Below are positions 1-64,000 of a stretch of DNA of 64,000 bases, piece by piece. Under the pieces are notes generated by a model that worked only from the letters and a program-made list of their open reading frames with translations, did not search any database and had not been told where the DNA came from. How positions within the stretch are numbered: the first letter of the stretch is position 1; every line of letters begins with the position of its first letter. A program made the translations under genes and the position numbers. The DNA is from an uncultured Kiritimatiellota bacterium (lineage in GTDB: Bacteria; Verrucomicrobiota; Kiritimatiellia; RFP12; DVOR01). The stretch lies in contig CALXSF010000008.1 in assembly GCA_944391055.1 (NCBI GenBank), positions 1 through 64,000 of the forward strand. The letters run 5' to 3'.

Positions 1-643
1 CTTCAGTCACCACTTCTTCGTGCACTCCCTCCTCGGTTTCCGCCACCTCTTCGGATTCCTGTTCCGCCGCTTCCTCCGGCGGTGCCTCCTCGGGTTGCCT
101 GTTCTCGCCCTCTTCTTCAGCCGGCGTTTCCGCCACTTCCGGTTCCGACGCTTCTTCTGTCTCTGTCACCGCTTCCTCGGGTAGTGTCTCCTCGGTCTCT
201 GAAGACACGTCTCCCGCAAGCGATTCGTCCAAGGGTGTCTCGGCATCTTTCAGTGCTTGATTGGCCTCCCATTCGGCTTCGGCACGGGCTTCGTCCTCGG
301 CCCAGCGTTCTGCCCGCTCGGCGTCGTCGCGCTCATTTTTGAGGCGTTCGTCAATGGCGTCTTGTGCTTTTTCGGCTTCATTTTCAGCATCGGTGCGGAG
401 GTGCTCGATGGCATTCTCGGCATCGACACGTGTTTCCTCGGCCTCCCAACGCAACTGGCGCGCGGCATCGTCGAGACTGTTTTGAACTTCGTCCGGCAGG
501 GTGTCCCCAGCATAAGAGGGAGTGGTGTCCAAGGTTTCGACCGGCGCCTCGGCGACCTCCGCGAGAGGTTCAGGTGGCGTAAACTCGGGCGTGGACACGC
601 TCGTGTCCACAGAGGTCTCACTGCATTCTTCGGAACCGCACAT
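1..643 (-). CDS. Acidic coiled-coil protein, 3' end outside the window
   Basis: Reading leftward from an ATG at 643, the frame stays open to the window edge, giving at least 214 residues with no stop. The N-terminus is short and polar, and residues about 50-125 are rich in Glu, Ala, Arg and Asp in heptad-like spacing, which predicts a coiled coil. The remainder is almost entirely Glu, Thr, Pro, Ala and Val and is probably disordered. No catalytic motif is seen. It starts three bases after the stop of the HerA-type ATPase gene, so the two are almost certainly co-transcribed and the protein may be an accessory of that ATPase. No family is recognised. The opposite-strand frames here are Arg/Pro/Ser-rich shadows. 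Confidence 0.8.
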   Translation of the reverse strand, partial: MCGSEECSETSVDTSVSTPEFTPPEPLAEVAEAPVETLDTTPSYAGDTLPDEVQNSLDDAARQLRWEAEETRVDAENAIEHLRTDAENEAEKAQDAIDERLKNERDDAERAERWAEDEARAEAEWEANQALKDAETPLDESLAGDVSSETEETLPEEAVTETEEASEPEVAETPAEEEGENRQPEEAPPEEAAEQESEEVAETEEGVHEEVVTE

Positions 644-646
644 ACA

Positions 647-3313
647 TTACCTCAGGCTTTCCAATGATTGACGAATGGTTGCATCGTTCAGACGGATGCG
701 CGTGTCATACTTCACCTCGCGCAACAGGTGCATTCGGATGCATGCCACCAGCTCCGGTGTCACAGGCTCATCATTCACCTCACGCCGAACCAATTCGTCC
801 AGATTGGCATAGACGCGCCGCAACAAGGAAAAGTCTTCGCTTTGCGCCGTAAAGAAACGTTTGAAGATCCGCTTGGCAAGCTCCCGTGCCAGTGCACGCC
901 GTTCGAACGCGCACTCCTCGGCACACGGCTTGAGACACGCGCACTCCGGGTAGGGGCGAAGCCGTTCGCGGCGCGCCGCCCAATAGGTGGAGGCATCGCG
1001 AATGTCCGCGTCGGTGAGCGAAATCGCGATGCCGTTCGCGGCACGATAATCCTCCGTGACGACCTCTTCCGGCTCGTCCAGTTTGTCGAAATAGAGGAAG
1101 GCTTCGCCGGGGCGAAGCCTGGCCAGACGCTTGATTTGCGCATCGTCCATGTTCACGCTGTCGGCGAGGATTTCCCGGTCCGCGCGCTCCACCAAGCGAA
1201 AGGCGAGCTTGAGGTTTGTGAGCGCCACGACGTCGACCCCGACCTTGCGCGGGGATTGGTCCGCGATCACAAGCCCAACGCCATAGGAGCGGATTTCCGC
1301 GAGCATCCGCTTGACCAGGCCCTTGGCGATGGCGGTGGGATCCGCCGCTCCCTCAACCGTTTTGCCATCGGCATCCAGCAAAACATGCGCTTCCTCAAGC
1401 ACCAAGACGTTCCGCAGGCGCCCATCGCCCAAGAAGTTGGCGTTCACATAGGCCAACACATTCAGCAGAAGCAAGGCGATGATAAGCGCCTTTTGCTCCG
1501 CGTTTTCGATTGCGGCCAACTCGATGACGGTGGGCTTTGCGAGCAAATCACCGATGGGAATCGTACCGTAATCGTCGAACAGGCGCAACAGCCCGGCGAG
1601 CCGCACAAGCCCCGCGCGGCCGATGTTTCGCGCGTCGCCGGTGTAGCCGATGGCGTCAAAGGTTCTCCGAAAACAGGCAATGAAATCCCGCAACCCAAAG
1701 ACACCCCCCTTGTCCGCGCTTGTGTAACTTTCCAACCACCTGAACTCCGAGTAACAGTTGTCCACCGTCTCCTCGAAAATCTTGTCCAACGGCGTCGTCA
1801 TCGTCAGCCCTGCGGCAAAGGCCGTCCGCAACACCGATTTGTAACTCTCCAACGTTACATTCTCCGGCGGCACAAAGGGATTAAAGACAAAGGGCGAAAC
1901 AAAACGTTTCCCCGGCGTGAAGACCTGCAAATCCGGAATGCTCTGAACCAACGCACGATATTCGTTCTTCGCCGGCTCGATGACCAAGAAGGGAATGCCG
2001 TGTTCCTTCCACAGCCGATCCAACAGGCTCACCGAAAAGGTTGTCTTTCCCGAGCCCGGCGTCCCGACGATGAGCATATGCTTCGTCAAATCCCGCAAGA
2101 AAAACCCAATCGTGTCCTTCCCGCCCGAACTCTTCAACCGCCCGACCGTGATGTCTCCGCCATTGACAATGCCGCCCGCAAACGTCTTGCCCCTGCCGCT
2201 TGACCGATTGACCTCCAGCCCCGCGCCGACGTGGGCTGTCCCAATCGGCAATCGGAAAAAGCCGCACGCCTCCTCGCCCGTGACGACAAAGGGAAGGCGT
2301 GCCAACGACGCGTAGGGCCCGCCGGGAACCATCCCCCCCTGAGTCTGCCCCGCAGCCCGAATGGCCTCCCCAAAAAGCCAAGGCAACGCAAAACGCTGCT
2401 CCGCGCAGTCGATTCCCGCGTTCCCAAAATCCACCACCCGCAACAGCGCCTCCGCCCCAGAGGCACCCGCCAACTGCCCAAAAAGGCGGCTGGAGACCGC
2501 CCCGACGGCCTCGCGCCCACCCATTACCGCAATGTTGAACGCAAAGAGCGCGCCATCCACGCGTTTGGCGTAATACGCATAAGTCTCGGCGGGGCGTGCC
2601 GCCGAAGCGATGCCCACCTCGCCAATGCCCCGTTCTTGGATGCCTCGCTCCAACGTCGCGAGCAACGTCGCCCACCGGCTCAGGGCCGCAGACTCCTCTT
2701 CCGTGTACCGTGTCGGCATCACCTGGAAGAAAACACCGCACCTGGGATAGGCCACCAAGGCATTGGCCAAATTGCCGAAGTCCGCCTCCCCCCGCGGAAG
2801 TCGCTCAAACAAATAACACTCCCCAATCAACCTATTCTGCAACGAGACAAAACGCCCCTCCTTCGTCAACGCCACCGCGCTCTCCGTCGCGATGCCCTCC
2901 AATACCTCCCGATAGGTCGCCTCGTCAAGATCCGCCAACGCATACTGCCGCTGGCGCAAATCCGCGCCCAAGACACGCACATAATCCCCTGCCGCCGCCT
3001 CGGCCTCCCGGCACGAGCGTGCGATGACACGTACCGTCACGAACAGCCGAATACGCGCCGCATAGGCTTGGTTGGCCACCGGCTCCGTCTTCCACAAAAT
3101 CTCCACCCCCACGTCCTGAGCCGCGCCACCCTGGCGATGCAGCTGGGAAACTTCCGCCAACAGCACCTCGCCCGCGCGCCGCTGCGCCTCCACCACAGCC
3201 TCTTCCGGCTCGCCGCCCACGGCCAAGATTGACGCATCCGGTACGGCGACGACTTCCATCGAGGCAAGCCCGATGAACTCCCCGTTCTCCAATTCCTGGC
3301 ACGACACGTTCAT
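647..3313 (-). CDS. HerA/DUF87-type P-loop ATPase
   Basis: An 888-residue ATP-binding protein of the HerA-FtsK superfamily. The P-loop GTPGSGKTT lies near residue 415 and the Walker B strand VLVLEEAHVLLD near residue 635. It is followed by the family's typical segment in which a conserved Asp-Gln-Ser-Pro precedes a long helix-rich region. The roughly 400-residue N-terminal part is alpha/beta and unassigned. Near the C-terminus four Cys lie in a short stretch (residues about 795-815). ATG 3313 is preferred because GGAGG sits eight bases upstream. An earlier in-frame ATG at 3406 would read through the inverted repeat behind the preceding gene. Relatives act as DNA translocases or as motors in conflict and secretion systems. 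No nuclease partner is visible, so the role is open. Confidence 0.85.
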   Translation of the reverse strand: MNVSCQELENGEFIGLASMEVVAVPDASILAVGGEPEEAVVEAQRRAGEVLLAEVSQLHRQGGAAQDVGVEILWKTEPVANQAYAARIRLFVTVRVIARSCREAEAAAGDYVRVLGADLRQRQYALADLDEATYREVLEGIATESAVALTKEGRFVSLQNRLIGECYLFERLPRGEADFGNLANALVAYPRCGVFFQVMPTRYTEEESAALSRWATLLATLERGIQERGIGEVGIASAARPAETYAYYAKRVDGALFAFNIAVMGGREAVGAVSSRLFGQLAGASGAEALLRVVDFGNAGIDCAEQRFALPWLFGEAIRAAGQTQGGMVPGGPYASLARLPFVVTGEEACGFFRLPIGTAHVGAGLEVNRSSGRGKTFAGGIVNGGDITVGRLKSSGGKDTIGFFLRDLTKHMLIVGTPGSGKTTFSVSLLDRLWKEHGIPFLVIEPAKNEYRALVQSIPDLQVFTPGKRFVSPFVFNPFVPPENVTLESYKSVLRTAFAAGLTMTTPLDKIFEETVDNCYSEFRWLESYTSADKGGVFGLRDFIACFRRTFDAIGYTGDARNIGRAGLVRLAGLLRLFDDYGTIPIGDLLAKPTVIELAAIENAEQKALIIALLLLNVLAYVNANFLGDGRLRNVLVLEEAHVLLDADGKTVEGAADPTAIAKGLVKRMLAEIRSYGVGLVIADQSPRKVGVDVVALTNLKLAFRLVERADREILADSVNMDDAQIKRLARLRPGEAFLYFDKLDEPEEVVTEDYRAANGIAISLTDADIRDASTYWAARRERLRPYPECACLKPCAEECAFERRALARELAKRIFKRFFTAQSEDFSLLRRVYANLDELVRREVNDEPVTPELVACIRMHLLREVKYDTRIRLNDATIRQSLESLR

Positions 3314-3347
3314 CCGGCACACCTCCCTCATGAGCCGTGTAAGACGC

Positions 3348-3378
3348 GCCATCCGGCGGGCAATCCCCGCCGGATGGC
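3348..3378. terminator. Perfect 13-bp inverted repeat between host genes
   Basis: Arms 3348-3360 and 3366-3378 are exact complements with a 5-base loop. The repeat follows the stop of the membrane protein gene at 3390 and precedes the likely start of the ATPase at 3313. There is no T-run on either strand, so it is either a weak or attenuating terminator or an mRNA 3'-end stabiliser. Confidence 0.45.
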
Positions 3379-3389
3379 AACATCGCCAC

Positions 3390-4103
3390 TCACTGCTTGT
3401 CGGCAAGCTTCTTCTGCTTCAACAAGGAACGAAACGCCGCCACGGCCGCCTCCGCCGTCTTCGGGTCGCGTACCGAACACACCGTCGATTCCCCACCCGA
3501 ATTGCGCAACACGAACGTCTCGTAACGCATCCGAACCTTGGGATCCTCGACACCCGTCCGCGGGTCGCGCTTGGCCACATTCTTGCTCTCGGTCTTGACG
3601 CTGACGATGTCTTTGTAGAAATACTCCTCCGTGCCCTCAATCGTTGCATCGGACACCAACGAGACAATCTTGTAATAGTAGTGGACCACATCCTCCGAGA
3701 AGTAAAAGCCGCCGATGAACACCTCGCTCGACCGCCACACATTGTCCTTGCCCCGGACGTACTGCGCCGACAAGTTCTTCTCGTCGTCCAACCGTGCGTC
3801 GAAATCCCAGCCCCAAAACTCGATGGGGTCGGCAAGCGCGATTTCCTCCTCCTCGACACCCAACTTGTTGAATGCCCGTTGGCGGAAATCCCCCATCAGC
3901 GACGAGGCCGCAGCGTCCATATCGGCATCCACGGGCCGCCCGCCAAACGCCACGAACAACCAAAGCACGGCGATGATTGCCAAAGGCAACCCCACCAAAA
4001 ACAATCCAACCGCAGACGTCAAAATGCCAACGAGAAGGAAGATTAGCGGCCACTTCAGGCGCGGACGAGGCTTGAAGTAACGTTGATTGCGACTGTAGTC
4101 CAT
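3390..4103 (-). CDS. Two-helix membrane protein, unknown function
   Basis: 237 residues. Two adjacent hydrophobic helices occupy residues about 18-52, after a short basic N-terminus. A soluble domain of about 180 residues follows, with alternating hydrophobic and charged strands (YYYKIVSL and YFYKDIVSV) suggesting a beta-rich PH-like or DUF-type fold. No catalytic motif is evident. GGAG lies seven bases before the ATG. It is first of three leftward genes (this gene, ATPase, coiled-coil protein), separated from the ATPase by an inverted repeat. A membrane protein beside a HerA-type ATPase may indicate a membrane-anchored assembly, which is inference. Confidence 0.75.
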   Translation of the reverse strand: MDYSRNQRYFKPRPRLKWPLIFLLVGILTSAVGLFLVGLPLAIIAVLWLFVAFGGRPVDADMDAAASSLMGDFRQRAFNKLGVEEEEIALADPIEFWGWDFDARLDDEKNLSAQYVRGKDNVWRSSEVFIGGFYFSEDVVHYYYKIVSLVSDATIEGTEEYFYKDIVSVKTESKNVAKRDPRTGVEDPKVRMRYETFVLRNSGGESTVCSVRDPKTAEAAVAAFRSLLKQKKLADKQ

Positions 4104-4293
4104 GTTTTGCTCCTAATTGCGTAACCAAGCCCCATGCGCAGGAGCTCAACCGTTGGCCCCAACCATGAAACTGCTCACATGGTATCACACCCCCCTCCGT
4201 TTTATCAACCCTTTTTGTTGCAATGTTGTCCAGGGAAATGGAATGACGCGGCGAACTGTCGATAAATCCCCCGACGGACCTCCTCCTGAGATG

Positions 4294-4323
4294 CGGCGTG
4301 TCTCGAGGGGAGATACGGCGTGT
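4294..4323 (+). repeat. Candidate left attachment site (shared 30-mer)
   Basis: The 30 bases are identical to 46974-47003 at the other end of the prophage. They consist of one 22-base unit beginning CGGCGTGTCTCGAGGGGA plus the first eight bases of the next. The site lies 206 bases upstream of the recombinase start, in a 425-base gene-free stretch (4104-4528) that otherwise holds AT-rich sequence likely to contain the recombinase promoter. No tRNA gene is visible. Confidence 0.5.
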
Positions 4324-4466
4324 TTCTAAAATACTACTTCTATTGTTTTTCGGGCATCTCTTGGATTTTTAATGAGTTTTAATTTTATTTCAATGGGACA
4401 ATGGAATATTTATTTTGATGTCAAGCGGTGCCTGTGTCGTCCTATATCGTGCAATTCTCCGGAAAA

Positions 4467-4490
4467 GTTGCAAAATTGGTTGCACAATTG
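4467..4490 (+). repeat. Two direct 12-mers upstream of the integrase
   Basis: GTTGCAAAATTG (4467-4478) is followed directly by GTTGCACAATTG (4479-4490), one mismatch apart. A related AAAAGTTGCA box lies near the right end (46910-46919). Paired boxes near a recombinase gene and again near the far end are what arm-type integrase or excisionase sites look like, but operator sites for the recombinase promoter are equally possible. Confidence 0.35.
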
Positions 4491-4528
4491 TTACACTTCG
4501 GGGTGCGAAAACAATCATGGGAGCACAA

Positions 4529-5656
4529 ATGAGCGTCATCAAGGATACCAAAGGAAAGTTCGTTCGCATCGGCGAGTGGCTGTGCGTCCGCAACGGGCGT
4601 GTTTATGGCGTGAAAAAGGTGAGGGGGAAGACGGTTCGGCAGGTGGCCCCGATCCAAGGGTTGGCGGCGATCGATGGGAAGGGGCGTCCGACGGCGGAGG
4701 TCAAGCGCTGGGTGAGGCGGTGGGGGGAAGGCCTGGAAAACGCGCCTTATTACAAAGAGGGGAAGAGGGTCCCGACAATCGGGGAGTTCTTTGACGCTTA
4801 TGTCGAATTCGCCGAGCAGGAATATCTGAGCAATGGTTCCCCGGCCCCAAGTACGTTGGCCAAATACAGGAGTTCGTTCGATATTTTCGTGAGGACGTGC
4901 GGCCTGTCCCGTTCGGATTCGCTCGCCTCAATCACGCGCGACCGGATGGACGCGTTCGTCTCGGAGTCGCTTGCGAGGGGGTTGATCCCGCTGACCGTCT
5001 ATTCGATCCTGAAGCAGGTTCGGAGTCTTTTCGGCGCCTGGGTCATGGAGCGCTACGCCGCGAGGGGGTGGGAGGTCGTCATGCCGAACTTCCCGCGTAG
5101 GCGCGGCAAACTGACGGCCGCAAAGGTGTATCAGCGGCCCCCAGAGGAACTCAGGGAAAGGACGATGGATTGGTATCGCGCGCTGGAGAGGAGCGATCCG
5201 ATGGCGTGGGCGGCGGCAAGCCTCATGCTGCAGTTCGGGATGCGCAACTGCGACGCCGCCCGCCTCAAATGGGAGGACATCGTCCGGGAGGATGGCAAGT
5301 GGGTGCTTGGCTACACGCCCAAGAAAACGAGGAACAGCAGCGGGAGACGCGTCCACTGCGCCATGAGCGACGCCTTTTACGAGCGTCTTCGCGCGAATGG
5401 CGGCAAGGGGGCCTACGTCCTTGAGCGCGCCGAGAGCGCATTCAAGCAAATCAACGCCTCCCTGTTCGACCTTGGCTGGAAGCCGCCGCAATACCACAAA
5501 CGCGCGTATGAGCTCAGGAAGATGTGCATCGACCGCATCTATCGGACCTATGGCGTCGAGGCCGCCGTCCAAGTCTCCGGCGACGACATCAAAACCATCC
5601 TGCGGTTCTATGCCGACCCGAGCCGTGCGAACATGGCGACGATCGACATCACGTGA
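4529..5656 (+). CDS. int: Divergent tyrosine recombinase (prophage integrase)
   Basis: 375 residues. The N-terminal half contains an arm-binding-like basic segment and a SAM-like core-binding domain (about 85-185). The catalytic domain shows Arg239 in FGMRNCDAARL, a beta-hairpin with Lys265-Lys266, Tyr327-Glu-Leu-Arg330 in place of the usual His-x-x-Arg, Asp352 where a His normally follows Gly, and the nucleophile candidate Tyr361 in LRFYADPS. The Arg330-Tyr361 spacing of 31 equals that of lambda Int. The two His substitutions are unusual but occur in phage relatives. ATG 4529 is preferred (GGGAG six bases upstream, inside an earlier in-frame ATG at 4517). It ends two bases before the convergent stop of the late operon. 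Confidence 0.85.
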   Translation: MSVIKDTKGKFVRIGEWLCVRNGRVYGVKKVRGKTVRQVAPIQGLAAIDGKGRPTAEVKRWVRRWGEGLENAPYYKEGKRVPTIGEFFDAYVEFAEQEYLSNGSPAPSTLAKYRSSFDIFVRTCGLSRSDSLASITRDRMDAFVSESLARGLIPLTVYSILKQVRSLFGAWVMERYAARGWEVVMPNFPRRRGKLTAAKVYQRPPEELRERTMDWYRALERSDPMAWAAASLMLQFGMRNCDAARLKWEDIVREDGKWVLGYTPKKTRNSSGRRVHCAMSDAFYERLRANGGKGAYVLERAESAFKQINASLFDLGWKPPQYHKRAYELRKMCIDRIYRTYGVEAAVQVSGDDIKTILRFYADPSRANMATIDIT

Positions 5657-5658
5657 CC

Positions 5659-7201
5659 TCACTCCGGCAGGGGGAACGGCTCGAAGCGCTCAAAGGCCCC
5701 GTCCGGCGTCACGGGGTCGTCGCCCCACGCGAAAACGGCCTTGGGATAGACCTTCATGTCCGCGCCGCCCAAAAAGCCGAGTTTGTAGACGAAGGTTTTG
5801 CGCTGCCGTGCCGCCCAATGATCGGAGCCCGCCTCCTCCAATTGCCCGTCCAGCGGGACCGTGACCCGCGTCCATCGGCCTTCCACGACGATCTCCGGCG
5901 TGGGCGCGTCGCCCTCAGGGATCAAATCGAACCCAAAACCGTCGCTGTAGAACGTCGCTTGGGCAACGATGTCCCTTTTCGGGCATGGATTCGGCCAGCC
6001 GGTGCTGACGCTGACCTCAAGGCGGAGGAAGTCCGCCGGGTCGTCCCATGCGGCGCGCTCCTCGAAGAACAAAACGGGGTTGATGTCGGGCAGCGTCTGA
6101 ATCTCAAGGTCGGCGAGCACCGTCTCGCCGTCTCGCTTGGCCTCATACCGGATCCATTCGCCCGGCTCAAGCGGGGGGCGCACGACGGAAATGGGGTAAT
6201 CGACCCGCAGCACGGGATAACCGTCGATCGTGCCGTTCGTCGTGTGCCCATGCGTCTGCCCCAGATTCAGGATGGCCACGTTCCCGTCGGCGTCGTAATA
6301 CACGCCGGGGCGATAGGCCCCCGTGTCGGCCGTCGGGGGCGGCAGAAGCGTGGCCCCGCCAAAGAAGTCCGCAAACCACGCCGCGGGGTCCTCGGGAGCG
6401 ACGTCATCCGCCTCCGCGGAAGGCCGCCCATCCGCGAAGCCATTGATCTTCGCCGTCTCCTCGCCGTCCCCATAGAAGTCGATGGCACCCCCTTCGCACG
6501 GCCCGAGCCATGCGTTGAACGGGATCCGTTTCTCGGGGCCGGCGCCAGTGTAGGTGTCCACGGCGACCATCGGGGCGAAGCCGAGCAACGCCTCCGGCCA
6601 AGGGCTCACGCGGGCGCCCGCGGCCTTCCCGACGGAAGGCACGACATTCCCGGCGCCGTCCGAGCCGTTCCCGAACGGCCGCGTCAGGAAGCGTTCGGCA
6701 TGGTTCCGCGACGTGACCTTCCCGGGGAGGTACGCCATCCGCGCCTCCACCCCGGGCGGCGCGCCATAGGCCCGTTTGTGCCATTCCTTGGACACATGGA
6801 GGCAAAAGCGGTTCGGGGCGATCATCTTGAGCCTGTAGGGGGGGCGTCCGCAGATGCAGGATCGTGGCCTGCGCGATCTTGGGCGCGCAGAAGACGAACT
6901 CGTTGGTCGCGTGGCCCATGCCGGCGATGCCCCGCTCGATCTCCAGACGCCCCGATTCCGGGATGCCCATCCGCTCGCAAAATCGCGACAGCTCCTGTCC
7001 GTCCGGCGCGTCCCGGTGATGGGCGAAGACGGTCCCGTCCGCCGCCGTGTAGCAGACCACGCCAAGCCGGATCGCCTCGTCCAAGTCGCCTATCCGCCCA
7101 ACGACCGCCCCCGCCCGGAACCCAAGCGGCCCCTCATGCGCCCCAGCCTTCGCGGTCGCCGAGCCGGAGCCGAACAACTGGACGCGTGCGGGCTTGTCCA
7201 T
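5659..7201 (-). CDS. Phage structural protein, reading frame broken at a C7 run
   Basis: The protein is coherent only if two frames are joined. Residues 1 to about 119 read from ATG 7201, and about 395 more residues read in the frame ending at 5659. The switch falls exactly at seven consecutive C on the coding strand (6838-6844); one base fewer restores a single protein of about 514 residues. After the run the upstream frame becomes Arg/Pro-rich nonsense, while the downstream frame reads a well-composed protein with strands such as YYDADGNVAILNLG. It is the last gene of the late operon, and its ATG overlaps the preceding stop (TGATG). A sequencing or assembly error, a true mutation, or a +1 slip are all possible. 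The function is unknown; a virion decoration or receptor-binding role is suggested only by position. Confidence 0.6.
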
Positions 7202-7812
7202 CAGGGCGCCTCGCTTTCCTCCGCGGCGTCTTGGTAGGTCGTCATCTCGTTCGCGTCCTCGACCACCGTCTCGAGGATGCGCTCCTTGGCGCCGGCCGCG
7301 ACCGAGCCAAGGAAGGAGATCGTCGCGCTTTCGGCGTCCATCCCGCCGGTGCCCGTCTCGTCGCCGGGCGGCGTGTAGGAGAAGCTCTTGAAGATGCCGG
7401 TCGTCTCCAGCCTCAGCCAAAGGGAAGGCGTGTGCTTCACGAGTTTCGGCGCGTCCACCACGCTCAGCGCGTCCGTCGCGGACGACGAGCCGTCCGACGC
7501 GATCGCCTCCCGGATGGCGATTTTGTGCTTCTCGTAAAGGATGGCCGGCACGTCGTTGGCCTTCGTGAACGTCCACTTCCCCCCCGCCTCGTCAAAGGCC
7601 CACGTGCCCACGAACTGCGCATAGGCCCCCTCGTGCTCGACGATCGGCCCCAGCGCGAGCGAGCCGCCCTCCCCGCCCTCGCCCCCGAAGACGCGCTGGC
7701 CGACCATCCCGCCGAGGGGGAAGGACGCCCCGGGCATCGACGCCTTGGCGCCCTCGAGCGCGCGGACCCTGCGCTCGACGTCCATCACGAAAGGATCCTC
7801 GAAGTCAAACAT
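7201..7812 (-). CDS. Late-operon protein of unknown function
   Basis: 203 residues, rich in Gly, Ala, Ser and Thr. There is a short acidic start, a glycine-rich loop around 45-55, and several beta-strand-like segments (GSLALGPIV, PSLWLRLETTGIF). No membrane segment or catalytic motif is present. It lies nine bases downstream of the repeat-bearing structural protein and overlaps the next gene by one base (TGATG), so all three are translationally coupled. Position between fibre-type genes points to a virion component, probably beta-rich. No family is recognised. Confidence 0.65.
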   Translation of the reverse strand: MFDFEDPFVMDVERRVRALEGAKASMPGASFPLGGMVGQRVFGGEGGEGGSLALGPIVEHEGAYAQFVGTWAFDEAGGKWTFTKANDVPAILYEKHKIAIREAIASDGSSSATDALSVVDAPKLVKHTPSLWLRLETTGIFKSFSYTPPGDETGTGGMDAESATISFLGSVAAGAKERILETVVEDANEMTTYQDAAEESEAP

Positions 7813-7821
7813 CCCGGCGCC

Positions 7822-9972
7822 TCACCACGACGTGTCAAAGAAGTTGCTGCCATCGTCGGAGACGGTGCCGATCTGCTCGTGCGTCTCCCGCTTGTTCCTG
7901 TAGCCCTTGTAGGACCACCAGCCGTCCCCGAGATAGGCGATGTCGCCGCGGTTGCACCCCGCCAATTTCGCGGCCGCGCTCTGCGAGCTTCCCTCCGAGG
8001 GGTCGTTGTCGTGAAGGACGCCCTGGACATAGGTCATCGTCACGGTGCGCCTGAAGACCTTTTTGCCGACGTAGAAGATGTCCCCGTCGCTGACCTCATA
8101 GGTCTGTTCCCACGCGTCCTGCCCGCCGCCCCCGCCGCCGGAATCCCTTTCGCTGGACGAGAACTGCCCGTCGAAGAGCCCGAACGCGTTCTTGCGGAAG
8201 CCGCCCCCGGTCCAATCCCCGGCGGGGAGCGCCTTTTGGTTCTGGAAGACGCAAATCCGCAGCGTCCTCCCGCTGCCATCCTTCCCGAAGGTGTGGGTCT
8301 GCTGATAGCCTTTCGCCGTCACCAGGCGCTTGGACCACGTCGTCCGCCCGCTGGGCGTGACCTGCCTGTCCACGCTGACGGTCGTCCCCTCGTCGGCCGC
8401 CTCGGGGTCGTCCGGCGGCGCGGGGTCGTTCGCCGCGGAGGTCACCTCCACGTCCTCGAGCGCGGTGACGGACTTGGACGTCCTGTGGTTGGGGACAAGC
8501 CTCTCGGTCGTCTCCCGCCGCTCGACGTCCATCTTCCCAAGCTCGTTCATCCGCGCGGAGACGCCGAAGGTCTTGCCGCTGGCGGCGTCCGGCGCCTGCG
8601 CCTCGCCGCCGTCGGGGACGCCGTCAAGGTTCCGCCCGGTCTCTGTGTGCCGATGTTCGTAGACCGTGCTTTCGCAGTCGACGCCGGCCTCCCCCTCCGC
8701 GACCGTCCTCGGCGTGACCGTGGACTTCGTGACGTTCCACTTCCCGCCGGGCGTCCGCTCCTGCCGGATCTCCTCGCCGACCTCCGGGAGGCCTGCCGCC
8801 CGCCCCGTGTTCCGGTCCGTCTTCGTCGCCTCCTCCGCGAACGCCGTCTTCCGTCTCGCCTCTGCGGCCCCAAGCACCTCCAGCTCCGTCTCGACCGTCT
8901 CCGTGACGTCATGTTTCCCCTCGGGCGTGCGCTCCGAGCGGAAGGTCCTGATCGTCCCGTCCCCGGCGGCGGAGGCGGGGGGCGCCCCGGCCTCGTCACG
9001 GTTCCGGTCCGTCGTCGACTCCGTCGCCGAGAAGATGGTGGCGCTCCCTTGGCGGACGGCGCTCTCGACCGTCTTCGGCGTGACCTTGGTTTTCGTGACG
9101 TTCCACTTCCCGCCGGGCGTCCGCTCCTGCCGGATCTCCTCGCCGAGGCCCGGGGCGTCTGCGACCCGCCCGACGTGGCGGTCCGCCTCCGTCGACTCGG
9201 AGGCATAGAGCGTCTCCCGCCTCGACTCCGCCGCCGCGTCGACGGGCTCCTCGCTCGTGTTGACCAACGTCACGTCCGTCGTGCAGTCGTCATTCTTCGA
9301 CTTTTGGATGTCGACGACGGTCCCGTCCCCGTCGTCGACCCTCATCCCATGCCGCTGGGCGAAGTCGGCGATCTTGTCGTCGACGCCGGAGCCTTCCTCC
9401 TCGCGGACGCCGAGCAGCAGCGCGCTCTCCCGCGTCTCCCCTGTTTCCTGATGGGAAAGCCAGGGCCCGACGTCGACTTGGACGCGCTCGCGCCGCACCA
9501 GCACATACGAGAAGAGCCCGCTCTCCCCGTCCCGCCGGATCCCTTGGATGGAATAGGCGACCCCCGAGCCGCCCTCCGGCGCCTCCATGACCTCCGCCAC
9601 GCGCCAGAAGAAGGTGTGTTCCTCTTTGTAGACGCACCCGTTCTCCACGGCATAGGGCCCGTCGGCGTCGGCGTCCTCGGCGTTGCGCACCGCGTGGTAG
9701 AGCCTCCACGAACGACCGCCGGGGCCCCCGGAATCCTCATACCACGCGCGGAGGGGCTTCCACCGGACCTTCGGGCGCTTCCCGTCCACGAAGACCTCGG
9801 CGCAGCCCTCGTCGGAGCAAAGCCAGCCGACGGCGTCCTCCATCCCCTCGAAGAACGGGACGTCGATGTAGCGCACAAGCGTGTCGCCGCGAAAGAAGCG
9901 GACGTTCGCGCCGAAGCGCGCCGTCTTCCAGGGCGCGCTCCTCAGATAGTGGATGACGTCTTCGCGTGTCAT
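7822..9972 (-). CDS. Repeat-containing phage structural protein
   Basis: 716 residues. A globular N-terminal part (1 to about 235) is followed by four imperfect repeats of 70-80 residues (about 255-515). Two carry GEEIRQERTPGGKWNVTK almost identically and two carry diverged versions (RSERTPEGKHDVTE, NELGKMDVERRETTE). The repeats pair a Thr/Lys-rich hairpin with an acidic Thr-rich linker. The C-terminal domain is aromatic and glycine-rich, with a GGGGGG tract near 615. Tandem hairpin repeats in a late phage gene suggest an elongated virion appendage or fibre shaft. There is no enzymatic motif. The nearly identical repeat DNA (around 8730-8790 and 9085-9145) could recombine. Confidence 0.7.
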   Translation of the reverse strand: MTREDVIHYLRSAPWKTARFGANVRFFRGDTLVRYIDVPFFEGMEDAVGWLCSDEGCAEVFVDGKRPKVRWKPLRAWYEDSGGPGGRSWRLYHAVRNAEDADADGPYAVENGCVYKEEHTFFWRVAEVMEAPEGGSGVAYSIQGIRRDGESGLFSYVLVRRERVQVDVGPWLSHQETGETRESALLLGVREEEGSGVDDKIADFAQRHGMRVDDGDGTVVDIQKSKNDDCTTDVTLVNTSEEPVDAAAESRRETLYASESTEADRHVGRVADAPGLGEEIRQERTPGGKWNVTKTKVTPKTVESAVRQGSATIFSATESTTDRNRDEAGAPPASAAGDGTIRTFRSERTPEGKHDVTETVETELEVLGAAEARRKTAFAEEATKTDRNTGRAAGLPEVGEEIRQERTPGGKWNVTKSTVTPRTVAEGEAGVDCESTVYEHRHTETGRNLDGVPDGGEAQAPDAASGKTFGVSARMNELGKMDVERRETTERLVPNHRTSKSVTALEDVEVTSAANDPAPPDDPEAADEGTTVSVDRQVTPSGRTTWSKRLVTAKGYQQTHTFGKDGSGRTLRICVFQNQKALPAGDWTGGGFRKNAFGLFDGQFSSSERDSGGGGGGQDAWEQTYEVSDGDIFYVGKKVFRRTVTMTYVQGVLHDNDPSEGSSQSAAAKLAGCNRGDIAYLGDGWWSYKGYRNKRETHEQIGTVSDDGSNFFDTSW

Positions 9973-9979
9973 GCGGGCC

Positions 9980-10399
9980 TCACATCAACGCCGGTGCGGG
10001 GTCTTCCCCCCAATTCATCTTGGACGGCGGCGCCTTGCGTTCCCATCCGCGGCCCGTCCAGTGCAGCCACGTGCCGTCCGCCAGCCGTTTGTAGCTCACG
10101 CCGCCGAAGCGGTTCTTCGTCCCCAGCAGGTTGTCGCCGCCGACGTCCTCCCCACTGGCGTTCATCATCTCGGGGTGGTTGCGCTTGAGGTCGCGCATGA
10201 AGCCCTCGTCGCCGAAGCAGGCCGGGCCGTAACGGTCCAACAGCTGCCGGTGCAGGATCTTTGGGAGTTGGCCCGTCACCCCGAAGTGCCCGCGGCTCCC
10301 CGCCGCCTCACGCCGCCTCCGAAGCGCCGCCCCGGCCCGGGCGCCCGCCTCCAAAGCCTCCTTCACCCGCTGCCCATAAGGTTTCCCCTGCGTGTTCAT
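9980..10399 (-). CDS. Small basic phage protein, unknown
   Basis: 139 residues starting at ATG 10399, which overlaps the stop of the Rz1-like lipoprotein gene (ATGA). The N-terminus is strongly basic (ARAGAALRRRREAAGSRG). The middle holds a helix-rich stretch with LLDRYGPACFGDEGFMRDLKRNHPE, and the C-terminus has WLHWTGRGWERK. It does not resemble a known endolysin, holin or spanin, although it lies straight after them. Possible roles are DNA or RNA binding or a small virion protein. Confidence 0.6.
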   Translation of the reverse strand: MNTQGKPYGQRVKEALEAGARAGAALRRRREAAGSRGHFGVTGQLPKILHRQLLDRYGPACFGDEGFMRDLKRNHPEMMNASGEDVGGDNLLGTKNRFGGVSYKRLADGTWLHWTGRGWERKAPPSKMNWGEDPAPALM

Positions 10400-10665
10400 T
10401 CCATCCCTCCCGAGCGCATCAGCGCCTTGTAGGTCTCCGCCGGGAACACGTACGTCGGCCCCTCCCACCGCACCGGCGCGGCCTCGGGGTCGCCGAGGTC
10501 CCGCACGTCGCAGCCCCGCGGATGGTAGGCGCTCCCGGCGCCGATCACGGCGTCCTGCCGGTCACGCAACGTCCCGCCGCCCGCACAGCCGCACAAGCTC
10601 AGCGCGCAGACGCTGATGCTCAGCCAGGTTGCCGGGTTCCTCGTCGATCGCCTTGCGCAGCGCAT
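10396..10665 (-). CDS. Rz1-like outer-membrane spanin lipoprotein
   Basis: 89 residues from ATG 10665. A basic N-terminus and hydrophobic stretch end in the lipobox Ser-Leu-Cys-Gly-Cys (residues about 23-27), so it should be exported and lipidated. The mature part is short. Its 5' portion lies inside the preceding Rz-like gene in another frame, the classic nested Rz/Rz1 arrangement. In such pairs the lipoprotein sits in the outer membrane and contacts the inner-membrane spanin to fuse the two membranes in the last step of lysis of a Gram-negative cell. Pro content is lower than in lambda Rz1, so the call rests on the lipobox and nesting. Confidence 0.6.
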   Translation of the reverse strand: MRCARRSTRNPATWLSISVCALSLCGCAGGGTLRDRQDAVIGAGSAYHPRGCDVRDLGDPEAAPVRWEGPTYVFPAETYKALMRSGGME

Positions 10666-10795
10666 CGTCCGCCTCCTTGATTCGATTTTCCAGCGCCTCC
10701 CGCCGACGATGCCGCAGCGTCTCCCGGGCAAGGCAGAGAACCGGCAGGGCCGCCGCCGCCAGGACGGCGAGCCCCGCGACGGCGGCCCAGCTCAC
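10562..10795 (-). CDS. Rz-like inner-membrane spanin
   Basis: 77 residues from a GTG start at 10795 that overlaps the preceding stop (GTGA). One N-terminal transmembrane helix (about residues 4-23) is followed by a charged, Glu/Arg/Leu-rich helix predicted to form a coiled coil (about 28-70). This is the layout of inner-membrane spanin subunits. The Rz1-like lipoprotein gene begins inside it in a different frame. It is shorter than lambda Rz. Neighbours upstream are two small membrane proteins that are holin candidates. Confidence 0.6.
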   Translation of the reverse strand: MSWAAVAGLAVLAAAALPVLCLARETLRHRRREALENRIKEADDALRKAIDEEPGNLAEHQRLRAELVRLCGRRDVA

Positions 10796-10977
10796 GGCTG
10801 GGCCTCTTCGGCGGTGGCCTGCTGCACCTCCTCGATGAGGGCGCCGGTCTTGCCGGAGAGGTCGGTGGCCTCCTCGGGGGTGAAGACGCCGTCGGAGAAG
10901 GCGGCGATGGCCGCGAGGATGAGGGCGGCGAGCGCGCCGACGATGGCGAGCCAGCCGTTGAGGGTGGGTTTCTTCAT
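10792..10977 (-). CDS. Small single-helix membrane protein, holin candidate
   Basis: 61 residues: a basic start MKKPTLNGW, a transmembrane helix over about residues 9-30, and a polar helix with an acidic, Gln-rich end. The size, single helix and position directly before the spanin pair fit a small holin or a holin regulator. AGGAA precedes the ATG. Its stop overlaps the GTG of the spanin gene. Another small membrane protein follows upstream at 10999, so which of the two is the holin cannot be decided from sequence. Confidence 0.55.
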   Translation of the reverse strand: MKKPTLNGWLAIVGALAALILAAIAAFSDGVFTPEEATDLSGKTGALIEEVQQATAEEAQP

Positions 10978-10998
10978 GGTCGTGTTCCTTTCTGATCG

Positions 10999-11313
10999 TT
11001 AGCGCAAGATGTCGGCGAAGGGGAGGGAGACGCCAAGGGCCGCGGCCAGCAGGATGATGAGGCCCAGGATGCACCAAAGCGTCAGCCGGAGGATGCCGCC
11101 GGGGAGGGGCTGCCGCGCGGCGGCGCCCACCCGCGCCGGGCAGGCCGCCTGGTTGGCCGCGAGGGTGCCCACGGAGGACTTGATGTCCTCGACGGCGTCG
11201 CTCGTCTTGGTCTGGCAGATGGCGAGGACGAGCAGCAGCTGGGCGATGGCCTCGGGCGAATGGTCCCCGTTGGAGACGCGGCGGATGGCGGCTTGCGACG
11301 TGGGGTCTTTCAT
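10999..11313 (-). CDS. Small C-terminally anchored membrane protein, lysis block
   Basis: 104 residues from ATG 11313 (GGAGG seven bases upstream; a second in-frame ATG lies two codons earlier). Residues 1-70 form a polar region with a helix around 18-45. A strong transmembrane segment spans about 78-100 (ILRLTLWCILGLIILLAAAL). This layout resembles haemolysin XhlA-type lysis proteins and some holins or anti-holins. It lies upstream of a second small membrane protein and the spanins. Confidence 0.5.
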   Translation of the reverse strand: MKDPTSQAAIRRVSNGDHSPEAIAQLLLVLAICQTKTSDAVEDIKSSVGTLAANQAACPARVGAAARQPLPGGILRLTLWCILGLIILLAAALGVSLPFADILR

Positions 11314-11315
11314 GC

Positions 11316-12470
11316 TCACTCCTCCCTCGCGGCGGTGAGCGTGCCGTCGTCGGACACGGAGACCCTGTAACGCGTCCCGTTCGGGGAGGCGAGGATGAGG
11401 CCGCCGGTGACCTCCAGGTCCCCGGAGACGCGGACCGTCACGGACGTGACGCCGCCGTCGGCGACGAGGCGGTAGAAGTGCGACGCGCCCGCGGCGCGCG
11501 CCACCGTGAACCGATAGGCGTCGCCGCCGAGGCTCGTCATGGCGGACGGCGTCGGGACGAACGCGTCGTCCAACGCCTCGGCCGCGTGGACCGAGACGCC
11601 GGACGCGTCGATCCCCATCACGGTGGCGTCGATCGCCACCGACCCGTCCCCGACGCTGATGTCCGTGACCGCGATCTCGCCGGTGGCGGGCGCCTCCCCC
11701 GAGGCGGCCGAGATCGTGAGCGCCTCGGCCGAAAGCACCGAGAGGGCGAGCCCACCGGCCTTGGGGAGGATGGAGGCGCCGGATTCGCCGCCGAACCAGA
11801 TCGCCTTCCCGTTGGCCTCGACCCGGCTCTTGGCCGGATAGTCCGCCCAGTCCTCGCCCCGGTTGCCGTCGTGGTGACGCAGCAGGTCCGCGCGGAGGGT
11901 GGAGAGGCGGTAGGTGCCCAGGTGGTCGGTGATGACGAAGTCGCGCGCCGTGGTGTCGTTGACGCGCTCGACGCTTGGCGCGAAGACCTGGATGTCATAG
12001 GCGAAGCCGCCGTTCGCGGTCTTCAGGTCGATCGTCGCGACGGGGCCGTCGATCGTGACGGCGCCGTCCGCCGACCCCGGGATCAGGCCGCTGCTCCCGC
12101 CCGTCCGCCACGTGACCGCGCCGATCGCGCGCCCGTCCAGCATCGTGACCGTCAGCGTCGCCCCCTCCGCCGCGGCGTAGGTGACATGGCCGTCGTAGGC
12201 GCCGACGGTGGCGGCCCCGGGGTCGACGTCGTAGGCCTTCGCGGGATACGGGGCGCTCCGCTCGGAACGGAGGGCGAATGGGTCGGAGACCGCCACGGCG
12301 CGCCCATCCTCGCCGACGTAAAGGATGGCCGATTCCGCGTCCGAGAGCCTGTAGGCCAGCTTCCCGGACTCGGGCGGGGAGACGAGGTTCTGCGCCTCGG
12401 AGGTTTGCGGGACGGTGGCGGCGTCGGCGGACGCGGCCATCAGGAGGGCGGCGAGGGCAAGGCGTCTCAT
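11316..12470 (-). CDS. Virion protein with signal-peptide-like N-terminus
   Basis: 384 residues. The start MRRLALAALLMAASADA looks like a cleavable signal peptide, odd for a phage structural protein. The rest is beta-rich with many Gly/Thr/Ala/Val strands and no catalytic motif. It ends in a compact segment with GDLEVTGGLILASPNG and YRVSVSDDGTL that looks like a strand-repeat tip. The ATG overlaps the stop of the fibre-protease gene (ATGA) and has GGAG eight bases upstream, so the two are coupled. It may be a fibre partner or adhesin exposed on the lysogen, which is inference. An earlier in-frame extension to 13256 is an out-of-frame shadow of the protease gene. Confidence 0.65.
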   Translation of the reverse strand: MRRLALAALLMAASADAATVPQTSEAQNLVSPPESGKLAYRLSDAESAILYVGEDGRAVAVSDPFALRSERSAPYPAKAYDVDPGAATVGAYDGHVTYAAAEGATLTVTMLDGRAIGAVTWRTGGSSGLIPGSADGAVTIDGPVATIDLKTANGGFAYDIQVFAPSVERVNDTTARDFVITDHLGTYRLSTLRADLLRHHDGNRGEDWADYPAKSRVEANGKAIWFGGESGASILPKAGGLALSVLSAEALTISAASGEAPATGEIAVTDISVGDGSVAIDATVMGIDASGVSVHAAEALDDAFVPTPSAMTSLGGDAYRFTVARAAGASHFYRLVADGGVTSVTVRVSGDLEVTGGLILASPNGTRYRVSVSDDGTLTAAREE

Positions 12471-15349
12471 GGCGTGGTCTCCTCGGTGGCTTCGGGGATG
12501 GGGATGCGTTTCAGGGATTCCGTCCCGCCGGAGGCGGCGCGGATGTAATGGTCGAGGATGTCCGCGCCGCCCACGAGCGAGGAACCGGCGCACACGGTGT
12601 GGTAGAGGGAGGTGACGACGGGCTTCCCGTCGTGGACGAAGAAGACGGGGAGCCCGGAGTCGCCGCCATAGACCTGCGCGGCGCGGGAGTCGGAGAGGAG
12701 TTGCGCGACGTCGTCGCGGCAGTCGAGGGCGCCCTCCGCCAAATCCTCGGGGCGGAGCGCGCCGGGCCGCCCCCACGCGCTGCCCTTGTGGTTGGCGTAG
12801 GCGGTGTAGGAGAGGTAGCCGTTCTGCGTGACGGTGAGGCAGGCGATCCCCTTGAGGCTCCCCTTGTAATGCGCGTTGACGCCCTCCTGGTCGATCACCC
12901 AGGGGACGCAGGCGTCGGGGATTGCGTCGTCGACAGTGAAGACGTAGACGTCCCAGACGCTTTCGGCCTCCTCCGCGGTGTAGCCGTTCCGCAGGGCCCA
13001 ATCCCTGAGCCGCACGCCCCCCGTGGCGGTGACGGTCGCGACGGTGCCGTCCGGCGCGAGGAACCGCCCCACGCGCCCGGTCGGCGCGGGATCCCAGTGG
13101 GCCGCCGTCAGGGCGTAGTGCGGCGCGACGGCGAACATCCTGCGCCCGTACTGGCCCACGCCCGTGTCCACCATCGCGCAGAGCGCCGGGGCCGCCGGGA
13201 GCGCGTCGGCATAGGCCGTGGGCGCGGCGCCCGCCGTCGCGTAGAGGTAATCGCACGTCGCCACGGCGGGCGTGATGCCGGAGGCCACGGTCTGCGAGGT
13301 GTCGCGCGCCTGGAGGATTGCCAGCACGGCGTCGTTCGCGGCGTCGCGGGCACTCCCCTCCACGTCGCCGTGATAGAACGCGCTCTCGGCCACCCGCGTC
13401 TCCGAGCGGAAGGAGGTCATCACCGTGCGCGTGCGCGTCCCGTCCGTCGCGGACACCTTGGCCAGGCCGTTGCCGGTGGCCGTGAGCGTGGCCGCGTTCC
13501 CCTCCGGCTCAAGGGTCGCCGGGCCGGAAACCAGCGTGAACGTGAAGGCCTCCGGCAAGACGCCGGTGGCCAGCGCGTCGAGCGGCACGGGGCGGACGGA
13601 GACCGCGTTCCCCCGCGTGAGCGTCGAGGAGCGGACGGCGAAGATCTGGCCGTACGCGTTGGTGGAGAGGCCCGAGGCCTCGCCGCTGACGACGCTGTCC
13701 CCCAACGGGACGGCCTCCAGCGTCCAGTCCCCGGGATGCACCCAGACCGGGCCCGGCCCCTCGCCCGCCGCGCTGATGACGTTGTCCTCCGAGAGGACGA
13801 TGCCCGCGCCCGCGGTGAGCTTCTTCTGATAGACATATTGGAGCCATTTGCCGTTTTCGGACATCTGGCCGGAAACCAAGATGTTCCCGTTCGCGGCATC
13901 GACATTGATTTTCCCGGTCCCGAAAAGCACCGAGCCAAGAATCGTTTGCTGTTCGTTCGTGTCCTTGCGCAGGTAGCTTGCCTCCGCCTGCCCCGCCATG
14001 TCGGCGAGCGCGTCGTCCACGTAGTCCTTGGTGGGGACGGGGATGAGGCCGACTTCGGAGGACGCGTCCCCCACCTTAAAGAACTTTTCCTCGCCGATGG
14101 GCGGGGCGATGTCGAATTGCGCGCCCGGGCTGCCCGAGCTTTCGCCGCCCATGAAGGAGAAGCCGCCGTTCCCGCCGTAGATGTAGTTGATCAGCCCCTT
14201 GCCGTTGAGAAGGTAGTCCTTCACCAGTTTGGTGCTGGGGACGTGGTCGTCGGCGGGCTCGTCGGGCATCGTCGTGTCGATGGGGACGGAGGCCCCGCCC
14301 GCGGCGGAGATCACGTTCCCCTCGATTGTGATGTTGTCCCCGGCGGTGAGCGCGTCCTGCTTCCCCGCGAGGGCGGCGGCGAGGCCCTCGACGTCGCCCT
14401 GGGCGTGGGTGTGCGCGGCGGGGGCCTTGGCGGCGAGCTGCTGCACAAGGCCGCCCACCTCCGTGTAGGCATAGGCCGGCTTGGCGGCGGCCTTGGCCCA
14501 AGCCGGCACCGTGGGGTCGGATTCCGACGTCAGGAAGTCCGGCGCGCCCGTGACGGCCCCCCACGGGAAGGACGCGACCGAGAAGGTCAGTTTCCCGCCG
14601 TCGTCGACGTCCACCGTCAGGTTGTCGCCCGCGAGGAGATAGGCCGGGAGGTCGGCGCGGCGGATGAGCCCGTCCCCCGTGCGCGGGGCGCCCAGCGACT
14701 CGATGTAGCCCATCCGGAGCGTCCAACCGGTCCCGACGACGTCGCCCCCGAGCGTCACGCCCTTTGTCCTCAACGGGCCCGTGAGCGTGCCGCCGGAGAG
14801 CGGGAGGTAACCCTCGAGCTGCGCCCGGACCCACGCCCAGATGCCGCCGCCCCTCACGACGTTCGCGCCGTTCTCCGTCGGCTCCGCGTCAAAGGCCAGC
14901 GCGTCCTGCTTCTTGCCCAAAAGGCCCTTGACCGCCGGGGCGTCGAGGATGACGGTCGCCTCCTGGTCCAGCTCGTAGAGCGCCTTCCCGTCCTCGCCCG
15001 TCACGCTTTGGCCGAACGCCGAGAAGGCGGTCGACGCCAGCACGGCGACGGCGGCGCGCTTGAGGCGCCGGATCAGGCGCGAGACCGTCTCAAAGATGTT
15101 CTTGGTCGTCTTTGCCGTCCCCATCTCCAAATCCTCGAACTCCTCGGGCCTCAGGGAGCCGTCGCTCGCGATGAGGTCGCGGACTTGCGCCTCCGTCACG
15201 GCCCCCACCTGCTCCGCCGTCACGCCGTGCGGGTTGTTTCGGTCTTGGAGATGCGCCTCCAGCCGGGACACGCCCGGGTCCGAGGGCGTCTCCAGCGGCC
15301 ATCGGGTGGGATACCACTCGCCCGTCTGCTCCCGTGCGTCCTCCGCCAT
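12467..15349 (-). CDS. Tail fibre fused to a trypsin-like serine protease
   Basis: 960 residues. NNPHGVTAEQVGA (about 38-50) is the typical proximal motif of phage tail fibres, and LSGGTLTGPL (near 183) is a shaft repeat found in the same proteins. A hydrophobic segment lies near 100-117. The middle is Gly/Ala/Thr-rich beta structure. The last 220 residues carry all three chymotrypsin-fold signatures in order: ALTAAHW with His751, WDVYVFTV with Asp800, and GGDSGLPVFF with Ser898. Spacings of 49 and 98 are close to those of trypsin (45 and 93). A protease at the fibre tip could degrade a surface protein receptor or mature the fibre. ATG 15349 has GGAG in the end of the preceding gene. Confidence 0.8.
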   Translation of the reverse strand: MAEDAREQTGEWYPTRWPLETPSDPGVSRLEAHLQDRNNPHGVTAEQVGAVTEAQVRDLIASDGSLRPEEFEDLEMGTAKTTKNIFETVSRLIRRLKRAAVAVLASTAFSAFGQSVTGEDGKALYELDQEATVILDAPAVKGLLGKKQDALAFDAEPTENGANVVRGGGIWAWVRAQLEGYLPLSGGTLTGPLRTKGVTLGGDVVGTGWTLRMGYIESLGAPRTGDGLIRRADLPAYLLAGDNLTVDVDDGGKLTFSVASFPWGAVTGAPDFLTSESDPTVPAWAKAAAKPAYAYTEVGGLVQQLAAKAPAAHTHAQGDVEGLAAALAGKQDALTAGDNITIEGNVISAAGGASVPIDTTMPDEPADDHVPSTKLVKDYLLNGKGLINYIYGGNGGFSFMGGESSGSPGAQFDIAPPIGEEKFFKVGDASSEVGLIPVPTKDYVDDALADMAGQAEASYLRKDTNEQQTILGSVLFGTGKINVDAANGNILVSGQMSENGKWLQYVYQKKLTAGAGIVLSEDNVISAAGEGPGPVWVHPGDWTLEAVPLGDSVVSGEASGLSTNAYGQIFAVRSSTLTRGNAVSVRPVPLDALATGVLPEAFTFTLVSGPATLEPEGNAATLTATGNGLAKVSATDGTRTRTVMTSFRSETRVAESAFYHGDVEGSARDAANDAVLAILQARDTSQTVASGITPAVATCDYLYATAGAAPTAYADALPAAPALCAMVDTGVGQYGRRMFAVAPHYALTAAHWDPAPTGRVGRFLAPDGTVATVTATGGVRLRDWALRNGYTAEEAESVWDVYVFTVDDAIPDACVPWVIDQEGVNAHYKGSLKGIACLTVTQNGYLSYTAYANHKGSAWGRPGALRPEDLAEGALDCRDDVAQLLSDSRAAQVYGGDSGLPVFFVHDGKPVVTSLYHTVCAGSSLVGGADILDHYIRAASGGTESLKRIPIPEATEETTP

Positions 15350-15354
15350 CGCTC

Positions 15355-16233
15355 TCACTCCATGTCGCAATCCGCGCGGTCGTCCACGCCCTGAAGCCCG
15401 AAATAGGTCTCGTGAAGCTCCTCGAGGAGCCGCTGCGCGACGGCGGCGGCGTGCGCCCGCCCCTGATCCTCCGAGGCCATGGACGACTGGAAATGGGCCA
15501 CGGCCGCGGGCGCCAGGAACTCCGGGATCCGGCTCTTCCGCCAGGACGCCGCCACCCCAGGCTCCTCGCCCGAGGACTCGGACGCCACGCACGTCCAGCT
15601 CTCGCCGTCGTGCCGGACGTCGTCGCCGTAGCCATAGGCCGCCCCCGACGACCACGCCGTGAGGCTGACGCGCGGGCTGTCCGGGACGAAGGCCACCCAC
15701 ACCCGGTCCGGCGCGTCCCGGGGAAGGTTGATCCGCGTCGTCCCGCCCCCCGGGTAATCCCCGGCGAAGGAACAGCCGACGATCGGCGGCTGGTCGGGGA
15801 ACGCCTTGGGGTCGCGCGCATAGGCGAAGCCCCGGAGGTTCACGCCGCCAAGCGCGATCTCCGTGTTCTCCCACGGCTGGTCCAAGGCGATGAAGCGGAC
15901 CACCTCGTCGGGCGCCAGGCGCCGCCACTCCGGGTTCCCCTCCGACGGCTCGGACGCGGGGGCGTCCGTCTCCGCCCGCCAGTACGCCCCCCTGTGCCAG
16001 CACTCCTGCCCCTTCGCGAAGCCAAGGCCGCGCGTGAACGGCGGGCGGTACGTCCGCAGCTCCGTCCGCCGCAACATCGGCCAATGCGCGAACGTCCACA
16101 CATGGCGCAAGGCGTCGTTCGCGCAATCGGCCACGCGCTGCGCGTAGTCGGATGCCGTCGGCAGGTTCGACGTGTAGCCGAGCGCGCGGAGACAGCGGGA
16201 GACAAAGGCGTCCGAGGACAACGTTCTGAGCAT
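15355..16233 (-). CDS. Head-tail adaptor candidate
   Basis: 292 residues from ATG 16233 (GGAGG eight bases upstream). The N-terminal 90 residues are helical (a Leu-Arg-Thr-Leu start with repeated Ala/Asp helices), as in connector adaptors of the gp11/gp6 type. The remainder is beta-rich and Trp-rich. It lies first in the tail block, five bases before the fibre gene. In podovirus-like maps this slot is often filled by a tail-tubular or adaptor protein, and that is the main basis for the call. The short terminus with two Cys and DDRADCDME is not diagnostic. Confidence 0.5.
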   Translation of the reverse strand: MLRTLSSDAFVSRCLRALGYTSNLPTASDYAQRVADCANDALRHVWTFAHWPMLRRTELRTYRPPFTRGLGFAKGQECWHRGAYWRAETDAPASEPSEGNPEWRRLAPDEVVRFIALDQPWENTEIALGGVNLRGFAYARDPKAFPDQPPIVGCSFAGDYPGGGTTRINLPRDAPDRVWVAFVPDSPRVSLTAWSSGAAYGYGDDVRHDGESWTCVASESSGEEPGVAASWRKSRIPEFLAPAAVAHFQSSMASEDQGRAHAAAVAQRLLEELHETYFGLQGVDDRADCDME

Positions 16234-16262
16234 GGTTCCTCCTTCCGCGCCTATTAAACCAT

Positions 16263-16285
16263 GAGGCCCCCGCCTTGGGGGCCTC
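16263..16285 (-). terminator. GC-rich hairpin between TA pair and tail block
   Basis: Arms GAGGCCCCC (16263-16271) and GGGGGCCTC (16277-16285) are exact complements with a 5-base loop. On the minus strand it lies after the PIN-like gene and before the tail adaptor, and is followed by an AT-rich stretch (TGGTTTAATA) without a clean T-run. It probably limits read-through from the antitoxin-toxin pair. Confidence 0.5.
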
Positions 16286-16294
16286 CGGAAACGC

Positions 16295-16320
16295 AACTTT
16301 TGCGGAATTCCGCAAAAGTT
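16295..16320. repeat. 26-bp palindrome, copy 1
   Basis: A perfect palindrome centred on GCGGAATTCCGC and flanked by AACTTTT/AAAAGTT arms. The same 26 bases occur at 22398-22423, and a near-identical copy occurs at 46812-46837. Copy 1 sits between the PIN-like gene and the tail block. Its arm pairing gives T-runs on both strands, so it could also work as a bidirectional terminator. Confidence 0.85.
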
Positions 16321-16340
16321 TCAGGGGATTGTGCGGTATC

Positions 16341-16901
16341 TCAGATCAAGTCCCGCCGCCTGAGCTCATCTTCGACAAGTTTTGCAAAGTCTTTCGGGAA
16401 TCCCCAGACATCATTGCGCTGAGACAGTTCAGCGGCCATCGAGCGTATGTCGTCAACACAGACCAACCCGTTTTCGACAAGGCCATAAAGGGGTTCCATC
16501 AACCAATAGGTCCGGAGGTTCAGATTGGATGCCGCCTCGCGTACAAGCCTGTCGTTGCTCCACACACACCCGCCTTTGTGCTTCGCTTGCAGTACCACTT
16601 CGCAATCCGCCTCAGAAAGCCCCCGTGAATACCACGTCGCTTCGTGACTCTCCTGCTTTCGCTTTTCCTCCAAGAGGTCACGCGCGATTGCCGAGGTTGT
16701 CTCTTCGATGCGGACGTTGAGCAACATGAGGCGCTCAAGCGGGATGGTGGATGCCACTTCCTCCGCCACCTTGAATGGGACACGGACCTCACATCCAAGA
16801 ACATCATGGATGCCTTCAAGAAGATGCAGGCGATTGACCCGGTCAAGGCAAATCAAAATGTTGGCATCGACGATCCACAACGTATTTGGCACATCAGGCA
16901 T
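16341..16901 (-). CDS. PIN-like (DUF4411-type) toxin candidate
   Basis: 186 residues. The N-terminus LWIVDANILICLDR contains the first conserved Asp of PIN-type nucleases. Later acidic positions occur in EVAS, SEADCEVV and WSNDRLV, the pattern of metal-binding acids in this fold. It overlaps the upstream HTH-ImmA/IrrE gene by eight bases and shares its promoter. In DUF4411-type pairs the second gene encodes the presumed RNA-cleaving toxin and the first the antitoxin or regulator. An earlier in-frame ATG at 16922 lies inside the upstream gene. The enzymatic activity is inferred from fold motifs only. Confidence 0.65.
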   Translation of the reverse strand: MPDVPNTLWIVDANILICLDRVNRLHLLEGIHDVLGCEVRVPFKVAEEVASTIPLERLMLLNVRIEETTSAIARDLLEEKRKQESHEATWYSRGLSEADCEVVLQAKHKGGCVWSNDRLVREAASNLNLRTYWLMEPLYGLVENGLVCVDDIRSMAAELSQRNDVWGFPKDFAKLVEDELRRRDLI

Positions 16902-18003
16902 GGACACCCCTCCCAAGCCCATGCAGCTCCTTGGCGACTTCCGTCAAAGGTATCCGGGTCAATTCCGAAAAACGGGAAAGCGTGATTTCGCCATGTTTCG
17001 CCGCATCCAACGCGGCAAGCCAAAAGGCCGTCGGCTTCAGCGGTATGTCCACCGGGCAAGGCTCCCCCGAGGAAGACACCGAGCATTGCTTCACGTATCC
17101 GAGAAACCGCTGATAGGGATTCTCCGGGGCTCTCCCATGGTTTTCAAGCTGTTTTATGACGGTTCTGTAGGAAACTTTGTAAGCCAATTTCGCCCGAAGC
17201 ACCGCGTTCTCAAACGAGATAAGCCCGGAAAGCGAATCCCAATACTTGAGAAACGTTTCGTGCGGGACAAGCAATTCTCGGGCAAAGGCGTTTGCCTTGT
17301 CCTCTTCCTCGTCGTGCGACCGCTTCGAGCCATGCGGGCCATGGTGGGAGCCCAGCACGATATGCCCCAACTCATGGGCGATCGCGAACACGCGGGATTC
17401 CGAGGAGACGTCGGAGCGCGAATTGACCACGAGCGCCGTGCCGACACCCGGCTCCTCGAACGAGAACCCATCGCAGCCTTTCATGTGGAAAGGAAACATC
17501 CCGAAAAGGATGCCGACGCGATCGAGCGCGTCCGGGAACGACTCCTGCACGAATCCGCCTTTGTCCCACAATGCCTGCCTCACGGCTCGTGCGCAAGCGA
17601 CCGGATCGCTCCCGTTCGCCCTGACGTTTTTGAGGAAAGCTCCCAACAGCGCGGCATCCGTCTTTTCCGTGCGCCTCCCCAACTCTAAGAGATAACGCAT
17701 ATCCCGCACCCAAGAGGCCACGATGTGGCCATCCTCCGCCTGTCGGGCCTTCTCGTAGTTGCGTTGGCATTTGTTGGAAAGATAGGCGGCGTTGCAAGAG
17801 AGGTTTGGGGCAAAGAAACGTGTCATTGGCACGCGATAATGCCTGCTTAGGCGAAAGAGCACGTCATCGCCCGGCATCACCTCGCCGCGCTCCTCCTTCT
17901 GGTAGGCGAAACGCGACACCCCGGCGATTTCGGCGACCCTCTCTTGCGTCAAATGATGAAGTTCCCGAAAATGCCTTAGCTGTTTTGATACGACCGCGTC
18001 CAT
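16894..18003 (-). CDS. HTH-XRE / ImmA-IrrE metallopeptidase regulator
   Basis: 369 residues. Residues about 8-65 are a lambda-repressor-type helix-turn-helix (LTQERVAEIAGVSRFAYQKEE). A C-terminal DUF955 domain has the zinc motif HELGH near residue 210, with a downstream acidic stretch EEEDKANAFARELL that supplies the usual third ligand region. Such proteins repress their own operon and can cleave a partner regulator. Here the partner is the overlapping PIN-like gene, so the pair is best read as a toxin-antitoxin or lysogen-stability module. ATG 18003 has GGAG in the right place. A consensus-like promoter lies directly upstream. Confidence 0.75.
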   Translation of the reverse strand: MDAVVSKQLRHFRELHHLTQERVAEIAGVSRFAYQKEERGEVMPGDDVLFRLSRHYRVPMTRFFAPNLSCNAAYLSNKCQRNYEKARQAEDGHIVASWVRDMRYLLELGRRTEKTDAALLGAFLKNVRANGSDPVACARAVRQALWDKGGFVQESFPDALDRVGILFGMFPFHMKGCDGFSFEEPGVGTALVVNSRSDVSSESRVFAIAHELGHIVLGSHHGPHGSKRSHDEEEDKANAFARELLVPHETFLKYWDSLSGLISFENAVLRAKLAYKVSYRTVIKQLENHGRAPENPYQRFLGYVKQCSVSSSGEPCPVDIPLKPTAFWLAALDAAKHGEITLSRFSELTRIPLTEVAKELHGLGRGVHA

Positions 18004-18027
18004 CGCTCTCTCCTTGTTTCGTGGACA

Positions 18028-18056
18028 AGAGTATGCTTTTTTTGCCAATTTGTCAA
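18028..18056 (-). promoter_or_regulatory. Strong promoter of the HTH-IrrE/PIN pair
   Basis: On the minus strand a perfect -35 TTGACA (18056-18051) is followed by a 17-base spacer and -10 TACTCT (18033-18028), 24 bases before the ATG. This is one of the few near-consensus promoters in the prophage, as expected for a gene expressed in the lysogen. Confidence 0.7.
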
Positions 18057-18141
18057 GCAACGGCGAGGCATGGGGGCACGCACCGACCCGGTGCGCGCGA
18101 CGCAAGGCGCATCGTTGCCGGGCGCGGCGGGGCCGCGCCCC

Positions 18142-20223
18142 TCACCCCATCGCCTCCACCGCCTCCGACCCCGTGCGGCCAAGGTCGGCGTTCTCCCCGA
18201 ACTGCCGCGCCTGCTGCCTCAGCGCCTCCACCCACTCCTGCGCGAACGCCTGCGCCTCCGGGGCCATCTCCGCGAGGGCCTCGGGCTGCTCCTGCGCCAG
18301 GCGCTCCCAGAAACCGAGGCGCGCCGCGTAGTCCCAGCCGCCCGCCGTGTCCATGCGCGGGCGCAGCCCAGCGCGGATGCGGAGGTAATTGTCCTCCTCG
18401 TCCCGCAGCTCCGCCTCGCCCAGCTGGCGCGGCGTGCGGATCATCGCCTCGGAAACGTCCGGGAACAGCACCCGGGTGACGCGCAGCGCCAGCGGCGTGG
18501 TGTCCACCGCGCGCTGGCGGTCCATCTGCCCCAGCACCTGCCCCAACGCCTGCACCTTCTCGATGACGTTCTTCGCGAAGAGGTCCTCCGGGTTCACCTC
18601 CAGCCGAAGCGTGAAGCTCCCGGCGATGTCGCGGCGCAGCGACGGGTCGTCGGGGACGCGCCCGAGGATCTCCGCGAGGAGCGCGTCCGAGGCGTTCGCC
18701 TGCGCCAGGCTCAGCACGGCCCCGAGCAGATCCTGAAGCGCGTTCATCCACAGCTTGACCAGTTTGCGCCGCCGCACGCCCAGGATCTCCGGGTCGCCCC
18801 CCTTCGTCGCCAGCCCCAGGTATTCGTAAACGCTGTCCCGCAGACGCTGCACCTCCGCGTTGGCCTGCGCCGGGTAGGCGGGCGGCTGCATGAACTTGAC
18901 CTCGCTGTTCACCCCTTGGAGCCGGATCACGTCGAGCGAGCGGATCTTGAGCGCCCCGCGCACCCCGCGCGACACCACCGGCGGCAGCCCGCCGATGAGC
19001 GCGTTGTTCGCCGCCACGTCGCACAGGTGCTTCGCGGCCTCCTGCTCGGGCGCGGCGACCTCCGCGAGCCCACGGCTCTGGAGCAGCATCCGGTTCAGGC
19101 GCTCCCGGCGGAAGATCACCGCGGGCCATCCCCCCTTTCGCCCCCGCAGGAGCTCGCGGCCGCAGGCCGTGACCCCCTTCGCCGCCGAGAAGACCGTCTG
19201 CCACCGCAGCACGCACCCGTCCTCGTCCGTCTCCGCCTCGTAGGCGTAGACCAATTGGTACAGCCCCCGCAGCTCCTCGCGCCCGACGCCGTCCCCGCCG
19301 AAGCTCAGGAACTCCGTCGCCTCATGCCTCAGCGTCTCCTCGACGAACGCCCGCGACCACCCGTTCGACGCCGCGAGCGCCCGCAGCCGGGGCGCGCTCA
19401 CCCATTCGCAGCGGAACCACGGGCTCGCGTACGCCAGATCCTCGCAGCGCGAAGGCAGCAGGAAGTCGTCGTAATAACGCATCGCGCGGACGCTCGGCCC
19501 CTCCTCCCAGTCCGTCACGGCCAGGAACTCCGCGGCCCCATCCTGCGCCAACGCCCGGAGGACGGCGCGTGCCGTCTTGCGGTCGGCCCGCAGATACCCC
19601 TCCGCCGCCTGCAAAAGCGCCACGTCGTCCTCGGCGGCCCCGTCCTCGAGCAGCCGCAGCACCTCGTCCGCCGTCCGCTCCGGGAGCGCCGCGAGGAGCG
19701 CCTGCGCCACCTCCCCGACGTCCACCCGCCGCGCCGTCCTCACCGGGCGCCGCTCCCAGCCCACCACGGCCCCGCCCACGCCGGGGGAATCCGTCAGCGT
19801 GTACCGCACGGCCAGCTCCAGCTGCTCGTCCCACGCGCTGCCCATCGCCCCGACGCACCACCGCGCCAGGCGGGTCAGCGCCTCCGCGCGCGCCTCCGCC
19901 CCCTGGCCGCCCACCGGGACCACATGGAGCTCCGCCGCGGAAAGCGCCTCCATGATCAGCGACACCATGCAGTCCGTCGCGTGGTCCGACCAGCGCACGC
20001 GGTTGTCCGCCGCCCCCGCGAACGGCTTCGGCCGCTGCTCCTCGCCCTTCCTTCGGTGGCGGATGCCATGGAGGCCGTTCCCCGTCCGCGCGAGCAGGCT
20101 GTCAAGCGCCTGGTCGCGCCTGGCCGTCAGCTCGCCGGCCCGCGTCAGCTGCTCGCGCGCCTCCATGATCAGATCTTCCAGATCCTCCTGCGTCACGTTC
20201 CGCCGGGTGCCGAGATGTCTCAT
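18142..20223 (-). CDS. Portal protein
   Basis: 693 residues, within the range of podovirus-type portals. The N-terminus is helical (TQEDLEDLIMEAREQLTRAGEL) and is followed by the wing/stem region with RWSDHATDCMVSLIMEAL. The central part has RYYDDFLLPSRCEDLAYA, a portal-like motif in which a DxxxP segment leads into a Trp-rich strand. A long C-terminal helical part follows (about 470-690). The position next to capsid, scaffold and terminase agrees. It forms the dodecameric ring through which DNA enters. ATG 20223 (GGAG eight bases upstream) is preferred to an upstream in-frame ATG that would include the terminator. Confidence 0.75.
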   Translation of the reverse strand: MRHLGTRRNVTQEDLEDLIMEAREQLTRAGELTARRDQALDSLLARTGNGLHGIRHRRKGEEQRPKPFAGAADNRVRWSDHATDCMVSLIMEALSAAELHVVPVGGQGAEARAEALTRLARWCVGAMGSAWDEQLELAVRYTLTDSPGVGGAVVGWERRPVRTARRVDVGEVAQALLAALPERTADEVLRLLEDGAAEDDVALLQAAEGYLRADRKTARAVLRALAQDGAAEFLAVTDWEEGPSVRAMRYYDDFLLPSRCEDLAYASPWFRCEWVSAPRLRALAASNGWSRAFVEETLRHEATEFLSFGGDGVGREELRGLYQLVYAYEAETDEDGCVLRWQTVFSAAKGVTACGRELLRGRKGGWPAVIFRRERLNRMLLQSRGLAEVAAPEQEAAKHLCDVAANNALIGGLPPVVSRGVRGALKIRSLDVIRLQGVNSEVKFMQPPAYPAQANAEVQRLRDSVYEYLGLATKGGDPEILGVRRRKLVKLWMNALQDLLGAVLSLAQANASDALLAEILGRVPDDPSLRRDIAGSFTLRLEVNPEDLFAKNVIEKVQALGQVLGQMDRQRAVDTTPLALRVTRVLFPDVSEAMIRTPRQLGEAELRDEEDNYLRIRAGLRPRMDTAGGWDYAARLGFWERLAQEQPEALAEMAPEAQAFAQEWVEALRQQARQFGENADLGRTGSEAVEAMG

Positions 20224-20283
20224 CTGCCGCTCTCCTGAAAGGCCCCGGCCGCCAAGCGGTCCGGGGCCGGGGGGATGTGAAGG

Positions 20284-20320
20284 GAAAGAAACCCGCCCCC
20301 GCCGCAAAACGGGGGCGGGG
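20284..20320 (-). terminator. Terminator after the capsid gene
   Basis: On the minus strand the stem CCGCCCCCG/CGGGGGCGG (20310-20318 with 20293-20301) follows the capsid stop at once and is followed by TTTCTTT. A second hairpin lies at 20241-20268, just before the portal gene. Together they may cut back transcription between the highly expressed capsid and the portal. Confidence 0.65.
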
Positions 20321-20323
20321 GCC

Positions 20324-21370
20324 TCAGCCGCCGGCGGTGCGGACCACGCGGAAGGACCCGCTCGCGTCCTGGCAGTTCACGCGGTACATGGCGCGGTGGT
20401 AGCCGCGGCGGCCGCCGCCGAGGTTGAGTTTGTCGCTCATGTCCCGGTGCGTCACGCGCTGGACCCACTCGAGCCCGAACCGCTCCAGCTCCAGGAACAG
20501 CCCGCCGTCCTTGCTCTGCGCCGTCTCGTCGAGCGTCGCCGTGTCCGCGAACGGCACCGGGATCAGCACCGTCTGGACGCGCCCCGTCGGGAACTCCATG
20601 AAGTCCACGATGTTCACGATCCCGCGCGCGTCCGCGTCGATGCTCCGGCGCAGCGTGCTCTCGTACCCGGACACCGTCTGGACCGCGTTCAGGAAGCCGG
20701 AGATCGTCCGCTTCAGGCCGATGCCCACGAACGCCGTGAGGTTCAGGCGGTGGCGCGCCTTCGCGTACGCCTGCTCCATGATCGCCTCGAGCTGGGCCTG
20801 CGTGATCTCCGTCGTCCCCTCCGTGGAAAGCTCGGCCGCCGGGCGGTGCTGCTCCTCGAAGTCCAGCACCGAGTGCGCCCCCGGCTGGAGCCAGCAGCCG
20901 AGGCCGCGCGTCTTCGTCACGGTCGCGGTGCTCGTGTGGTCCACGCACTCCTGCGCGGAGCCGATCACGCGCTCGATGCCCAGCATCAGCTTGAACGCGT
21001 CGTCCTCGATCGCGTCCGAGGCGCGGATGGTCGGCAGGCGCCCATGGTCCAGGATCTCGCTCTCCTCCGTCACGCGCCAGCCCTCGGACTGCGCGATCTC
21101 GAGCATCGACTTGATGATGTGGTTCGTCTCGACCGACGTCGCCTTGTCCCAGTCGTTGCCTTCCGCGATGCGCTTGATGCCGACCTTCTGCGCGCTTTTG
21201 GCCTCCGTCTCGCGGGTCCAGTCCTTGCCGGCCGCGATTCCCTTGATGCCCGTGCGCGTCAGGTAGTCGATCAGCACAAGCTCATCGCGGTTCGCCTCGA
21301 TGAGCACGGAGGTGTAGTCCGTCTGCTGGGACAGACGGTCCTTGGTGTCGAACATGCTTTTGGTCGCCAT
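20324..21370 (-). CDS. Major capsid protein
   Basis: 348 residues. Composition and order fit an HK97-fold capsid of the DUF5309 type: an N-terminal arm, a helical segment with repeated KDW/NDWDKA, a central Gln/Thr-rich region and a C-terminal strand block ending VNCQDASGSFRVVRTAGG. The gene lies between scaffold and portal and is followed by a strong terminator, as is usual for the most abundant virion protein. The family assignment rests on pattern and position. No protease gene is next to it, so maturation may be scaffold-based. Confidence 0.65.
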   Translation of the reverse strand: MATKSMFDTKDRLSQQTDYTSVLIEANRDELVLIDYLTRTGIKGIAAGKDWTRETEAKSAQKVGIKRIAEGNDWDKATSVETNHIIKSMLEIAQSEGWRVTEESEILDHGRLPTIRASDAIEDDAFKLMLGIERVIGSAQECVDHTSTATVTKTRGLGCWLQPGAHSVLDFEEQHRPAAELSTEGTTEITQAQLEAIMEQAYAKARHRLNLTAFVGIGLKRTISGFLNAVQTVSGYESTLRRSIDADARGIVNIVDFMEFPTGRVQTVLIPVPFADTATLDETAQSKDGGLFLELERFGLEWVQRVTHRDMSDKLNLGGGRRGYHRAMYRVNCQDASGSFRVVRTAGG

Positions 21371-21403
21371 TGCGGCTCCCCTTTCCGCCCCGTTCCCCGG
21401 GGC

Positions 21404-22273
21404 TTACGCCCGGCGGCGTCCCGCCCCCCGGGCAATGTCCATCGTCATGCGGCGGAGGCGCTCGCGCGCGCTCATGCCGCGGTCTTCCGCACCGCCTTCC
21501 CCCGGCTCCCGTCGGGAAGCCCCGCGCTCGGGCCGCGGCCTGCGGGGGAGGTCCTCGAGCGCCTCGGGGTCCTCCTCCCGCGCCGTCCTCGCCTGCCGGG
21601 CCTTCCGGTCCGCAGGCTTCCGCTTCCCTGCGCGGGTCGCCTCCTTCTCGGCGGCGAGGCCAAGCCGAAGCAGCTTGGCGGTGCGCGCGGAGAGTGACTT
21701 CCGGAGCTCGCCATAGGCCTCTCGCAACTCCTCCACGTCACGCTCCGTCTGACGGCACAACTTCCGCAGCTGCCCGGCGGTGTAACGCTTCCCGCCGAGC
21801 TCGACCTCGCCCTCCCCGGAATCCTCCAGGTCGTCGAGGGCGTCGCGGATGACCGACAGGCGGCCCTCCCTCCGCTCCAGGTCCGCGAGGCCCTTGGCCT
21901 CGTCGGCCCCGACCAGGTCGGGAAGGATCCCATGGCGCCGCGCGACGTCAAGGATCGCCTTCGGGTCGTCCGCCCCGCAAAGCTTGCGCAGCCGCGCGCA
22001 CTCGGCCTCGGAGGCCTCGGCCCGCCGTTCGGCGGCGCGCCGTTTGGCCGTCAGCGTGTCGATGCGCTTCCGGACGCCCTTGGGAAGCCCCGCGTCGGGG
22101 TCTTCCTCCGGGGCTTCGTCGGCGTCGGGGTCGTCCTCCGACTCCCCCTCCTCCGCGTCGTCGGAAGGGTCCGCGCCGTCTTCGTCCTCGTCCCCGTCCC
22201 CCTCGGAGTCCGGCGACGGCTCGTCGTCGGCAGGCAGGTCCTCAAGGTCGGGGTCTCTCTCTTCGTCAGCCAT
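21404..22273 (-). CDS. Capsid scaffolding protein
   Basis: 289 residues from ATG 22273 (GGAG seven bases upstream). The first 70 residues are almost entirely Asp, Glu, Pro and Ser. A long predicted coiled coil follows (about 75-230, rich in Arg, Glu, Leu, Ala). The C-terminus is basic (RERLRRMTMDIARGAGRRRA), as needed to bind the capsid interior. This acidic-coil-basic layout, together with the slot between terminase and capsid, is characteristic of scaffolds. An upstream in-frame extension would run through the 26-bp palindrome and is rejected. Confidence 0.75.
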   Translation of the reverse strand: MADEERDPDLEDLPADDEPSPDSEGDGDEDEDGADPSDDAEEGESEDDPDADEAPEEDPDAGLPKGVRKRIDTLTAKRRAAERRAEASEAECARLRKLCGADDPKAILDVARRHGILPDLVGADEAKGLADLERREGRLSVIRDALDDLEDSGEGEVELGGKRYTAGQLRKLCRQTERDVEELREAYGELRKSLSARTAKLLRLGLAAEKEATRAGKRKPADRKARQARTAREEDPEALEDLPRRPRPERGASRREPGEGGAEDRGMSARERLRRMTMDIARGAGRRRA

Positions 22274-22397
22274 GGGTCTTCTCCATGTGAGGGTCACGGC
22301 GTTTCCTCGTTCGCCGGGATGCGCGTCCGCCGTTCTTTCCGCGCCCCGTGATTCCATGAAACCACATTCCGGCGCGCGATGGGCCGTCCCGGGACGC

Positions 22398-22423
22398 AAC
22401 TTTTGCGGAATTCCGCAAAAGTT
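22398..22423. repeat. 26-bp palindrome, copy 2
   Basis: Identical over 26 bases to 16295-16320, and also preceded by ACGC. It lies between the large terminase stop (22431) and the scaffold start (22273) in a 157-base gap. Confidence 0.85.
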
Positions 22424-22430
22424 TGCGCGC

Positions 22431-24473
22431 TCACCAGTCGAAATCCAGCTCCGCCTGGCCCTCCTCGTCGGCCTCGTCCCCATGGGCGCCGCCCGCGCCC
22501 TCGCCCCCGAAGCCCTCGTCCCCGGCGTCCGGGCGGTCCTCGAGCATCCCGCTCTCAAGCCCGTAGCGCAGGCAGTCGATCGGCTCCTTGCAGGCCCCGC
22601 GCTGACCGTCGGCCCCCGTGTAATAGCTCAGCGCGAAGAGGGTGTTTTTGCACCGCTCCGACACGAACAGGCGCTGCCCGCCCTGCGTCGGGTTCAGCAA
22701 GGCGTTGATCAGCTCCTCGCCCGAGGAGATGCGCTTCCCGCTCGCGGGCTCGAAGCCGTCGTCCAGGTCGCAGCACAGGTCGTAAAGCGTCCGATCCTCC
22801 GACATCCCGATCTTCGACTGGCTCCCCGCGCGGCTGTCGAGGATCCGCCGCCGCAACGGCTCGCGCGTCCCGTTGGCGCTCCGCCAACGCTCCAGCTCCT
22901 CCCGCGGCGGCGTCTCCTCGCCGCCCCCGCCCCGCGCCCACGCCGCGTAGTCCGCCCAGCCCTCCAGGCGCGCCCATTCGAACTTGTAGCGGTCAAGCCC
23001 GAAGCCGAACTTCTCCTGCGCGTCGCCGCGGTCGCCGTCGTTCACGCCCTGCCGCTTGGAGGAGACCTCCGCCCACGGCCCGGGCACGCCGACCCCGGGG
23101 ATCTCGTCCGCCCCCGGCCACTCGCGGTACACCCACACGTCCCCACGGCCGTCCACCCCCATCCAGAGGAAAAACCAATTCCGCTCCGGCGCGGGGTCGC
23201 ACACGAACGTCCGCGCCAAAAGCGCGGGCACCGCCGCCGCCGGGACCACGTGCGCCGCCTTCGAGAACGTCGCGAAGCGCCGCCCGGCCAGCCGCTTGGC
23301 CAGCCCGTACACGCGCTTGCGGATCTCCTCCGTCGCCTTCCGGTTCCGCTGGGCCGCGTCGATCACCTGCGACGGCATCCCATACGGATTGTCCCGCCCC
23401 AGGAACCACAGGATCGCCGCCTTCCCGTCGCGCTTCCGCGCCACGCGCGGCACGCACTCGAAGACCCGCCCGGGCGCCACGCTCTCGGGCTCGGAGAAAG
23501 GCTCCGTCCCCAACCACGCGAAGCAGTCCTCCGGTCGGCTCTCCGGGACGGCGCACGTCGCGCTCCGCCCCTCCGCGAACGCCTTCAGTTCCCCGTACTC
23601 CGACTCCGTCAGCCCCAGCTGCGCCCACGGCAACGGCGGCCCGCCGTCCCTCGGCAGCATGTACGCCACCGTCTCGCGCGTCACCTGCATCCCGTCCAGG
23701 TAATCCGCCACCACCGGCGTGTAGCCGCTCACCGGCGTGAACGTCAGGATGAGCGCCCCGCGCGTCGAGGCAAGGCGCATGCGCCCGGCGTCCAGCCATT
23801 GCTTGGTGAACTCCTCGTCAAGCCACAGCAGGTTGAAGGCCGGGCCCTCCATGATCGCGTTCACGTCCTGCTCGTAGCTGATGAAGTCCGCCGACGCGAG
23901 GTTCCCCAGCGTCACCTTGTTGTTCGTGAACCCGTTCTGGGACTTGTACACGAGATACAGCGACTCCGTCTTGGTGTTGTTCCGCTTCCGAAGCCCCTCC
24001 GGCAGATAGTGCCACACGCGGCTCTGCTGCGTCTTGCGGCTCGTCGCCACCGTCTGCGCCCCGATCGTCACGATCAGGTTCGGCTCGCGGAGAAGCCGCG
24101 CCACCGCCAGCTTCGCCGCCCAGTCCGTCTTCCCGGAGCGGTTGGCCCCCATCACCAAAAGCTCGTCCACCGGCGCGTCGAACCCGCACGCGCGCCGCAT
24201 GGCGGGCGCGAACGCCTCCCACTCCAGCCCCGTCCGCGCGCGGACGCCCCGCCTCATGCCCTCCGTCACGGGGCTGTCCTTCAGCAGCGCCGAGGCCACC
24301 GCCCAGATCGGGGGCTCGTACCCGTGCAGGAACGGGTCCGCCGCCCGGCGCCCCGCGAGGTAGTCGTGCAGCTTCCCCAAGACCTCGAACCCCTGGGAGA
24401 CGCTCTTCCCATGGTCCCGCGCCCAAGCCTCCGCTTGGGCCAGGCGGACCCCGCCCAGCTGCGCGTCACGCAT
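22431..24473 (-). CDS. terL: Terminase large subunit
   Basis: 680 residues. It is the DNA packaging motor and headful or cohesive-end nuclease. The P-loop variant GANRSGKTDW lies near residue 108, Walker B NLLWLDEE near 213, and a nuclease-like strand with CDPAPERNWFFLWMGVD near 423. The C-terminal 40 residues are Gly/Glu/Asp-rich. It starts eight bases inside the previous gene and precedes scaffold, capsid and portal. No separate small terminase is certain; candidates are the 113-residue protein directly upstream and the HTH protein at 30495. Confidence 0.85.
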   Translation of the reverse strand: MRDAQLGGVRLAQAEAWARDHGKSVSQGFEVLGKLHDYLAGRRAADPFLHGYEPPIWAVASALLKDSPVTEGMRRGVRARTGLEWEAFAPAMRRACGFDAPVDELLVMGANRSGKTDWAAKLAVARLLREPNLIVTIGAQTVATSRKTQQSRVWHYLPEGLRKRNNTKTESLYLVYKSQNGFTNNKVTLGNLASADFISYEQDVNAIMEGPAFNLLWLDEEFTKQWLDAGRMRLASTRGALILTFTPVSGYTPVVADYLDGMQVTRETVAYMLPRDGGPPLPWAQLGLTESEYGELKAFAEGRSATCAVPESRPEDCFAWLGTEPFSEPESVAPGRVFECVPRVARKRDGKAAILWFLGRDNPYGMPSQVIDAAQRNRKATEEIRKRVYGLAKRLAGRRFATFSKAAHVVPAAAVPALLARTFVCDPAPERNWFFLWMGVDGRGDVWVYREWPGADEIPGVGVPGPWAEVSSKRQGVNDGDRGDAQEKFGFGLDRYKFEWARLEGWADYAAWARGGGGEETPPREELERWRSANGTREPLRRRILDSRAGSQSKIGMSEDRTLYDLCCDLDDGFEPASGKRISSGEELINALLNPTQGGQRLFVSERCKNTLFALSYYTGADGQRGACKEPIDCLRYGLESGMLEDRPDAGDEGFGGEGAGGAHGDEADEEGQAELDFDW

Positions 24474-24807
24474 CCTCGCCCCCTTCCCCGCCGTCGTCCG
24501 GCCCGATCGCCTCGTCCGCCTGGGCGCACCACGCCTCCCACTGGCGGATGAACTCGCCCAGCCCGCGCATCTGCCCGCGGAGGGTCAGCAGCTCCTCCGT
24601 GCTCATCTCGCGTCCGTAGGCCAAGGCCTCCTGGCACCCGTCCAGCAGACGCTGCGCGAGCATGGGCGGGAGCGCGCGGACCTCCGCGCGCACGCCTCCC
24701 AGGCGCGACAGCGCCCGCTCCGCCGTCATGCCCTCGAAGAGCCGCGCGCCCGAAACCTCCGGGGCGCCCGCGCGCCTCCGGAAAAACAGCCGTTGGAAAA
24801 CCGTCAT
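24466..24807 (-). CDS. Small helical protein before terminase
   Basis: 113 residues. The start is basic (FQRLFFRRR), followed by helix-rich sequence (AERALSRLGGVRAEVRALPP, TLRGQMRGLGEFIRQWEAW) and an acidic tail. It overlaps the terminase start by eight bases, so the two are coupled. A small-terminase or terminase-accessory role is possible, but no helix-turn-helix is clear. Confidence 0.55.
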   Translation of the reverse strand: MTVFQRLFFRRRAGAPEVSGARLFEGMTAERALSRLGGVRAEVRALPPMLAQRLLDGCQEALAYGREMSTEELLTLRGQMRGLGEFIRQWEAWCAQADEAIGPDDGGEGGEDA

Positions 24808-25091
24808 GGCCGAACCTCCCTGGGCTTTTCCCTCCGTGCCGCGCGGCGCACCTTCTCCGCCGTGATCAGCAACCGTTCGTAATCGATGCCGTTCCCGCAG
24901 CCGTTCTTCCGGCAGATGTTCGCCAGCCGCCTTGGCGAGGAACGTTGGATATTGCGCAGCAACGCCTTGGCGTGCGCCAACGGCGTGGAACCCGGCGCGA
25001 CGCTCGCCTGGAGGCGCTGGCGCAGATGGCGCTCCGGCACGTCGAAGATGTTGGCCAGCCGGGCCACCAGCCTGTCATATTCCTGTCTCAT
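24804..25091 (-). CDS. Small basic protein with paired Cys
   Basis: 95 residues from ATG 25091. Helical and basic: RLVARLANIFDVPERHLRQRLQA, then SPRRLANICRKNGCGNGIDYERLL, ending in a Lys/Arg-rich helix. The N-terminal helices could form a compact DNA-binding unit. It overlaps both neighbours by four bases (ATGA). An upstream in-frame start at 25187 would read nonsense opposite the Cys-rich gene. Confidence 0.6.
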   Translation of the reverse strand: MRQEYDRLVARLANIFDVPERHLRQRLQASVAPGSTPLAHAKALLRNIQRSSPRRLANICRKNGCGNGIDYERLLITAEKVRRAARREKPREVRP

Positions 25092-25240
25092 CGCGCCACC
25101 TCCCTCGGGGCGAAATGCGGGCAGGCCGGGGCGTCGGGGGCGACGGCGATCTCCTCCCCGCCGGGGTCTTGGTCGCAGAGGAAACACCCCAGGTTATGGT
25201 CGGCGTGGCACCATTGGCAGGCGCGGCAGGTCGGGTTCAT
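25088..25240 (-). CDS. 50-residue Cys/His-rich protein
   Basis: Starts at ATG 25240, overlapping the upstream stop (ATGA), and ends overlapping the next ATG. The first 25 residues carry CRACQWCHADH followed by CFLC, a likely zinc-binding knuckle. A further Cys-Pro-His lies near the end. Small zinc-ribbon proteins of this size are common in early phage regions. The clean overlaps on both sides and the sensible composition support a real gene despite its length. Confidence 0.65.
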   Translation of the reverse strand: MNPTCRACQWCHADHNLGCFLCDQDPGGEEIAVAPDAPACPHFAPREVAR

Positions 25241-25503
25241 TTCGTTCCCTCCGGCGTGGTGGCCGGGGGCATGGCGGCCTCGTCGCCATCGGCGGCCGCG
25301 CGGGTCCCTCCCGCTTGCCGACCACGGCCTTTTTTACGGAAGCAAGCCTCGATGCCGTGCGCGACCGCGAACAGGAGCGCGGCCCGAAAGAAACGCTCGT
25401 CGTCGGTCAGCGCTTCGGGGGTCGGCGTGCCGACGATGCGGATGGCTATGTTCTCAAGATCCTCGTCGGGTTCGGCCTCGACGGTGACGGTGATTGTCTT
25501 CAT
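25237..25503 (-). CDS. Small early protein, unknown
   Basis: 88 residues from ATG 25503. It begins with an alternating strand MKTITVTVEAEPDEDLENIAI, then a helix (DDERFFRAALLFAVAHGIEACF), a basic patch (RKKGRGRQ) and a Pro/Thr tail. The first strand resembles the start of the paralogous-looking protein at 25709-25978 (EVSVTVKLDA), so the two may be distant relatives. GGAG precedes the ATG. Confidence 0.65.
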   Translation of the reverse strand: MKTITVTVEAEPDEDLENIAIRIVGTPTPEALTDDERFFRAALLFAVAHGIEACFRKKGRGRQAGGTRAAADGDEAAMPPATTPEGTK

Positions 25504-25526
25504 GTCTTCGCTCCTTTTTGTCTGCG

Positions 25527-25712
25527 TCAAAGTCCCTGGCGCGAGGCGCGGTTGGCACGCGCCACCCTGCGCCAGTCGATGAGCCCGCGCACGCTTCGTT
25601 CCGCGTTCGGCGGGTCTTTCGGCCCGTCCCACCGTTGCGCCTTGAGGTCATACCGCCAGTCCTCGCGGACGCGGGCGTGGTGGCGTCCAGGCCTGTTGTC
25701 GGGGGCGCTCAT
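25527..25712 (-). CDS. 61-residue basic protein
   Basis: It starts at ATG 25712, overlapping the previous stop. Residues 10-30 hold HHARVREDWRYDLKAQRWDG, and the C-terminus RGLIDWRRVARANRASRQGL is a basic helix suited to nucleic-acid binding. No family is recognised. Confidence 0.55.
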   Translation of the reverse strand: MSAPDNRPGRHHARVREDWRYDLKAQRWDGPKDPPNAERSVRGLIDWRRVARANRASRQGL

Positions 25713-25978
25713 GGCCGCCCCTCCGCCTTGGCCATCACGCAGTCCTCGAGCTCCTCGTCCAAGTCGCGGGCGCGGGGCGCTTTCCGTTTGGTCGCGGCGT
25801 TGATGTCCGCGACGATCTGCGCGAGCAGCGTCTCGACCTCGGGCTCGGCGTCGTTCGCGACGGTGACGAGCTCGGCCTCCGCGTAGGCGTGGCTCTCGCG
25901 CGCGTCCAGCTTCACGGTGACGGAGACCTCGATCTGCGCCTCGCCGCGGAAGCAGCTTGGGATCTTGTTGTCCTTCAT
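25709..25978 (-). CDS. Small early protein with strand-helix layout
   Basis: 89 residues from ATG 25978 (AGGAG in front). A strand pair (AQIEVSVTVKLDA, AYAEAELVTV) is followed by a helix (EPEVETLLAQIVADINAAT) and a charged tail. The layout resembles the 88-residue protein at 25237, suggesting an old duplication. No catalytic residues stand out. Confidence 0.6.
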   Translation of the reverse strand: MKDNKIPSCFRGEAQIEVSVTVKLDARESHAYAEAELVTVANDAEPEVETLLAQIVADINAATKRKAPRARDLDEELEDCVMAKAEGRP

Positions 25979-26025
25979 GGTGCGACACTCCTTTCGTTGT
26001 CGGGTTCGTCTCAAAGTCATGCCTC

Positions 26026-26325
26026 TCACAAATCGAACAGATTGACCCCGCAGACGGGCTTGGGGGCGCTCGGGGCGCCCGCGTGCGCGGCCTTCCCCGC
26101 GTCGGCGCCGCGGCCGTCCGGGCGTTCCCCCGCCGCGCGTGTGCGCCAGCCGCCGCAGGCCTCGTCCCCGGCGTCCCGCGTCATCATCCCGCCCCAGCGC
26201 ACGCACCACCCCGGCGTGTCCCCGCGCGTCCAGCCGCGCCAGAACGCGCAGCCCCCGCACGCCCGCCCCCCAGGCGCCCCGGGCCGCGGCTCGCGGGGGA
26301 AGACTTCGCGCCGCACCGCCCTCAC
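26026..26325 (-). CDS. Cys/Trp-rich small protein
   Basis: 99 residues. It contains CGGCAFWRGW, then Cys and later CGGW, with intervening Gly/Trp/Arg. The Cys spacing suggests a single zinc site. Its ATG overlaps the DnaB-type helicase stop (ATGA), so it is translated from the same message. The C-terminal half is Ala/Gly/Pro-rich and may be disordered. A 47-base gap follows before the next gene. Confidence 0.55.
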   Translation of the reverse strand: MRAVRREVFPREPRPGAPGGRACGGCAFWRGWTRGDTPGWCVRWGGMMTRDAGDEACGGWRTRAAGERPDGRGADAGKAAHAGAPSAPKPVCGVNLFDL

Positions 26326-27905
26326 GCCTCCGCCTCGCTCTTGTTCAGGTTCCGGAGCCCACGGAACCCGAGGGCCCCGGCCTCGGCCAGCGCGTCGTCC
26401 AGCCCCGTCCCATCCGGCTTGGAGAGCACGAGGAAGTCGTCCCGGATGGTGCCGAAATAAGGGCTCCGGTCTGTCTTGATCACGCGCCCCTTGCCGTCCC
26501 GCGTCTGGATCGGCGTGGCCTCATGGTCCCCCGGCCGGAACATGAAGTAGTTTTTGTAGAACACGAACGGGATCTTCCCCGTCGCCCCCTGCTGGTTCTT
26601 GGCCAACAGCAGCCACATCGGCTCCAGCTTCCGCGCCAGGCTCTCCTGCCCCATCGCGAGGCGCACGGGCGGCTCGCTGTCCCACGTCTTGCGCACGTCG
26701 GGGTCCTTCCACAGCATGAGCACCGTGCTCGCCTCCCGCTCGATGCTCCCGCTGTCCCCCAAATCCGTCAGCTGCGGCTCCCGGTTGGGGTCCCGCCCGT
26801 TCTCGCGGTTGAGCTGCGCCAGGCAGAAGATCGGGATCCCGAGCCCCAGCGCCGTCTGCTTCAGGCGCTGGAGCACGTCGTCGATCTCCTCCTTGTGGTT
26901 CATGTAGTCGCCGTCCCCGCTCAGGATCTGCAGATAGTCCAGCCACACGCACCGGACCCCGTCATACTTCACAGCCCGGTGGACCTCGCCGATGATGCGG
27001 TCCACGCGGCACGCGTCCGAGATCAGCAGGTTGTTCGGGTGGGGCGCCTCGCGGCTTCCCGCCCCCGCGTGCTGTGTCCGCCAAAGACCGGCGCGCAACT
27101 TTTCGAGGTCCGCCTTGCGCCCCCCGAAGTTCAACTTCGGCAGCGACACCTGCCCCAGCAGCGCCCCATAGCGCTCGACCAGCAGCCTCGGGTGCATGTC
27201 CACGCTGAAGAAGAGCTGGCGCACGCCCCCAAAGGCCATTCCCGCGCTCAGGCAGACGGCGATCGCCGTCTTGCCCTGGCTCGGGCGCGCCGCGATGATG
27301 TGGATCCCGGGCTTCACCCCCGTGTACTTCACGTTCAGCACGTCCCACGGCAGCCGCAGCCCGATGAAGAACTTCGCGTCCCCCTCCACGATCCGCTTCT
27401 GATGGACCAAGGCATAGTCCGCCAGGATCGGCCCCGCGAAGTCCGAGGCCGTGCGGAACCCGCCATACGCCCCCTTCTCCGCCTCGCGCAGCGCGGCCAG
27501 CGCCCCCTCCGCCCGGTCCAGCGCCTCTTGGCCGCCCAGCTCCGAGGCGTCCCGGAGAAGCGTCCGCCCCAACTCCGAGACCCGCCGCGTGAGCAGGTTC
27601 GCCGCCAAACGCTCCACGTAGCCCGCCGCGTGCTTCGCCGTCGGCGTGCCGTCGATGCACCGCGTCATCCAGGCGAGCGCGCCCTTTTTCTGCAGCGACC
27701 CGGCCAGCAAGACCGGGTCCACCGTCCCCGTCTTCCGCCACGCCTCCAGGATCTTCGGCCAAACGGCCTTGCACTCCTCCTCGGTGAACCACTCGGCCCC
27801 CACCTTGCGCTTTTCCGCGATCGGCAGCACATACGCCGGTTCCAGCAGCGCGCAGCCGATGAACGCGCGCTCCAGGTCGCCTTGGCCTTCCTGCTTCATG
27901 TCCAT
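26322..27905 (-). CDS. Replicative DNA helicase, DnaB type
   Basis: 527 residues. An N-terminal helical domain of the DnaB type (about 1-150) is followed by the RecA-like motor. The P-loop is ARPSQGKTA near residue 206 and Walker B is VWLDYLQIL near 321. LAQLNRE and a Ser/Ile/Glu segment (GSIEREAS) match conserved helicase motifs. It unwinds the phage origin after loading by the initiator encoded directly upstream. ATG 27905 is chosen (GAGG four bases upstream); 27899 is possible. The extension to 27992 overlaps the initiator and looks like nonsense. Confidence 0.85.
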   Translation of the reverse strand: MDMKQEGQGDLERAFIGCALLEPAYVLPIAEKRKVGAEWFTEEECKAVWPKILEAWRKTGTVDPVLLAGSLQKKGALAWMTRCIDGTPTAKHAAGYVERLAANLLTRRVSELGRTLLRDASELGGQEALDRAEGALAALREAEKGAYGGFRTASDFAGPILADYALVHQKRIVEGDAKFFIGLRLPWDVLNVKYTGVKPGIHIIAARPSQGKTAIAVCLSAGMAFGGVRQLFFSVDMHPRLLVERYGALLGQVSLPKLNFGGRKADLEKLRAGLWRTQHAGAGSREAPHPNNLLISDACRVDRIIGEVHRAVKYDGVRCVWLDYLQILSGDGDYMNHKEEIDDVLQRLKQTALGLGIPIFCLAQLNRENGRDPNREPQLTDLGDSGSIEREASTVLMLWKDPDVRKTWDSEPPVRLAMGQESLARKLEPMWLLLAKNQQGATGKIPFVFYKNYFMFRPGDHEATPIQTRDGKGRVIKTDRSPYFGTIRDDFLVLSKPDGTGLDDALAEAGALGFRGLRNLNKSEAEA

Positions 27906-27912
27906 GCCCCCC

Positions 27913-28668
27913 TCAGTCCAGGTCGACGTCGGCCCGGAGCTCGGGCGGCGCGTTGTTTTTTGCCCCGGGGGCCGTGGCTTCCACCGGGCCATCGTGCGCC
28001 CGCAGCATCCAAAGCTCCAGCGCCGCCTCCCAGTCCGCCATCGGCCGACCGTTCAGCGTCCATCCCCGTTGGCGGTGCCACAGAAGGAACTTGAGCGTCT
28101 CTTCCCTGTCGTAACCCCGCGATTCGGCGAACTCATGCACCTGTTTGGCCAGAGGGGCCCAGGAAGGAACCGGGGGGAGGGGGTCGCCCTCGCGTGCGTG
28201 CGCACGCGGAAGACTCTCTCTAAGAGAGTCTTCTCTTATCTTCTCTTCTCTAGGCGTTACTTTTTCGTTGCGCGCGTTTCGCTTTCCGCGTTTCGCCTGT
28301 AACGTTTCGCGCGTTACGTCCGTAACGTTCCGCAGTCGGTGCGCGTTGACGCGCCGCGAGGTCTCCGCGCGGCGCTTCGCGCTCCTCCCGTTGTGCCGGT
28401 CGAACCGCGGGATGGAGACGCCCTCGTCCGTCACGACGATCCACCCGACCGACTCAAGTGCTTGGCAGAAGCCACGCTTGTTCACGGCGCAGTCCACCTC
28501 GGCCCGCCCGTAATAGGGGATCGTCCCATCCTCCGTCAGGCCGTCGGCGAGCGTCCAGAACAGGACGAGCAGCCCGACCGTCTCCGTCTGTTTGATCTTC
28601 AGAAGCGAGGAAATCCTCACCACTTCCGGCTTGTTGAACAGCGTCGTGTCAATCTTGATCCATGCCAT
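27913..28668 (-). CDS. Replication initiator / helicase loader
   Basis: 251 residues. The N-terminal 100 residues (AWIKIDTTLFNKPEVVRISSLL, then a helical bundle and VVTDEGVSIPRFDRHNG) match the winged-helix start of phage replication initiators of the lambda O/DnaD kind. The middle (about 105-165) is strongly basic. The C-terminal helical part has LLWHRQRGWTLNGR and WEAALELWM, as in proteins that contact the helicase. It lies directly before the helicase. The basic linker is encoded by DNA with inverted repeats that may be the origin, as in lambdoid phages. ATG 28668 is followed by the conserved N-terminus at once. Confidence 0.7.
   Translation of the reverse strand: MAWIKIDTTLFNKPEVVRISSLLKIKQTETVGLLVLFWTLADGLTEDGTIPYYGRAEVDCAVNKRGFCQALESVGWIVVTDEGVSIPRFDRHNGRSAKRRAETSRRVNAHRLRNVTDVTRETLQAKRGKRNARNEKVTPREEKIREDSLRESLPRAHAREGDPLPPVPSWAPLAKQVHEFAESRGYDREETLKFLLWHRQRGWTLNGRPMADWEAALELWMLRAHDGPVEATAPGAKNNAPPELRADVDLD
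28208..28326. other. Candidate phage replication origin inside the initiator gene
   Basis: The segment combines an 11-bp perfect inverted repeat with a 3-base loop (28208-28232, centre TCTCTAAGAGA) and four GTAAC/GTTAC boxes at 28255, 28299, 28313 and 28322. The last three are arranged as two inverted pairs. It lies within the initiator coding sequence where the protein is a basic linker. That matches the lambda-type layout, where the origin is in the O gene. No experimental support. Confidence 0.4.
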
Positions 28669-28696
28669 GGGCTTTTTCCTCGCGGGCGACGTTTTT

Positions 28697-29020
28697 TTAG
28701 GGACGGTCGAAGATTTCGCGCGATGTGGCGGACGCTCGGGTCGCGGTCGGGGACGCGGCCTTGCGCCGTCTCTCGCTCGCCCGCCGACGGTCGGAGGGCG
28801 TTGGATAATGCCGGAACGTCCAGACGGCGGGCGCGACCTCGCGAAGGCTGCCGATCCCCGAGCGTGCGATCTCTCGCGCCAATCCCCGCCACGAGGGTCC
28901 AAGGATCTGCACCAAAAGCGCCCCCGACAAACGCCGCCCCTCGAAGCTCAGGAGCGTCCAAAGCGCCCCGCGCCCCGCCAGCGAAAGACGGTCGGCCCGC
29001 AATTCGAGGAACAGGTCCAT
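28697..29020 (-). CDS. Small basic helical protein, early region
   Basis: 107 residues from ATG 29020, which overlaps the preceding stop by one base (TGATG). It starts MDLFLELRADRLSLAGRGAL, then helices with SGALLVQILGPSWRGLAREI, and ends in an Arg/Ala/Ser-rich tail. The N-terminal half could be a small winged helix. It is separated from the initiator by 28 bases. Confidence 0.55.
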   Translation of the reverse strand: MDLFLELRADRLSLAGRGALWTLLSFEGRRLSGALLVQILGPSWRGLAREIARSGIGSLREVAPAVWTFRHYPTPSDRRRASERRRKAASPTATRASATSREIFDRP

Positions 29021-29490
29021 CACCACAGCCTCCACGCGTCCGGCGACGAAAGCACCAGCTTCCCGTCGCGCTCGGACGCCTCAAACAGCATGCCGGCCCG
29101 GAACCGCGAGGCGTCCCCGACATGGACCGGGAACAACACCTCGTCCAAAAGCCGCACCGCCATCACGACCGACGGGTTCCGGGTCGGGCGGACCGAGCGG
29201 AACGTCATCCCCCCGCCGCCGCACGGCTCCAACGCCGAAAGCCCGCGCCGGGCGCACCACGCCGCCGACATGCCGATCTCCCCGTTGGCGAACCCCCAAT
29301 CCTCCCCCGCAACCCCCTCGCCGCGCAGACGGTCCAGCTCCCGCCTGCGCACACCCATCGAGCGGCACACCGAGCCATCCGTGTATACCTCCGGCCCGGA
29401 AGACGCCGGGGGCGGCCCCGCGTCGGGGTCAAGCCCGTAGACGTCGACCATCCCCTTGCTCACGCTGACCAATGTCCGTCGCCGTTTCAT
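29020..29490 (-). CDS. Early protein, unknown function
   Basis: 156 residues. ATG 29490 has GGAGG nine bases upstream. The sequence starts with a strand (RRTLVSVSKGMVDVYGLDP) and a Pro-rich loop. A helix with VCRSMGVRRRELDRL might be a turn of a DNA-binding unit. The second half is mixed alpha/beta (NPSVVMAVRLLDEVLFPVHV). It sits between SSB and the initiator, so a replication-accessory role is plausible. Confidence 0.6.
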   Translation of the reverse strand: MKRRRTLVSVSKGMVDVYGLDPDAGPPPASSGPEVYTDGSVCRSMGVRRRELDRLRGEGVAGEDWGFANGEIGMSAAWCARRGLSALEPCGGGGMTFRSVRPTRNPSVVMAVRLLDEVLFPVHVGDASRFRAGMLFEASERDGKLVLSSPDAWRLW

Positions 29491-29508
29491 CGCGTCTCCC
29501 TCCTTGTC

Positions 29509-29928
29509 TTAGAATGGGAGCGACGCCGCCCCCGCGTCGGCGCCCGCCCCCTCCGACCCCGTCGCCGCGCCGTCCGCCTCGCGCTTCTGGTGCGCGGCGA
29601 GGAACTGGACGCGGTCGGCGCGGACCTTCAGCCTGCTCCGCTTCTGGCCCGTCTGCTTGTCCTCCCACGTGTCCAGCGCCAGACGGCCCTCCACGAAGAC
29701 GGGATGGCCCTTCGCCAGATACCGCCCGCAGTTCTCCGCAACCCTCCCCCACGCCGTGACGTCCACGAACGTGACCACCTCGCGCACCTCATGCGTCGTT
29801 TTCGAGCGGAACTGCTCGCTCACGGCCAGCCCGAATTCCGCCACCGTGTCCCCGGAAGCGGTCTGATGGACCCCCGGGTCCCGCGTCAGATTGCCCATCA
29901 GGAAAACCCTGTTCAATGTCGCCGCCAT
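29509..29928 (-). CDS. ssb: Single-stranded DNA-binding protein
   Basis: 139 residues with the complete OB-fold SSB signature. It begins TLNRVFLMGNLTRDP, then FGLAVSEQFRS, VTFVDVTAWGRVAENC, and GHPVFVEGRLALDTWED. It coats ssDNA during phage replication. The C-terminal tip is ASLPF, which keeps the final Pro-Phe but lacks the acidic run of the usual tip. Partner binding through the tip may therefore differ from the host protein. GGAG lies seven bases before the ATG. Confidence 0.9.
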   Translation of the reverse strand: MAATLNRVFLMGNLTRDPGVHQTASGDTVAEFGLAVSEQFRSKTTHEVREVVTFVDVTAWGRVAENCGRYLAKGHPVFVEGRLALDTWEDKQTGQKRSRLKVRADRVQFLAAHQKREADGAATGSEGAGADAGAASLPF

Positions 29929-30494
29929 CTCAATGCTCCTTGCTTGGGCGCCCTTGCGGGCGCGCCGTTTTTTTGTTCGGAAAGTCGCTCGATCGCCATC
30001 CGTGGCGCACCTGATGCAGCCACCGGCATGGGCGGCCGCCGCGCTTTGCGCCCATGGGGCGTGGCCGCGTCGCCCTCCCCATGGCCCCGCGCAAAAGCAT
30101 TTATGGGGAAGGGGGGGCGTCGCGCGCGGGGGGGAGTCCCCCCCGCCCCCTGGCGCCGACGTCGCGCCCGAGACACGCCCGCCGTCCGCGCCGCAACCGC
30201 GCCCAAGCCCGAGACAAGCCGTCCGGCCGAGCCGAGACCGAGCCCGCGCGACCGACGCCGACGCCGCCAAAGGACGCCGATTTTCCCGTGCCGGTCGCCA
30301 AACGGGTTGCACATTACGCATAACCCTTTGATTTTCCGACAGGAGCCTAGACACTGGAAGTGTGCGCGCCCCCATCCTCGACCCACCACGCACCCCTCCG
30401 CGCCGCGGTCGGCACCCGTCGCGCGTGCCGACCGCGGCGCCTCCTTTTTCCGCCGCCACGCGGCCCAACTTTTCCCCTCCAAAATCCATTTCCC
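29929..30494. other. 566-base gene-free stretch with strong hairpins
   Basis: No credible coding frame is found; all frames are Arg/Pro/Gly-rich. It holds a hairpin followed by T7 on the plus strand (about 29947-29977), a GGGGGGG/CCCCCCC hairpin near 30126-30142, a possible plus-strand promoter at 30307-30335, and a 16-bp perfect hairpin at 30400-30440 followed by T5. The stretch separates the SSB unit from the DNA-binding genes upstream. Confidence 0.5.
30342..30449 (+). ncRNA. Candidate antisense-oriented small RNA
   Basis: A plus-strand promoter-like pair TTGCAC (30307-30312), 17 bases, GATTTT (30330-30335) is followed about 65 bases later by a perfect 16-bp stem (30400-30415 with 30425-30440) and T5 at 30445-30449. 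This would give a transcript of about 108 bases ending in a standard terminator, against the direction of the surrounding genes. The -10 match is poor, so confidence is low. Confidence 0.3.
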
Positions 30495-31028
30495 TCACGC
30501 CTCCAAATACTTAGCCATGTCCTCTGGGATTTTGCCGTCCGTCTCTTTCGCGGCGGGCTCCACGACGGCGCCGCGCAGCTCCTCCTCGAGTTTGTCGGCC
30601 ACCTCGTTGATGACCTTCATCGCCCCGGCGACGCCCGAGATCCCGGCCCGCTCGAGGGCCTCGGGGGAGTTGAGTAGCCCCTCGAGCCTCGCCAACGCCA
30701 TCTCGGACGCCCCGCGCAGCCTGCGGAGGCGCGCCGTGCGCCGCGAGATGGCCTCCAGGCCGCCCTGCTCCGCGCGGACGATCGCCGCGACCGTCATCCG
30801 CGAGATCTGGCAGATCACTGCGATCTCCCGCTGCGAGAAGCCGAACTCGAAAAACAGCCGCGCTGCTACGTCGTAAAGCCGCGGGTTCGACGACTTCAGG
30901 TTCGCCCCCGTCGACTCCGGGAAGCGCCGGTCGATCTCCGCGTCCGACATCCGCGCGATCCGCTCCCGCGTCGCCTGAATCCTCTCCAAGCCCGGGAGCG
31001 ACGGCTGAAAAACCTCCGCGCCGCTCAT
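30495..31028 (-). CDS. Helix-turn-helix protein, possible small terminase or regulator
   Basis: 177 residues from ATG 31028. Residues about 58-90 contain FGFSQREIAVICQISRMTVAAIV, a clear helix-turn-helix of the homeodomain-like type. A long helical region with an Arg-rich segment follows (RRTARLRRLRGASEMALARL), then a helical C-terminus. HTH plus coiled-coil is the layout of small terminases, but it lies in the early region far from terL, so a transcription factor is equally likely. The start overlaps the upstream gene's stop by four bases. Confidence 0.6.
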   Translation of the reverse strand: MSGAEVFQPSLPGLERIQATRERIARMSDAEIDRRFPESTGANLKSSNPRLYDVAARLFFEFGFSQREIAVICQISRMTVAAIVRAEQGGLEAISRRTARLRRLRGASEMALARLEGLLNSPEALERAGISGVAGAMKVINEVADKLEEELRGAVVEPAAKETDGKIPEDMAKYLEA

Positions 31029-31282
31029 CGCAGCCCCCTTGCCTGGTCGTTCTCCAGGCCCGCCAGCCACAGCTCCACCGAGCTCGGCCGCACCCGCCAC
31101 ACGCGCCCCATCCGGAACGACCTCAGCCCGCGCCTCCCACGCGACTGCACGAACAACTCGCACGCGTCGATCACCGTCTGATAATCGATGCGGTAGGCGG
31201 CGCTCACCTGCTGCGCCGTCAGCGGGCACGCCGCCCGCACCTCCGGCGCCACGCCCTCCAGGATCTGCGCGCGCTTAGCCAT
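31025..31282 (-). CDS. Winged-helix / excisionase-like DNA-binding protein
   Basis: 85 residues. LTAQQVSAAYRIDYQTVIDACELFVQSRG is a helix-turn-helix, and SFRMGRVWRVRPSSVELWL forms the wing and final helix in the style of excisionase or MerR-like small proteins. Such proteins bend DNA and can direct excision. Its distance from the integrase argues for a regulator as the alternative. It overlaps the following gene. Confidence 0.6.
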   Translation of the reverse strand: MAKRAQILEGVAPEVRAACPLTAQQVSAAYRIDYQTVIDACELFVQSRGRRGLRSFRMGRVWRVRPSSVELWLAGLENDQARGLR

Positions 31283-31355
31283 GGCGGCCCCTCCCGCGCC
31301 GCTCCACGGCCGCGCGAAAAACGACCGCGCCGTCCGCCATCCGAAGCCCGCTCAT
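31275..31355 (-). CDS. 26-residue micro-ORF
   Basis: ATG 31355 overlaps the upstream stop (ATGA), and its stop lies inside the next gene. The product is basic (VERRGRGRHG end). The position in a chain of four-base overlaps is the only support. It may be a translational coupler and not a functional peptide. Confidence 0.3.
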   Translation of the reverse strand: MSGLRMADGAVVFRAAVERRGRGRHG

Positions 31356-31546
31356 CGCCCGGCCTCCTCCCTCTCCGCCCACGTCCGGCCCGCCGAGCGC
31401 GTGCGCATCGTCTGCGCCGCCCGGTCCAGGCCCACCCGCAGCCGCGCCACCGCCTCGCGCGCCGTCATCCGCCGCGCGTCCACCGCCGCGCGCACCTCCG
31501 CCATCGCCCCATAAAACGTCCACACCGCCTGACTCCGCCGATCCAT
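31352..31546 (-). CDS. 64-residue helical protein
   Basis: Starts at ATG 31546 on the stop of the preceding gene. It is almost all helix with alternating Arg and Ala (AVARLRVGLDRAAQTMRTR). No Cys and no family is recognised. It is part of the tightly overlapping early operon. Confidence 0.5.
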   Translation of the reverse strand: MDRRSQAVWTFYGAMAEVRAAVDARRMTAREAVARLRVGLDRAAQTMRTRSAGRTWAEREEAGR

Positions 31547-31977
31547 CACCGCGCCTCCTCGACTTCCGCCACGCCGAACGGGAGGCCATCGACCGTGCAC
31601 AGTTGCAGGCACTCCCAAGGCGACCTGTTGAAGGTCGTCAGCAGGTTGCCGCAATCGTCCAACGCCTGGCCCACGTCCACCAACAAAACCGCGTGCCGCC
31701 GCTCCGTCCCCGGCAACACCAGCACTTTGCCCAGGAACGCCACGCCCTCCTCGAAGGTCGGCTCCCGGAAGCGCACCGGCCGCAACGCCGCGCGCAACGG
31801 CAGCGTCTCGCGCGTGGGCGGGCAAGGCCTCCCGTCCCGCCGCGCCCACGCCACGTCCACCGCCTCCTCGTCCAGGTCGATCCGGCGGACCTGGCCCACG
31901 GCCGTCGCCGGGCCCGTCCCGTCCGTCACCCACGCCCCGAGCCCGAGCCACCCCGGCAACGCGTCATTCGGCGCCAT
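31546..31977 (-). CDS. Early protein, unknown
   Basis: 143 residues from ATG 31977. Strand-rich with DGTGPATAVGQVRRIDLDEEAVDVAW at the start, suggesting a small beta-barrel, then VLVLPGTERRHAVLLVDVGQALDD and a Cys-containing end (ECLQLCTVDGLPFGVAEVEEA). The barrel-like start could be an SH3-like or PH-like domain. The upstream in-frame extension to 32040 is shadow sequence of the neighbouring gene. Confidence 0.6.
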   Translation of the reverse strand: MAPNDALPGWLGLGAWVTDGTGPATAVGQVRRIDLDEEAVDVAWARRDGRPCPPTRETLPLRAALRPVRFREPTFEEGVAFLGKVLVLPGTERRHAVLLVDVGQALDDCGNLLTTFNRSPWECLQLCTVDGLPFGVAEVEEAR

Positions 31978-32197
31978 GGGCCACCTCCTCCGCCGTCGGC
32001 GCGCCGTAGTCGCCCACCTCCCACAACGCCGCCTCGCCATCCACCGCCCGCAGGAAGGCCAGCAGGCACGCCGCCAGCAACGCGTCGACCGCCGCGCCCC
32101 ACAGCGCGCGCCCCGCCCAAACCGGCGGCCGCCGCCTGCGCCCCATGGACGCCCCGGCCAGCATCATCTCCCGGAAAAACCGATCCGCCCGCCTCAT
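31964..32197 (-). CDS. 77-residue membrane-associated protein candidate
   Basis: A basic N-terminus (MRRADRFFREMM and SMGRRRRPPVW) is followed by a hydrophobic segment ALWGAAVDALLAACLLAFLR, which may be one membrane helix, and then an acidic end. It overlaps both neighbours. A small early membrane protein could act in superinfection exclusion, but nothing in the sequence proves this. Confidence 0.5.
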   Translation of the reverse strand: MRRADRFFREMMLAGASMGRRRRPPVWAGRALWGAAVDALLAACLLAFLRAVDGEAALWEVGDYGAPTAEEVAHGAE

Positions 32198-32460
32198 GGC
32201 TTGTCCTCCTCCTCTTCCTCATCCTCATGCAGGTCGCCGAGCAACATCTTGACCGTGTCGGCCGCCGTGTCGGCCGCCGAGTCGGCGTCATCGCACAACC
32301 ATTCGATTCGCCTGCAAAGCTCCTCGTCGAACGGGCGATCTCCGTTCGCCTCGTCGCGCAGGCTGTTCACCTCGGCCACCGCGTCGTCGAGTTCCAGGCG
32401 CACCCTGCCAAGGCGTTCCAGGATGCCCTCGAGCGCCTGCCGCTGCTCTTCGCGATTCAT
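32194..32460 (-). CDS. Acidic helical protein
   Basis: 88 residues, strongly acidic, and almost all helix: EEQRQALEGILERLGRVRLEL, then ELCRRIEWLCDDADSAADTA and a final Glu run (HEDEEEEEDKP). It is probably a coiled coil. Its start overlaps the regulator stop by four bases. It could be a DNA-mimic or partner of a basic neighbour, which is inference from charge only. Confidence 0.55.
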   Translation of the reverse strand: MNREEQRQALEGILERLGRVRLELDDAVAEVNSLRDEANGDRPFDEELCRRIEWLCDDADSAADTAADTVKMLLGDLHEDEEEEEDKP

Positions 32461-32837
32461 CGCGCACCTCCCTTCACCTGGGTCTCGGTCTCACCGTCCA
32501 ACGCCGTCCGCACCAGGCGCCCGTCATCGGCCTCGTGTTCCAACGCCAACGCCAAAAGAAAAACGATCTCCGCGTTTTGCGTCCGCCGCGTCCGTCCCGC
32601 CCGTTCCCGCAGCCGCGCCACCAACGAGGCCGGCAAACGCACCTGAACCACCACCGTCTCACCATCCGGAAGCGCCCGGGAAAGCCGCGGCAAATCCAGC
32701 CACATCCCCTCTTGAATCAGCTCCGCCACCGTCGCCGAAGGCGACTGAAGCGTGATCCGCATCCGCTCCCGCAACGCCCTCTCAAGCTCAGCGGGAAGCC
32801 GAAGCGAACAAAGATAGATGTCATTTTTCGTTTTCAT
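32457..32837 (-). CDS. Double ribbon-helix-helix regulator candidate
   Basis: 126 residues from ATG 32837. Two similar units are visible: YLCSLRLPAELERALRERM near the start and VVVQVRLPASLVARLRERAG near residue 70. Each is a strand followed by helix and turn, as in Arc/Mnt-type ribbon-helix-helix DNA-binding units. Two fused units in one chain are less common. A perfect palindrome occupies the spacer of its likely promoter, pointing to autorepression. If that promoter is used the transcript would be nearly leaderless, because the -10 ends about ten bases before the ATG. Confidence 0.6.
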   Translation of the reverse strand: MKTKNDIYLCSLRLPAELERALRERMRITLQSPSATVAELIQEGMWLDLPRLSRALPDGETVVVQVRLPASLVARLRERAGRTRRTQNAEIVFLLALALEHEADDGRLVRTALDGETETQVKGGAR

Positions 32838-32846
32838 TTGGTTATC

Positions 32847-32906
32847 CTTATCGGGTTGGTACCAACCCGGGACAAGGGAAAAGTTGCTCAGGGTTGGTAC
32901 CAACCC
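32847..32906 (-). promoter_or_regulatory. Promoter with operator in spacer plus second operator
   Basis: On the minus strand TTGTCC (32875-32870), a 17-base spacer and GATAAG (32852-32847) form a promoter. The perfect palindrome CGGGTTGGTACCAACCCG (32852-32869) fills the spacer. A second copy, GGGTTGGTACCAACCC, is at 32891-32906 with 38 bases between centres. Both are also inside the 3' end of the gene at 32848-33060. Confidence 0.65.
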
Positions 32907-33060
32907 GATCATTTAAAAAAGCGCGAATCCTGTCCCTCAACGCAGATTCCAAATCGTAACCATAACCGTTCTCTTGAGCATAAACGCGAAGACGTGCGAA
33001 TTCGTCGGCATTTAACATTACAGTTACAGAATCAATGTTACTCCTGATCATTTGTTCCAT
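32848..33060 (-). CDS. Small ribbon-helix-helix-like protein
   Basis: 70 residues from ATG 33060. It starts MEQMIRSNIDSVTVMLNADE, a strand preceding two helices (FARLRVYAQENGYGYDLESALRDRIRAFL) as in RHH proteins. The last 20 codons are written through both palindromic operators, so its C-terminus (VGTNPEQLFPCPGLVPTR) is dictated by the operator DNA. It overlaps the next RHH gene upstream by 23 bases. Confidence 0.55.
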   Translation of the reverse strand: MEQMIRSNIDSVTVMLNADEFARLRVYAQENGYGYDLESALRDRIRAFLNDRVGTNPEQLFPCPGLVPTR

Positions 33061-33217
33061 TTTCGTATTCCTTTCTTGCACTCGGCAACAACGTTCGAAT
33101 CAAATCCGTAACAGTAATTCCACGCTTTTGCGCTTCTTCAAGAAGTTCCTCCTTTTCCCATTCAAAAAGGTTGACCTTTACCTGTCTTTTTCGTTCATCC
33201 GGGGAATTAGGTGCCAT
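33038..33217 (-). CDS. Small ribbon-helix-helix-like protein, first early gene
   Basis: 59 residues from ATG 33217 (GAAGGA in front). KRQVKVNLFEWEKEELLEEA is the typical strand then helix of an RHH protein, followed by GITVTDLIRTLL as the second helix. It is the first gene of the leftward early operon and is read from the promoter at 33239-33268, which carries an imperfect operator. It is a good candidate for the lysogeny regulator or an antirepressor. Confidence 0.6.
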   Translation of the reverse strand: MAPNSPDERKRQVKVNLFEWEKEELLEEAQKRGITVTDLIRTLLPSARKEYENGTNDQE

Positions 33218-33238
33218 AATCATCCTTCTTTTGGGGAA

Positions 33239-33268
33239 AGAATAGCACACGGTTGGTACCTACCGCAA
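33239..33268 (-). promoter_or_regulatory. Early leftward promoter with imperfect operator
   Basis: On the minus strand TTGCGG (33268-33263), an 18-base spacer and TATTCT (33244-33239). The spacer and -35 contain CGGTTGGTACCTACCG (plus strand, 33250-33265), an imperfect copy of the operator at 32852 and 32891, so the same regulator should act here. The divergent plus-strand gene at 33343 starts 75 bases away. Confidence 0.6.
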
Positions 33269-33342
33269 GAAAAATCTTTCACTATGATAGAATTGTTGTA
33301 GTTTGGTGAATAATTCTCAATTTGGTTAACACGAGGAAATCC

Positions 33343-34371
33343 ATGCGCATCTTTTCCCCAATAAAGCGTCCACCAGCCGGAAAAGTTTTTTTCACAATTA
33401 ACAAAATAAAAGAAGATGAACTAGAGAACTATTACATTGTTCTTGGCCCTTTCACTCCCGCCCTCTTTCGTATCTTTGAGCAACTTAAAAGCGCGCAAAG
33501 GCCCCACATCTCCACACTGCGCCACATGCTCTTCCAAGCCATAATGCAGTACCCCAAAGACCATTGTGCCATCCTGAAAGAATGGATGCCAACACAAATG
33601 CTCCTTTACGACGCCCCTCTCACAATAATAGACCCAACAACCATGAAAGAGCATAAACTGCTCCCATTTTCCCGAAGTCTGCGTAAGATCGGAAAAGAAG
33701 CCGTCATCTCAATCGACACATTTCCCGCAACAACCCTCGCCTACACTCCTTGCCCATTCACCTCCCTTTCCACATTTGAGCAAGAAGAACTTCTCCAAAA
33801 GTTCTTTCGCGATTACGCCACCATTCCTTTGAAATTGAAACAACAACGCGCGAAAACGTGGAAAGATGGTGCTTTCCTGTACCCTTTACCCAACGGAAAA
33901 CACCTTTTTCTTTACCCTAATAGTAAAGCGATCTTTCTTTACAAAAAGCAAGCCTTCGTCGGAGAAGAAGCTCTTGTAAAAGGATTACTAAATGCATCCT
34001 CCGACGCAAACAAACGAACATGGCAAACAAGCTGTGGATTATTGGGCGCAATGCTTTTTTCGATGCTCATTACCCCATCCTATGAATCACACTACCTCGT
34101 GAGATTGATCATCTCAGCCTTGTCAGTTCTCTTTTGCGTTTCCGCCATTCTTGGAGTGAAAGAGCTTATCACACGCCTCTTTCCCGACCACCGACCACGC
34201 TGCTTTCAGCTTTTAGCCATCCTTCAGGGCAAAAAAGACACACTCTACCATTATGACGTTTACCCCTCGCCACTTGCCACCATAACACTCTTCCTCATCG
34301 AGCACCTCCTCATCATTAGCCTAGTTTTCATTCCCCTTGTGGCCATTTTCATTACACCACACCTGCTTTAA
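33343..34371 (+). CDS. Cargo membrane protein of lower GC
   Basis: 342 residues from ATG 33343 (GAGG six bases upstream; an earlier in-frame ATG at 33322 is possible). The first 215 residues are soluble alpha/beta with Lys, Phe and Tyr (KVFFTINKIKEDELENYYIVLGPF). The C-terminal third has three membrane helices: about 230-247, 255-280 and 310-335. Base composition is clearly lower in GC than both sides and codon use differs, a sign of recent acquisition. It is divergent from the early operon, at the usual site for lysogenic-conversion genes. No family is recognised; an exclusion or defence role is only a guess. Confidence 0.7.
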   Translation: MRIFSPIKRPPAGKVFFTINKIKEDELENYYIVLGPFTPALFRIFEQLKSAQRPHISTLRHMLFQAIMQYPKDHCAILKEWMPTQMLLYDAPLTIIDPTTMKEHKLLPFSRSLRKIGKEAVISIDTFPATTLAYTPCPFTSLSTFEQEELLQKFFRDYATIPLKLKQQRAKTWKDGAFLYPLPNGKHLFLYPNSKAIFLYKKQAFVGEEALVKGLLNASSDANKRTWQTSCGLLGAMLFSMLITPSYESHYLVRLIISALSVLFCVSAILGVKELITRLFPDHRPRCFQLLAILQGKKDTLYHYDVYPSPLATITLFLIEHLLIISLVFIPLVAIFITPHLL

Positions 34372-34689
34372 AATTGGGCTTCTTTTCTAAACGCAAGCAT
34401 CCCCACATCACCCTCACACGGCGCCGGGCGCGTCATCCATCCCTACCGCCTCGGCGCGAACCCCCGCACCGGGCGCCTCCTCCTGCGCGCCTGGGAGGAA
34501 AGCCGCGACGGTCGGCCCACCGGCGGCTTCCGCACCTACGCCGTCGCCAAGATCGGGGTGCCCGCCCCCATCCCGGGCCGCGGGCCCATCGCCCTCTCGC
34601 CTCAGGCCCACGCCCCCGACAAAACCATCCCCGCCCCCATCGCCCAACGTACCCCGCCCAGCGCGCAAACGCATGAACGCAAGGACTAA
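34372..34689 (+). pseudogene. Fragment with WYL-domain-like C-terminus
   Basis: Directly after the stop of the cargo membrane protein, the same frame reads about 105 residues with no ATG. It includes HPYRLGANPRTGRLLLRAWE and GGFRTYAVAKIGV. That pattern resembles the C-terminal strand part of WYL-type regulators (a Pro-Tyr-x-x-Gly start, then a Gly-Trp/Phe-Arg-x-Tyr/Phe segment). GC content jumps back up at about 34410, marking a junction. No start and no upstream domain remain, so it is a remnant. The other plus-strand frame with an ATG is Arg/Pro-rich nonsense. Confidence 0.4.
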
Positions 34690-34691
34690 CC

Positions 34692-35051
34692 ATGATCACA
34701 TCACGAAATCCCTCCGTGACCGTTCAATTCACTGTTTATCCCCTGATACCAAGCGAGGATTTCAACGTCTCAGAGTTTGGGCAGGCACTGTTTTCCAAAG
34801 AGGAAACGATCTCACTGAAAAATGCCGCGACTGTATTGTCACTTTCCCAATATCTTTCTGCCCGAATGGGCGACTTGGTTAGGTCTGAACCAGAGTTGGC
34901 CAATCTTTCCCATTCTTCCATAGCGCCGGTGACATACAACGCCGCGCCCGGCCATGAACGTGACTTTCTCTCCTGCTCGGGACTGCAGCCCTTGCGGAAC
35001 GCCGACGGCGACGAATTCGTCATGCGCGTCCGCGTCTTGTCCGTCCAATGA
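34692..35051 (+). CDS. 119-residue cargo protein, unknown
   Basis: Starts two bases after the fragment. The sequence is balanced in composition: a strand VTVQFTVYPLIPSED, then a helix (SLKNAATVLSLSQYLSARMGDL) and a beta-rich C-terminus with Cys (DFLSCSGLQPL, DEFVMRVRVLSVQ). No family is recognised. AAGGA lies a few bases before the ATG. The balanced composition supports a real gene. The 369 bases after it (35052-35420) hold no gene apart from the promoter of the protease. Confidence 0.55.
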   Translation: MITSRNPSVTVQFTVYPLIPSEDFNVSEFGQALFSKEETISLKNAATVLSLSQYLSARMGDLVRSEPELANLSHSSIAPVTYNAAPGHERDFLSCSGLQPLRNADGDEFVMRVRVLSVQ

Positions 35052-35354
35052 AGCCGTGGCCCGCCGTCCATCGGGCCACGGGTGCGGGGAGCGTTCCCCT
35101 TATAAGGGCGAACCCCTTGGAAGAAGCGCGGCTTACACCTGCGCCCCAGGCTAGGCATACAACCGGCCCGGGGCCGCACAAATGAACCTTGCTAGGCATC
35201 ATGCCCAACGTCCCCGTCCCAAACGCCCTCAGCCAAATTGCCGAAGTGCATGCCTGAAATGCCAAATCCGGAAGCCTCTTCGTCAACAGCGCCCCCTAGT
35301 TCTACCCGCAAGCAAAATCTATCTTTCAACATGACAGAATGTAATGTGCCAATG

Positions 35355-35363
35355 TGGTATACT
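35355..35363 (+). promoter_or_regulatory. Extended -10 promoter of the serine protease pair
   Basis: TGGTATACT (35355-35363) is an extended -10 with the TGN element, 57 bases before the ATG. No -35 of good match is seen at the right distance, as usual for extended -10 promoters. Confidence 0.5.
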
Positions 35364-35420
35364 TTGGCTAAAAGAAAGTTGAATTCGTTGCCTTAAGTGA
35401 GCCCGTCAAGAGAGGTAGTC

Positions 35421-36266
35421 ATGCCAATCAATCTTTTTGACCTTGCGAGGGAAAAGCTCGCGCAATTCACGCCCAAGATTGAACAATCCTTTAATGCGGA
35501 TTTGATGTGGTTCAAGGGCCCTATCGATGGGGTTGCCGTAAATCGATTCATTAACGCCACCCAAGGGCTAAGAACACAGCCTCACTCTGAAAACGCGAAA
35601 AAGGATACGCTCGCCCTCGTGCTTACAACAGAGGGTGGCGTCGTCACGGATGCGGAGCGCATCATCCGTTTTGTGCGGGCGCGCTATACGACCCTCAAAA
35701 TTATTGTGCTGAACCATGCCATGTCAGCCGGAACCATCATGGCAATGGCGGCAGATGAAATTTACATGACAGAGATTTCGGCGCTTGGTCCAATCGATCC
35801 GCAAGTTCCCGTCGACGGCAAGCTCGTTCCCGCGCTTGGCATCCTCGACAAATACAACCAGATTGTCAGAGAAACCAGCCCTACAAAAACGAACCCAAAT
35901 CCTCGGGGCGTCTCTCCTGCGGAAATTGACCTTATTCGGCGCTACGGGGGACTTGGAACATTTTCTCTGTTTGAACAGGCGGCAGAACTCTCCAAGGAGC
36001 TTGCCCGAACATGGCTTGAAACCTATCAACTTCTTCCCCAAAAGGATTGTGCCAAAGAGATTGTCAACAAGCTTTGCGATAACAATCTTTGGCATACACA
36101 TGGACGGCCACTAACTCCGGATGTGTTGCGAAAAGATCTTGGCATTCCTATCAAGGATATCCCAAGCGACATCCTGGGGCACTTGGTCGACTATCATCTT
36201 CTCCTACTTGAGGTCGGTGAGCGTTACAACTTGTCTCACCTTCTTCATACACGGTACTTTTTCTAA
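35421..36266 (+). CDS. SDH-type (ClpP/crotonase-fold) serine protease
   Basis: 281 residues. Motifs of the serine dehydrogenase proteinase family: LALVLTTEGGVVTDAERI, then KIIVLNHAMSAGTIMAMAADEIYM with the catalytic Ser102 in the Ala-Met-Ser-Ala-Gly turn, and ALGPIDPQV. These proteins are membrane-associated or soluble relatives of SppA and ClpP. ATG 35421 is chosen because GAGAGG lies before it. An in-frame start at 35397 has none. It is a cargo gene on the plus strand with its own promoter, followed by a small partner gene and a terminator. Similar genes are often found near defence genes, but a substrate is unknown. Confidence 0.8.
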   Translation: MPINLFDLAREKLAQFTPKIEQSFNADLMWFKGPIDGVAVNRFINATQGLRTQPHSENAKKDTLALVLTTEGGVVTDAERIIRFVRARYTTLKIIVLNHAMSAGTIMAMAADEIYMTEISALGPIDPQVPVDGKLVPALGILDKYNQIVRETSPTKTNPNPRGVSPAEIDLIRRYGGLGTFSLFEQAAELSKELARTWLETYQLLPQKDCAKEIVNKLCDNNLWHTHGRPLTPDVLRKDLGIPIKDIPSDILGHLVDYHLLLLEVGERYNLSHLLHTRYFF

Positions 36267-36289
36267 GGTTGAATTGAAAGGAGCCCACC

Positions 36290-36508
36290 ATGAGAAACAT
36301 CCGTTCCGCTCGTGAGAAGCTAGGAAATACCTTGGATGAGGCTTGTAGGCGTTACGTCCCGCCTAGGCTCCCTCCTTATCAAACTCCGAAAGAACCTACG
36401 CTTGAAGAGATCAATAGGCGTCTCAATCGAGAGCAAGCCTTTGAGCAACTCCTCAAAGGGAAGCGTTCTAATCTTGTAGACACCTATTTCCCCGTCTATC
36501 ACGCGTGA
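36290..36508 (+). CDS. Small partner of the serine protease
   Basis: 72 residues. GGAG lies six bases before ATG 36290, 24 bases after the protease stop. Basic and helical: REKLGNTLDEACRRYVPPRL, a Pro-rich middle (LPPYQTPKEPTLEEI), then a helix with RLNREQAFEQLLKGKRSN. It may be an adaptor or a substrate of the protease. A strong terminator follows at 36563. Confidence 0.65.
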   Translation: MRNIRSAREKLGNTLDEACRRYVPPRLPPYQTPKEPTLEEINRRLNREQAFEQLLKGKRSNLVDTYFPVYHA

Positions 36509-36562
36509 CATAGAGAACGAGAAATGCCCCTCGGACAAGTCGGGCGTTATATTTCTCTCCCG

Positions 36563-36590
36563 GCCCCGCCCACGGCGGGGCTTTGGTTTT
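36563..36590 (+). terminator. Terminator after the protease pair
   Basis: Perfect stem GCCCCGCC (36563-36570) and GGCGGGGC (36574-36581), a 3-base loop, then TTTGGTTTT. It ends the plus-strand cargo block and lies about 20 bases before the convergent stop of the giant gene. Confidence 0.8.
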
Positions 36591-36609
36591 CCGTGCCGCC
36601 TCCGCCTCC

Positions 36610-39600
36610 TCACCTGCCGTTCACCCAGCGCGCCGCCCTCATCCGCTCCTCCGGGTCCCGGATGCCCTCCACCACCTCCAGCGCCCGCCCCTTCGGCCCC
36701 AGCGCACGGTCGAACCACGCGCGCCGCACAGTGTCCTGCATGTAGCCCACGGCGTCGGGGTCCTTCCACACCTCGTCCCCCGTCGGCTCGCCGCGCAGCA
36801 TCCGCTCCGCGGCCTCGCGCCCGACCAGGCGCGAGGCCGCCCGCCCCTGCTCCGAGAGCGCGGCGTGCTGCAGCGCCGTCTGCCGCAGGCCCTCCGTGTC
36901 GAACGACCCCAGGCGCATCAGCGCGGGCCCCACCAAGGGCAGCCCGAACAACGCCCGCAGCGCCCGCATGTCCTCCGGCGCCTCCCCCTCCGCCGTGCGC
37001 CGCAGGCGGAGGGCCCCCACCAGCGGGGAGGCGTTCCAAAGCTCGCGCGCCACGCTCTTGGCCAGGAACCTCGGCGCCTTCCAGCGCGCCTTCATCTCGT
37101 CCTCGTCGTACATCGTCGCCTGCCGGTAGCTCTGCCACACGTTCGCGCCGAAAAGGTAGGGCCCCGCCCATGCCCCGAGGAAGGCGAGCGCCGAGCCCTG
37201 CCCCGACGGGTCGAAGAGCGCCTGGTCCCCCAACGCCCGCGCCACGTCCGCCCAATTCCGCGCCGGGCTCGGCGAGGCCAGCCCCAGCTGGTTCCACAGG
37301 GCGAGCGTCGCCATGTCCGCAATCCGCGCCTCGTCCGGGATGGGGATCTTCAACGAGAAGGTCGCCGTCCCCGCCGCGTTCATCCACAGCGGCACCACGC
37401 GGAAGTTCTCCTGGACGTAAGGGCTCACGTTCCGCAGCGCCGCCTGCTGCCACAGGAGCGCCCGATACAGCTCGCCCGCCGCCGACCCGTTGGCCATCGC
37501 CTCCCGCGCCTCCTCCTCGTCCCCGTCGAAGAAGGCCCACAGCGCCGCGCTCGTCAGCGCCCCGCCGCTCAGCAGCAGCGAGACCAGCCGCGGCGCCATG
37601 GCGTGGGCGATCATCTTCCCCGTCCAATCCCCCGGCGCCTCCCTCGCCGCCCTCGCCGTCCGCAGCAGCCCCTCCTTGCGCGCGTTCCAGAACGGGCTCG
37701 CGAACATCTCCACCAGGTTCGCCGCCATCCCCTTCGCCGAGAAGTCGGGGTCCCCCGCCCGGTCCGCGGCCTTCAGCGCGATCGCCTTCCGGCCCCGCGC
37801 GTCATAGCCCCGCGCCCCCGCCGCTTGGTCGTGCAGGAAGCAATACCCCGCCAACTTCACCGTCATGCTCTCCAGCTCGTTGATGTAGCCCGCCGTCTCC
37901 CAATAGGCCGTCAGCGGCCTCGCCGCCAGGCGCCCCGCCGCCCTCGCCAACGCCTTGGGTGAGCGCAGCGCCTCCCGCGCGCGCTCGCCGAGGGTCTCGC
38001 GCTCGTACCGCAGGCGATACCTGTCGAAGAGCCGCCCCAGGTCGGAGGTCTGGTAATCGTCCCGCCGCGTCTGGTTCATCGTCAGCAGCACCCCGTCCTC
38101 CAGCGCGTGCCGCGCCATCGTCGCGCAATACTCCAGCTCGCGCGCCTTCGCCTCATTGCCCGCCGCGCGGGCGCGTGCCGCCGCCTCCAGCGTCCCCTCG
38201 AAGTCCATGTTCTGGATGATCCGCGCGATCTTGTTCCCGAAGCTCGTCCAATACTCCACCGTGCCCCGGCCGAAGATCAGCCGACCCACCGGGTTCTCCC
38301 CGATCGCGCGCATCACGTGCGGCGGGATGGCCTGCGCCGCCAGCGTCGCCCACGCGCCCGCGTCCGCGAGCCCCTTCACGGCCTTCAGCGGCCCCACGCC
38401 CGGGATGAGCGCGCCCACGTTCAGCGCCGTCAGCCAATACAACGGGCTGCGCCGCAGCCCCTTGATGTTCTGCGACAGGCTGTTCAGGTCGCGCGGCAGC
38501 GCCGTCAGCGCGAACGTCGGCGCGTTGGTCGTGTAGCTTGCGTTCAGGAAGCGCGTCAGCCTCGTCAGCATCGGGACCGTCAGCGAGGACGCGTTGAAGG
38601 CGTCCGCCACCGGCCGCGGCACCCGCACCGCCCGTCGCGCCCCGCCCTCCATGAACTCCAGCGTCCCGAAGCGCCGGTTCTCCACCCGCCGATCCCCCGG
38701 CCCCAGCACCTTGAAGCCCGGGTACGCGTGCCCCTCCAGCGCGTGCGCCAGGCGCATCACCGCCGCGTTCTTGTTGGCCGCCTCCAGGATCTCCACCGCC
38801 GTCTGCGCCGTCGCGGAGACCGGGTCCTTCGTCGGCCGGAAGCTTCCCTCCAGCCGATGCACCGCCCAGCCCACGCCGCTGCGCCCCCCGCCCGCCGTCA
38901 GCCCGCGCACCTCCTGCAGCGCGACGTCCAGCGGGTCCTCCTGCCCCGGGCGCTCCCGCGCGAAGAGCGCCTTCTGCCCCAGCCAGCGCTCCACCTCCTC
39001 CGGGTCCTGGCCGTGGCGCATCGTGATGTAATGCTTGTTCCGCTCCATCATCGCGATCGTCTTCTCGCCCAGCATCGCCCGCACGTCCGCGTTGTTGATC
39101 ACGTGCTGCTCGTAGAGCGCGCGGAAGACGTTGGCCAGGCGCCGGATGTCCCTCATCCGCGCCAACCCCTTCGTCCGCGCCATCTCGTTCAGCAGCCCCC
39201 GCGCCCGCGGCGGGTCGATGCCATAGGCCGTCGCCCGCCCCCCGAGCTCGATCACGCGCTGCAGATGCAGATACAGCGCCAGCTCCCGCATCCCCACCCC
39301 CAGCCGCTCCGACGCCCGGAACACCTTCCCGTGCAGGTCCGCCAGGAAGAGCTTGCTCGTCCCGTATTGGTGCGTGTAGAGATTCTTCCGGAAACGGATG
39401 TCCAGCAGCTCCTCGTCCAGCTCCGCCACGCGCGCGTCGTGGTCCTCCCGCGTGATGTTCCCCGCCCGCAGATCCGCCGCCAGGCGCCGCCGCACCGCCT
39501 CCTGGGAGCGCTCCGCCACCATCACCATCGGCGCGTGCCGGTCCAGCCACGTCCGCGCCGCCTCCATCCTTCGGTCAAAGGGCGTCGGCTCCGTGACCGC

Positions 39601-42600
39601 CGCCGCCAGGCGCCGCTCCTCGGCCTCCGCCGCGGCCGCCCAGCCGCGCTCCAGGCGATCCACCAGATCCTTCCCGTCGCGCCCCTCCTCGATCGCCCGC
39701 TGCGTCGCCGCCCACGCCTCGAACGCCTTGGGGTGGCGCTTCATCCCCTCCAGCATCGCCGCGTAAAACCGCGGCGCCCGCCGCCGCACCGCGCCGGGGT
39801 CAAGGAAGAGCGCGGCCCCCATCTCCGCGTACGCCTCGTGCGCCTGCGCGAAATGCGCCTCGTCGAAGCCCACCCCGCGCCACCAGCGGATGAAGTCCCC
39901 CGCCTCCGCCATCAGCTCCCCGTCCGAGGCGAACGCCTCCTCCGGCAGGCTCTTCGCGAACGAGCCCTTCAGGTTCGCCAAATGCCCCAGCAGGTTCCCA
40001 TGCCCGCGCACGCCGACCCCGTCCGAGGCGTCGATCAGGTGCCACAGCTCATGCGCCATCACCTTCGCCCCCGCGCCCGTGTGCAGCCCCGCGCGGACGC
40101 GCGCGGCCACCAGTCCGCGCAGCACCTCCCCAAGGCGCGCCTCCGAGAAGCGCCGCTCATGGTCGATCGTCCCGCGCGTCTGCGCCGCGCACCACGCCGG
40201 GTCCTCGTTCCGGAACAGCCCCCGCGCGCGCAGCCGGTCGTGCAGCGTCTGCCGGTCGCTCGCGTCCAGAAGCCCGAAGAGCTGCGCCCGCACCATCACG
40301 TCCTGCGTCTTCGGGTCAAACCACCCCAGCGCCGTCCGCGGCCCACGGTCCCGCCGCGCCACCACCTTCGGGAACTTCCCCGCCAGTTGGCGGTAAAGCG
40401 CCACCACGTGGTCCAGCCGGAGCGGCAGCGCCGAGGCGTCCGCCGCCGGGCTCCCCGCCACCGGCACGCGCCCCCCGTTCGGATACACCGTCACCTCCAG
40501 CGGGCTCCGCGGCAGCGCGTTCGCCTCCACCCCCTCCGGCACGGGCGGCGGGTCCTCCGCCGTCGGGAAGGCCGCTTGACGGAGCGCATCCGATTGTGCT
40601 ACGCTCGCCTCGTCATTTGGAGGGACCGCCATGGCATTCTTTATCAGCGACAAACTCGGCATCGCATACGAATCCTGCGAAGGCGGCTTGGCCAAGTGGA
40701 GCTCCGAGGACAAGGACTTCACGAGGTCGATGTCCCGCGCGGAGAGCCGGGAGGCGATATTTGCGCCCGCCAAGCGCGTCACCGAGGACGAGGCCCGCGC
40801 CTTCATGCTCTCGAAGGCCGCCGCGTCCGGCGCGTCCGGCCCCCGCGCATAGAGCGCGTTCGAGAGTTCGTCGATCGCGTCCAAGGCCTCGTTGACGTCC
40901 GCGTCGCCGAGGTCTTTGTATTTGTCCAACACCCGTTGGATCTCATACACCAAGTGCCCGCCGCGGCTGTGTTTGGCCTCGTCCATGTACTCCGACACCA
41001 GGATCACCTCGCCGAGGCCCCCGTTCGGGAAGCGCACCGACACCTTGATGTCCCCGTAGCCCACGTCGTCGTCGCCCATCCGGAGCTTCTTCACCCGCGC
41101 GACGCCCGCCCCTTCCGGCAACGCCTTTTTCAGCGCCTTCAGCGCCTCCCCGAAATCCGCGCCGTCCGGCAGGACGATCGTCCCGCCCGCGAGGTCCGCC
41201 AGGCGCGAGGCGTCCCCGCCGTAGTCGTTGGCCACCTTCTCCGCCGCGCGCGCGATCCCCTTCGGCCCCGTGCGCATCCGCGCACGGCCCCCCGCCGCCC
41301 GCGCCGCGGTCTCCACCGCCGCCGCCAGGCGCGGCGCGTTCGCCTCCGCCTGGCGGTACGCCTTCTCCAGCGCCAAGGCCGGCTCCAACCCGTCCAGCCC
41401 CCGCGCGCGCAACGCCCCGTCCCCGCCGGGGCCCACGTTCGCGAGCGCCAACGCCGAGTTCCCCAGCCACGTCCCCGTGTCCCGCCCCACCACGCGCGCC
41501 ACCACCTCGCACCCGCCCATCGCCCCCATCGCCAGGGAGGAGGCGTTCCCGTCCACCACCGTGTACGTCCCGTCCGCGTTCGCCGCCACGTCCACCGGCG
41601 CGCGCCGGGCCATCTCGCCGCGCGAGGCCAGGCGCATCCGCCGCGCCGCCTCCCGCACGCTTGCCTCCGGCTCCTCCCGCCCAGGGCGCAGCAGGAACAG
41701 CGGCACGCGCACGCTCCCCTCCCGCTCCGCGAAGAACCGCTCCGCCGGGGCCTTGGCCACGCGCCGGTTGTGCGCCATCACCTCGCCGAGGCCCTCCGCG
41801 CCGACCGCCCGCGCGTCCTCCGGCGTCAGCGCCACCTGCGCCCGCCCCGCCTGCCCCAACGCGCCGCGCAGCAGCGCCCTCGGCGCCCCGCTCCCCGCGA
41901 GCCCCGAGACCCAAAGCGTCCCGTCCCCCGCCTCCAGCGCCGCCGTCTTGCCCCCCGGCAGCCCCACCATGAACCGCCCCGGCCCCGCCCCCGGGACCGT
42001 CCGCGCCCTCATGCCTTTGGGCGCGGGCGAGAGCAGTATGTCGTCCGTCCCCGGGTCGAACGCCCCCGAGTTGTCCGTCGCCGACTTGATGGCCCTCGGA
42101 TCAAAGACGCCATACTCCGTCTCCATCCCCTCCTCCCGCTCGACCGTCCCGTCGTAGCCCTCCCGAATCAACGCGTCCCGGACGACCCGCCCTTCCCCTT
42201 TCGCCGATGGCTTCCCCTCCCTCGGGTTGCGGAGATTCAGGAACGCCGCCACCACGCGCTCCCCCATCCCCTCCCAATCCTCCGTCCCGGAGGAGAAATA
42301 CGCCGCGGGCAGGTCCATGCTCTGGCGCGCCATGCCAATGTCGAACGCGCGGAACGCCGCGTCCGTCCGGTGGTACACCACCTTCGGCTCGCCGTTCTCG
42401 TCCAACACCTTGCTCGCGTTCGCCGGGTCGTTCTCCCAGTCCCCGAACCACGCCTTGAAGGAAGGCGTTCGCACCTGCAGCCACTGCCGCTCGCCCAGGT
42501 TCGTCGGCCGCCCGTTCGGCGCCTTCATCCACCCGGCCTTCATCCTGCCGTCCGGCCCCGTGAACGCCCGCCTCACCGCCGCCGCCTCGTCGTGCTCGAA

Positions 42601-45402
42601 CGGCGCGGGCGAGAAGAGCGCCCCCGCCTCGGCCTCGCGCGCGTCCGAGCGCGCGGCCTCCTCCCGGCGCGCCGCGTTCGCGCGCCCCTCCATCTCGCTC
42701 AGCGCGCCGTCCAGCGTCGTCATCCGCCCGTCCGGCAGCTCAGCCGCCGGGTCGTCCATGTGCAGCGACGCGCGCGCGAACGCGCTCGCCTGCCTCGCCA
42801 GCTCCGGGTCGGTGTAATAATTCTGCCACCGGCGCTTCTCCGTTTCCAGCCGTTCGATCGCCTTGGCCATCCCCTCCGCGTCGTCGGGCCCCCTCAGCCC
42901 GTATTTCCCGGCCAGCCCCTCGCGCACCGAAAGGTTCCCGCTCTGCCGCCCCGCCGCCGTCTTCAGGGCGCGCAGGTCATGGTCGATCTCCGCCGCCTTC
43001 CGCGCCGCGAACTTCGCCTCGAGCCCCATCGCCAGCTCGAAGGTCTCGTCATCCCCGAACAGGTCCAGCTGCCGGGCGCCTTTCGCCTCCACGCGCGCCG
43101 CGTAGGCCTGGCGCAGGCTCCGCGCCATGATCGCCGCGTCGTCCGCGCGCAGCCCCTCGTCCAGCACCGCCCGCGTCACCGCGCGCTGGATGTTCGCCGC
43201 GTAGGGCCCGCCCCCCTCCGGCGCCTCGCGCACGATCGCCGCCGCCACGTCCAGCGTCATGTGCCGGTCGCGCCCCATCACCAGGCTGTACAGGTCCTCC
43301 GTGGCGCCCCGCGCCACCGCCCGGGCGTCCCGCTGGCGCTTCCGCGCCCACAGCTCCGGGTGCGCCGCGATCGTCTCCTCGTCCAGCTTCGTCGTCCGGA
43401 AGAAGTGCACGAAGTCCTGGTCGCTCCCCTTCCCGTCCAGGATGTTGTCGTAGGCGTCCATCACCCGCGCCGCCTCCGGCGTCCATCCGTCGCGCTCGCG
43501 GATGACGTTCGCCGGGATCGTCGCCATCCCGTTTCGGCGCGCCAGGTCCAGGCGGTGCCGCCCCGTCACCACCTCCCGCGCGCCATCCTCGAATTCCATC
43601 ACCAAAATCGGCTTCGACGGGATCGGCTGGAACGCCCCCTCCAGCCGCTCCCCCGCCACCACCCCCGTCTCCGGATCCGCGTCCTCCTTGAACTGCCGGA
43701 TGCGGTCGTTCACCCGCAGCCCCTCCGTCGGCAGGTTCACCGTCTTCACGTCCGCTCCGCGGATCAGCCCGAAGAGGTCCAGCACGTCCCCCGCCGTCGT
43801 CCGCCCCCCGCGCGGCGGCGCCACCGTCTCGGGCTCCCCGCGCCCGTCCGTCACCACGCCCCCCGCCGTCCGCAGCGTCCCATCCGCCCGCGCCACCGTC
43901 CCGTCCCCGAACAGCACGCTCCCGTCCCCGCGCACCAGCCGCGCGCCCCCCGGCTCGTCCGCGGGGAGCCGCACGTCCCCCGCCTCGGGACGCGCCGCGC
44001 GATGCGCCTGCGCCGCGCGCCGCGCCTCCTCCGCCCCCGCCAAACGCTCCGCCGCCCACAGCTGCCGCGCGAGCGCCCGCGCCCGTCGGCTCTGGGCCGC
44101 GCCCACCCCCTCGGCGAACCCCGAGGCCACCGCCCCGTACAGCCCACCCACCGCGGCCGCCGCCAGCTTGTCCTCCTCCGTCAGCGGCACCCCCGCCTCC
44201 TGAAGCGCCGTCAGGTGCTGATACGTGTCCAACGCCTCCGTCCCCGCCTCGATCCCCACGCCCCGCAGAATCTTCCGCGCCATCGCGCCGCCCGTCGGCT
44301 CCCGCAGCCCCTGCAGGAACCACGCCTTCGCGCTCCGCCCAAGCCCCTCGCCCGCCGCGCGCGTCAACGAGCCCCCCACCTGGTCGGCCACGGAGAGCAG
44401 ATAGGAGTTCAGCGCGTCCATCCCCGCAATCGAGAACGCCTCCCCCGCCGCCTTCCCATTCCCACGGGCCGCCGCGTGCGTCTCGCCGAATTGCTCCCCC
44501 GCCATCAGCGCCGGATACGCCTTCGGCTGGCGCGCCAACGCCCGCGCCCCCGCCGCAGCCTTCTCCCCCAGCGTCGTCCTCAGCGCGGGCGCGGCGGGCG
44601 CCACCCTCGGGGCCGCCGCCGCGCCCCTCGCAAGGCCGGTGAGCCGCGCCACCGCGCCGCCCAAAAGAAGCTGCCCCGCCAGGTCGCGGGCCCCCGCCGC
44701 CACGTCATAGGCGACCTCCGCGCCCTTCCCAAGCCCCCTCGGCCGCGTCTCCAGCCACCTCGCCTCGATCGCGTCAAGCCACCGCCGGTTCGCGTCCGCA
44801 TGGTCCGCCCACTCCCCGATCAGACGCGAGACCGGGTTCTCCGCCAGCCCCCCAAGGCTCGCCGCCTGCTCCAACGCCGCGCTCGTCAGCTGCTCCAGCC
44901 CCACCACCGCCTTCGGCGCAAGTATCCCCACCTGCCCCGCCCCCTTCAGGAGGTTCGCCCCCCATTCCCAGAGGAACGCCCCCGCGCGCCCCTCCCCGCC
45001 GCCAAGCGCCTCGTCCGCCTCTTCCTCCGACAGCCACCGCACCCCCGGCGACTCCGAGACGATCGTCGCGCCCATCCGCGCGTTCTCCCTCAGGAACGCC
45101 TCCCGCTCGTCGTTCGGCACATCATAGCGCCCCCCATCGCTGGTCACGAAGTGCGTCACCGAGTCATCCTTGAAAGGACGCACGCGCTCCGCCCTGTCAG
45201 GCGCCTTCGCGTTGGCCGCCTCGAACGCCTCCCACTCCTCCTCCGGCACGTCAAAGCGCCTCCCGTCTTTCGTCGCCGCGGAACGCAGCACCGTGAATGC
45301 CACGCCATCGGCCTTCGCCGCCTCGGCATACGCCGCCGCCTCGCCATAAGGCACGAAACGCTCCGTCCCGTCAGCCTCGCGAATGTGGAGAAGTGCGTCC
45401 AT
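36610..45402 (-). CDS. Giant polyvalent virion-type protein (2930 aa)
   Basis: One frame of 2930 residues from ATG 45402 (GGAGG eight bases upstream). In order: a hydrophobic-helix region (about 150-400); a ParB-like segment with VVTGRHRLDLARRNG (near 615); a polyvalent ADP-ribosyltransferase-like domain beginning GERQWLQVRTPSFKAWFGDW and containing VVYHRTD (about 960-1110); a second ParB-like strand (TYTVVDGNASSLAMG, about 1290); a RelA/SpoT-like nucleotidyltransferase segment (NDYGGDASRLADLAGG, GYGDIKVSVRFPNGG, about 1377-1494); a metallopeptidase-like HELWH motif (near 1780); and a C-terminal LPD38-like region with FALTALPRDLNSLSQNIKG. Such proteins are packaged in the head and ejected with the DNA. 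A rightward gene lies antisense inside it. Confidence 0.8.
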   Translation of the reverse strand: MDALLHIREADGTERFVPYGEAAAYAEAAKADGVAFTVLRSAATKDGRRFDVPEEEWEAFEAANAKAPDRAERVRPFKDDSVTHFVTSDGGRYDVPNDEREAFLRENARMGATIVSESPGVRWLSEEEADEALGGGEGRAGAFLWEWGANLLKGAGQVGILAPKAVVGLEQLTSAALEQAASLGGLAENPVSRLIGEWADHADANRRWLDAIEARWLETRPRGLGKGAEVAYDVAAGARDLAGQLLLGGAVARLTGLARGAAAAPRVAPAAPALRTTLGEKAAAGARALARQPKAYPALMAGEQFGETHAAARGNGKAAGEAFSIAGMDALNSYLLSVADQVGGSLTRAAGEGLGRSAKAWFLQGLREPTGGAMARKILRGVGIEAGTEALDTYQHLTALQEAGVPLTEEDKLAAAAVGGLYGAVASGFAEGVGAAQSRRARALARQLWAAERLAGAEEARRAAQAHRAARPEAGDVRLPADEPGGARLVRGDGSVLFGDGTVARADGTLRTAGGVVTDGRGEPETVAPPRGGRTTAGDVLDLFGLIRGADVKTVNLPTEGLRVNDRIRQFKEDADPETGVVAGERLEGAFQPIPSKPILVMEFEDGAREVVTGRHRLDLARRNGMATIPANVIRERDGWTPEAARVMDAYDNILDGKGSDQDFVHFFRTTKLDEETIAAHPELWARKRQRDARAVARGATEDLYSLVMGRDRHMTLDVAAAIVREAPEGGGPYAANIQRAVTRAVLDEGLRADDAAIMARSLRQAYAARVEAKGARQLDLFGDDETFELAMGLEAKFAARKAAEIDHDLRALKTAAGRQSGNLSVREGLAGKYGLRGPDDAEGMAKAIERLETEKRRWQNYYTDPELARQASAFARASLHMDDPAAELPDGRMTTLDGALSEMEGRANAARREEAARSDAREAEAGALFSPAPFEHDEAAAVRRAFTGPDGRMKAGWMKAPNGRPTNLGERQWLQVRTPSFKAWFGDWENDPANASKVLDENGEPKVVYHRTDAAFRAFDIGMARQSMDLPAAYFSSGTEDWEGMGERVVAAFLNLRNPREGKPSAKGEGRVVRDALIREGYDGTVEREEGMETEYGVFDPRAIKSATDNSGAFDPGTDDILLSPAPKGMRARTVPGAGPGRFMVGLPGGKTAALEAGDGTLWVSGLAGSGAPRALLRGALGQAGRAQVALTPEDARAVGAEGLGEVMAHNRRVAKAPAERFFAEREGSVRVPLFLLRPGREEPEASVREAARRMRLASRGEMARRAPVDVAANADGTYTVVDGNASSLAMGAMGGCEVVARVVGRDTGTWLGNSALALANVGPGGDGALRARGLDGLEPALALEKAYRQAEANAPRLAAAVETAARAAGGRARMRTGPKGIARAAEKVANDYGGDASRLADLAGGTIVLPDGADFGEALKALKKALPEGAGVARVKKLRMGDDDVGYGDIKVSVRFPNGGLGEVILVSEYMDEAKHSRGGHLVYEIQRVLDKYKDLGDADVNEALDAIDELSNALYARGPDAPDAAAFESMKARASSSVTRLAGANIASRLSARDIDLVKSLSSELHLAKPPSQDSYAMPSLSLIKNAMAVPPNDEASVAQSDALRQAAFPTAEDPPPVPEGVEANALPRSPLEVTVYPNGGRVPVAGSPAADASALPLRLDHVVALYRQLAGKFPKVVARRDRGPRTALGWFDPKTQDVMVRAQLFGLLDASDRQTLHDRLRARGLFRNEDPAWCAAQTRGTIDHERRFSEARLGEVLRGLVAARVRAGLHTGAGAKVMAHELWHLIDASDGVGVRGHGNLLGHLANLKGSFAKSLPEEAFASDGELMAEAGDFIRWWRGVGFDEAHFAQAHEAYAEMGAALFLDPGAVRRRAPRFYAAMLEGMKRHPKAFEAWAATQRAIEEGRDGKDLVDRLERGWAAAAEAEERRLAAAVTEPTPFDRRMEAARTWLDRHAPMVMVAERSQEAVRRRLAADLRAGNITREDHDARVAELDEELLDIRFRKNLYTHQYGTSKLFLADLHGKVFRASERLGVGMRELALYLHLQRVIELGGRATAYGIDPPRARGLLNEMARTKGLARMRDIRRLANVFRALYEQHVINNADVRAMLGEKTIAMMERNKHYITMRHGQDPEEVERWLGQKALFARERPGQEDPLDVALQEVRGLTAGGGRSGVGWAVHRLEGSFRPTKDPVSATAQTAVEILEAANKNAAVMRLAHALEGHAYPGFKVLGPGDRRVENRRFGTLEFMEGGARRAVRVPRPVADAFNASSLTVPMLTRLTRFLNASYTTNAPTFALTALPRDLNSLSQNIKGLRRSPLYWLTALNVGALIPGVGPLKAVKGLADAGAWATLAAQAIPPHVMRAIGENPVGRLIFGRGTVEYWTSFGNKIARIIQNMDFEGTLEAAARARAAGNEAKARELEYCATMARHALEDGVLLTMNQTRRDDYQTSDLGRLFDRYRLRYERETLGERAREALRSPKALARAAGRLAARPLTAYWETAGYINELESMTVKLAGYCFLHDQAAGARGYDARGRKAIALKAADRAGDPDFSAKGMAANLVEMFASPFWNARKEGLLRTARAAREAPGDWTGKMIAHAMAPRLVSLLLSGGALTSAALWAFFDGDEEEAREAMANGSAAGELYRALLWQQAALRNVSPYVQENFRVVPLWMNAAGTATFSLKIPIPDEARIADMATLALWNQLGLASPSPARNWADVARALGDQALFDPSGQGSALAFLGAWAGPYLFGANVWQSYRQATMYDEDEMKARWKAPRFLAKSVARELWNASPLVGALRLRRTAEGEAPEDMRALRALFGLPLVGPALMRLGSFDTEGLRQTALQHAALSEQGRAASRLVGREAAERMLRGEPTGDEVWKDPDAVGYMQDTVRRAWFDRALGPKGRALEVVEGIRDPEERMRAARWVNGR
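40576..40605 (+). promoter_or_regulatory. Promoter of the nested antisense gene
   Basis: TTGACG (40576-40581), an 18-base spacer and TACGCT (40600-40605), preceded by TGC to give an extended -10. It lies on the plus strand within the giant minus-strand gene, 25 bases before the nested ATG. Confidence 0.55.
40631..40852 (+). CDS. Nested antisense gene, 73 residues
   Basis: ATG 40631 has GGAGG eight bases upstream and a promoter further up. The product starts MAFFISDKLGIAYESCEGGL and continues with AKWSSEDKDFTRS, REAIFAPAKRVTEDEARAF. It has a balanced composition, unlike every other plus-strand frame across this gene, which are Arg/Pro-rich. Local GC is lower than around it. The giant protein reads the same DNA backwards as a Ser/Leu-rich linker after its RelA/SpoT-like domain (residues about 1517-1590), so an inserted cargo gene that kept the frame open is likely. 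No family is recognised. Confidence 0.6.
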   Translation: MAFFISDKLGIAYESCEGGLAKWSSEDKDFTRSMSRAESREAIFAPAKRVTEDEARAFMLSKAAASGASGPRA

Positions 45403-45418
45403 GATGTCGGCCTCCCTC

Positions 45419-46729
45419 TCAACGTGCGCCCCAGCGGCTTCGCCCATCATTCTCTCCCGCCCCCGCGGCCCCGCCCTGCCCCTGCCCGCCGCCCCCCGTC
45501 CCGACACCCGGCGCGGGCGAGGCGGCCGTCGGCAGCCCGCCATAGCCGGCGGCGGAGAAGGCGTCCCCCGCCTGCCGGACGAGGAAGTCATACATGTGCG
45601 CCATGTTCCCCTTGCGCAGCTCCTCCTTCCTCTGCGCCTTCTCCGAAGGCGAAAGCCCCTCCCGATTGTCGATCATCGTCTCCAACATCGTCAACGTCTC
45701 CGGGTCCCTCCCGCCGTTCGCCAGACGCTGCGCAAGCCCTAACAGCTCCATCCCGCGCTTTTGGGCCGCCGCCTGTGCGTCCCTCTCCTCCGCCTGCGCC
45801 TTCGCCAGCCCCGCGTCGCGCACCCCCGAGGCCGTCGCCTCCGCGGCCGCCACCCGGCTCCGCCCCTCCGCCTCGGCCACCGCCCGCTGCGCGCCGCCCT
45901 GCTCCCGCGCCACCGCGAGGTTCCCCCGGTTCACCAACGCCTGAAGCTGCCGCTGGCTCAGCCCCCGCAGCTCCTCAAGGCTCAGCGCCCCCTTCCGCTC
46001 GATCTCCGCCAGCGCGCGTGCGTCCAGCCCCTGCCGACGCGCCAGCGCCAGCCGCGAATCCGCGTTCGCCTCCGCCAAGCGCTCCGAATGCGCCTGCGCG
46101 CCCTCCGCCGCCTCCCGACGGAAACGCCGTTCGTTCGGATACCGCGACCCCGCCTCGCGCGCCGCGTCCCACCGCCTCTTCGCCGCCATCTGCCGCTCGC
46201 TCGGCCCGTTCCCGTACGCCCGCTCCTCCGCGAACGCCCGCCGGATCCGCGCCGCCCGCGCCGCCTCGAAAAGGCTCTCCGTCCCACGGTCCCCGAACGC
46301 CGCCTCGCGCCGCCGCAGCAGCTCCGGCCCATCCAAGAGCCCAGACTCCGCGTAACCCACCCCCTGCGTCCGCCGCTCAGGACCGTACAGCTCGCCAAGC
46401 GCCGCCAGGTCGCGCGACCGCGCCGCCCGATCCAACGCCGCCCACTCCTCCTCCGAGAACGGCCGCCCCCGGTTCGTCGGCGCGACGATCCGCCCCCCGC
46501 CATCCACCGCGTACAGCCGCGACACCCCGTCACCCCCGCGACGGCTCTCGATCGTCGCCGCGCCATCCGTCTCGGGGGCGTTGGCGAGCTCCTCCTCCAA
46601 GACATTGGCCCGGATCCGCCGCGCCTCCGCCGCCCGCGCCGCCCGATCGATCGCCTCCTCGTCATCCGTGGCAATGACCCCGGCCAACCGAATCCCGCCC
46701 GTCGGCGACGCCTCATCGTAAAACGCCAT
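45419..46729 (-). CDS. Coiled-coil virion-type protein
   Basis: 436 residues from ATG 46729. After a 130-residue mixed part it is a long Ala/Arg/Glu-rich helix (about 150-370), then a Gly-rich tail. The C-terminal 60 residues contain HMYDFLVRQAGDAFSAAGYGG and a Gly/Gln linker. It is the first gene of the right-end leftward unit, 16 bases before the giant gene. Long helical proteins next to giant polyvalent proteins are often internal core or ejection proteins, so that role is inferred. Confidence 0.6.
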   Translation of the reverse strand: MAFYDEASPTGGIRLAGVIATDDEEAIDRAARAAEARRIRANVLEEELANAPETDGAATIESRRGGDGVSRLYAVDGGGRIVAPTNRGRPFSEEEWAALDRAARSRDLAALGELYGPERRTQGVGYAESGLLDGPELLRRREAAFGDRGTESLFEAARAARIRRAFAEERAYGNGPSERQMAAKRRWDAAREAGSRYPNERRFRREAAEGAQAHSERLAEANADSRLALARRQGLDARALAEIERKGALSLEELRGLSQRQLQALVNRGNLAVAREQGGAQRAVAEAEGRSRVAAAEATASGVRDAGLAKAQAEERDAQAAAQKRGMELLGLAQRLANGGRDPETLTMLETMIDNREGLSPSEKAQRKEELRKGNMAHMYDFLVRQAGDAFSAAGYGGLPTAASPAPGVGTGGGGQGQGGAAGAGENDGRSRWGAR

Positions 46730-46811
46730 AACGCTGCTTCCTTTCCATGGACGGATGTCCATGCCCCCCATGAAAGCACAAATCACGCCCCCTGCGGCCC
46801 CTCCGCCCCTC

Positions 46812-46837
46812 ACTTTTTGCGGAATTCCGCGAAAAGT
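46812..46837. repeat. 26-bp palindrome, copy 3 (one mismatch)
   Basis: The same core GCGGAATTCCGC with ACTTTTT and GAAAAGT arms, one mismatch from a perfect palindrome. It lies upstream of the first gene of the right-end unit. The 426-base stretch 46730-47155 holds no gene, only this palindrome, an AAAAGTTGCA box at 46910, the tandem array and a terminator. Confidence 0.8.
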
Positions 46838-46973
46838 TTCACCTCCCATCCCGACGCATCCCCCTCCCCATTCCCTCCCATTTCCACCCTCCCCAAACTA
46901 TTTTTCCGCAAAAGTTGCACAAAAAGGATATAAAGAATAATAACCAATTGTAAAATCAAAATAAGTAAAGACA

Positions 46974-47050
46974 CGGCGTGTCTCGAGGGGAGATACGGCG
47001 TGTCTCGAGGGGAGATACGGCGTGTTCCGAGGGGAGATACGGCGTGTTCC
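46974..47050 (+). repeat. 22-bp tandem array, candidate right attachment site
   Basis: Three full units (46974-46995, 46996-47017, 47018-47039) and 11 bases of a fourth (47040-47050). Units one and two are identical (CGGCGTGTCTCGAGGGGA start). Unit three has one changed base. Bases 46974-47003 equal 4294-4323 at the left end, so recombination between the ends is a likely origin. A genome-wide host repeat is the alternative. Confidence 0.7.
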
Positions 47051-47103
47051 GGAAGATGACCCCTTGTATAGATTGAAAAGATGGTTCTGCGCCCGTACGA
47101 AGA

Positions 47104-47140
47104 AAAAGGCCCCGCGACATGGTGTCGCGGGGCCTTTTTG
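47104..47140. terminator. Bidirectional terminator at the right boundary
   Basis: A 17-base arm (47104-47120) is the exact complement of 47124-47140, with a 3-base loop and AAAAA/TTTTT at its ends. It can end the uvrA remnant on the minus strand and anything coming from the left on the plus strand. Confidence 0.85.
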
Positions 47141-47155
47141 TCTTCCGGGGGTCGC

Positions 47156-48040
47156 TCAGCACGCGCCGGCGGCGTGGGCGCGGCGGTAGAGATCCCAGAG
47201 GATGATGGTTTTGCCGTCGGCGATGGCGCCGGTCTCGATGGCGCGGTCAAGTTCGGCGGCGGTGAGGGAGGCAGGGGCGGCCTTGAGTTGCTCCGGGGTG
47301 CCGGCGGCGATGAGGCGGCCGCCTTGCTCGCCGCCGCCAGGGCCCAGGTCGAGGATCCAGTCGGCGTTGCGGATGAGGTCGAGGTCGTGCTCGATGACGA
47401 CGAGGGTGGCGCCGCGGTCGAGGAGCGCCTGGAAGACGTTGAGCAGGGTGCGGACGTCGAGGGGGTGGAGGCCGATCGTGGGCTCGTCGAAGACGAAGAG
47501 GGCATCGGCCTGGGGGCGGCCCATTTCCTCGGCGAGCTTCAGGCGCTGGGCTTCGCCGCCGGAGAGGTTGGGGGTGGCTTCCCCAAGGGTGAGGTAGCCC
47601 AGGCCGAGGTCGCGGAGGGTCTCGAGGCGCTGGCGGAGGGGCTTGGCGTCGCGGAGGGCCTCGAGGGCGGTCTCGACGTCCATGGCCATGAGTTGGGGGA
47701 GGGTGTGGCCGTGGAGGCGGACGGCGTCGGCGGCGGGGGCGTAGCGGGCGCCGTGGCAGGCGGGGCAGGGGATGTCGACGTCGGGGAGGAATTGGACGTC
47801 CAGCGAGATTTGCCCGGCGCCGTCGCAGGTGGGGCAGCGGAGGGAGCCGGTGTTGTAGGAGAAGTCGCCGGCCTTGAGGCCGCGGGCTTTGGCTTCGGGG
47901 GTTTGGGCGAAGCGGCGGCGGAGCTCGTCGTGGAGCCCGGCGTAGGTGGCGAGGGTGGAGCGGACGTTGAGGCCGATGGGGGTGGCGTCGATGAGCTTGG
48001 CCTGGGCAAGGCCGGGAGCGTCGAGGGCGCGCACGTGCTG
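47156..48040 (-). pseudogene. uvrA: uvrA-like 3' fragment
   Basis: About 290 residues equal the C-terminal third of UvrA-type proteins. KLIDATPIGLNVRSTLATYAG, a zinc pair CPTCDGAG and CPACHGARY, the signature LSGGEAQRLKLAEE, Walker B LFVFDEP, and VVIEHDLDLI are all visible. The two upstream P-loops, the first ATPase domain and the second-domain Walker A are absent. Homology stops at about 48040; further upstream the open frame reads unrelated sequence. It cannot be a working excision-repair subunit. The break lies next to the promoter region of the following gene, suggesting a deletion or rearrangement. The 5' boundary is approximate. Confidence 0.7.
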
Positions 48041-48220
48041 GGGGAGGAATGCGTGATGTGGTGGCGCGCAGCTGAGGAGGGAAAGAATCCCCTCTGGCCG
48101 CCACGGCATCGGGGCTGGATACAACGCAACGCAGACGCGTCGATCGGGGAACACCCTCACCCACACCCGCGCGTGCCGTGTTATCATTTTGGGAAAGGCG
48201 CGACATCAAAGGAGAATCCC

Positions 48221-51200
48221 ATGCGAACCATCCTCCCGCTCATTCTGGCCCTTGCCGTGGCTGCCCCGCTTTTCGCCGAGCAGACCGCGCAACAGCGCTG
48301 CCTGGCCGGCGCGCTCGACCGCATCGACCCCGCCGCCCTCACCCGTCTGGCCGACGACTGGGAGGCCGTCTACGGAGCGGGGGCCGGGAGCGCCGCGCTC
48401 CGCGCCTTCGTCGACGCCCTGCCCGAACGCCGCCAGGCCGCGCGCGACGCCCTCGCCAAGCGCGGCGACGAGACGCCCGCCGACGCCCTCCTGCGCGACC
48501 TCCGCCGCGCCGTCCTCGCCCGCCCCGGCCTGCAAGGGCTGGAGATCCTCGCCGTGCGCTACGAGATGGGGCCGAACGCCCGCCGCCACAACGCCCCAGG
48601 GCAGCCCAGCATGGCCTGCTACAACCAGGTGGAGGCCAACCGCAACATCTCCTCGAGACTGCTGCGCCTCTCCGACTTCGGCAACCCCGCCCCCACCGTC
48701 GCCACCTTGCTCGACTCGCCCGGCGCCACCCTCTCCTGCGTGGATCTGCACTGGGGTGCCGACAAGGTCTGCTACGTCCGCAAAGACCCGGCGGACGGCG
48801 GGCGCCTGAAGCTCTGGGAACTGCGCCTCGACGGCTCCGAGCCGCGCCCCCTCTCCCCCGCCAAGGCGGATTTCGACGTCGGCGACGGCTGCTGGTTGCC
48901 CGACGGCCGCCTCCTCGTCACCGCCACCGCCGCCGAGCAGGGGCTGCCCTGCGAGTCGGGACGCCTGGCCATGACGAACACCTATCGCCTCGACCCCAAG
49001 ACGGGGAAACTCGACCGCCTCACCTTCGACCAGGACTCCAACTGGTCGCCCACCGTGATGGAGGACGGGCAGGTGATGTACGTCCGCTGGGAATACTGCG
49101 ACCTGGCGCACTTCTTCAGCCGCAACGTCATGACCATGCGCCCCGACGGCACCCGCCAGCTGGCCTACTACGGCTCCAACGGCTTCTGGCCCAACCACTA
49201 CGGCGACCCCAAGCCCATCCCCGGGCAGCCCGGCCGCTTCGTCTGCGTCGCCACCGGGCACCACGCCCCCAAATCCGGCCGCCTCGCCCTCTTCGACGTC
49301 TCCAAGGGGCGCGCCGAGAAGGCCGGCGCAGTCCAGATGATCCCCGGCTTCGGCAAGCCCATCCCCGAGCGCGTCGAGGACTACCTCTACGCCGGCGACT
49401 GGCCCCGCTTCCTCTCGCCCTTCCCGCTCGCCCCCGGCCCGGGGCGGGGCGACGCGGGCAAGTTCTTCCTCGTCTCCATGCGCCCTTCCAAGGACGACCT
49501 CTGGGGCATCTATCTGGCGGACGTCTTCGACAACCTCATCCCGTTGGCCCAGATGGAGGGCGCGGCCCTCTGCGAGCCCATCCGCGTCGAGCGCCGCCCC
49601 GTCCCGCCCGTCCTCCCTGACCTCGTCCGGCCCGGCGCGCGCACCTGCACCGTCCACGTCGCCGACATCTACAACGGCCCCGGCCTCGCCGGCGTCCCGC
49701 GCGGCGCCGTCAAGGCCCTGCGCGTCTTCGCCTATCACTACGCCTACAACAAGGTCGGCTCCCACGAAGGCGTCGGCACCGAGTCGAGCTGGGACATGAA
49801 GTACCTCCTCGGCACCGTCCCCGTCAACCCCGACGGCTCGGTCTTCTTCACCGCGCCCGCCCACATCCCCCTCTCCCTCCAGCCGCTCGACGCCCGCGGC
49901 CAGGCGCTCCAGCTCATGCGCTCCTGGCTCGTCGGCCAGCCCGGCGAGCACGTCTCCTGCACCGGCTGCCACGAAAGCGCCAACTCCATCTACGACGTCC
50001 CGCCCCTCCCCGGCGCCCCCGCCGCCCTCACGCCGCCCGATTCCCCCGGCCCCGCCTGGAGCTTCATGCGCGAGGTCCAGCCCATCCTCAACCGCCGTTG
50101 CGTCGGCTGCCACAACGACCAGACCACCGACACCGACGGGACGCGCGAGGGCTTCTACGGCAAGCAGAACCTCCGGGGCCGCCGCCCCAACCTCGCCAGC
50201 CTCGCCCCCACCATCCTCCCCTACCGCGACGGCCTCAACCCCGGCGGCGCCGGCGCCTTCACCCGCTCCTACCACGACCTCAACCCCTACGTCCGCCGCC
50301 CGGGCCCCGAGAGCGACAACCACCTCCTCAACCCCGGCGAATACGCCGCCAACACCTCCCCGCTCATCCAGCTCCTCCGCAAAGGCCACCACGGCGTCAC
50401 CCTCGACGACGCCGAATGGCGCACGCTTTACACCTGGATCGACCTCAACGCCCCCTTCTGGGGCACGTGGACTGACTTCGCCCTCAACTGGGCCAACGAG
50501 TTCCACCGCAACTGGATCGGCATCAAAGGCCCCCAGATGCAGCTCGAACGCATGCGCCAATCCAAGGCCCGCCGCGAGGCATGGAACAAAGCCTGCCAGG
50601 TCTCCAACCCCGACCCCGCCCTCGAGGCCGACGCCTACGGCTTCGAGCAGGCCAAGGCCGACCTCGCCAAGGTCGCCTTCCAGCCCCCCGCCGCCGAGGC
50701 GCCGCGCCCCGCCGCCCCCACCCTGCCCGGCTGGCCCTTCCAGGCCAAGCCCGGCAAGGCCGTCACCCTCCGCCTCCCCGGCGGCGACCTCACCTTCCGC
50801 AAAATCCCCGCCGGCGCCTTCGTGATGGGCGACGCCCAGGGCTATCCCGACGAGACCCCGCACATCGCCCGCGTCGAGAAGCCCTTCCTCATGGCCGAGG
50901 TCGAGCTCCCCCTCCGCAACCTCCTCGCCTGGAAGCCCGACCACTACAACGGCTACGCCGACTGGCTCGGCAAAGACCACACCGCCCCCGGCGCCAGCCT
51001 CATGGACAGCCCCGACTTCCCCGCCGTCCGCCTCTCCTGGCGCGAGGCCCAGGCCTACTGCGCGTGGCTCTCCGAACAGACCGGGCGCCGCTTCCGCCTC
51101 CCCACCGAGACCGAATGGGAGTGGGCCGCCCGCGCCGGCACGGCCACCGCCCTCCCTTGGGGCGGCGAGGACGACGACTTCGCCCCCTACGCCAACCTCG

Positions 51201-51544
51201 CCGACAAAGCCCTCGACAAACTCCCCCATCAGCGCCAGACCCTGCACTACATGCTCCGCGACATGCGCCGCGACGACGGCCAGATGGTGCTCGGGCACGT
51301 CGGGAAACACCAGCCCAACGCCTTCGGGCTCAAGGACATGATCGGCAACGCCGCCGAGTGGACGGCCTCGCCCTACCGTCCCTACCCCGCGAGCTCAGAG
51401 CCGCCCGGCCCCGACGAGGAGGTCGTCTGCCGCGGCGGCGCCTGGGATCTCCTCCCCCGCTTCTCCCGCTCCGCCCTCCGCACGCCCTATCCGCAGTGGC
51501 AGCGCGTCCACAACGTCACCCTCCGCCTGGTCTGCGACGAGTGA
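48221..51544 (+). CDS. Secreted di-haem-motif / FGE-like fusion protein
   Basis: 1107 residues from ATG 48221 (GGAG six bases upstream) with signal peptide MRTILPLILALAVAAPLFA. Residues about 90-570 resemble the propeller-type part of hydrazine-synthase-alpha-like proteins of PVC bacteria. Two haem c motifs follow, Cys580-Thr-Gly-Cys583-His584 and Cys627-Val-Gly-Cys630-His631. From about 857 comes a sulfatase-modifying-factor fold (RLPTETEWEWAAR, NAFGLKDMIGNAAEWT, VVCRGGAW). The Cys pair of true formylglycine-generating enzyme is not found at its usual place, so this domain is probably binding or another reaction. It is convergent with mtaB, with no gap. Its electron partner is unknown. Confidence 0.8.
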   Translation: MRTILPLILALAVAAPLFAEQTAQQRCLAGALDRIDPAALTRLADDWEAVYGAGAGSAALRAFVDALPERRQAARDALAKRGDETPADALLRDLRRAVLARPGLQGLEILAVRYEMGPNARRHNAPGQPSMACYNQVEANRNISSRLLRLSDFGNPAPTVATLLDSPGATLSCVDLHWGADKVCYVRKDPADGGRLKLWELRLDGSEPRPLSPAKADFDVGDGCWLPDGRLLVTATAAEQGLPCESGRLAMTNTYRLDPKTGKLDRLTFDQDSNWSPTVMEDGQVMYVRWEYCDLAHFFSRNVMTMRPDGTRQLAYYGSNGFWPNHYGDPKPIPGQPGRFVCVATGHHAPKSGRLALFDVSKGRAEKAGAVQMIPGFGKPIPERVEDYLYAGDWPRFLSPFPLAPGPGRGDAGKFFLVSMRPSKDDLWGIYLADVFDNLIPLAQMEGAALCEPIRVERRPVPPVLPDLVRPGARTCTVHVADIYNGPGLAGVPRGAVKALRVFAYHYAYNKVGSHEGVGTESSWDMKYLLGTVPVNPDGSVFFTAPAHIPLSLQPLDARGQALQLMRSWLVGQPGEHVSCTGCHESANSIYDVPPLPGAPAALTPPDSPGPAWSFMREVQPILNRRCVGCHNDQTTDTDGTREGFYGKQNLRGRRPNLASLAPTILPYRDGLNPGGAGAFTRSYHDLNPYVRRPGPESDNHLLNPGEYAANTSPLIQLLRKGHHGVTLDDAEWRTLYTWIDLNAPFWGTWTDFALNWANEFHRNWIGIKGPQMQLERMRQSKARREAWNKACQVSNPDPALEADAYGFEQAKADLAKVAFQPPAAEAPRPAAPTLPGWPFQAKPGKAVTLRLPGGDLTFRKIPAGAFVMGDAQGYPDETPHIARVEKPFLMAEVELPLRNLLAWKPDHYNGYADWLGKDHTAPGASLMDSPDFPAVRLSWREAQAYCAWLSEQTGRRFRLPTETEWEWAARAGTATALPWGGEDDDFAPYANLADKALDKLPHQRQTLHYMLRDMRRDDGQMVLGHVGKHQPNAFGLKDMIGNAAEWTASPYRPYPASSEPPGPDEEVVCRGGAWDLLPRFSRSALRTPYPQWQRVHNVTLRLVCDE

Positions 51545-52786
51545 TCAGCCGAGCGTGCCGTCGGGCAGGATCGCCGTCGGCACGAAGGCCGTCGGCACGC
51601 CCCGGGGCGCGGACTCGGGCAGACGGCAGCGCAGGTACTCCGCGCTCCACCCCTCGCACCGGCCCGTGCGCGTGCGCTCCGGGATGACGCACAGCTCGCG
51701 GCCCAGGAAACGGCGCAGCGCCAACCGGCGCGTCTCGGCGGCCACGGCCCGCAGCGCGGCGGCGCGGGCGGCGATGCGCTCCGAGGGCACTTGGCCGGGG
51801 AACGCCGCGGCGGGCGTCCCGGGCCGCTTGGAATACGGGAAGACGTGCGCGCCCGTGAAGGGATAATCGGCCAGCAAACGGCGCGTGGCCTCGGCGTCGG
51901 CCTCCGTCTCGCCCGGTAGGCCCGCGATCCAATCGGCGCCCAGACCGCAAAACGGCAGCGCCCCGCAGAGCGCGTCCAGCGTGGCGCGGATCCGCGCGGC
52001 GCCGTAAGGCCGCCCCATCCGCGCGAGCAGCGCGTCGGAGCCGGACTGGATGGGCAGATGGAAGAAGGCGCAGAGGCGCCCCCCCGAGCCGGCGGCCAAC
52101 CGGAAGAGCGCCGCGTCATCCGTCACGCAAGGCTCCAGCGACCCCAACCTGAAGCGCCCCTCGCCGGGGACGTCGCACAGGCGCGCCAACAGCTCTGGCA
52201 GCGCCGCGCCGGTGTCGGGGTCGCGGTAAAGCGCCAGGTTGCAGCCGGTGAGGACGATCTCGCGGAAGCCCTGGGCGAACCGCTCGGCGGCGGCGCGCAG
52301 CAACGCCCCCATCGGCACGGAGGTCGGCGCCCCGCGCATCCGCGGCACGATGCAATAGGCGCAGAAACGGTCGCACCCGTCCTGCGCGATAAGCGCGGCG
52401 CGGGTGCGGCGCGGCGGCGGCGCGGCCGCCTCCCCCGCCTCCGCCCCCGGCAATCCCAGCAAGGCGCAGACGGCCCGCAGCCAACGCGCCTTCTCGGCAT
52501 GGGGCAGGGCAAGGTCGGCCAAACCCGGCGGCAGGAGCGTGGCGGCGCAGCCGCTGACCACGACGCGCCCGCGCGGATGGGCGGCGCGCCACGCGCGCAG
52601 GGCGCGCAGCGCCTCGCGGACGGCGGCGGCGGTGACGGCGCAGGAATGGAGGCACAGCACGTCCGCCTCCGCCGGCTCGGCCACGCGCGCGCCGCGCCGC
52701 GCCAAGGCCGTGCGCCACGCCTCGGCCTCCGCCTGGTTGAGGCGGCAGCCATAGACGGCGAAGGCCACGCGGGGAGCCTCACTCAT
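51545..52786 (-). CDS. mtaB: tRNA threonylcarbamoyladenosine methylthiotransferase
   Basis: 413 residues. Radical-SAM methylthiotransferase with the N-terminal cluster ligands in VYGCRLNQAEAE, HSCAVT and VSGCAA, and the radical-SAM cluster in QDGCDRFCAYCIVPRMRG. The wording of these motifs fits MtaB (methylthiolation of t6A37 in tRNA) better than MiaB or RimO. The C-terminal TRAM-like part is short. The start is taken at 52786 (MSEAPRVAFAV); ATG 52792 is two codons earlier. It ends directly at the stop of the convergent fusion gene. It is last in the bioG-bioC-lysozyme-like operon, overlapping it by eight bases. Confidence 0.8.
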   Translation of the reverse strand: MSEAPRVAFAVYGCRLNQAEAEAWRTALARRGARVAEPAEADVLCLHSCAVTAAAVREALRALRAWRAAHPRGRVVVSGCAATLLPPGLADLALPHAEKARWLRAVCALLGLPGAEAGEAAAPPPRRTRAALIAQDGCDRFCAYCIVPRMRGAPTSVPMGALLRAAAERFAQGFREIVLTGCNLALYRDPDTGAALPELLARLCDVPGEGRFRLGSLEPCVTDDAALFRLAAGSGGRLCAFFHLPIQSGSDALLARMGRPYGAARIRATLDALCGALPFCGLGADWIAGLPGETEADAEATRRLLADYPFTGAHVFPYSKRPGTPAAAFPGQVPSERIAARAAALRAVAAETRRLALRRFLGRELCVIPERTRTGRCEGWSAEYLRCRLPESAPRGVPTAFVPTAILPDGTLG

Positions 52787-53822
52787 GGCCATGCTCGAAG
52801 GCGATGGGGACGAAGACGCCGGGATTGCGCGCGCGGCGCAGGATGCGGTCGGCATAGGCGGCGCGGTAGGAACGGCCGTCGCGGAGGGTGTCGGTGCGGC
52901 CGTTGTAGCGCTGGAGCGCCACGCGCCAGGAATCGAAGTAAGCCTCCGGGCGGTGGGCGATGGCCTTGCCGGAGACGCCGAAGCCCTTGCGCACCAGATA
53001 TTGGATGCCCGCGCGCAGATTGGCCTCCACCGAACCCTCGTTCCGGCTCTGCGGGCGCGTCAGCCCCAACGCCTCCTTGGCCTCGGACCAATCGCCCGGC
53101 ACGTTCACCTGGAGCGGGTCGGCCGCCCAGGCGGCCAGGGACTGCGGGCCGTTGCCGCCGCATTCCTCGATCATCAAGGACTTGACCAAGGCGGGCGAGA
53201 GGCGCGGGATGTCCGGGCGCTGCCCCTCCGCCGCGCCGGCCCACGCGGCGCGGTCGGCGTTGAACTCCCGGACCAAGCGGGCGATGAGCGCGTCGTGCTC
53301 CTGGTAACGATCGTCCTCGAAGCCCGCGAAGACCGGCGGCGCGTCGACGCCCGGGTCGGGGCGGACCTGCGGACAGGCGTTGAGGTCCCGCCCCAGCGGC
53401 GAGGCCACCACGCGGTCACGGTAGAAAGCCTCGAAACGCGAGATGAGCTCGCCGTCCTCCGGGCGCACGAACCGCCGGTCCACCGCCAGGCACCCCCAGC
53501 GGTCGAAGGGATAACGGCGCCCCAGCCACACCAACTCGAAGCGCACGGCGGCGTCGGAAGGTGCGCTCTCATCCGTCTCGGTGAGCCGAAGCCAGAACGC
53601 GTGCGCCCGCGCCCGCCGCGCCACCCGGACGCGCAGGGCGTCCACGCGGAGGAAAAGTTCACTGACGCCGGGGAGTTCCTCGGGGCGCACCTCCAGCGCC
53701 GTCCGCGCCGGGATGTCCAGCGCGCGCGCCCAGCCATTGGCGCGGTAAGGCTCCACCGTCAGCTCGGCGGCGGCCAACTGGCCCCCCAAGAGCGGGAGCA
53801 GAAGCGCGCGCCAAGGCCTCAC
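52779..53822 (-). CDS. Secreted lysozyme-like / lytic transglycosylase candidate
   Basis: 347 residues from a GTG start at 53822 that overlaps the bioC stop (GTGA). A signal-peptide-like start, ALLLPLLGGQLAAAELT. Residues about 195-325 contain LVKSLMIEECGGNGPQSLAAW, ADPLQVNVPGDWSEA, and GSVEANLRAGIQYLVRKGFG followed by WRVALQRYNG, the order of motifs in SLT/lysozyme-fold transglycosylases with a Glu in the first. It would cut peptidoglycan in the periplasm. The N-terminal 190 residues are unassigned. Function is inferred from motif order. Confidence 0.6.
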   Translation of the reverse strand: MRPWRALLLPLLGGQLAAAELTVEPYRANGWARALDIPARTALEVRPEELPGVSELFLRVDALRVRVARRARAHAFWLRLTETDESAPSDAAVRFELVWLGRRYPFDRWGCLAVDRRFVRPEDGELISRFEAFYRDRVVASPLGRDLNACPQVRPDPGVDAPPVFAGFEDDRYQEHDALIARLVREFNADRAAWAGAAEGQRPDIPRLSPALVKSLMIEECGGNGPQSLAAWAADPLQVNVPGDWSEAKEALGLTRPQSRNEGSVEANLRAGIQYLVRKGFGVSGKAIAHRPEAYFDSWRVALQRYNGRTDTLRDGRSYRAAYADRILRRARNPGVFVPIAFEHGHE

Positions 53823-54574
53823 CGCCGCCTCCCGACGAACCAGAACGGCTCATACGTCAGCGTCACGCCGCCCTCGGGGTGCGGGAAACGCGCGGCGTAG
53901 GCGGCGTTGAAGGCCGCCAGGCGCGCACGGGTCCACGGCGCGTCGCCCGAGGCCGTCGCCGTCACCCCGGTCTCGCGCAGGTGGCGCAGCACCGCCGTGC
54001 CGTCCGCGAAGCGCAGGGCACGCACCTCCCGCGGCGTCTCCAACGGCTCGAACGCCCCCCCGAAGGCGGCGACGAACCCCTCGTGCGGCAGATAGCGCAG
54101 GCCGCGTCCCGTGAGCGCCGCGACCTCGCGCAGCGTCTCGGGGCCGAAGGAGGAGAGGGCCAAGAGGCCGCCGCGCGGCAGCGCCTCCGCGCAGCGCCCC
54201 GCGAAACGCCCCATGTCCCCGAACCACTGCACCGCCGAGGCCGAGACGATCGCGTCGAAAGGCCCCGGCCAGCCGACGGTCTGCGCGTCGCCGGGCAGGA
54301 AGCGCACGCGCGGGGCGTTGGCGAAGCAGACCCCCACATCCGCGCACAGGTCGTTGGCCACCAGCTCCGCCGGGGCGAAGCGCGCCAGCAGAAGGCGCGT
54401 CAGCGTCCCCGTGCCGCAGCCGATCTCCAACAGGCGCGGGCCCAGCACATGGAAATGCCGGCCCAGCAGCTCCGCCAAACGCTCCGCCGCGAAACGCTGC
54501 ACGGCAGCCTGCGCCTCGTAGGTGGCCACCGCGCGGGCGAAGCGCGCCATCAGCAAGGCGTGCGGCACGCTCAC
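53819..54574 (-). CDS. bioC: Malonyl-ACP O-methyltransferase
   Basis: 251 residues from a GTG at 54574 overlapping the bioG stop (GTGA). Class I methyltransferase with LLEIGCGTGTLTRLLL (SAM site), NDLCADV, FLPGDAQ and the BioC-type segment FDAIVSASAVQWFGDM. It methylates malonyl-ACP so that it can enter fatty acid synthesis for the pimeloyl part of biotin. The partner BioG removes the methyl group later. No other bio gene is in the window. Confidence 0.85.
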   Translation of the reverse strand: MSVPHALLMARFARAVATYEAQAAVQRFAAERLAELLGRHFHVLGPRLLEIGCGTGTLTRLLLARFAPAELVANDLCADVGVCFANAPRVRFLPGDAQTVGWPGPFDAIVSASAVQWFGDMGRFAGRCAEALPRGGLLALSSFGPETLREVAALTGRGLRYLPHEGFVAAFGGAFEPLETPREVRALRFADGTAVLRHLRETGVTATASGDAPWTRARLAAFNAAYAARFPHPEGGVTLTYEPFWFVGRRR

Positions 54575-55209
54575 GGCGCGCGCCCCCCCAGCAGCGCCGC
54601 GAAGACCTCCGGCGCCCAATGCGCGCCCGGGCGCACCTCCGCCTCGGGGAAGGCCGCGCGCTGCGCCGCCAAGGGGAAGATACGGTCGCCCTCGCAGGCC
54701 ACCGCCCGCGTCCAGGCGAAGGGCCGTTCGGGACGGGAGCGGATGGCCGCGCCCAGCGCCTCCAACTCCCGGCGCAGATCCTCCGGCCCCCGCGCCGGCG
54801 CGTGCGCCAAGAAGCCCGCGAGCCCCGCGGCGCCGCCGCACATCCGCCGGCGGAAGCGCGCAATCCCGGCCTCCGAAAGGCCCGCCAAGGTGGCGTCGAA
54901 GAGCGCCGGGGGGATGCCGCGCGCCGCGTCGATGGGCCAAGGCGTGCCGTTCACGGCCGTCGCGGAGGCCAAGGCCCCGCGATCGAGCGTCTGCGTCGCG
55001 GCCCAGACACCCATGCTCCAGGCGATTAGGTCGACCGGCCTGTCCCGCGGCAGCTCGGGCAGCCCCTGCGTCAGGTCGGCGTAATCCCACACCACCCACG
55101 TGTCAAAGCGTTTCGGGAACGGCGCGAAGGGCGCGTCGTCCATCCCCCACCCCGCGAAAAGCACCACGGCCCGTTCGTCCGAGGCGCCGCAAAACTTCCT
55201 GCTTCTCAT
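54571..55209 (-). CDS. bioG: Pimeloyl-ACP methyl ester esterase
   Basis: 212 residues. The start VVLFAGWGMDDAPFA carries the BioG/DUF452 oxyanion region, and DLIAWSMGVWAAT holds the nucleophile Ser in a Trp-Ser-Met-Gly turn. PHs and acid residues follow (a C-terminal His in RPGAHWAPE). BioG is one of several non-homologous esterases that can replace BioH. It is first of a four-gene overlapping operon. Its upstream region (55210-55286) holds only AT-poor sequence. Confidence 0.85.
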   Translation of the reverse strand: MRSRKFCGASDERAVVLFAGWGMDDAPFAPFPKRFDTWVVWDYADLTQGLPELPRDRPVDLIAWSMGVWAATQTLDRGALASATAVNGTPWPIDAARGIPPALFDATLAGLSEAGIARFRRRMCGGAAGLAGFLAHAPARGPEDLRRELEALGAAIRSRPERPFAWTRAVACEGDRIFPLAAQRAAFPEAEVRPGAHWAPEVFAALLGGRAP

Positions 55210-55286
55210 GCCTCCATCTTAGCAAATCCCGCGCGGGGGCGGGAAGCGTGGCGGCGCGGCCCCTCCCCGGGCGAAGGCGCGCGGGC

Positions 55287-55321
55287 AAAAAAAAACGCCC
55301 CCGCCCTGAGGGCGGGGGCGT
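55287..55321 (-). terminator. Terminator of tpiA
   Basis: Perfect stem ACGCCCCCGCC (55295-55305) with GGCGGGGGCGT (55311-55321), then nine T on the minus strand (55295-55287). It lies 11 bases after the tpiA stop and so ends the pseudopilin-tpiA unit. Confidence 0.9.
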
Positions 55322-55332
55322 CGGGGGAAGGC

Positions 55333-56085
55333 TCACTTGCCGGCGTGGACGATGGCGGCGAAGGAGTCGGCCTTGAGCGCGGCGCCGCCGATGAGGCCGC
55401 CGTCGATGTCGGGCTTGGCCATGAGGTCGGCGGCGTTCTCGGGCTTCATGGAGCCGCCGTACTGGATGCGGACGTCGTCGGCCTGGGCAGGGTTCATCTT
55501 GGCGAGGGTGGCGCGGATGAGGGCGTGAACCTCCTGGGCCTGGGTGGAGGAGGCGGTCTTGCCGGTGCCGATGGCCCAGACAGGCTCATAGGCGATGACG
55601 ATGCGGGCGAAATCCTCCTGGCAGCCGGCGAGATCCTCGGAGACCTGGCGGACGATGACCTCCTGCATCTTGCCTTCCTCGCGCTCCTGAAGGGTCTCGC
55701 CGACGCAGACGATGGGGGTGAGGCCGGCGGCCAGGGCGGCCTTGAGCTTGAGGTTGACGGTCTCGTCGGTCTCGGCGAAATACTGACGGCGCTCGGAGTG
55801 GCCGAGGATGACGTATTGGACGCCGAGATCCTTGAGCATGGCGGCGGAGATCTCGCCGGTGTAGGCACCGGCTTCCTTCCAGTGCATGTTCTGGGCGCCG
55901 AGGCCGATCTTGGAGCCTTTGAGGGCCTGGGCGGCGGCGGGGATGGCGGTGAAGGGGACGCAGACGACGACGTCGACGCCGCAGTCGCCGTCGTTGGTGG
56001 CGGCGCGGATGGCCTCGATGAGGGCGGGGGCCTCCGAGGGGAGTTTGTTCATCTTCCAGTTGCCTGCGACAATCTTGGTGCGCAT
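55333..56085 (-). CDS. tpiA: Triosephosphate isomerase
   Basis: 250 residues, normal length. The start KIVAGNWKMNKL holds the catalytic Asn and Lys; YVILGHSERRQYF holds the catalytic His; IAYEPVWAIGTGKTAS holds the catalytic Glu and flexible loop. It interconverts dihydroxyacetone phosphate and glyceraldehyde 3-phosphate in glycolysis. AAGGA lies upstream of ATG 56085. The extension to 56160 overlaps the preceding gene. It is 23 bases after the small acidic gene, so probably co-transcribed with the pseudopilin operon, and is followed by a strong terminator. Confidence 0.95.
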   Translation of the reverse strand: MRTKIVAGNWKMNKLPSEAPALIEAIRAATNDGDCGVDVVVCVPFTAIPAAAQALKGSKIGLGAQNMHWKEAGAYTGEISAAMLKDLGVQYVILGHSERRQYFAETDETVNLKLKAALAAGLTPIVCVGETLQEREEGKMQEVIVRQVSEDLAGCQEDFARIVIAYEPVWAIGTGKTASSTQAQEVHALIRATLAKMNPAQADDVRIQYGGSMKPENAADLMAKPDIDGGLIGGAALKADSFAAIVHAGK

Positions 56086-56108
56086 GGGTGGGTGTCCTTT
56101 CATTCGGT

Positions 56109-56519
56109 TCACGGGGTCACGGGGAGTTTGCCGACGCAATCCTGGGGGCAGGTCTCGCACTCGCCGTCACAGGCGTCGGCTTCGTCGTCCGTCGGCAAAT
56201 CATTAAAGCACTTTTCGTCGATTTCCTCAAGCCGGAGGGCTTGGGCGACGGAGAAATCGGCGAAGTCGGTGCCTTCGGGAAAGGTGAGCATGTAATAGGC
56301 GTCGTCGCGGATCTCGTCGAAGCAGACCCACTCCAGGCCGTCGAGATTCTCGACGCGCGGGGTGAGGCCGAGGCGGGCGTAAAGGTCGGGGCCGACGCCG
56401 TCGTCGCAGTTGAGCATGTCGAGGAGGTCGGGGCCGGGGCAGGCGATCTGCCATTGGCTGACGTAGCGGAGGTCGAGGGTGTCCGCGTCGTCCTCAGGGA
56501 GGGCGTTGGGCTCGGTCAT
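56109..56519 (-). CDS. Small acidic protein with Cys-rich C-terminus
   Basis: 136 residues. Acidic throughout, with DLRYVSQWQIACPGPDLLDML at the start and DACDGECETCPQDCVGKL at the end, possibly a metal or disulfide cluster. No signal peptide is seen. It overlaps the GspK-like stop by four bases (ATGA), so it belongs to the pseudopilin operon. It may be a chaperone or a regulator; no family is recognised. Confidence 0.6.
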   Translation of the reverse strand: MTEPNALPEDDADTLDLRYVSQWQIACPGPDLLDMLNCDDGVGPDLYARLGLTPRVENLDGLEWVCFDEIRDDAYYMLTFPEGTDFADFSVAQALRLEEIDEKCFNDLPTDDEADACDGECETCPQDCVGKLPVTP

Positions 56520-59500
56520 GGGAGATACTGCCAGTAGATGATGCGGTCGGGGAGCTCGCCGTAGGCGTCGCGCCAGACGAGGGCGACGGCGCGGGCGGTG
56601 GAGAGGGGCTTGTGCTGGGAGAGGTCGCGGCCGGAGTTGTAGGCGATGGCGTCGGCGCGGAGGATGTAGAGGAAGAGCTGCTGGCGGTCGCCGAAGGTCT
56701 CGTTGCCGATGGAGACGAGGGTGGTCATGTCGTTCTGGCCGAGCTTGTCGGAGGAGGCGGCGTTGGTGTTGTAGGCCATGAGCTTGGCGGCGAAGGTGTT
56801 GTTGCCGCCGGCCTCGCTTTGGATGATGGCGTCGCGCAGGCGCTTGGGACGGACGGGGGTGCCCTCGACGCCGGGATAGAGCTCGTAGCTCTGATTCCAG
56901 GTGCTGGAGTCGGCGGAGGGGGCGTCCTCGGGGATGGGGAAGAGATAGTCGCGCACGAAGGCGTCGTACTTGGGCTCCTCGTCGAGGGTGGTGTTCTTGA
57001 TGGCGTCGTTGTCGAGGGATTTGAGGTCTTCCGTGACCAGCGCGCCGGGGACGCGCTTGGCGTCGGAGGCCGCGGTGAGGCGGTCGTAGGTGACCTTGGC
57101 GGCTTGGCGGATGGAGGAGGGGACGCCCATCATGGCGAACTGGCGGAGGCGCTGGCAGGTGTAGTAATCGTCCATGCCCGAGAAGACGTTGACGATGCCG
57201 CGGTGCTCCTCGGGGAAGTTGTCGCCGCCGAAGCTCTCGAACATGGTGGTCAGGTCGACGGCACGGTCATAGCCGCTGTAGGGGGAGACGCCGGAGAAGG
57301 CGCCGTCGTTGAAGTCGGTGATGGGGAGGGTTCGGAAGAAGGAGGGTTTGGCGACGGTGTCGTAGTAGTTCTCGAGGGAGTTGGCGAGGTAGGTTTTCTC
57401 GTTAGGCGTCCAAACGCTTTCGGAGAAAGGCACGGGCAGGAAGCCGATCTCGCCGGGGAGGAGCAGCTGGCCGGCGTCGTTGTAGCCATAACGGATCTCG
57501 TTGATTTTGAGACCCCAGGCAAAGGGGATGAGCTCTTGGTTGGCGTCGGCGTAGTCGTTCTGGAGGTCGGAGGGCTGTTCGTTGCCAGTGGTGACCTGGC
57601 CGCGTTCGAGGAAGAGCCAATGGGGGGAGGAGATTTTGGCGGTGTAGCCGGAGAGGCCATAGCCGCCGGCGTTCCCGGTGACGCCCAGCATGGGGGAGAG
57701 CCAGTTGTAGCGAGGGTCGATGGTGTACCACGCGCCGGACTCGGGGGAGGAGGAGAGGCAGGAGGCGCCGGAGGCGTTCCACGCGCCGAGGGTGCCGCCG
57801 TCGAAGGCCAACTCGTTGCCGGGGTCGCAGGTGGCCTCAGGCTCGTGGCCGGAGGCGAACTCGGCGGTGACGGTGTAGACGGTCTTTTCGCCGCCGCCCT
57901 CGGTGGAGACCTGGGTCTCTTGGACGTTCCACTGAAGGGCGAAGGTGACGGAGACGGGCCTGGTGACGCGGAAGAACTGGGCGTCGTTGGCGGCCATCTC
58001 GCCTTCGTTGAGGCGGCCGGAGAGGGCGTTGGGATAATCGTCCTTGGTGCGTTTGGAGGTGCGGCCGCGGTCGGCCGGCGCGAGGTCGACGACGTCGGCG
58101 CCCTGGGTCACGGCGACGCGGAAGACGAAATCGACAAGGAAGTTGAGGGAGACCTCGATGGGCTGCTGGCCCTGCCCGCCGCCCTGGCCCTGGGCCGGGA
58201 CGATGATGGGGATGTCGGTGCCATCCATCTTGAGGGTCATGTTGGCGCCGGTGAAGGCAATGTTGGAGGCGCTCTCGAAGACCAGATCCTCGCCGCCGCC
58301 GGCGAGGGAGAGCGCGCCGCCGCCGAGGGTGGCGTTCTCGATGTTGCTGGTGTTGCCGCTGAAGCAGGAGGTGATGACGGTGGAGCCTTGGAGGGCGGAG
58401 GGATAGACGGCGACGAAGCCTTCCGGGGCGACGTCGAAGGATTCCGTGCTCTCGGCGCGCCCGGGGAAATAGGCACGGAGGGCGAGGTTGAGGGTGGCGT
58501 CGGGGAAGGGCAGGTTGAGGTCCTGGACCTTCAGCGTGGTGGGGATGGCGGAGAGCGTGTCATAGCCCTGCCCCATGTCGTCGGGCTTGAGGTTGTTCCC
58601 GAAGAGTTGCTTGACGGCGTCCTCGAGCTCGGTCAGGAAGTCGCCATTGGCGTCGAAGCCGTCGTTGGAATAGGCCACCTCGCTGACCATGGGGACGTTC
58701 TCGACGGTGGGCAGCGCGTTGTTGAAGAGGTCTTGGACGCAGCTTGTCTCATACATCTCCGGCTTGGAGTTGGTGTCGATGTAGTCAAGCAAAAGCCGGG
58801 CGAAGGAGGTGCCCTCGGTGCCGGAGGTGCCGAGCACCTCCTTCGCCAGGTCCTCCACCTCGCAGCTGGGGATGAGGGCGGCCTCGTCGACCTCGTTGCA
58901 GGCGATGACGGTGCTGGTGGCGGCGCCGGTCCCGGAGTTGGAGGTGCGGCGGGCGCCGGCCTCGGTGCGGCGGCGGGCGTTGGGCCAGAAACTGTAGACG
59001 GTGAAGGGGGAGAAGGCGGCGTCGCCCCCTTCGTCAAGCGCGCACTCCCAAGAATAAGGGAAGATGCCGTTGGCCTCGCGCTGGATGAGGCTCTGGCCCC
59101 CATCGACGCGGGCGGCATACAGGGAGAGATCGGCGCCGGAGGCGAAGATGGGCAGCTCGATGGCGGCCGCGTCGGCGGTGGAGGGGAGCAGGTCGTAGCG
59201 ATCCTCGGCGCGGCCGGAGGAAGAGGAATCGCCGGGCAGCTGGCCAAAGGCGAATTCGCTGCCGGTGAGGCCGATGCCGCGGCGCTGGGAGACGGAGCCG
59301 ATGGCGTTGATGTCGAGGGCGTCGGAGAGGTTGACGACGGCCCACGCCATGCGGCCGATGGTGGTTTGGTCGACCGTCACGTTGAGCTGGTTGTCGGAGA
59401 CGTCGGCTTGGGGAATCTGCGCGGTGACGGCCTTCCAGTTGGCGGCCTGGTCAAGATTGTAGCCGGCGTTGCCCGTGACCGTCTCGCCATTGCCATTGGG

Positions 59501-59935
59501 ACATTCGTCCATCTCGAGGGTCTCGTAGACGGCGTAGGCGACATAAGGGGGGAGATGGCGCATGACGGCGTCATCGAGCAAATGGGCGATGGTGGAATCG
59601 TTCTGGGAGGTGGTGGAGGCAAGGATGCGGCCGTACTGGTCGGAACCGGAATACTTGAAGGGCGCGAGGGCCTCGACGGTGTGCGTGTTGTCGTCGTTGA
59701 CGGAGAAGCCGGCCTCGGACGCCTGCTCGTTGAGGGCGTAGTTGACGGTGGCGCGGGCGTCGGCGAAGACCGTGGCCAGCAGCTCGCGGGCCTGGAGGCT
59801 CCGGCGATACGCGGCGGCGGCGGCACGTTCGGTCCGCATGGAGATGGCAAAGGCGACGGCGCTGATCATCAGGAAGCCAAGAAGCCCCAGCACAATCAGC
59901 AGGGCGGAGCCGCGTTTGGGCGAGGTGGTGCGCAT
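56516..59935 (-). CDS. Oversized GspK-like minor pseudopilin
   Basis: 1139 residues from ATG 59935. A short basic start (RTTSPKRG) is followed by a prepilin-like helix SALLIVLGLLGFLMISAVAFAISM. There is no Glu at the fifth position, as in GspK, the tip pseudopilin of type II secretion. GspK proteins are about 300-330 residues, so about 800 residues have been added, mainly beta-rich, Thr/Ser/Asp-rich domains. One insert at about 580-620 has a Gly/Gln-rich linker (PAQGQGGGQGQQP). It probably caps the pseudopilus assembled from the preceding genes. Confidence 0.65.
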   Translation of the reverse strand: MRTTSPKRGSALLIVLGLLGFLMISAVAFAISMRTERAAAAAYRRSLQARELLATVFADARATVNYALNEQASEAGFSVNDDNTHTVEALAPFKYSGSDQYGRILASTTSQNDSTIAHLLDDAVMRHLPPYVAYAVYETLEMDECPNGNGETVTGNAGYNLDQAANWKAVTAQIPQADVSDNQLNVTVDQTTIGRMAWAVVNLSDALDINAIGSVSQRRGIGLTGSEFAFGQLPGDSSSSGRAEDRYDLLPSTADAAAIELPIFASGADLSLYAARVDGGQSLIQREANGIFPYSWECALDEGGDAAFSPFTVYSFWPNARRRTEAGARRTSNSGTGAATSTVIACNEVDEAALIPSCEVEDLAKEVLGTSGTEGTSFARLLLDYIDTNSKPEMYETSCVQDLFNNALPTVENVPMVSEVAYSNDGFDANGDFLTELEDAVKQLFGNNLKPDDMGQGYDTLSAIPTTLKVQDLNLPFPDATLNLALRAYFPGRAESTESFDVAPEGFVAVYPSALQGSTVITSCFSGNTSNIENATLGGGALSLAGGGEDLVFESASNIAFTGANMTLKMDGTDIPIIVPAQGQGGGQGQQPIEVSLNFLVDFVFRVAVTQGADVVDLAPADRGRTSKRTKDDYPNALSGRLNEGEMAANDAQFFRVTRPVSVTFALQWNVQETQVSTEGGGEKTVYTVTAEFASGHEPEATCDPGNELAFDGGTLGAWNASGASCLSSSPESGAWYTIDPRYNWLSPMLGVTGNAGGYGLSGYTAKISSPHWLFLERGQVTTGNEQPSDLQNDYADANQELIPFAWGLKINEIRYGYNDAGQLLLPGEIGFLPVPFSESVWTPNEKTYLANSLENYYDTVAKPSFFRTLPITDFNDGAFSGVSPYSGYDRAVDLTTMFESFGGDNFPEEHRGIVNVFSGMDDYYTCQRLRQFAMMGVPSSIRQAAKVTYDRLTAASDAKRVPGALVTEDLKSLDNDAIKNTTLDEEPKYDAFVRDYLFPIPEDAPSADSSTWNQSYELYPGVEGTPVRPKRLRDAIIQSEAGGNNTFAAKLMAYNTNAASSDKLGQNDMTTLVSIGNETFGDRQQLFLYILRADAIAYNSGRDLSQHKPLSTARAVALVWRDAYGELPDRIIYWQYLP

Positions 59936-59952
59936 GGGAAGGTCCTCCAAGG

Positions 59953-60465
59953 TCAGTTGCCGGAGCCGCCCGTCAGGGGATCAAGGGTGCGATGGCGCCC
60001 CAAAACGGGCAGGATGATGACATAATCCTCGTCCTGCTGGGTTTGCGGATTGAAGCGGCGCATCCGGATTTTGTAGGGATTGCCCCACGGATCCAGGATT
60101 TGGCTGTTGGGCATGGAGGATTGCGAGGCGGCAAAGTAGGCGTGCCCGGCGTCGTTGTTGGTGGTGGCGAGCCGACGGGAAAGCGCGGAGGAGATGTCGT
60201 TGACGCCCTCGGTGAGGCCGAGATCGCCCATCGGGTCATCGCCCTCGATGTCGTCGCTGGAGGAGGTGTCCAGCTCGGTCATGAGGTACAGGCGGATGGC
60301 GTTGCCGAGCTCGCGGCTCTCGGCGGTGGCCTTGGTGATGCGGGCGGTCTCGTGGGCGGAGGCGGTGGAGGAGGCGAAGGTAGCCACGAGGATGCCGATG
60401 ATGGCGATGACCACCAACAGCTCAAGGAGCGTGAAGCCGGCGCGGAGGACGTGTGCGTGTCGCAT
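59953..60465 (-). CDS. GspG-like pseudopilin
   Basis: 170 residues from ATG 60465. The prepilin motif is AGFTLLELLVVIAIIGILVA, with the cleavage Gly and Glu at position five. A polar helix and a C-terminal beta part with WGNPYKIRMRRFNPQTQ follow, as in GspG-type major pseudopilins. Cleaved and methylated by a prepilin peptidase not in this window. Confidence 0.75.
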   Translation of the reverse strand: MRHAHVLRAGFTLLELLVVIAIIGILVATFASSTASAHETARITKATAESRELGNAIRLYLMTELDTSSSDDIEGDDPMGDLGLTEGVNDISSALSRRLATTNNDAGHAYFAASQSSMPNSQILDPWGNPYKIRMRRFNPQTQQDEDYVIILPVLGRHRTLDPLTGGSGN

Positions 60466-60497
60466 GGCGGGAAGCCTTTCCAAGAGGGTCAAAAGCA

Positions 60498-61238
60498 TCA
60501 ATTCTCCCCCTCCACCCAGGGGCGGATGTCGTCGTCGGTGCCCCACCGACCGTCCGGCCCGCAGGAGCCCACGTAAATCTCGTAATCGAGTACCGACGGC
60601 GGGCGCGTCGGGGTGACGATGACGCGCACGCCGGCGGCTTCGTAGAGGGAGGTGAACTTGGTGGCGTCGTCGGGGTCGATGGTCTCGAAGCGGATGCCGC
60701 CGCCCGTGCCAAGGTCGTACTCCGACTCGCTGGCGCCGGCGTTCTCGTCGGTGGCGGAGGGCGGGTCGTAGCCCGAGGAGCCGAAGGCCTCGACCGTGCG
60801 CTTGACGGGGTTCCCGCCGGAATAGGTGACCCGGAAAAGCTCGCGCGTGGCCGTGCCGTCCTCGTCGAAGATGTCCGGGGCGCGCAGAATCCAAAAGTCC
60901 AACGTGTTGCCGTCGAGCGTCCCCTCGGAGGCGGCGACGTCGCCGTTGTCCATCGCCTCGTCCCGGACGGACTGGTCGCTTTGCCCCGGGCCGATGACAA
61001 AGTTGGCGGGATCCACGATCATGGAGAGGTCGCGGCTGATCGCGCCGACGACCGCGCGGACGGACGCCTGCTCGTTGGCGCGCCGCAGGCCAAGGCTCCA
61101 CGCCAAGCCCGTCTGCTGGAAGATCCCGGCGACGATCAAGACGATGATGGTGAGAATGGCCATGGCCACCAACACCTCGATGAGCGAGAAGCCGCGGCGC
61201 GCGCGGCGAAACGATTGGCGGAGGGGGAACGATCTCAT
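60498..61238 (-). CDS. GspJ-like minor pseudopilin
   Basis: 246 residues from ATG 61238. RRGFSLIEVLVAMAILTIIV is a prepilin motif, followed by a long helix and GspJ-like strand-rich sequence. The C-terminus has GRWGTDDDIRPWVEGEN. Upstream in-frame ATG 61295 is not followed by a conserved sequence. It lies between the GspI-like and GspG-like genes. Confidence 0.7.
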   Translation of the reverse strand: MRSFPLRQSFRRARRGFSLIEVLVAMAILTIIVLIVAGIFQQTGLAWSLGLRRANEQASVRAVVGAISRDLSMIVDPANFVIGPGQSDQSVRDEAMDNGDVAASEGTLDGNTLDFWILRAPDIFDEDGTATRELFRVTYSGGNPVKRTVEAFGSSGYDPPSATDENAGASESEYDLGTGGGIRFETIDPDDATKFTSLYEAAGVRVIVTPTRPPSVLDYEIYVGSCGPDGRWGTDDDIRPWVEGEN

Positions 61239-61251
61239 GGCGCGGGGCTCC

Positions 61252-61800
61252 TCAATTGGCGTTGGCGTTCTTGTCAAGCAACACCCGCATACCATAGGCG
61301 GAGGCGGAGAGGAGCGCGCGCTTGTTCTGCTTGGCGTTCTCGCCCGTGACCAGGATGCCCACCTGGACGACGACCTTGTCCCCCATCATCTCCAAGCCAT
61401 CCTCCCCGCCCCACGCCTCGTCGGCCGCCGCCCACGCGCGATAGTAGACGCCGGACTCGTCCTCGGTGGAGTCGAGATCCCCGCCGTTGCCGTCCGAGTC
61501 GGGCTGCTTGCCGGCGTCCTCCTCCCAGACGAAGGAGGGCTGCGTGTCCATGATGTCGGCGACGATGGCCTTGAGGTCATCGACATCCGTCGCCTCCTCC
61601 GCGGCGATTTTGACGGCGCCGAGGAAACGGTCGGCGAAGGCGGCCACGCGCATCTCGTTGTGGGCGGCCAGGCTGTCGCGCAGGCCGAGCGGGAAAAGCC
61701 CCAAGAGGGCCAAGGCCCCGCCGGCCAGGACGAAGATGGCCATGTTGACCTCGATCAGCGAAAACCCCGCGCGGACGAGACGGGAAAGACGGCTCTTCAT
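61252..61800 (-). CDS. GspI-like minor pseudopilin
   Basis: 182 residues from ATG 61800. RAGFSLIEVNMAIFVLAGGALALLG holds the cleavage Gly and Glu5 (long hydrophobic helix). A helical part with RFLGAVKIAAEE and a beta part near GVYYRAWAAADE follow. The size and order between GspH-like and GspJ-like genes match GspI. Confidence 0.7.
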   Translation of the reverse strand: MKSRLSRLVRAGFSLIEVNMAIFVLAGGALALLGLFPLGLRDSLAAHNEMRVAAFADRFLGAVKIAAEEATDVDDLKAIVADIMDTQPSFVWEEDAGKQPDSDGNGGDLDSTEDESGVYYRAWAAADEAWGGEDGLEMMGDKVVVQVGILVTGENAKQNKRALLSASAYGMRVLLDKNANAN

Positions 61801-61811
61801 GGCGCTGCTCC

Positions 61812-62663
61812 TCATTGCTCGTTGGCCTCCACGTCGCCGTCCCCGTTGACGGTGATCGAGAAGGAGGGCGCGTTGGAGGCGAGCTCCAGCGTGGCCCGCA
61901 CGGTGCCGCCCTGCTCCACGCGCCCGTCGGGCGTGAAGACGAAGGCGACGCGATCCCGGTCGAAGGCGTAAAGGCGCGGGAGGGAATAGGTGCCGGTGAC
62001 GCGCACGCCGAGGGGGAATGGCTTGGTCTCGCCGCTGCTCTCCTCCAGCTCGGCCACGAAGAACCCCAGGTTCTGGTTGCCGTTGTAGTCCTTTTCCTCC
62101 GAGGCGGTCAGGCGCACCGTCTCGCCGTCGTAATACTCATAGTCCAAGTTCTGGATACGGTTGCTGCGGTTGTCGTCGGCATTGTCGTCGGCGGTCTTGG
62201 AGTCGTCATAGGCCACGTTCTCCACGCGCATGAACTTGTCCTTGTCCGGGTCGTCGATGTTGATGAGGCGTTCATTGGGGCGCAGGGTGGCGAGCAGGTC
62301 GCGCTGGAGCCCGAAGGGCGCGGCCAGTTTGTTGCCCTGCGGCCAGACGCGCCCGACATACTGGAAGAGCGCGTAGCGCCCCTGCTTGCCGGTCTGGGTC
62401 TTGCTGCCCACCTCAATCTCGGTGTCGGCGTTCCAGCAGACCACCACATGGGTCTTCCCCACGATGCAGGCCTGCTGCCGCGCCGTGAGCAGGACGTCGC
62501 GCAGCTGGTCGCGGCTCTTGGAGAGGGCCTCCTCGCGGGTGGCGCCGAAAAAGGAGGTCGTCGAGAGCGTCAGGAGCAGCGCGGCGATGCCGATGACCAC
62601 CAACAGCTCGATCAGCGTGAAACCCGCGCGCCCGCCACCCATGCGTTGTCCCATCCTCGCCAT
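61812..62663 (-). CDS. GspH-like pseudopilin
   Basis: 283 residues. GRAGFTLIELLVVIGIAALLL is the prepilin motif. After the long helix comes DVLLTARQQACIVGKTHVVV, then a long beta-rich region with ARG and DRVAFVFTPDGRVEQGG at the end, the pattern of GspH/FimT-type proteins. GGAG precedes the ATG. It overlaps the start region of the next gene by no more than a few bases. Confidence 0.7.
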   Translation of the reverse strand: MARMGQRMGGGRAGFTLIELLVVIGIAALLLTLSTTSFFGATREEALSKSRDQLRDVLLTARQQACIVGKTHVVVCWNADTEIEVGSKTQTGKQGRYALFQYVGRVWPQGNKLAAPFGLQRDLLATLRPNERLINIDDPDKDKFMRVENVAYDDSKTADDNADDNRSNRIQNLDYEYYDGETVRLTASEEKDYNGNQNLGFFVAELEESSGETKPFPLGVRVTGTYSLPRLYAFDRDRVAFVFTPDGRVEQGGTVRATLELASNAPSFSITVNGDGDVEANEQ

Positions 62664-62684
62664 CGGTCACACTCCTTTCGCCGC

Positions 62685-63314
62685 TCAATGCAGGCGGACC
62701 ACGTTCGGGAAGTCGCTGTCCGAGGGGACCTCGACCTTGTAATGGTCAAGCTCGAAGTCGAAGGTGATCCGGATCGGCGCAAAGGCCCGCGACTGGCTCA
62801 GCCTGCGATACTGCGAATCGCTGGTCTTACGCATCGTCACCAGGAACCCGATCATGTCGTTGCCCGAGATGCTGCCGCCGGCGAGCGCGTCGTCCAACAG
62901 CTGCACGCTGGTGCCGCGGCAGACGTAAAGCGCGGAGGAATCGGTGAGATAGGCGCGCAGCGTGTCGTCGCGGCGGCCGTTGGCGTTCCTGCCGAAGAGC
63001 AGCATGAGCACCTCGGCGTTGCCCTGGTCGATGCTGTTCGAGGCGTTCACCGTGCCATACGTCACCGACGTGGCGGAGCTGCTCACGGACGTGGGCAACG
63101 GCCATTCGCCATTCTCGTTCTTGTAGGCCATGATGGCGCTGTGGACGGTTCGGGCGAACGCCTCCCGCTTCGTGTTCTCCGAGCCACGCAGCACCTGCAC
63201 CACCGCGAGGCTGCCCAGCCCCACCAGCGCCGCCAGGATGACCACCACCACCATCAGCTCCACCAACGTGAAGCCGCCGCGCCCCCGCGCCGTCTTGCAA
63301 AAACCGCCGAACAT
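62685..63314 (-). CDS. GspG-like pseudopilin
   Basis: 209 residues from ATG 63314 (GGAGG before it). RGGFTLVELMVVVVILAALVG is a clear prepilin motif, and AYKNENGEWPLP is the type of sequence following the long helix of GspG-type proteins. The C-terminal part is beta-rich. It has no calcium-site motif of the standard GspG. Confidence 0.75.
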   Translation of the reverse strand: MFGGFCKTARGRGGFTLVELMVVVVILAALVGLGSLAVVQVLRGSENTKREAFARTVHSAIMAYKNENGEWPLPTSVSSSATSVTYGTVNASNSIDQGNAEVLMLLFGRNANGRRDDTLRAYLTDSSALYVCRGTSVQLLDDALAGGSISGNDMIGFLVTMRKTSDSQYRRLSQSRAFAPIRITFDFELDHYKVEVPSDSDFPNVVRLH

Positions 63315-63330
63315 CGCCGTCCCTCCCTGC

Positions 63331-63927
63331 TTACCAACTCTGCGCATACGTCTCGCCCGCAGACCGGGCCTCGTCGCTCTCCGGCCAGCACCAGACCGCC
63401 GCATCCGCCCGGACCGTGCCGCCGCCGACCTCGGAGGGCAGGTTGATGATGCCGTCCTCGTCGTCGTCCAAGACAAACTGATACAGATGCTCCTCCACGG
63501 CCGAACCGCGCTGGCCTGCATCGAAGAGCCGCTGCCCGATGGGGTCCAGCAGACCATAGCGCAGCTCGGCGACGTTCTCGCGGTTGCGGCGCAGGCCGTC
63601 GGCGGCGTCGCCGGAGTTGGAGCTGTCGATGTAGAGCACGTCGAGCACGCCGGCCTTGCCGAGGATGGTGCACATCTCGGTGTCCATCTCCTGCACGCTC
63701 GAACGCCCCACCTCCTCCGGCCAGAAGCCAAGGTCGCGATGATAGGTGGTCCACGCCGCGGCGATCTGCGCGCAGACGTCCGCGGCGTTCTTGCGGCGCG
63801 CCTGCTCGATGAAGTGGGCGTAGGCGCCCGCGCAGGCCGCGATGAGCACGCCCAGGATGACGATGACCACCAAAAGCTCGATCAGCGTGAAACCGCGCCG
63901 CGCCGCCCCGCGAAACACCCCGCGCAT
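63331..63927 (-). CDS. GspG-like pseudopilin
   Basis: 198 residues from ATG 63927 (GGAGG eight bases upstream; ATG 63942 is possible). RRGFTLIELLVVIVILGVLIA is the prepilin motif; AAAWTTYHRDLGFWPEE follows. The rest is acidic and beta-rich with DDDEDGIINLPSE, perhaps a metal site. The frame closes with ETYAQSW. Second complete gene of the operon as it enters the window. Confidence 0.75.
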   Translation of the reverse strand: MRGVFRGAARRGFTLIELLVVIVILGVLIAACAGAYAHFIEQARRKNAADVCAQIAAAWTTYHRDLGFWPEEVGRSSVQEMDTEMCTILGKAGVLDVLYIDSSNSGDAADGLRRNRENVAELRYGLLDPIGQRLFDAGQRGSAVEEHLYQFVLDDDEDGIINLPSEVGGGTVRADAAVWCWPESDEARSAGETYAQSW

Positions 63928-63945
63928 GGTTGTGCCCTCCATCGT

Positions 63946-64000
63946 TCAGTCCTCGTCGGTGACGGCCGCACCGCCGCTGGTGATGTCGTCGCCCGTGCCG
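63946..64000 (-). CDS. 3' end of an upstream pseudopilin-operon gene
   Basis: The last 17 codons of a leftward frame that enters from the window edge (GDDITSGGAAVTDED then stop). The Asp/Gly/Thr-rich tail is like the ends of the neighbouring proteins. The next ATG is only a few bases away, so it is part of the same operon. Nothing more can be said. Confidence 0.5.
   Translation of the reverse strand, partial: GTGDDITSGGAAVTDED

Follow-up and report, generated by a model that had tools for sequence, protein, structure and literature searches.

The window, that is, the whole stretch of 64,000 nucleotides analysed here, carries on its minus strand a fibre-protease gene (P0001) followed directly by a companion gene (P0002), within a likely prophage of a bacterium that probably belongs to the Kiritimatiellae (Table 1). 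P0001 belongs to a structural gene module, with terminase, scaffold and capsid genes upstream, and the gene order around it is kept in part in L003, L004 and L023. The gene at the portal position is without a family match in profile searches that included PHROG, which counts against the explanation favoured below. Translation of P0001 gives an ATG start, 960 codons and a TGA stop; a longer frame in the open reading frame list, starting at TTG and encoding 1282 aa, is unneeded because a 99% identical protein from a separate data set likewise has 960 aa and alignment of P0001 with the fibre of a collinear phage begins at residue 1.

Table 1. Features of the fibre-protease locus, with positions in the window and the basis of each assignment.
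Feature	Position	Strand	Basis
Fibre-protease gene P0001, 960 aa	12467..15349	(-)	translation and family comparison
N-terminal part, residues 28-75, tail-fibre-like	15125..15268	(-)	PHROG matches
Signal-peptide-like hydrophobic stretch, residues 99-113, after basic RLIRRLKR run	15011..15055	(-)	hydropathy, reading by eye
Variable fibre shaft, residues 116-533	13751..15004	(-)	exchanged or reordered among relatives
Beta-strand module ahead of protease, residues 536-663	13361..13744	(-)	model strands E9-16 to E117-129
Candidate activation or self-cleavage site, G691/I692	13274..13279	(-)	G691 invariance, low-confidence loop
Predicted chymotrypsin-fold protease domain, residues about 697-949	12503..13261	(-)	
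Putative catalytic His751	13097..13099	(-)	41/41 rows
Putative catalytic Asp800	12950..12952	(-)	41/41 rows
Putative catalytic Ser898 in GGDSG	12656..12658	(-)	41/41 rows
Companion gene P0002, 384 aa, ATGA overlap with fibre stop	11316..12470	(-)	homologue directly downstream in 7/7 outside loci
Signal-peptide-like start of companion, residues 4-18	12417..12461	(-)	hydropathy

Similarity to annotated tail fibres resides chiefly in the N-terminal part of P0001, as the first-pass annotation had proposed from two fibre motifs, which are found in the translation at residues 38-50 (NNPHGVTAEQVGA) and 184-193 (LSGGTLTGPL). The tail protein family phrog_13857 matches residues 29-75 (E 1.8e-6), the tail fiber family phrog_8147 matches residues 28-62 (E 4.9e-5), and a third PHROG match to tail fibres, mainly over residues 28-75, reaches E 2.9e-4, while the shaft yields a single weak match (residues 297-329, E 0.0066). 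In the beta-strand module that follows, W536, D541 and W542 are conserved among the aligned relatives.

The C-terminus of this fibre-like protein is predicted, from sequence and structural model, to be a complete chymotrypsin-fold serine protease. The motifs on which this proposal was originally based, TAAHW (residues 748-752, with H751), WDVYVFTV (799-806, with D800) and GDSGLP (896-901, with S898), are all in place, with spacings of 49 and 98. H751, D800, S898 and the GGDS sequence are invariant across 41 aligned rows, of which 32 are near (the window among them) and 9 far, with many near-duplicates; G899 is kept in 40 of the 41. Furthermore, the double beta-barrel, whose absence had been named beforehand as one of two grounds for refutation, is present in the predicted model, together with the His-Asp-Ser order and the GDSG around the serine. 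Because the triad is invariant and the model adopts the chymotrypsin fold, the motifs are not a product of chance. Residue tallies and those of the hydrophobic stretch discussed below cover all 32 near sequences, with P0043 (15% coverage) omitted, while alignment A1 comprises 26 of the 32 and A2 comprises 23 rows; L026 and P0038 are probably the same gene.

Chymotrypsin-fold serine proteases (MEROPS clan PA) include bovine chymotrypsin and the staphylococcal V8, Esp and Spl enzymes. The tip shares with this clan the order and similar spacing of the triad, the GDSG motif and, across residues 677-947, the predicted fold. It differs in an identity of only 8-15% over the 50 structural matches listed, and no Pfam family matches P0001 at E <= 1. 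The Trypsin profile PF00089 fails on P0001 and has 0 matches in the window's genome. Moreover, motif spacing places Q892 where trypsin usually has its S1 Asp, and a bulky F/Y916 lies near the S1 wall; trypsin specificity is therefore not expected.

For the companion, the suggested translational coupling is in line with a start codon within the fibre stop (ATGA, 12467-12470), and the suggested partnership is borne out by its position directly downstream of the protease fibre in all eight loci examined, namely the window and the seven outside loci for which DNA was analysed (L001-L004, L025-L027). The P0002 family is thus a true companion of the protease fibre, and, being swapped along with the tip, it may act as a tip partner, whether adhesin, chaperone or regulator. 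A protein search that scored the candidates sharing most words returned four homologues. The P0002 model is weak (pLDDT 65.3, pTM 0.31) and only loosely immunoglobulin-like, with no PDB structure match at E <= 0.001. A segment of about 30 residues close to the C-terminus of P0002 (351-380) is similar to proteins from Bacillus phage G, Synechococcus phage S-CREM2 and an uncultured phage record; the annotations consulted for two of these proteins give no function.

The first-pass annotation did not mention a signal-peptide-like stretch inside P0001. Residues 99-113 are its most hydrophobic 15-residue segment, and by hydropathy a similar stretch ranks highest in 40/40 protease fibres, which makes an ordinary cytoplasmic tail fibre doubtful. 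As a signal the stretch is a weak reading from hydropathy: of 13 control proteins taken from the window, 3 reach the P0001 value of 1.73, the two weakest family members (P0039 and P0040) fall below it, and four of the 40 (P0008, P0010, L001 and L025) lack a positive net charge upstream of the stretch. A separate secreted product from an internal start before the stretch was considered and rejected as a general feature: a start-like codon of some kind occurs within 40 codons upstream in 8/8 sequences examined, whereas an ATG preceded, within 20 bases, by a Shine-Dalgarno-like 4-mer is confined among these to codon 76 in the window fibre and to codon 76 in its close relative L023. An internal second start at this codon could still apply to the window fibre itself.

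Another conserved element is G691, just ahead of the barrel, present in 41/41 rows and located in a loop (residues 688-696) where model pLDDT falls under 50. In many structural alignments the first matched residues are 694-700, paired with chain residues 17-20, and in others they lie earlier, at 675-678, paired with 7-9; the modelled loop would thus sit near the activation cut of chymotrypsin, a match that is approximate because some alignments begin before G691. Residue 692 is I or V in 32/32 near rows, yet in only one of nine far rows, so that chymotrypsin-style activation cannot be general, and the conserved loop glycine can be purely structural. This invariance, the companion linkage and, from hydropathy, the signal-like stretch before the protease are newly noted here.

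Taken together, the triad, family and companion seen in sequence and the modelled fold lead us to favour tentatively, at somewhat less than even confidence, a protease at the fibre tip that would cut a host-surface protein during attachment. The first-pass annotation had left two options for its target, a host protein receptor or S-layer on the one hand and the fibre itself on the other. The signal-like stretch would carry the distal fibre part across the inner membrane, with folding outside the cytoplasm, as for the companion; the protease would stay inactive up to a cut behind G691 that would generate a free Ile/Val-Thr end close to the chymotrypsin activation place; and the fibre would then work as a tailspike depolymerase does, but on a protein target. 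A receptor would fit the finding that, in a phage of the same genus that is otherwise collinear, both tip and companion have given way to unrelated sequence. Against it, conservation among aligned relatives is higher in the tip than in the shaft, contrary to expectation for a receptor-binding tip engaged in an arms race.

The combination of exchanged shafts with a conserved tip speaks instead for self-processing, in which a maturation domain would cleave the chain it belongs to, likely behind G691, and perhaps also the companion while the fibre is assembled, never touching the host, by analogy with intramolecular chaperones or viral capsid proteases. The invariant glycine in its low-confidence loop offers a concrete site, the protease is C-terminal, and the very end of the module is conserved too (L413 and K414 in module numbering, invariant in all 8 rows of A3). 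We consider this unlikely, albeit a serious contender; the fibres L023 and L024 of related phages are without any protease, and such cutting is therefore not a general need of fibre assembly.

Somewhat less likely still is an enzyme of the producing cell that is no part of the virion: exported along with the companion, it would act in the envelope of that cell, whether infected or lysogenic, and there remove the phage's own receptor or free progeny like a superinfection or release factor. The signal-like stretch of all protease fibres is N-terminal with no fibre domain ahead in 13 of the 40, which for this reason may not be virion parts; in P0008 it starts as late as residue 395, with the shaft before it and the protease directly behind; and 10 of the 11 companions have their most hydrophobic segment at the N-terminus (weak in L001, L025 and L026; elsewhere in L027). 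However, P0001 itself has an N-terminal fibre domain and lies among phage structural genes, the P0008 shaft is weakly collagen-like, and fibres without a protease bear the same stretch (3/3). A protease fold reused without activity to hold a ligand is very improbable, as selection for binding alone would not require the triad and GGDS to be retained down to about 25% identity.

Returning to a protease that cuts a host-surface protein, a close known parallel in design lies in depolymerase tailspikes and fibres of tailed phages, which likewise carry an enzyme domain distally on a modular, exchangeable fibre, whereas the enzyme of P0001 is a predicted protease. Peptidase S74 tips of phage fibres are intramolecular chaperones with a Ser-Lys dyad and a different fold; the likeness is a proteolytic domain at the fibre C-terminus, possibly self-cutting, and the difference a Ser-His-Asp triad in a chymotrypsin fold, with a cut that would precede the domain and expose an Ile/Val end. 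The S74 profile leaves P0001 unmatched in Pfam (E <= 1). The predicted structure of an uncharacterized protein from an uncultured Caudovirales phage (A0A6J7XEP5, BFVD) can be aligned with the greater part of the two-module model (E 1.6e-12 over 479 columns), but with a TM-score of just 0.47 and an rmsd of 15.7 A. Signal-anchor-release and Sec-exported phage endolysins, as treated in the parts of PMC6116005 considered, likewise have a hydrophobic stretch resembling a signal and a target that may lie in the envelope, and differ in that the P0001 enzyme is a predicted protease on a fibre chain, with a stretch that begins as late as in P0008. The same parts of that 2018 review on tail enzymes name polysaccharide, teichoic acid and peptidoglycan as targets and do not contain the word protease.

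A protease replacing the tail lysozyme in a peptidoglycan-less host was also considered and rejected, as the genome has three transpeptidase and six Mur-ligase matches; the portions of PMC12283558 consulted describe division and wall genes as conserved in Kiritimatiellota, against a proteinaceous wall.

Tail enzymes have mostly been described on sugars or peptidoglycan, and a conserved serine-protease fibre family would add proteins to their targets and hint at receptors or coats made of protein in bacteria that have hardly been studied. Rather doubtful, though conceivable, is the reading that the locus represents a new class of entry tool, an exported zymogen-like tip that would activate itself after the invariant glycine and cut a protein receptor, in an exchangeable two-gene cassette with a dedicated partner among Kiritimatiellae phages. 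The natural comparison is the collinear phage, with another tip and another partner at the same place. In the open-licence literature, no phage fibre with a trypsin-like protease tip was found, wider topics being judged by title and abstract start among the matches listed, nor any paper on a Kiritimatiellota prophage or Kiritimatiell* phage tail fibre.

With respect to distribution, tblastn of the whole fibre, and of the tip, against 50,697 phage records gave no match, while pattern matches included one relative among 52 in viral contigs and three among 60 in genome contigs. A class-wide search found matches in 11 of 345 genomes; as read from the matched ranges, six, including the window's own, reach the main protease module, in two the match is limited to 30-41 positions of the profile surrounding the serine motif, and three match fibre parts only.

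The C-terminal domain of the window's fibre protein (P0001) is, with high confidence, a protease of the chymotrypsin fold whose triad is intact: the motifs that the first-pass annotation had read as trypsin-like are confirmed at H751, D800 and S898, with spacings of 49 and 98. Our leading, tentative explanation is that the protease tip would encounter and cleave a host-surface protein, the tip being likely exported and possibly self-activating. It is held no more firmly because parts of the data are also explained by self-processing and by export of the enzyme to act on the producing cell.

Coordinates of the fibre-protease gene and associated features
Feature	Location	Strand	Description
Fibre-protease gene	12467-15349	(-)	960 residues by translation
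HTH + M78-peptidase protein and 193-aa protein	16341-18105	(-)	between portal-position gene and 292-residue gene
2993-residue protein	36610-45591	(-)	contains a polyvalent-protein ADP-ribosyltransferase domain (ART-PolyVal, E 3.4e-13)
716-residue protein	7822-9972	(-)	imperfect repeats (RQERTPGGKWNVTK...)
Alternative fibre tip	L023:5898-7865; L024:2602-3825		GWPEG... GYFDLE..STYQL; own unrelated signal-like companion

Self-processing, in which the protease would act on its own fibre, is rather unlikely as the whole account, and cleavage within the fibre also enters the favoured explanation as a candidate activation step. In the structure model, pLDDT falls below 50 inside the chain only at residues 688-696, and G691, in the middle of this stretch, is invariant in all 41 aligned protease sequences, many of them near-duplicates; the following residue is I or V in the 32 near sequences, whereas the nine far ones have T, S, V or A. 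In chymotrypsin-type enzymes the activating cut separates residue 15 from residue 16. In many structural alignments the first aligned fibre residue is one of 694 to 700, paired with positions 17 to 20 in chymotrypsin numbering, which would put the G691-I692 bond about one to four residues before that place, a correspondence that is only approximate because other alignments begin earlier (residues 675-678 opposite 7-9). Together, the invariance, the low-pLDDT loop and the alignment make self-activation by cutting after G691 a concrete hypothesis; for the nine far sequences, such activation would need to work without an Ile/Val end.

Export of the enzyme to act on the producing cell, less likely still, shares with host-surface cleavage the evidence for export. 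Taking the most hydrophobic 15-residue window of each whole protein and judging signal-peptide likeness by eye, such a stretch was found in all 40 protease fibres and in all three alternative fibres, whose tips are without the protease. Among the 40, it lies in or begins within the first 21 residues in 13 proteins and is internal in the other 27. The window's own stretch has a modest hydropathy of 1.73, a value that three of the 13 control proteins taken from the window also attain; the related fibres P0039 and P0040 score even less (1.57 and 1.63), and the preceding basic run is missing in 4/40. The case for export comes from recurrence before unrelated shafts and from the basic run, not from hydropathy alone. 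If the stretch is real, the distal half of protease fibres would be exported, unlike an ordinary tailed-phage fibre, which is assembled in the cytoplasm. The nearest precedent found is that of the signal-peptide and signal-anchor-release endolysins described in PMC6116005.

Shafts are freely exchanged between relatives. In P0004-P0007 the signal-like stretch stands at the protein start; in P0008 the shaft, which includes a collagen-like repeat below the Pfam cut-off, comes first, followed by the hydrophobic stretch and linker (residues 367-453, matching 64-149 of the window's protein), with the protease directly behind.

A homologue of the 384-residue companion (P0002) lies directly behind the protease fibre in 8/8 examined loci, namely the window and the seven outside loci covered (L001, L002, L003, L004, L025, L026, L027). 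Locus L023 comes from a different genome of this genus; its genes are collinear on both sides of the fibre, whose first 182 residues are 68% identical to the window's. The L023 tip differs and is without the protease, and the adjacent gene encodes a 397-residue protein that the P0002 profile does not match even at E 10. The tip and companion of L024 form an alternative pair related to that of L023, with 38% identity between the companions; in L009 there is a third kind of tip, followed by a further, different gene. Tip and companion change together across loci and so appear to be passed on jointly, as judged from no more than three alternative loci.

Modular fibre tips with enzymes, and the chymotrypsin fold, are already known. 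The combination of fibre tip, this fold, exchangeable companion and signal-like stretch was not found among the matches listed in the literature search, and the word protease is absent from the text of a 2018 review (PMC6116005). The predicted structure of one uncultured Caudovirales phage protein (A0A6J7XEP5) aligns over most of the module, so the domain pair probably extends beyond this group.

The fibre gene lies within an apparent prophage; the contig is 96,272 bases long and belongs to a 2.15-Mb genome. Upstream in transcription are terminase-like, scaffold-like and SU10-type capsid genes, a gene for 721 residues that occupies the place usual for a portal but has no family match, the HTH-M78 gene with its small partner, and a gene for 292 residues whose match to a tail protein is weak (E 0.047); beyond these, still further upstream, come replication genes. 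From about 51.5 kb, where ten ORFs were sampled, genes match Radical-SAM, methyltransferase and pilin-type families. The HTH-M78 protein matches PADLOC RmrA (E 1.8e-19) and the 193-aa protein PDC-S70 (E 1.6e-4); the equivalent spot in L023 is occupied by an AAA ATPase, which has PADLOC matches (PD-T4-4_A, E 1.2e-22), together with a 215-aa protein with no match. This spot resembles a hotspot for cargo or defence genes amid structural genes. The 716-residue repeat protein has no PHROG match, and its relatives vary in length (830 aa in L023, 556 aa in L024).
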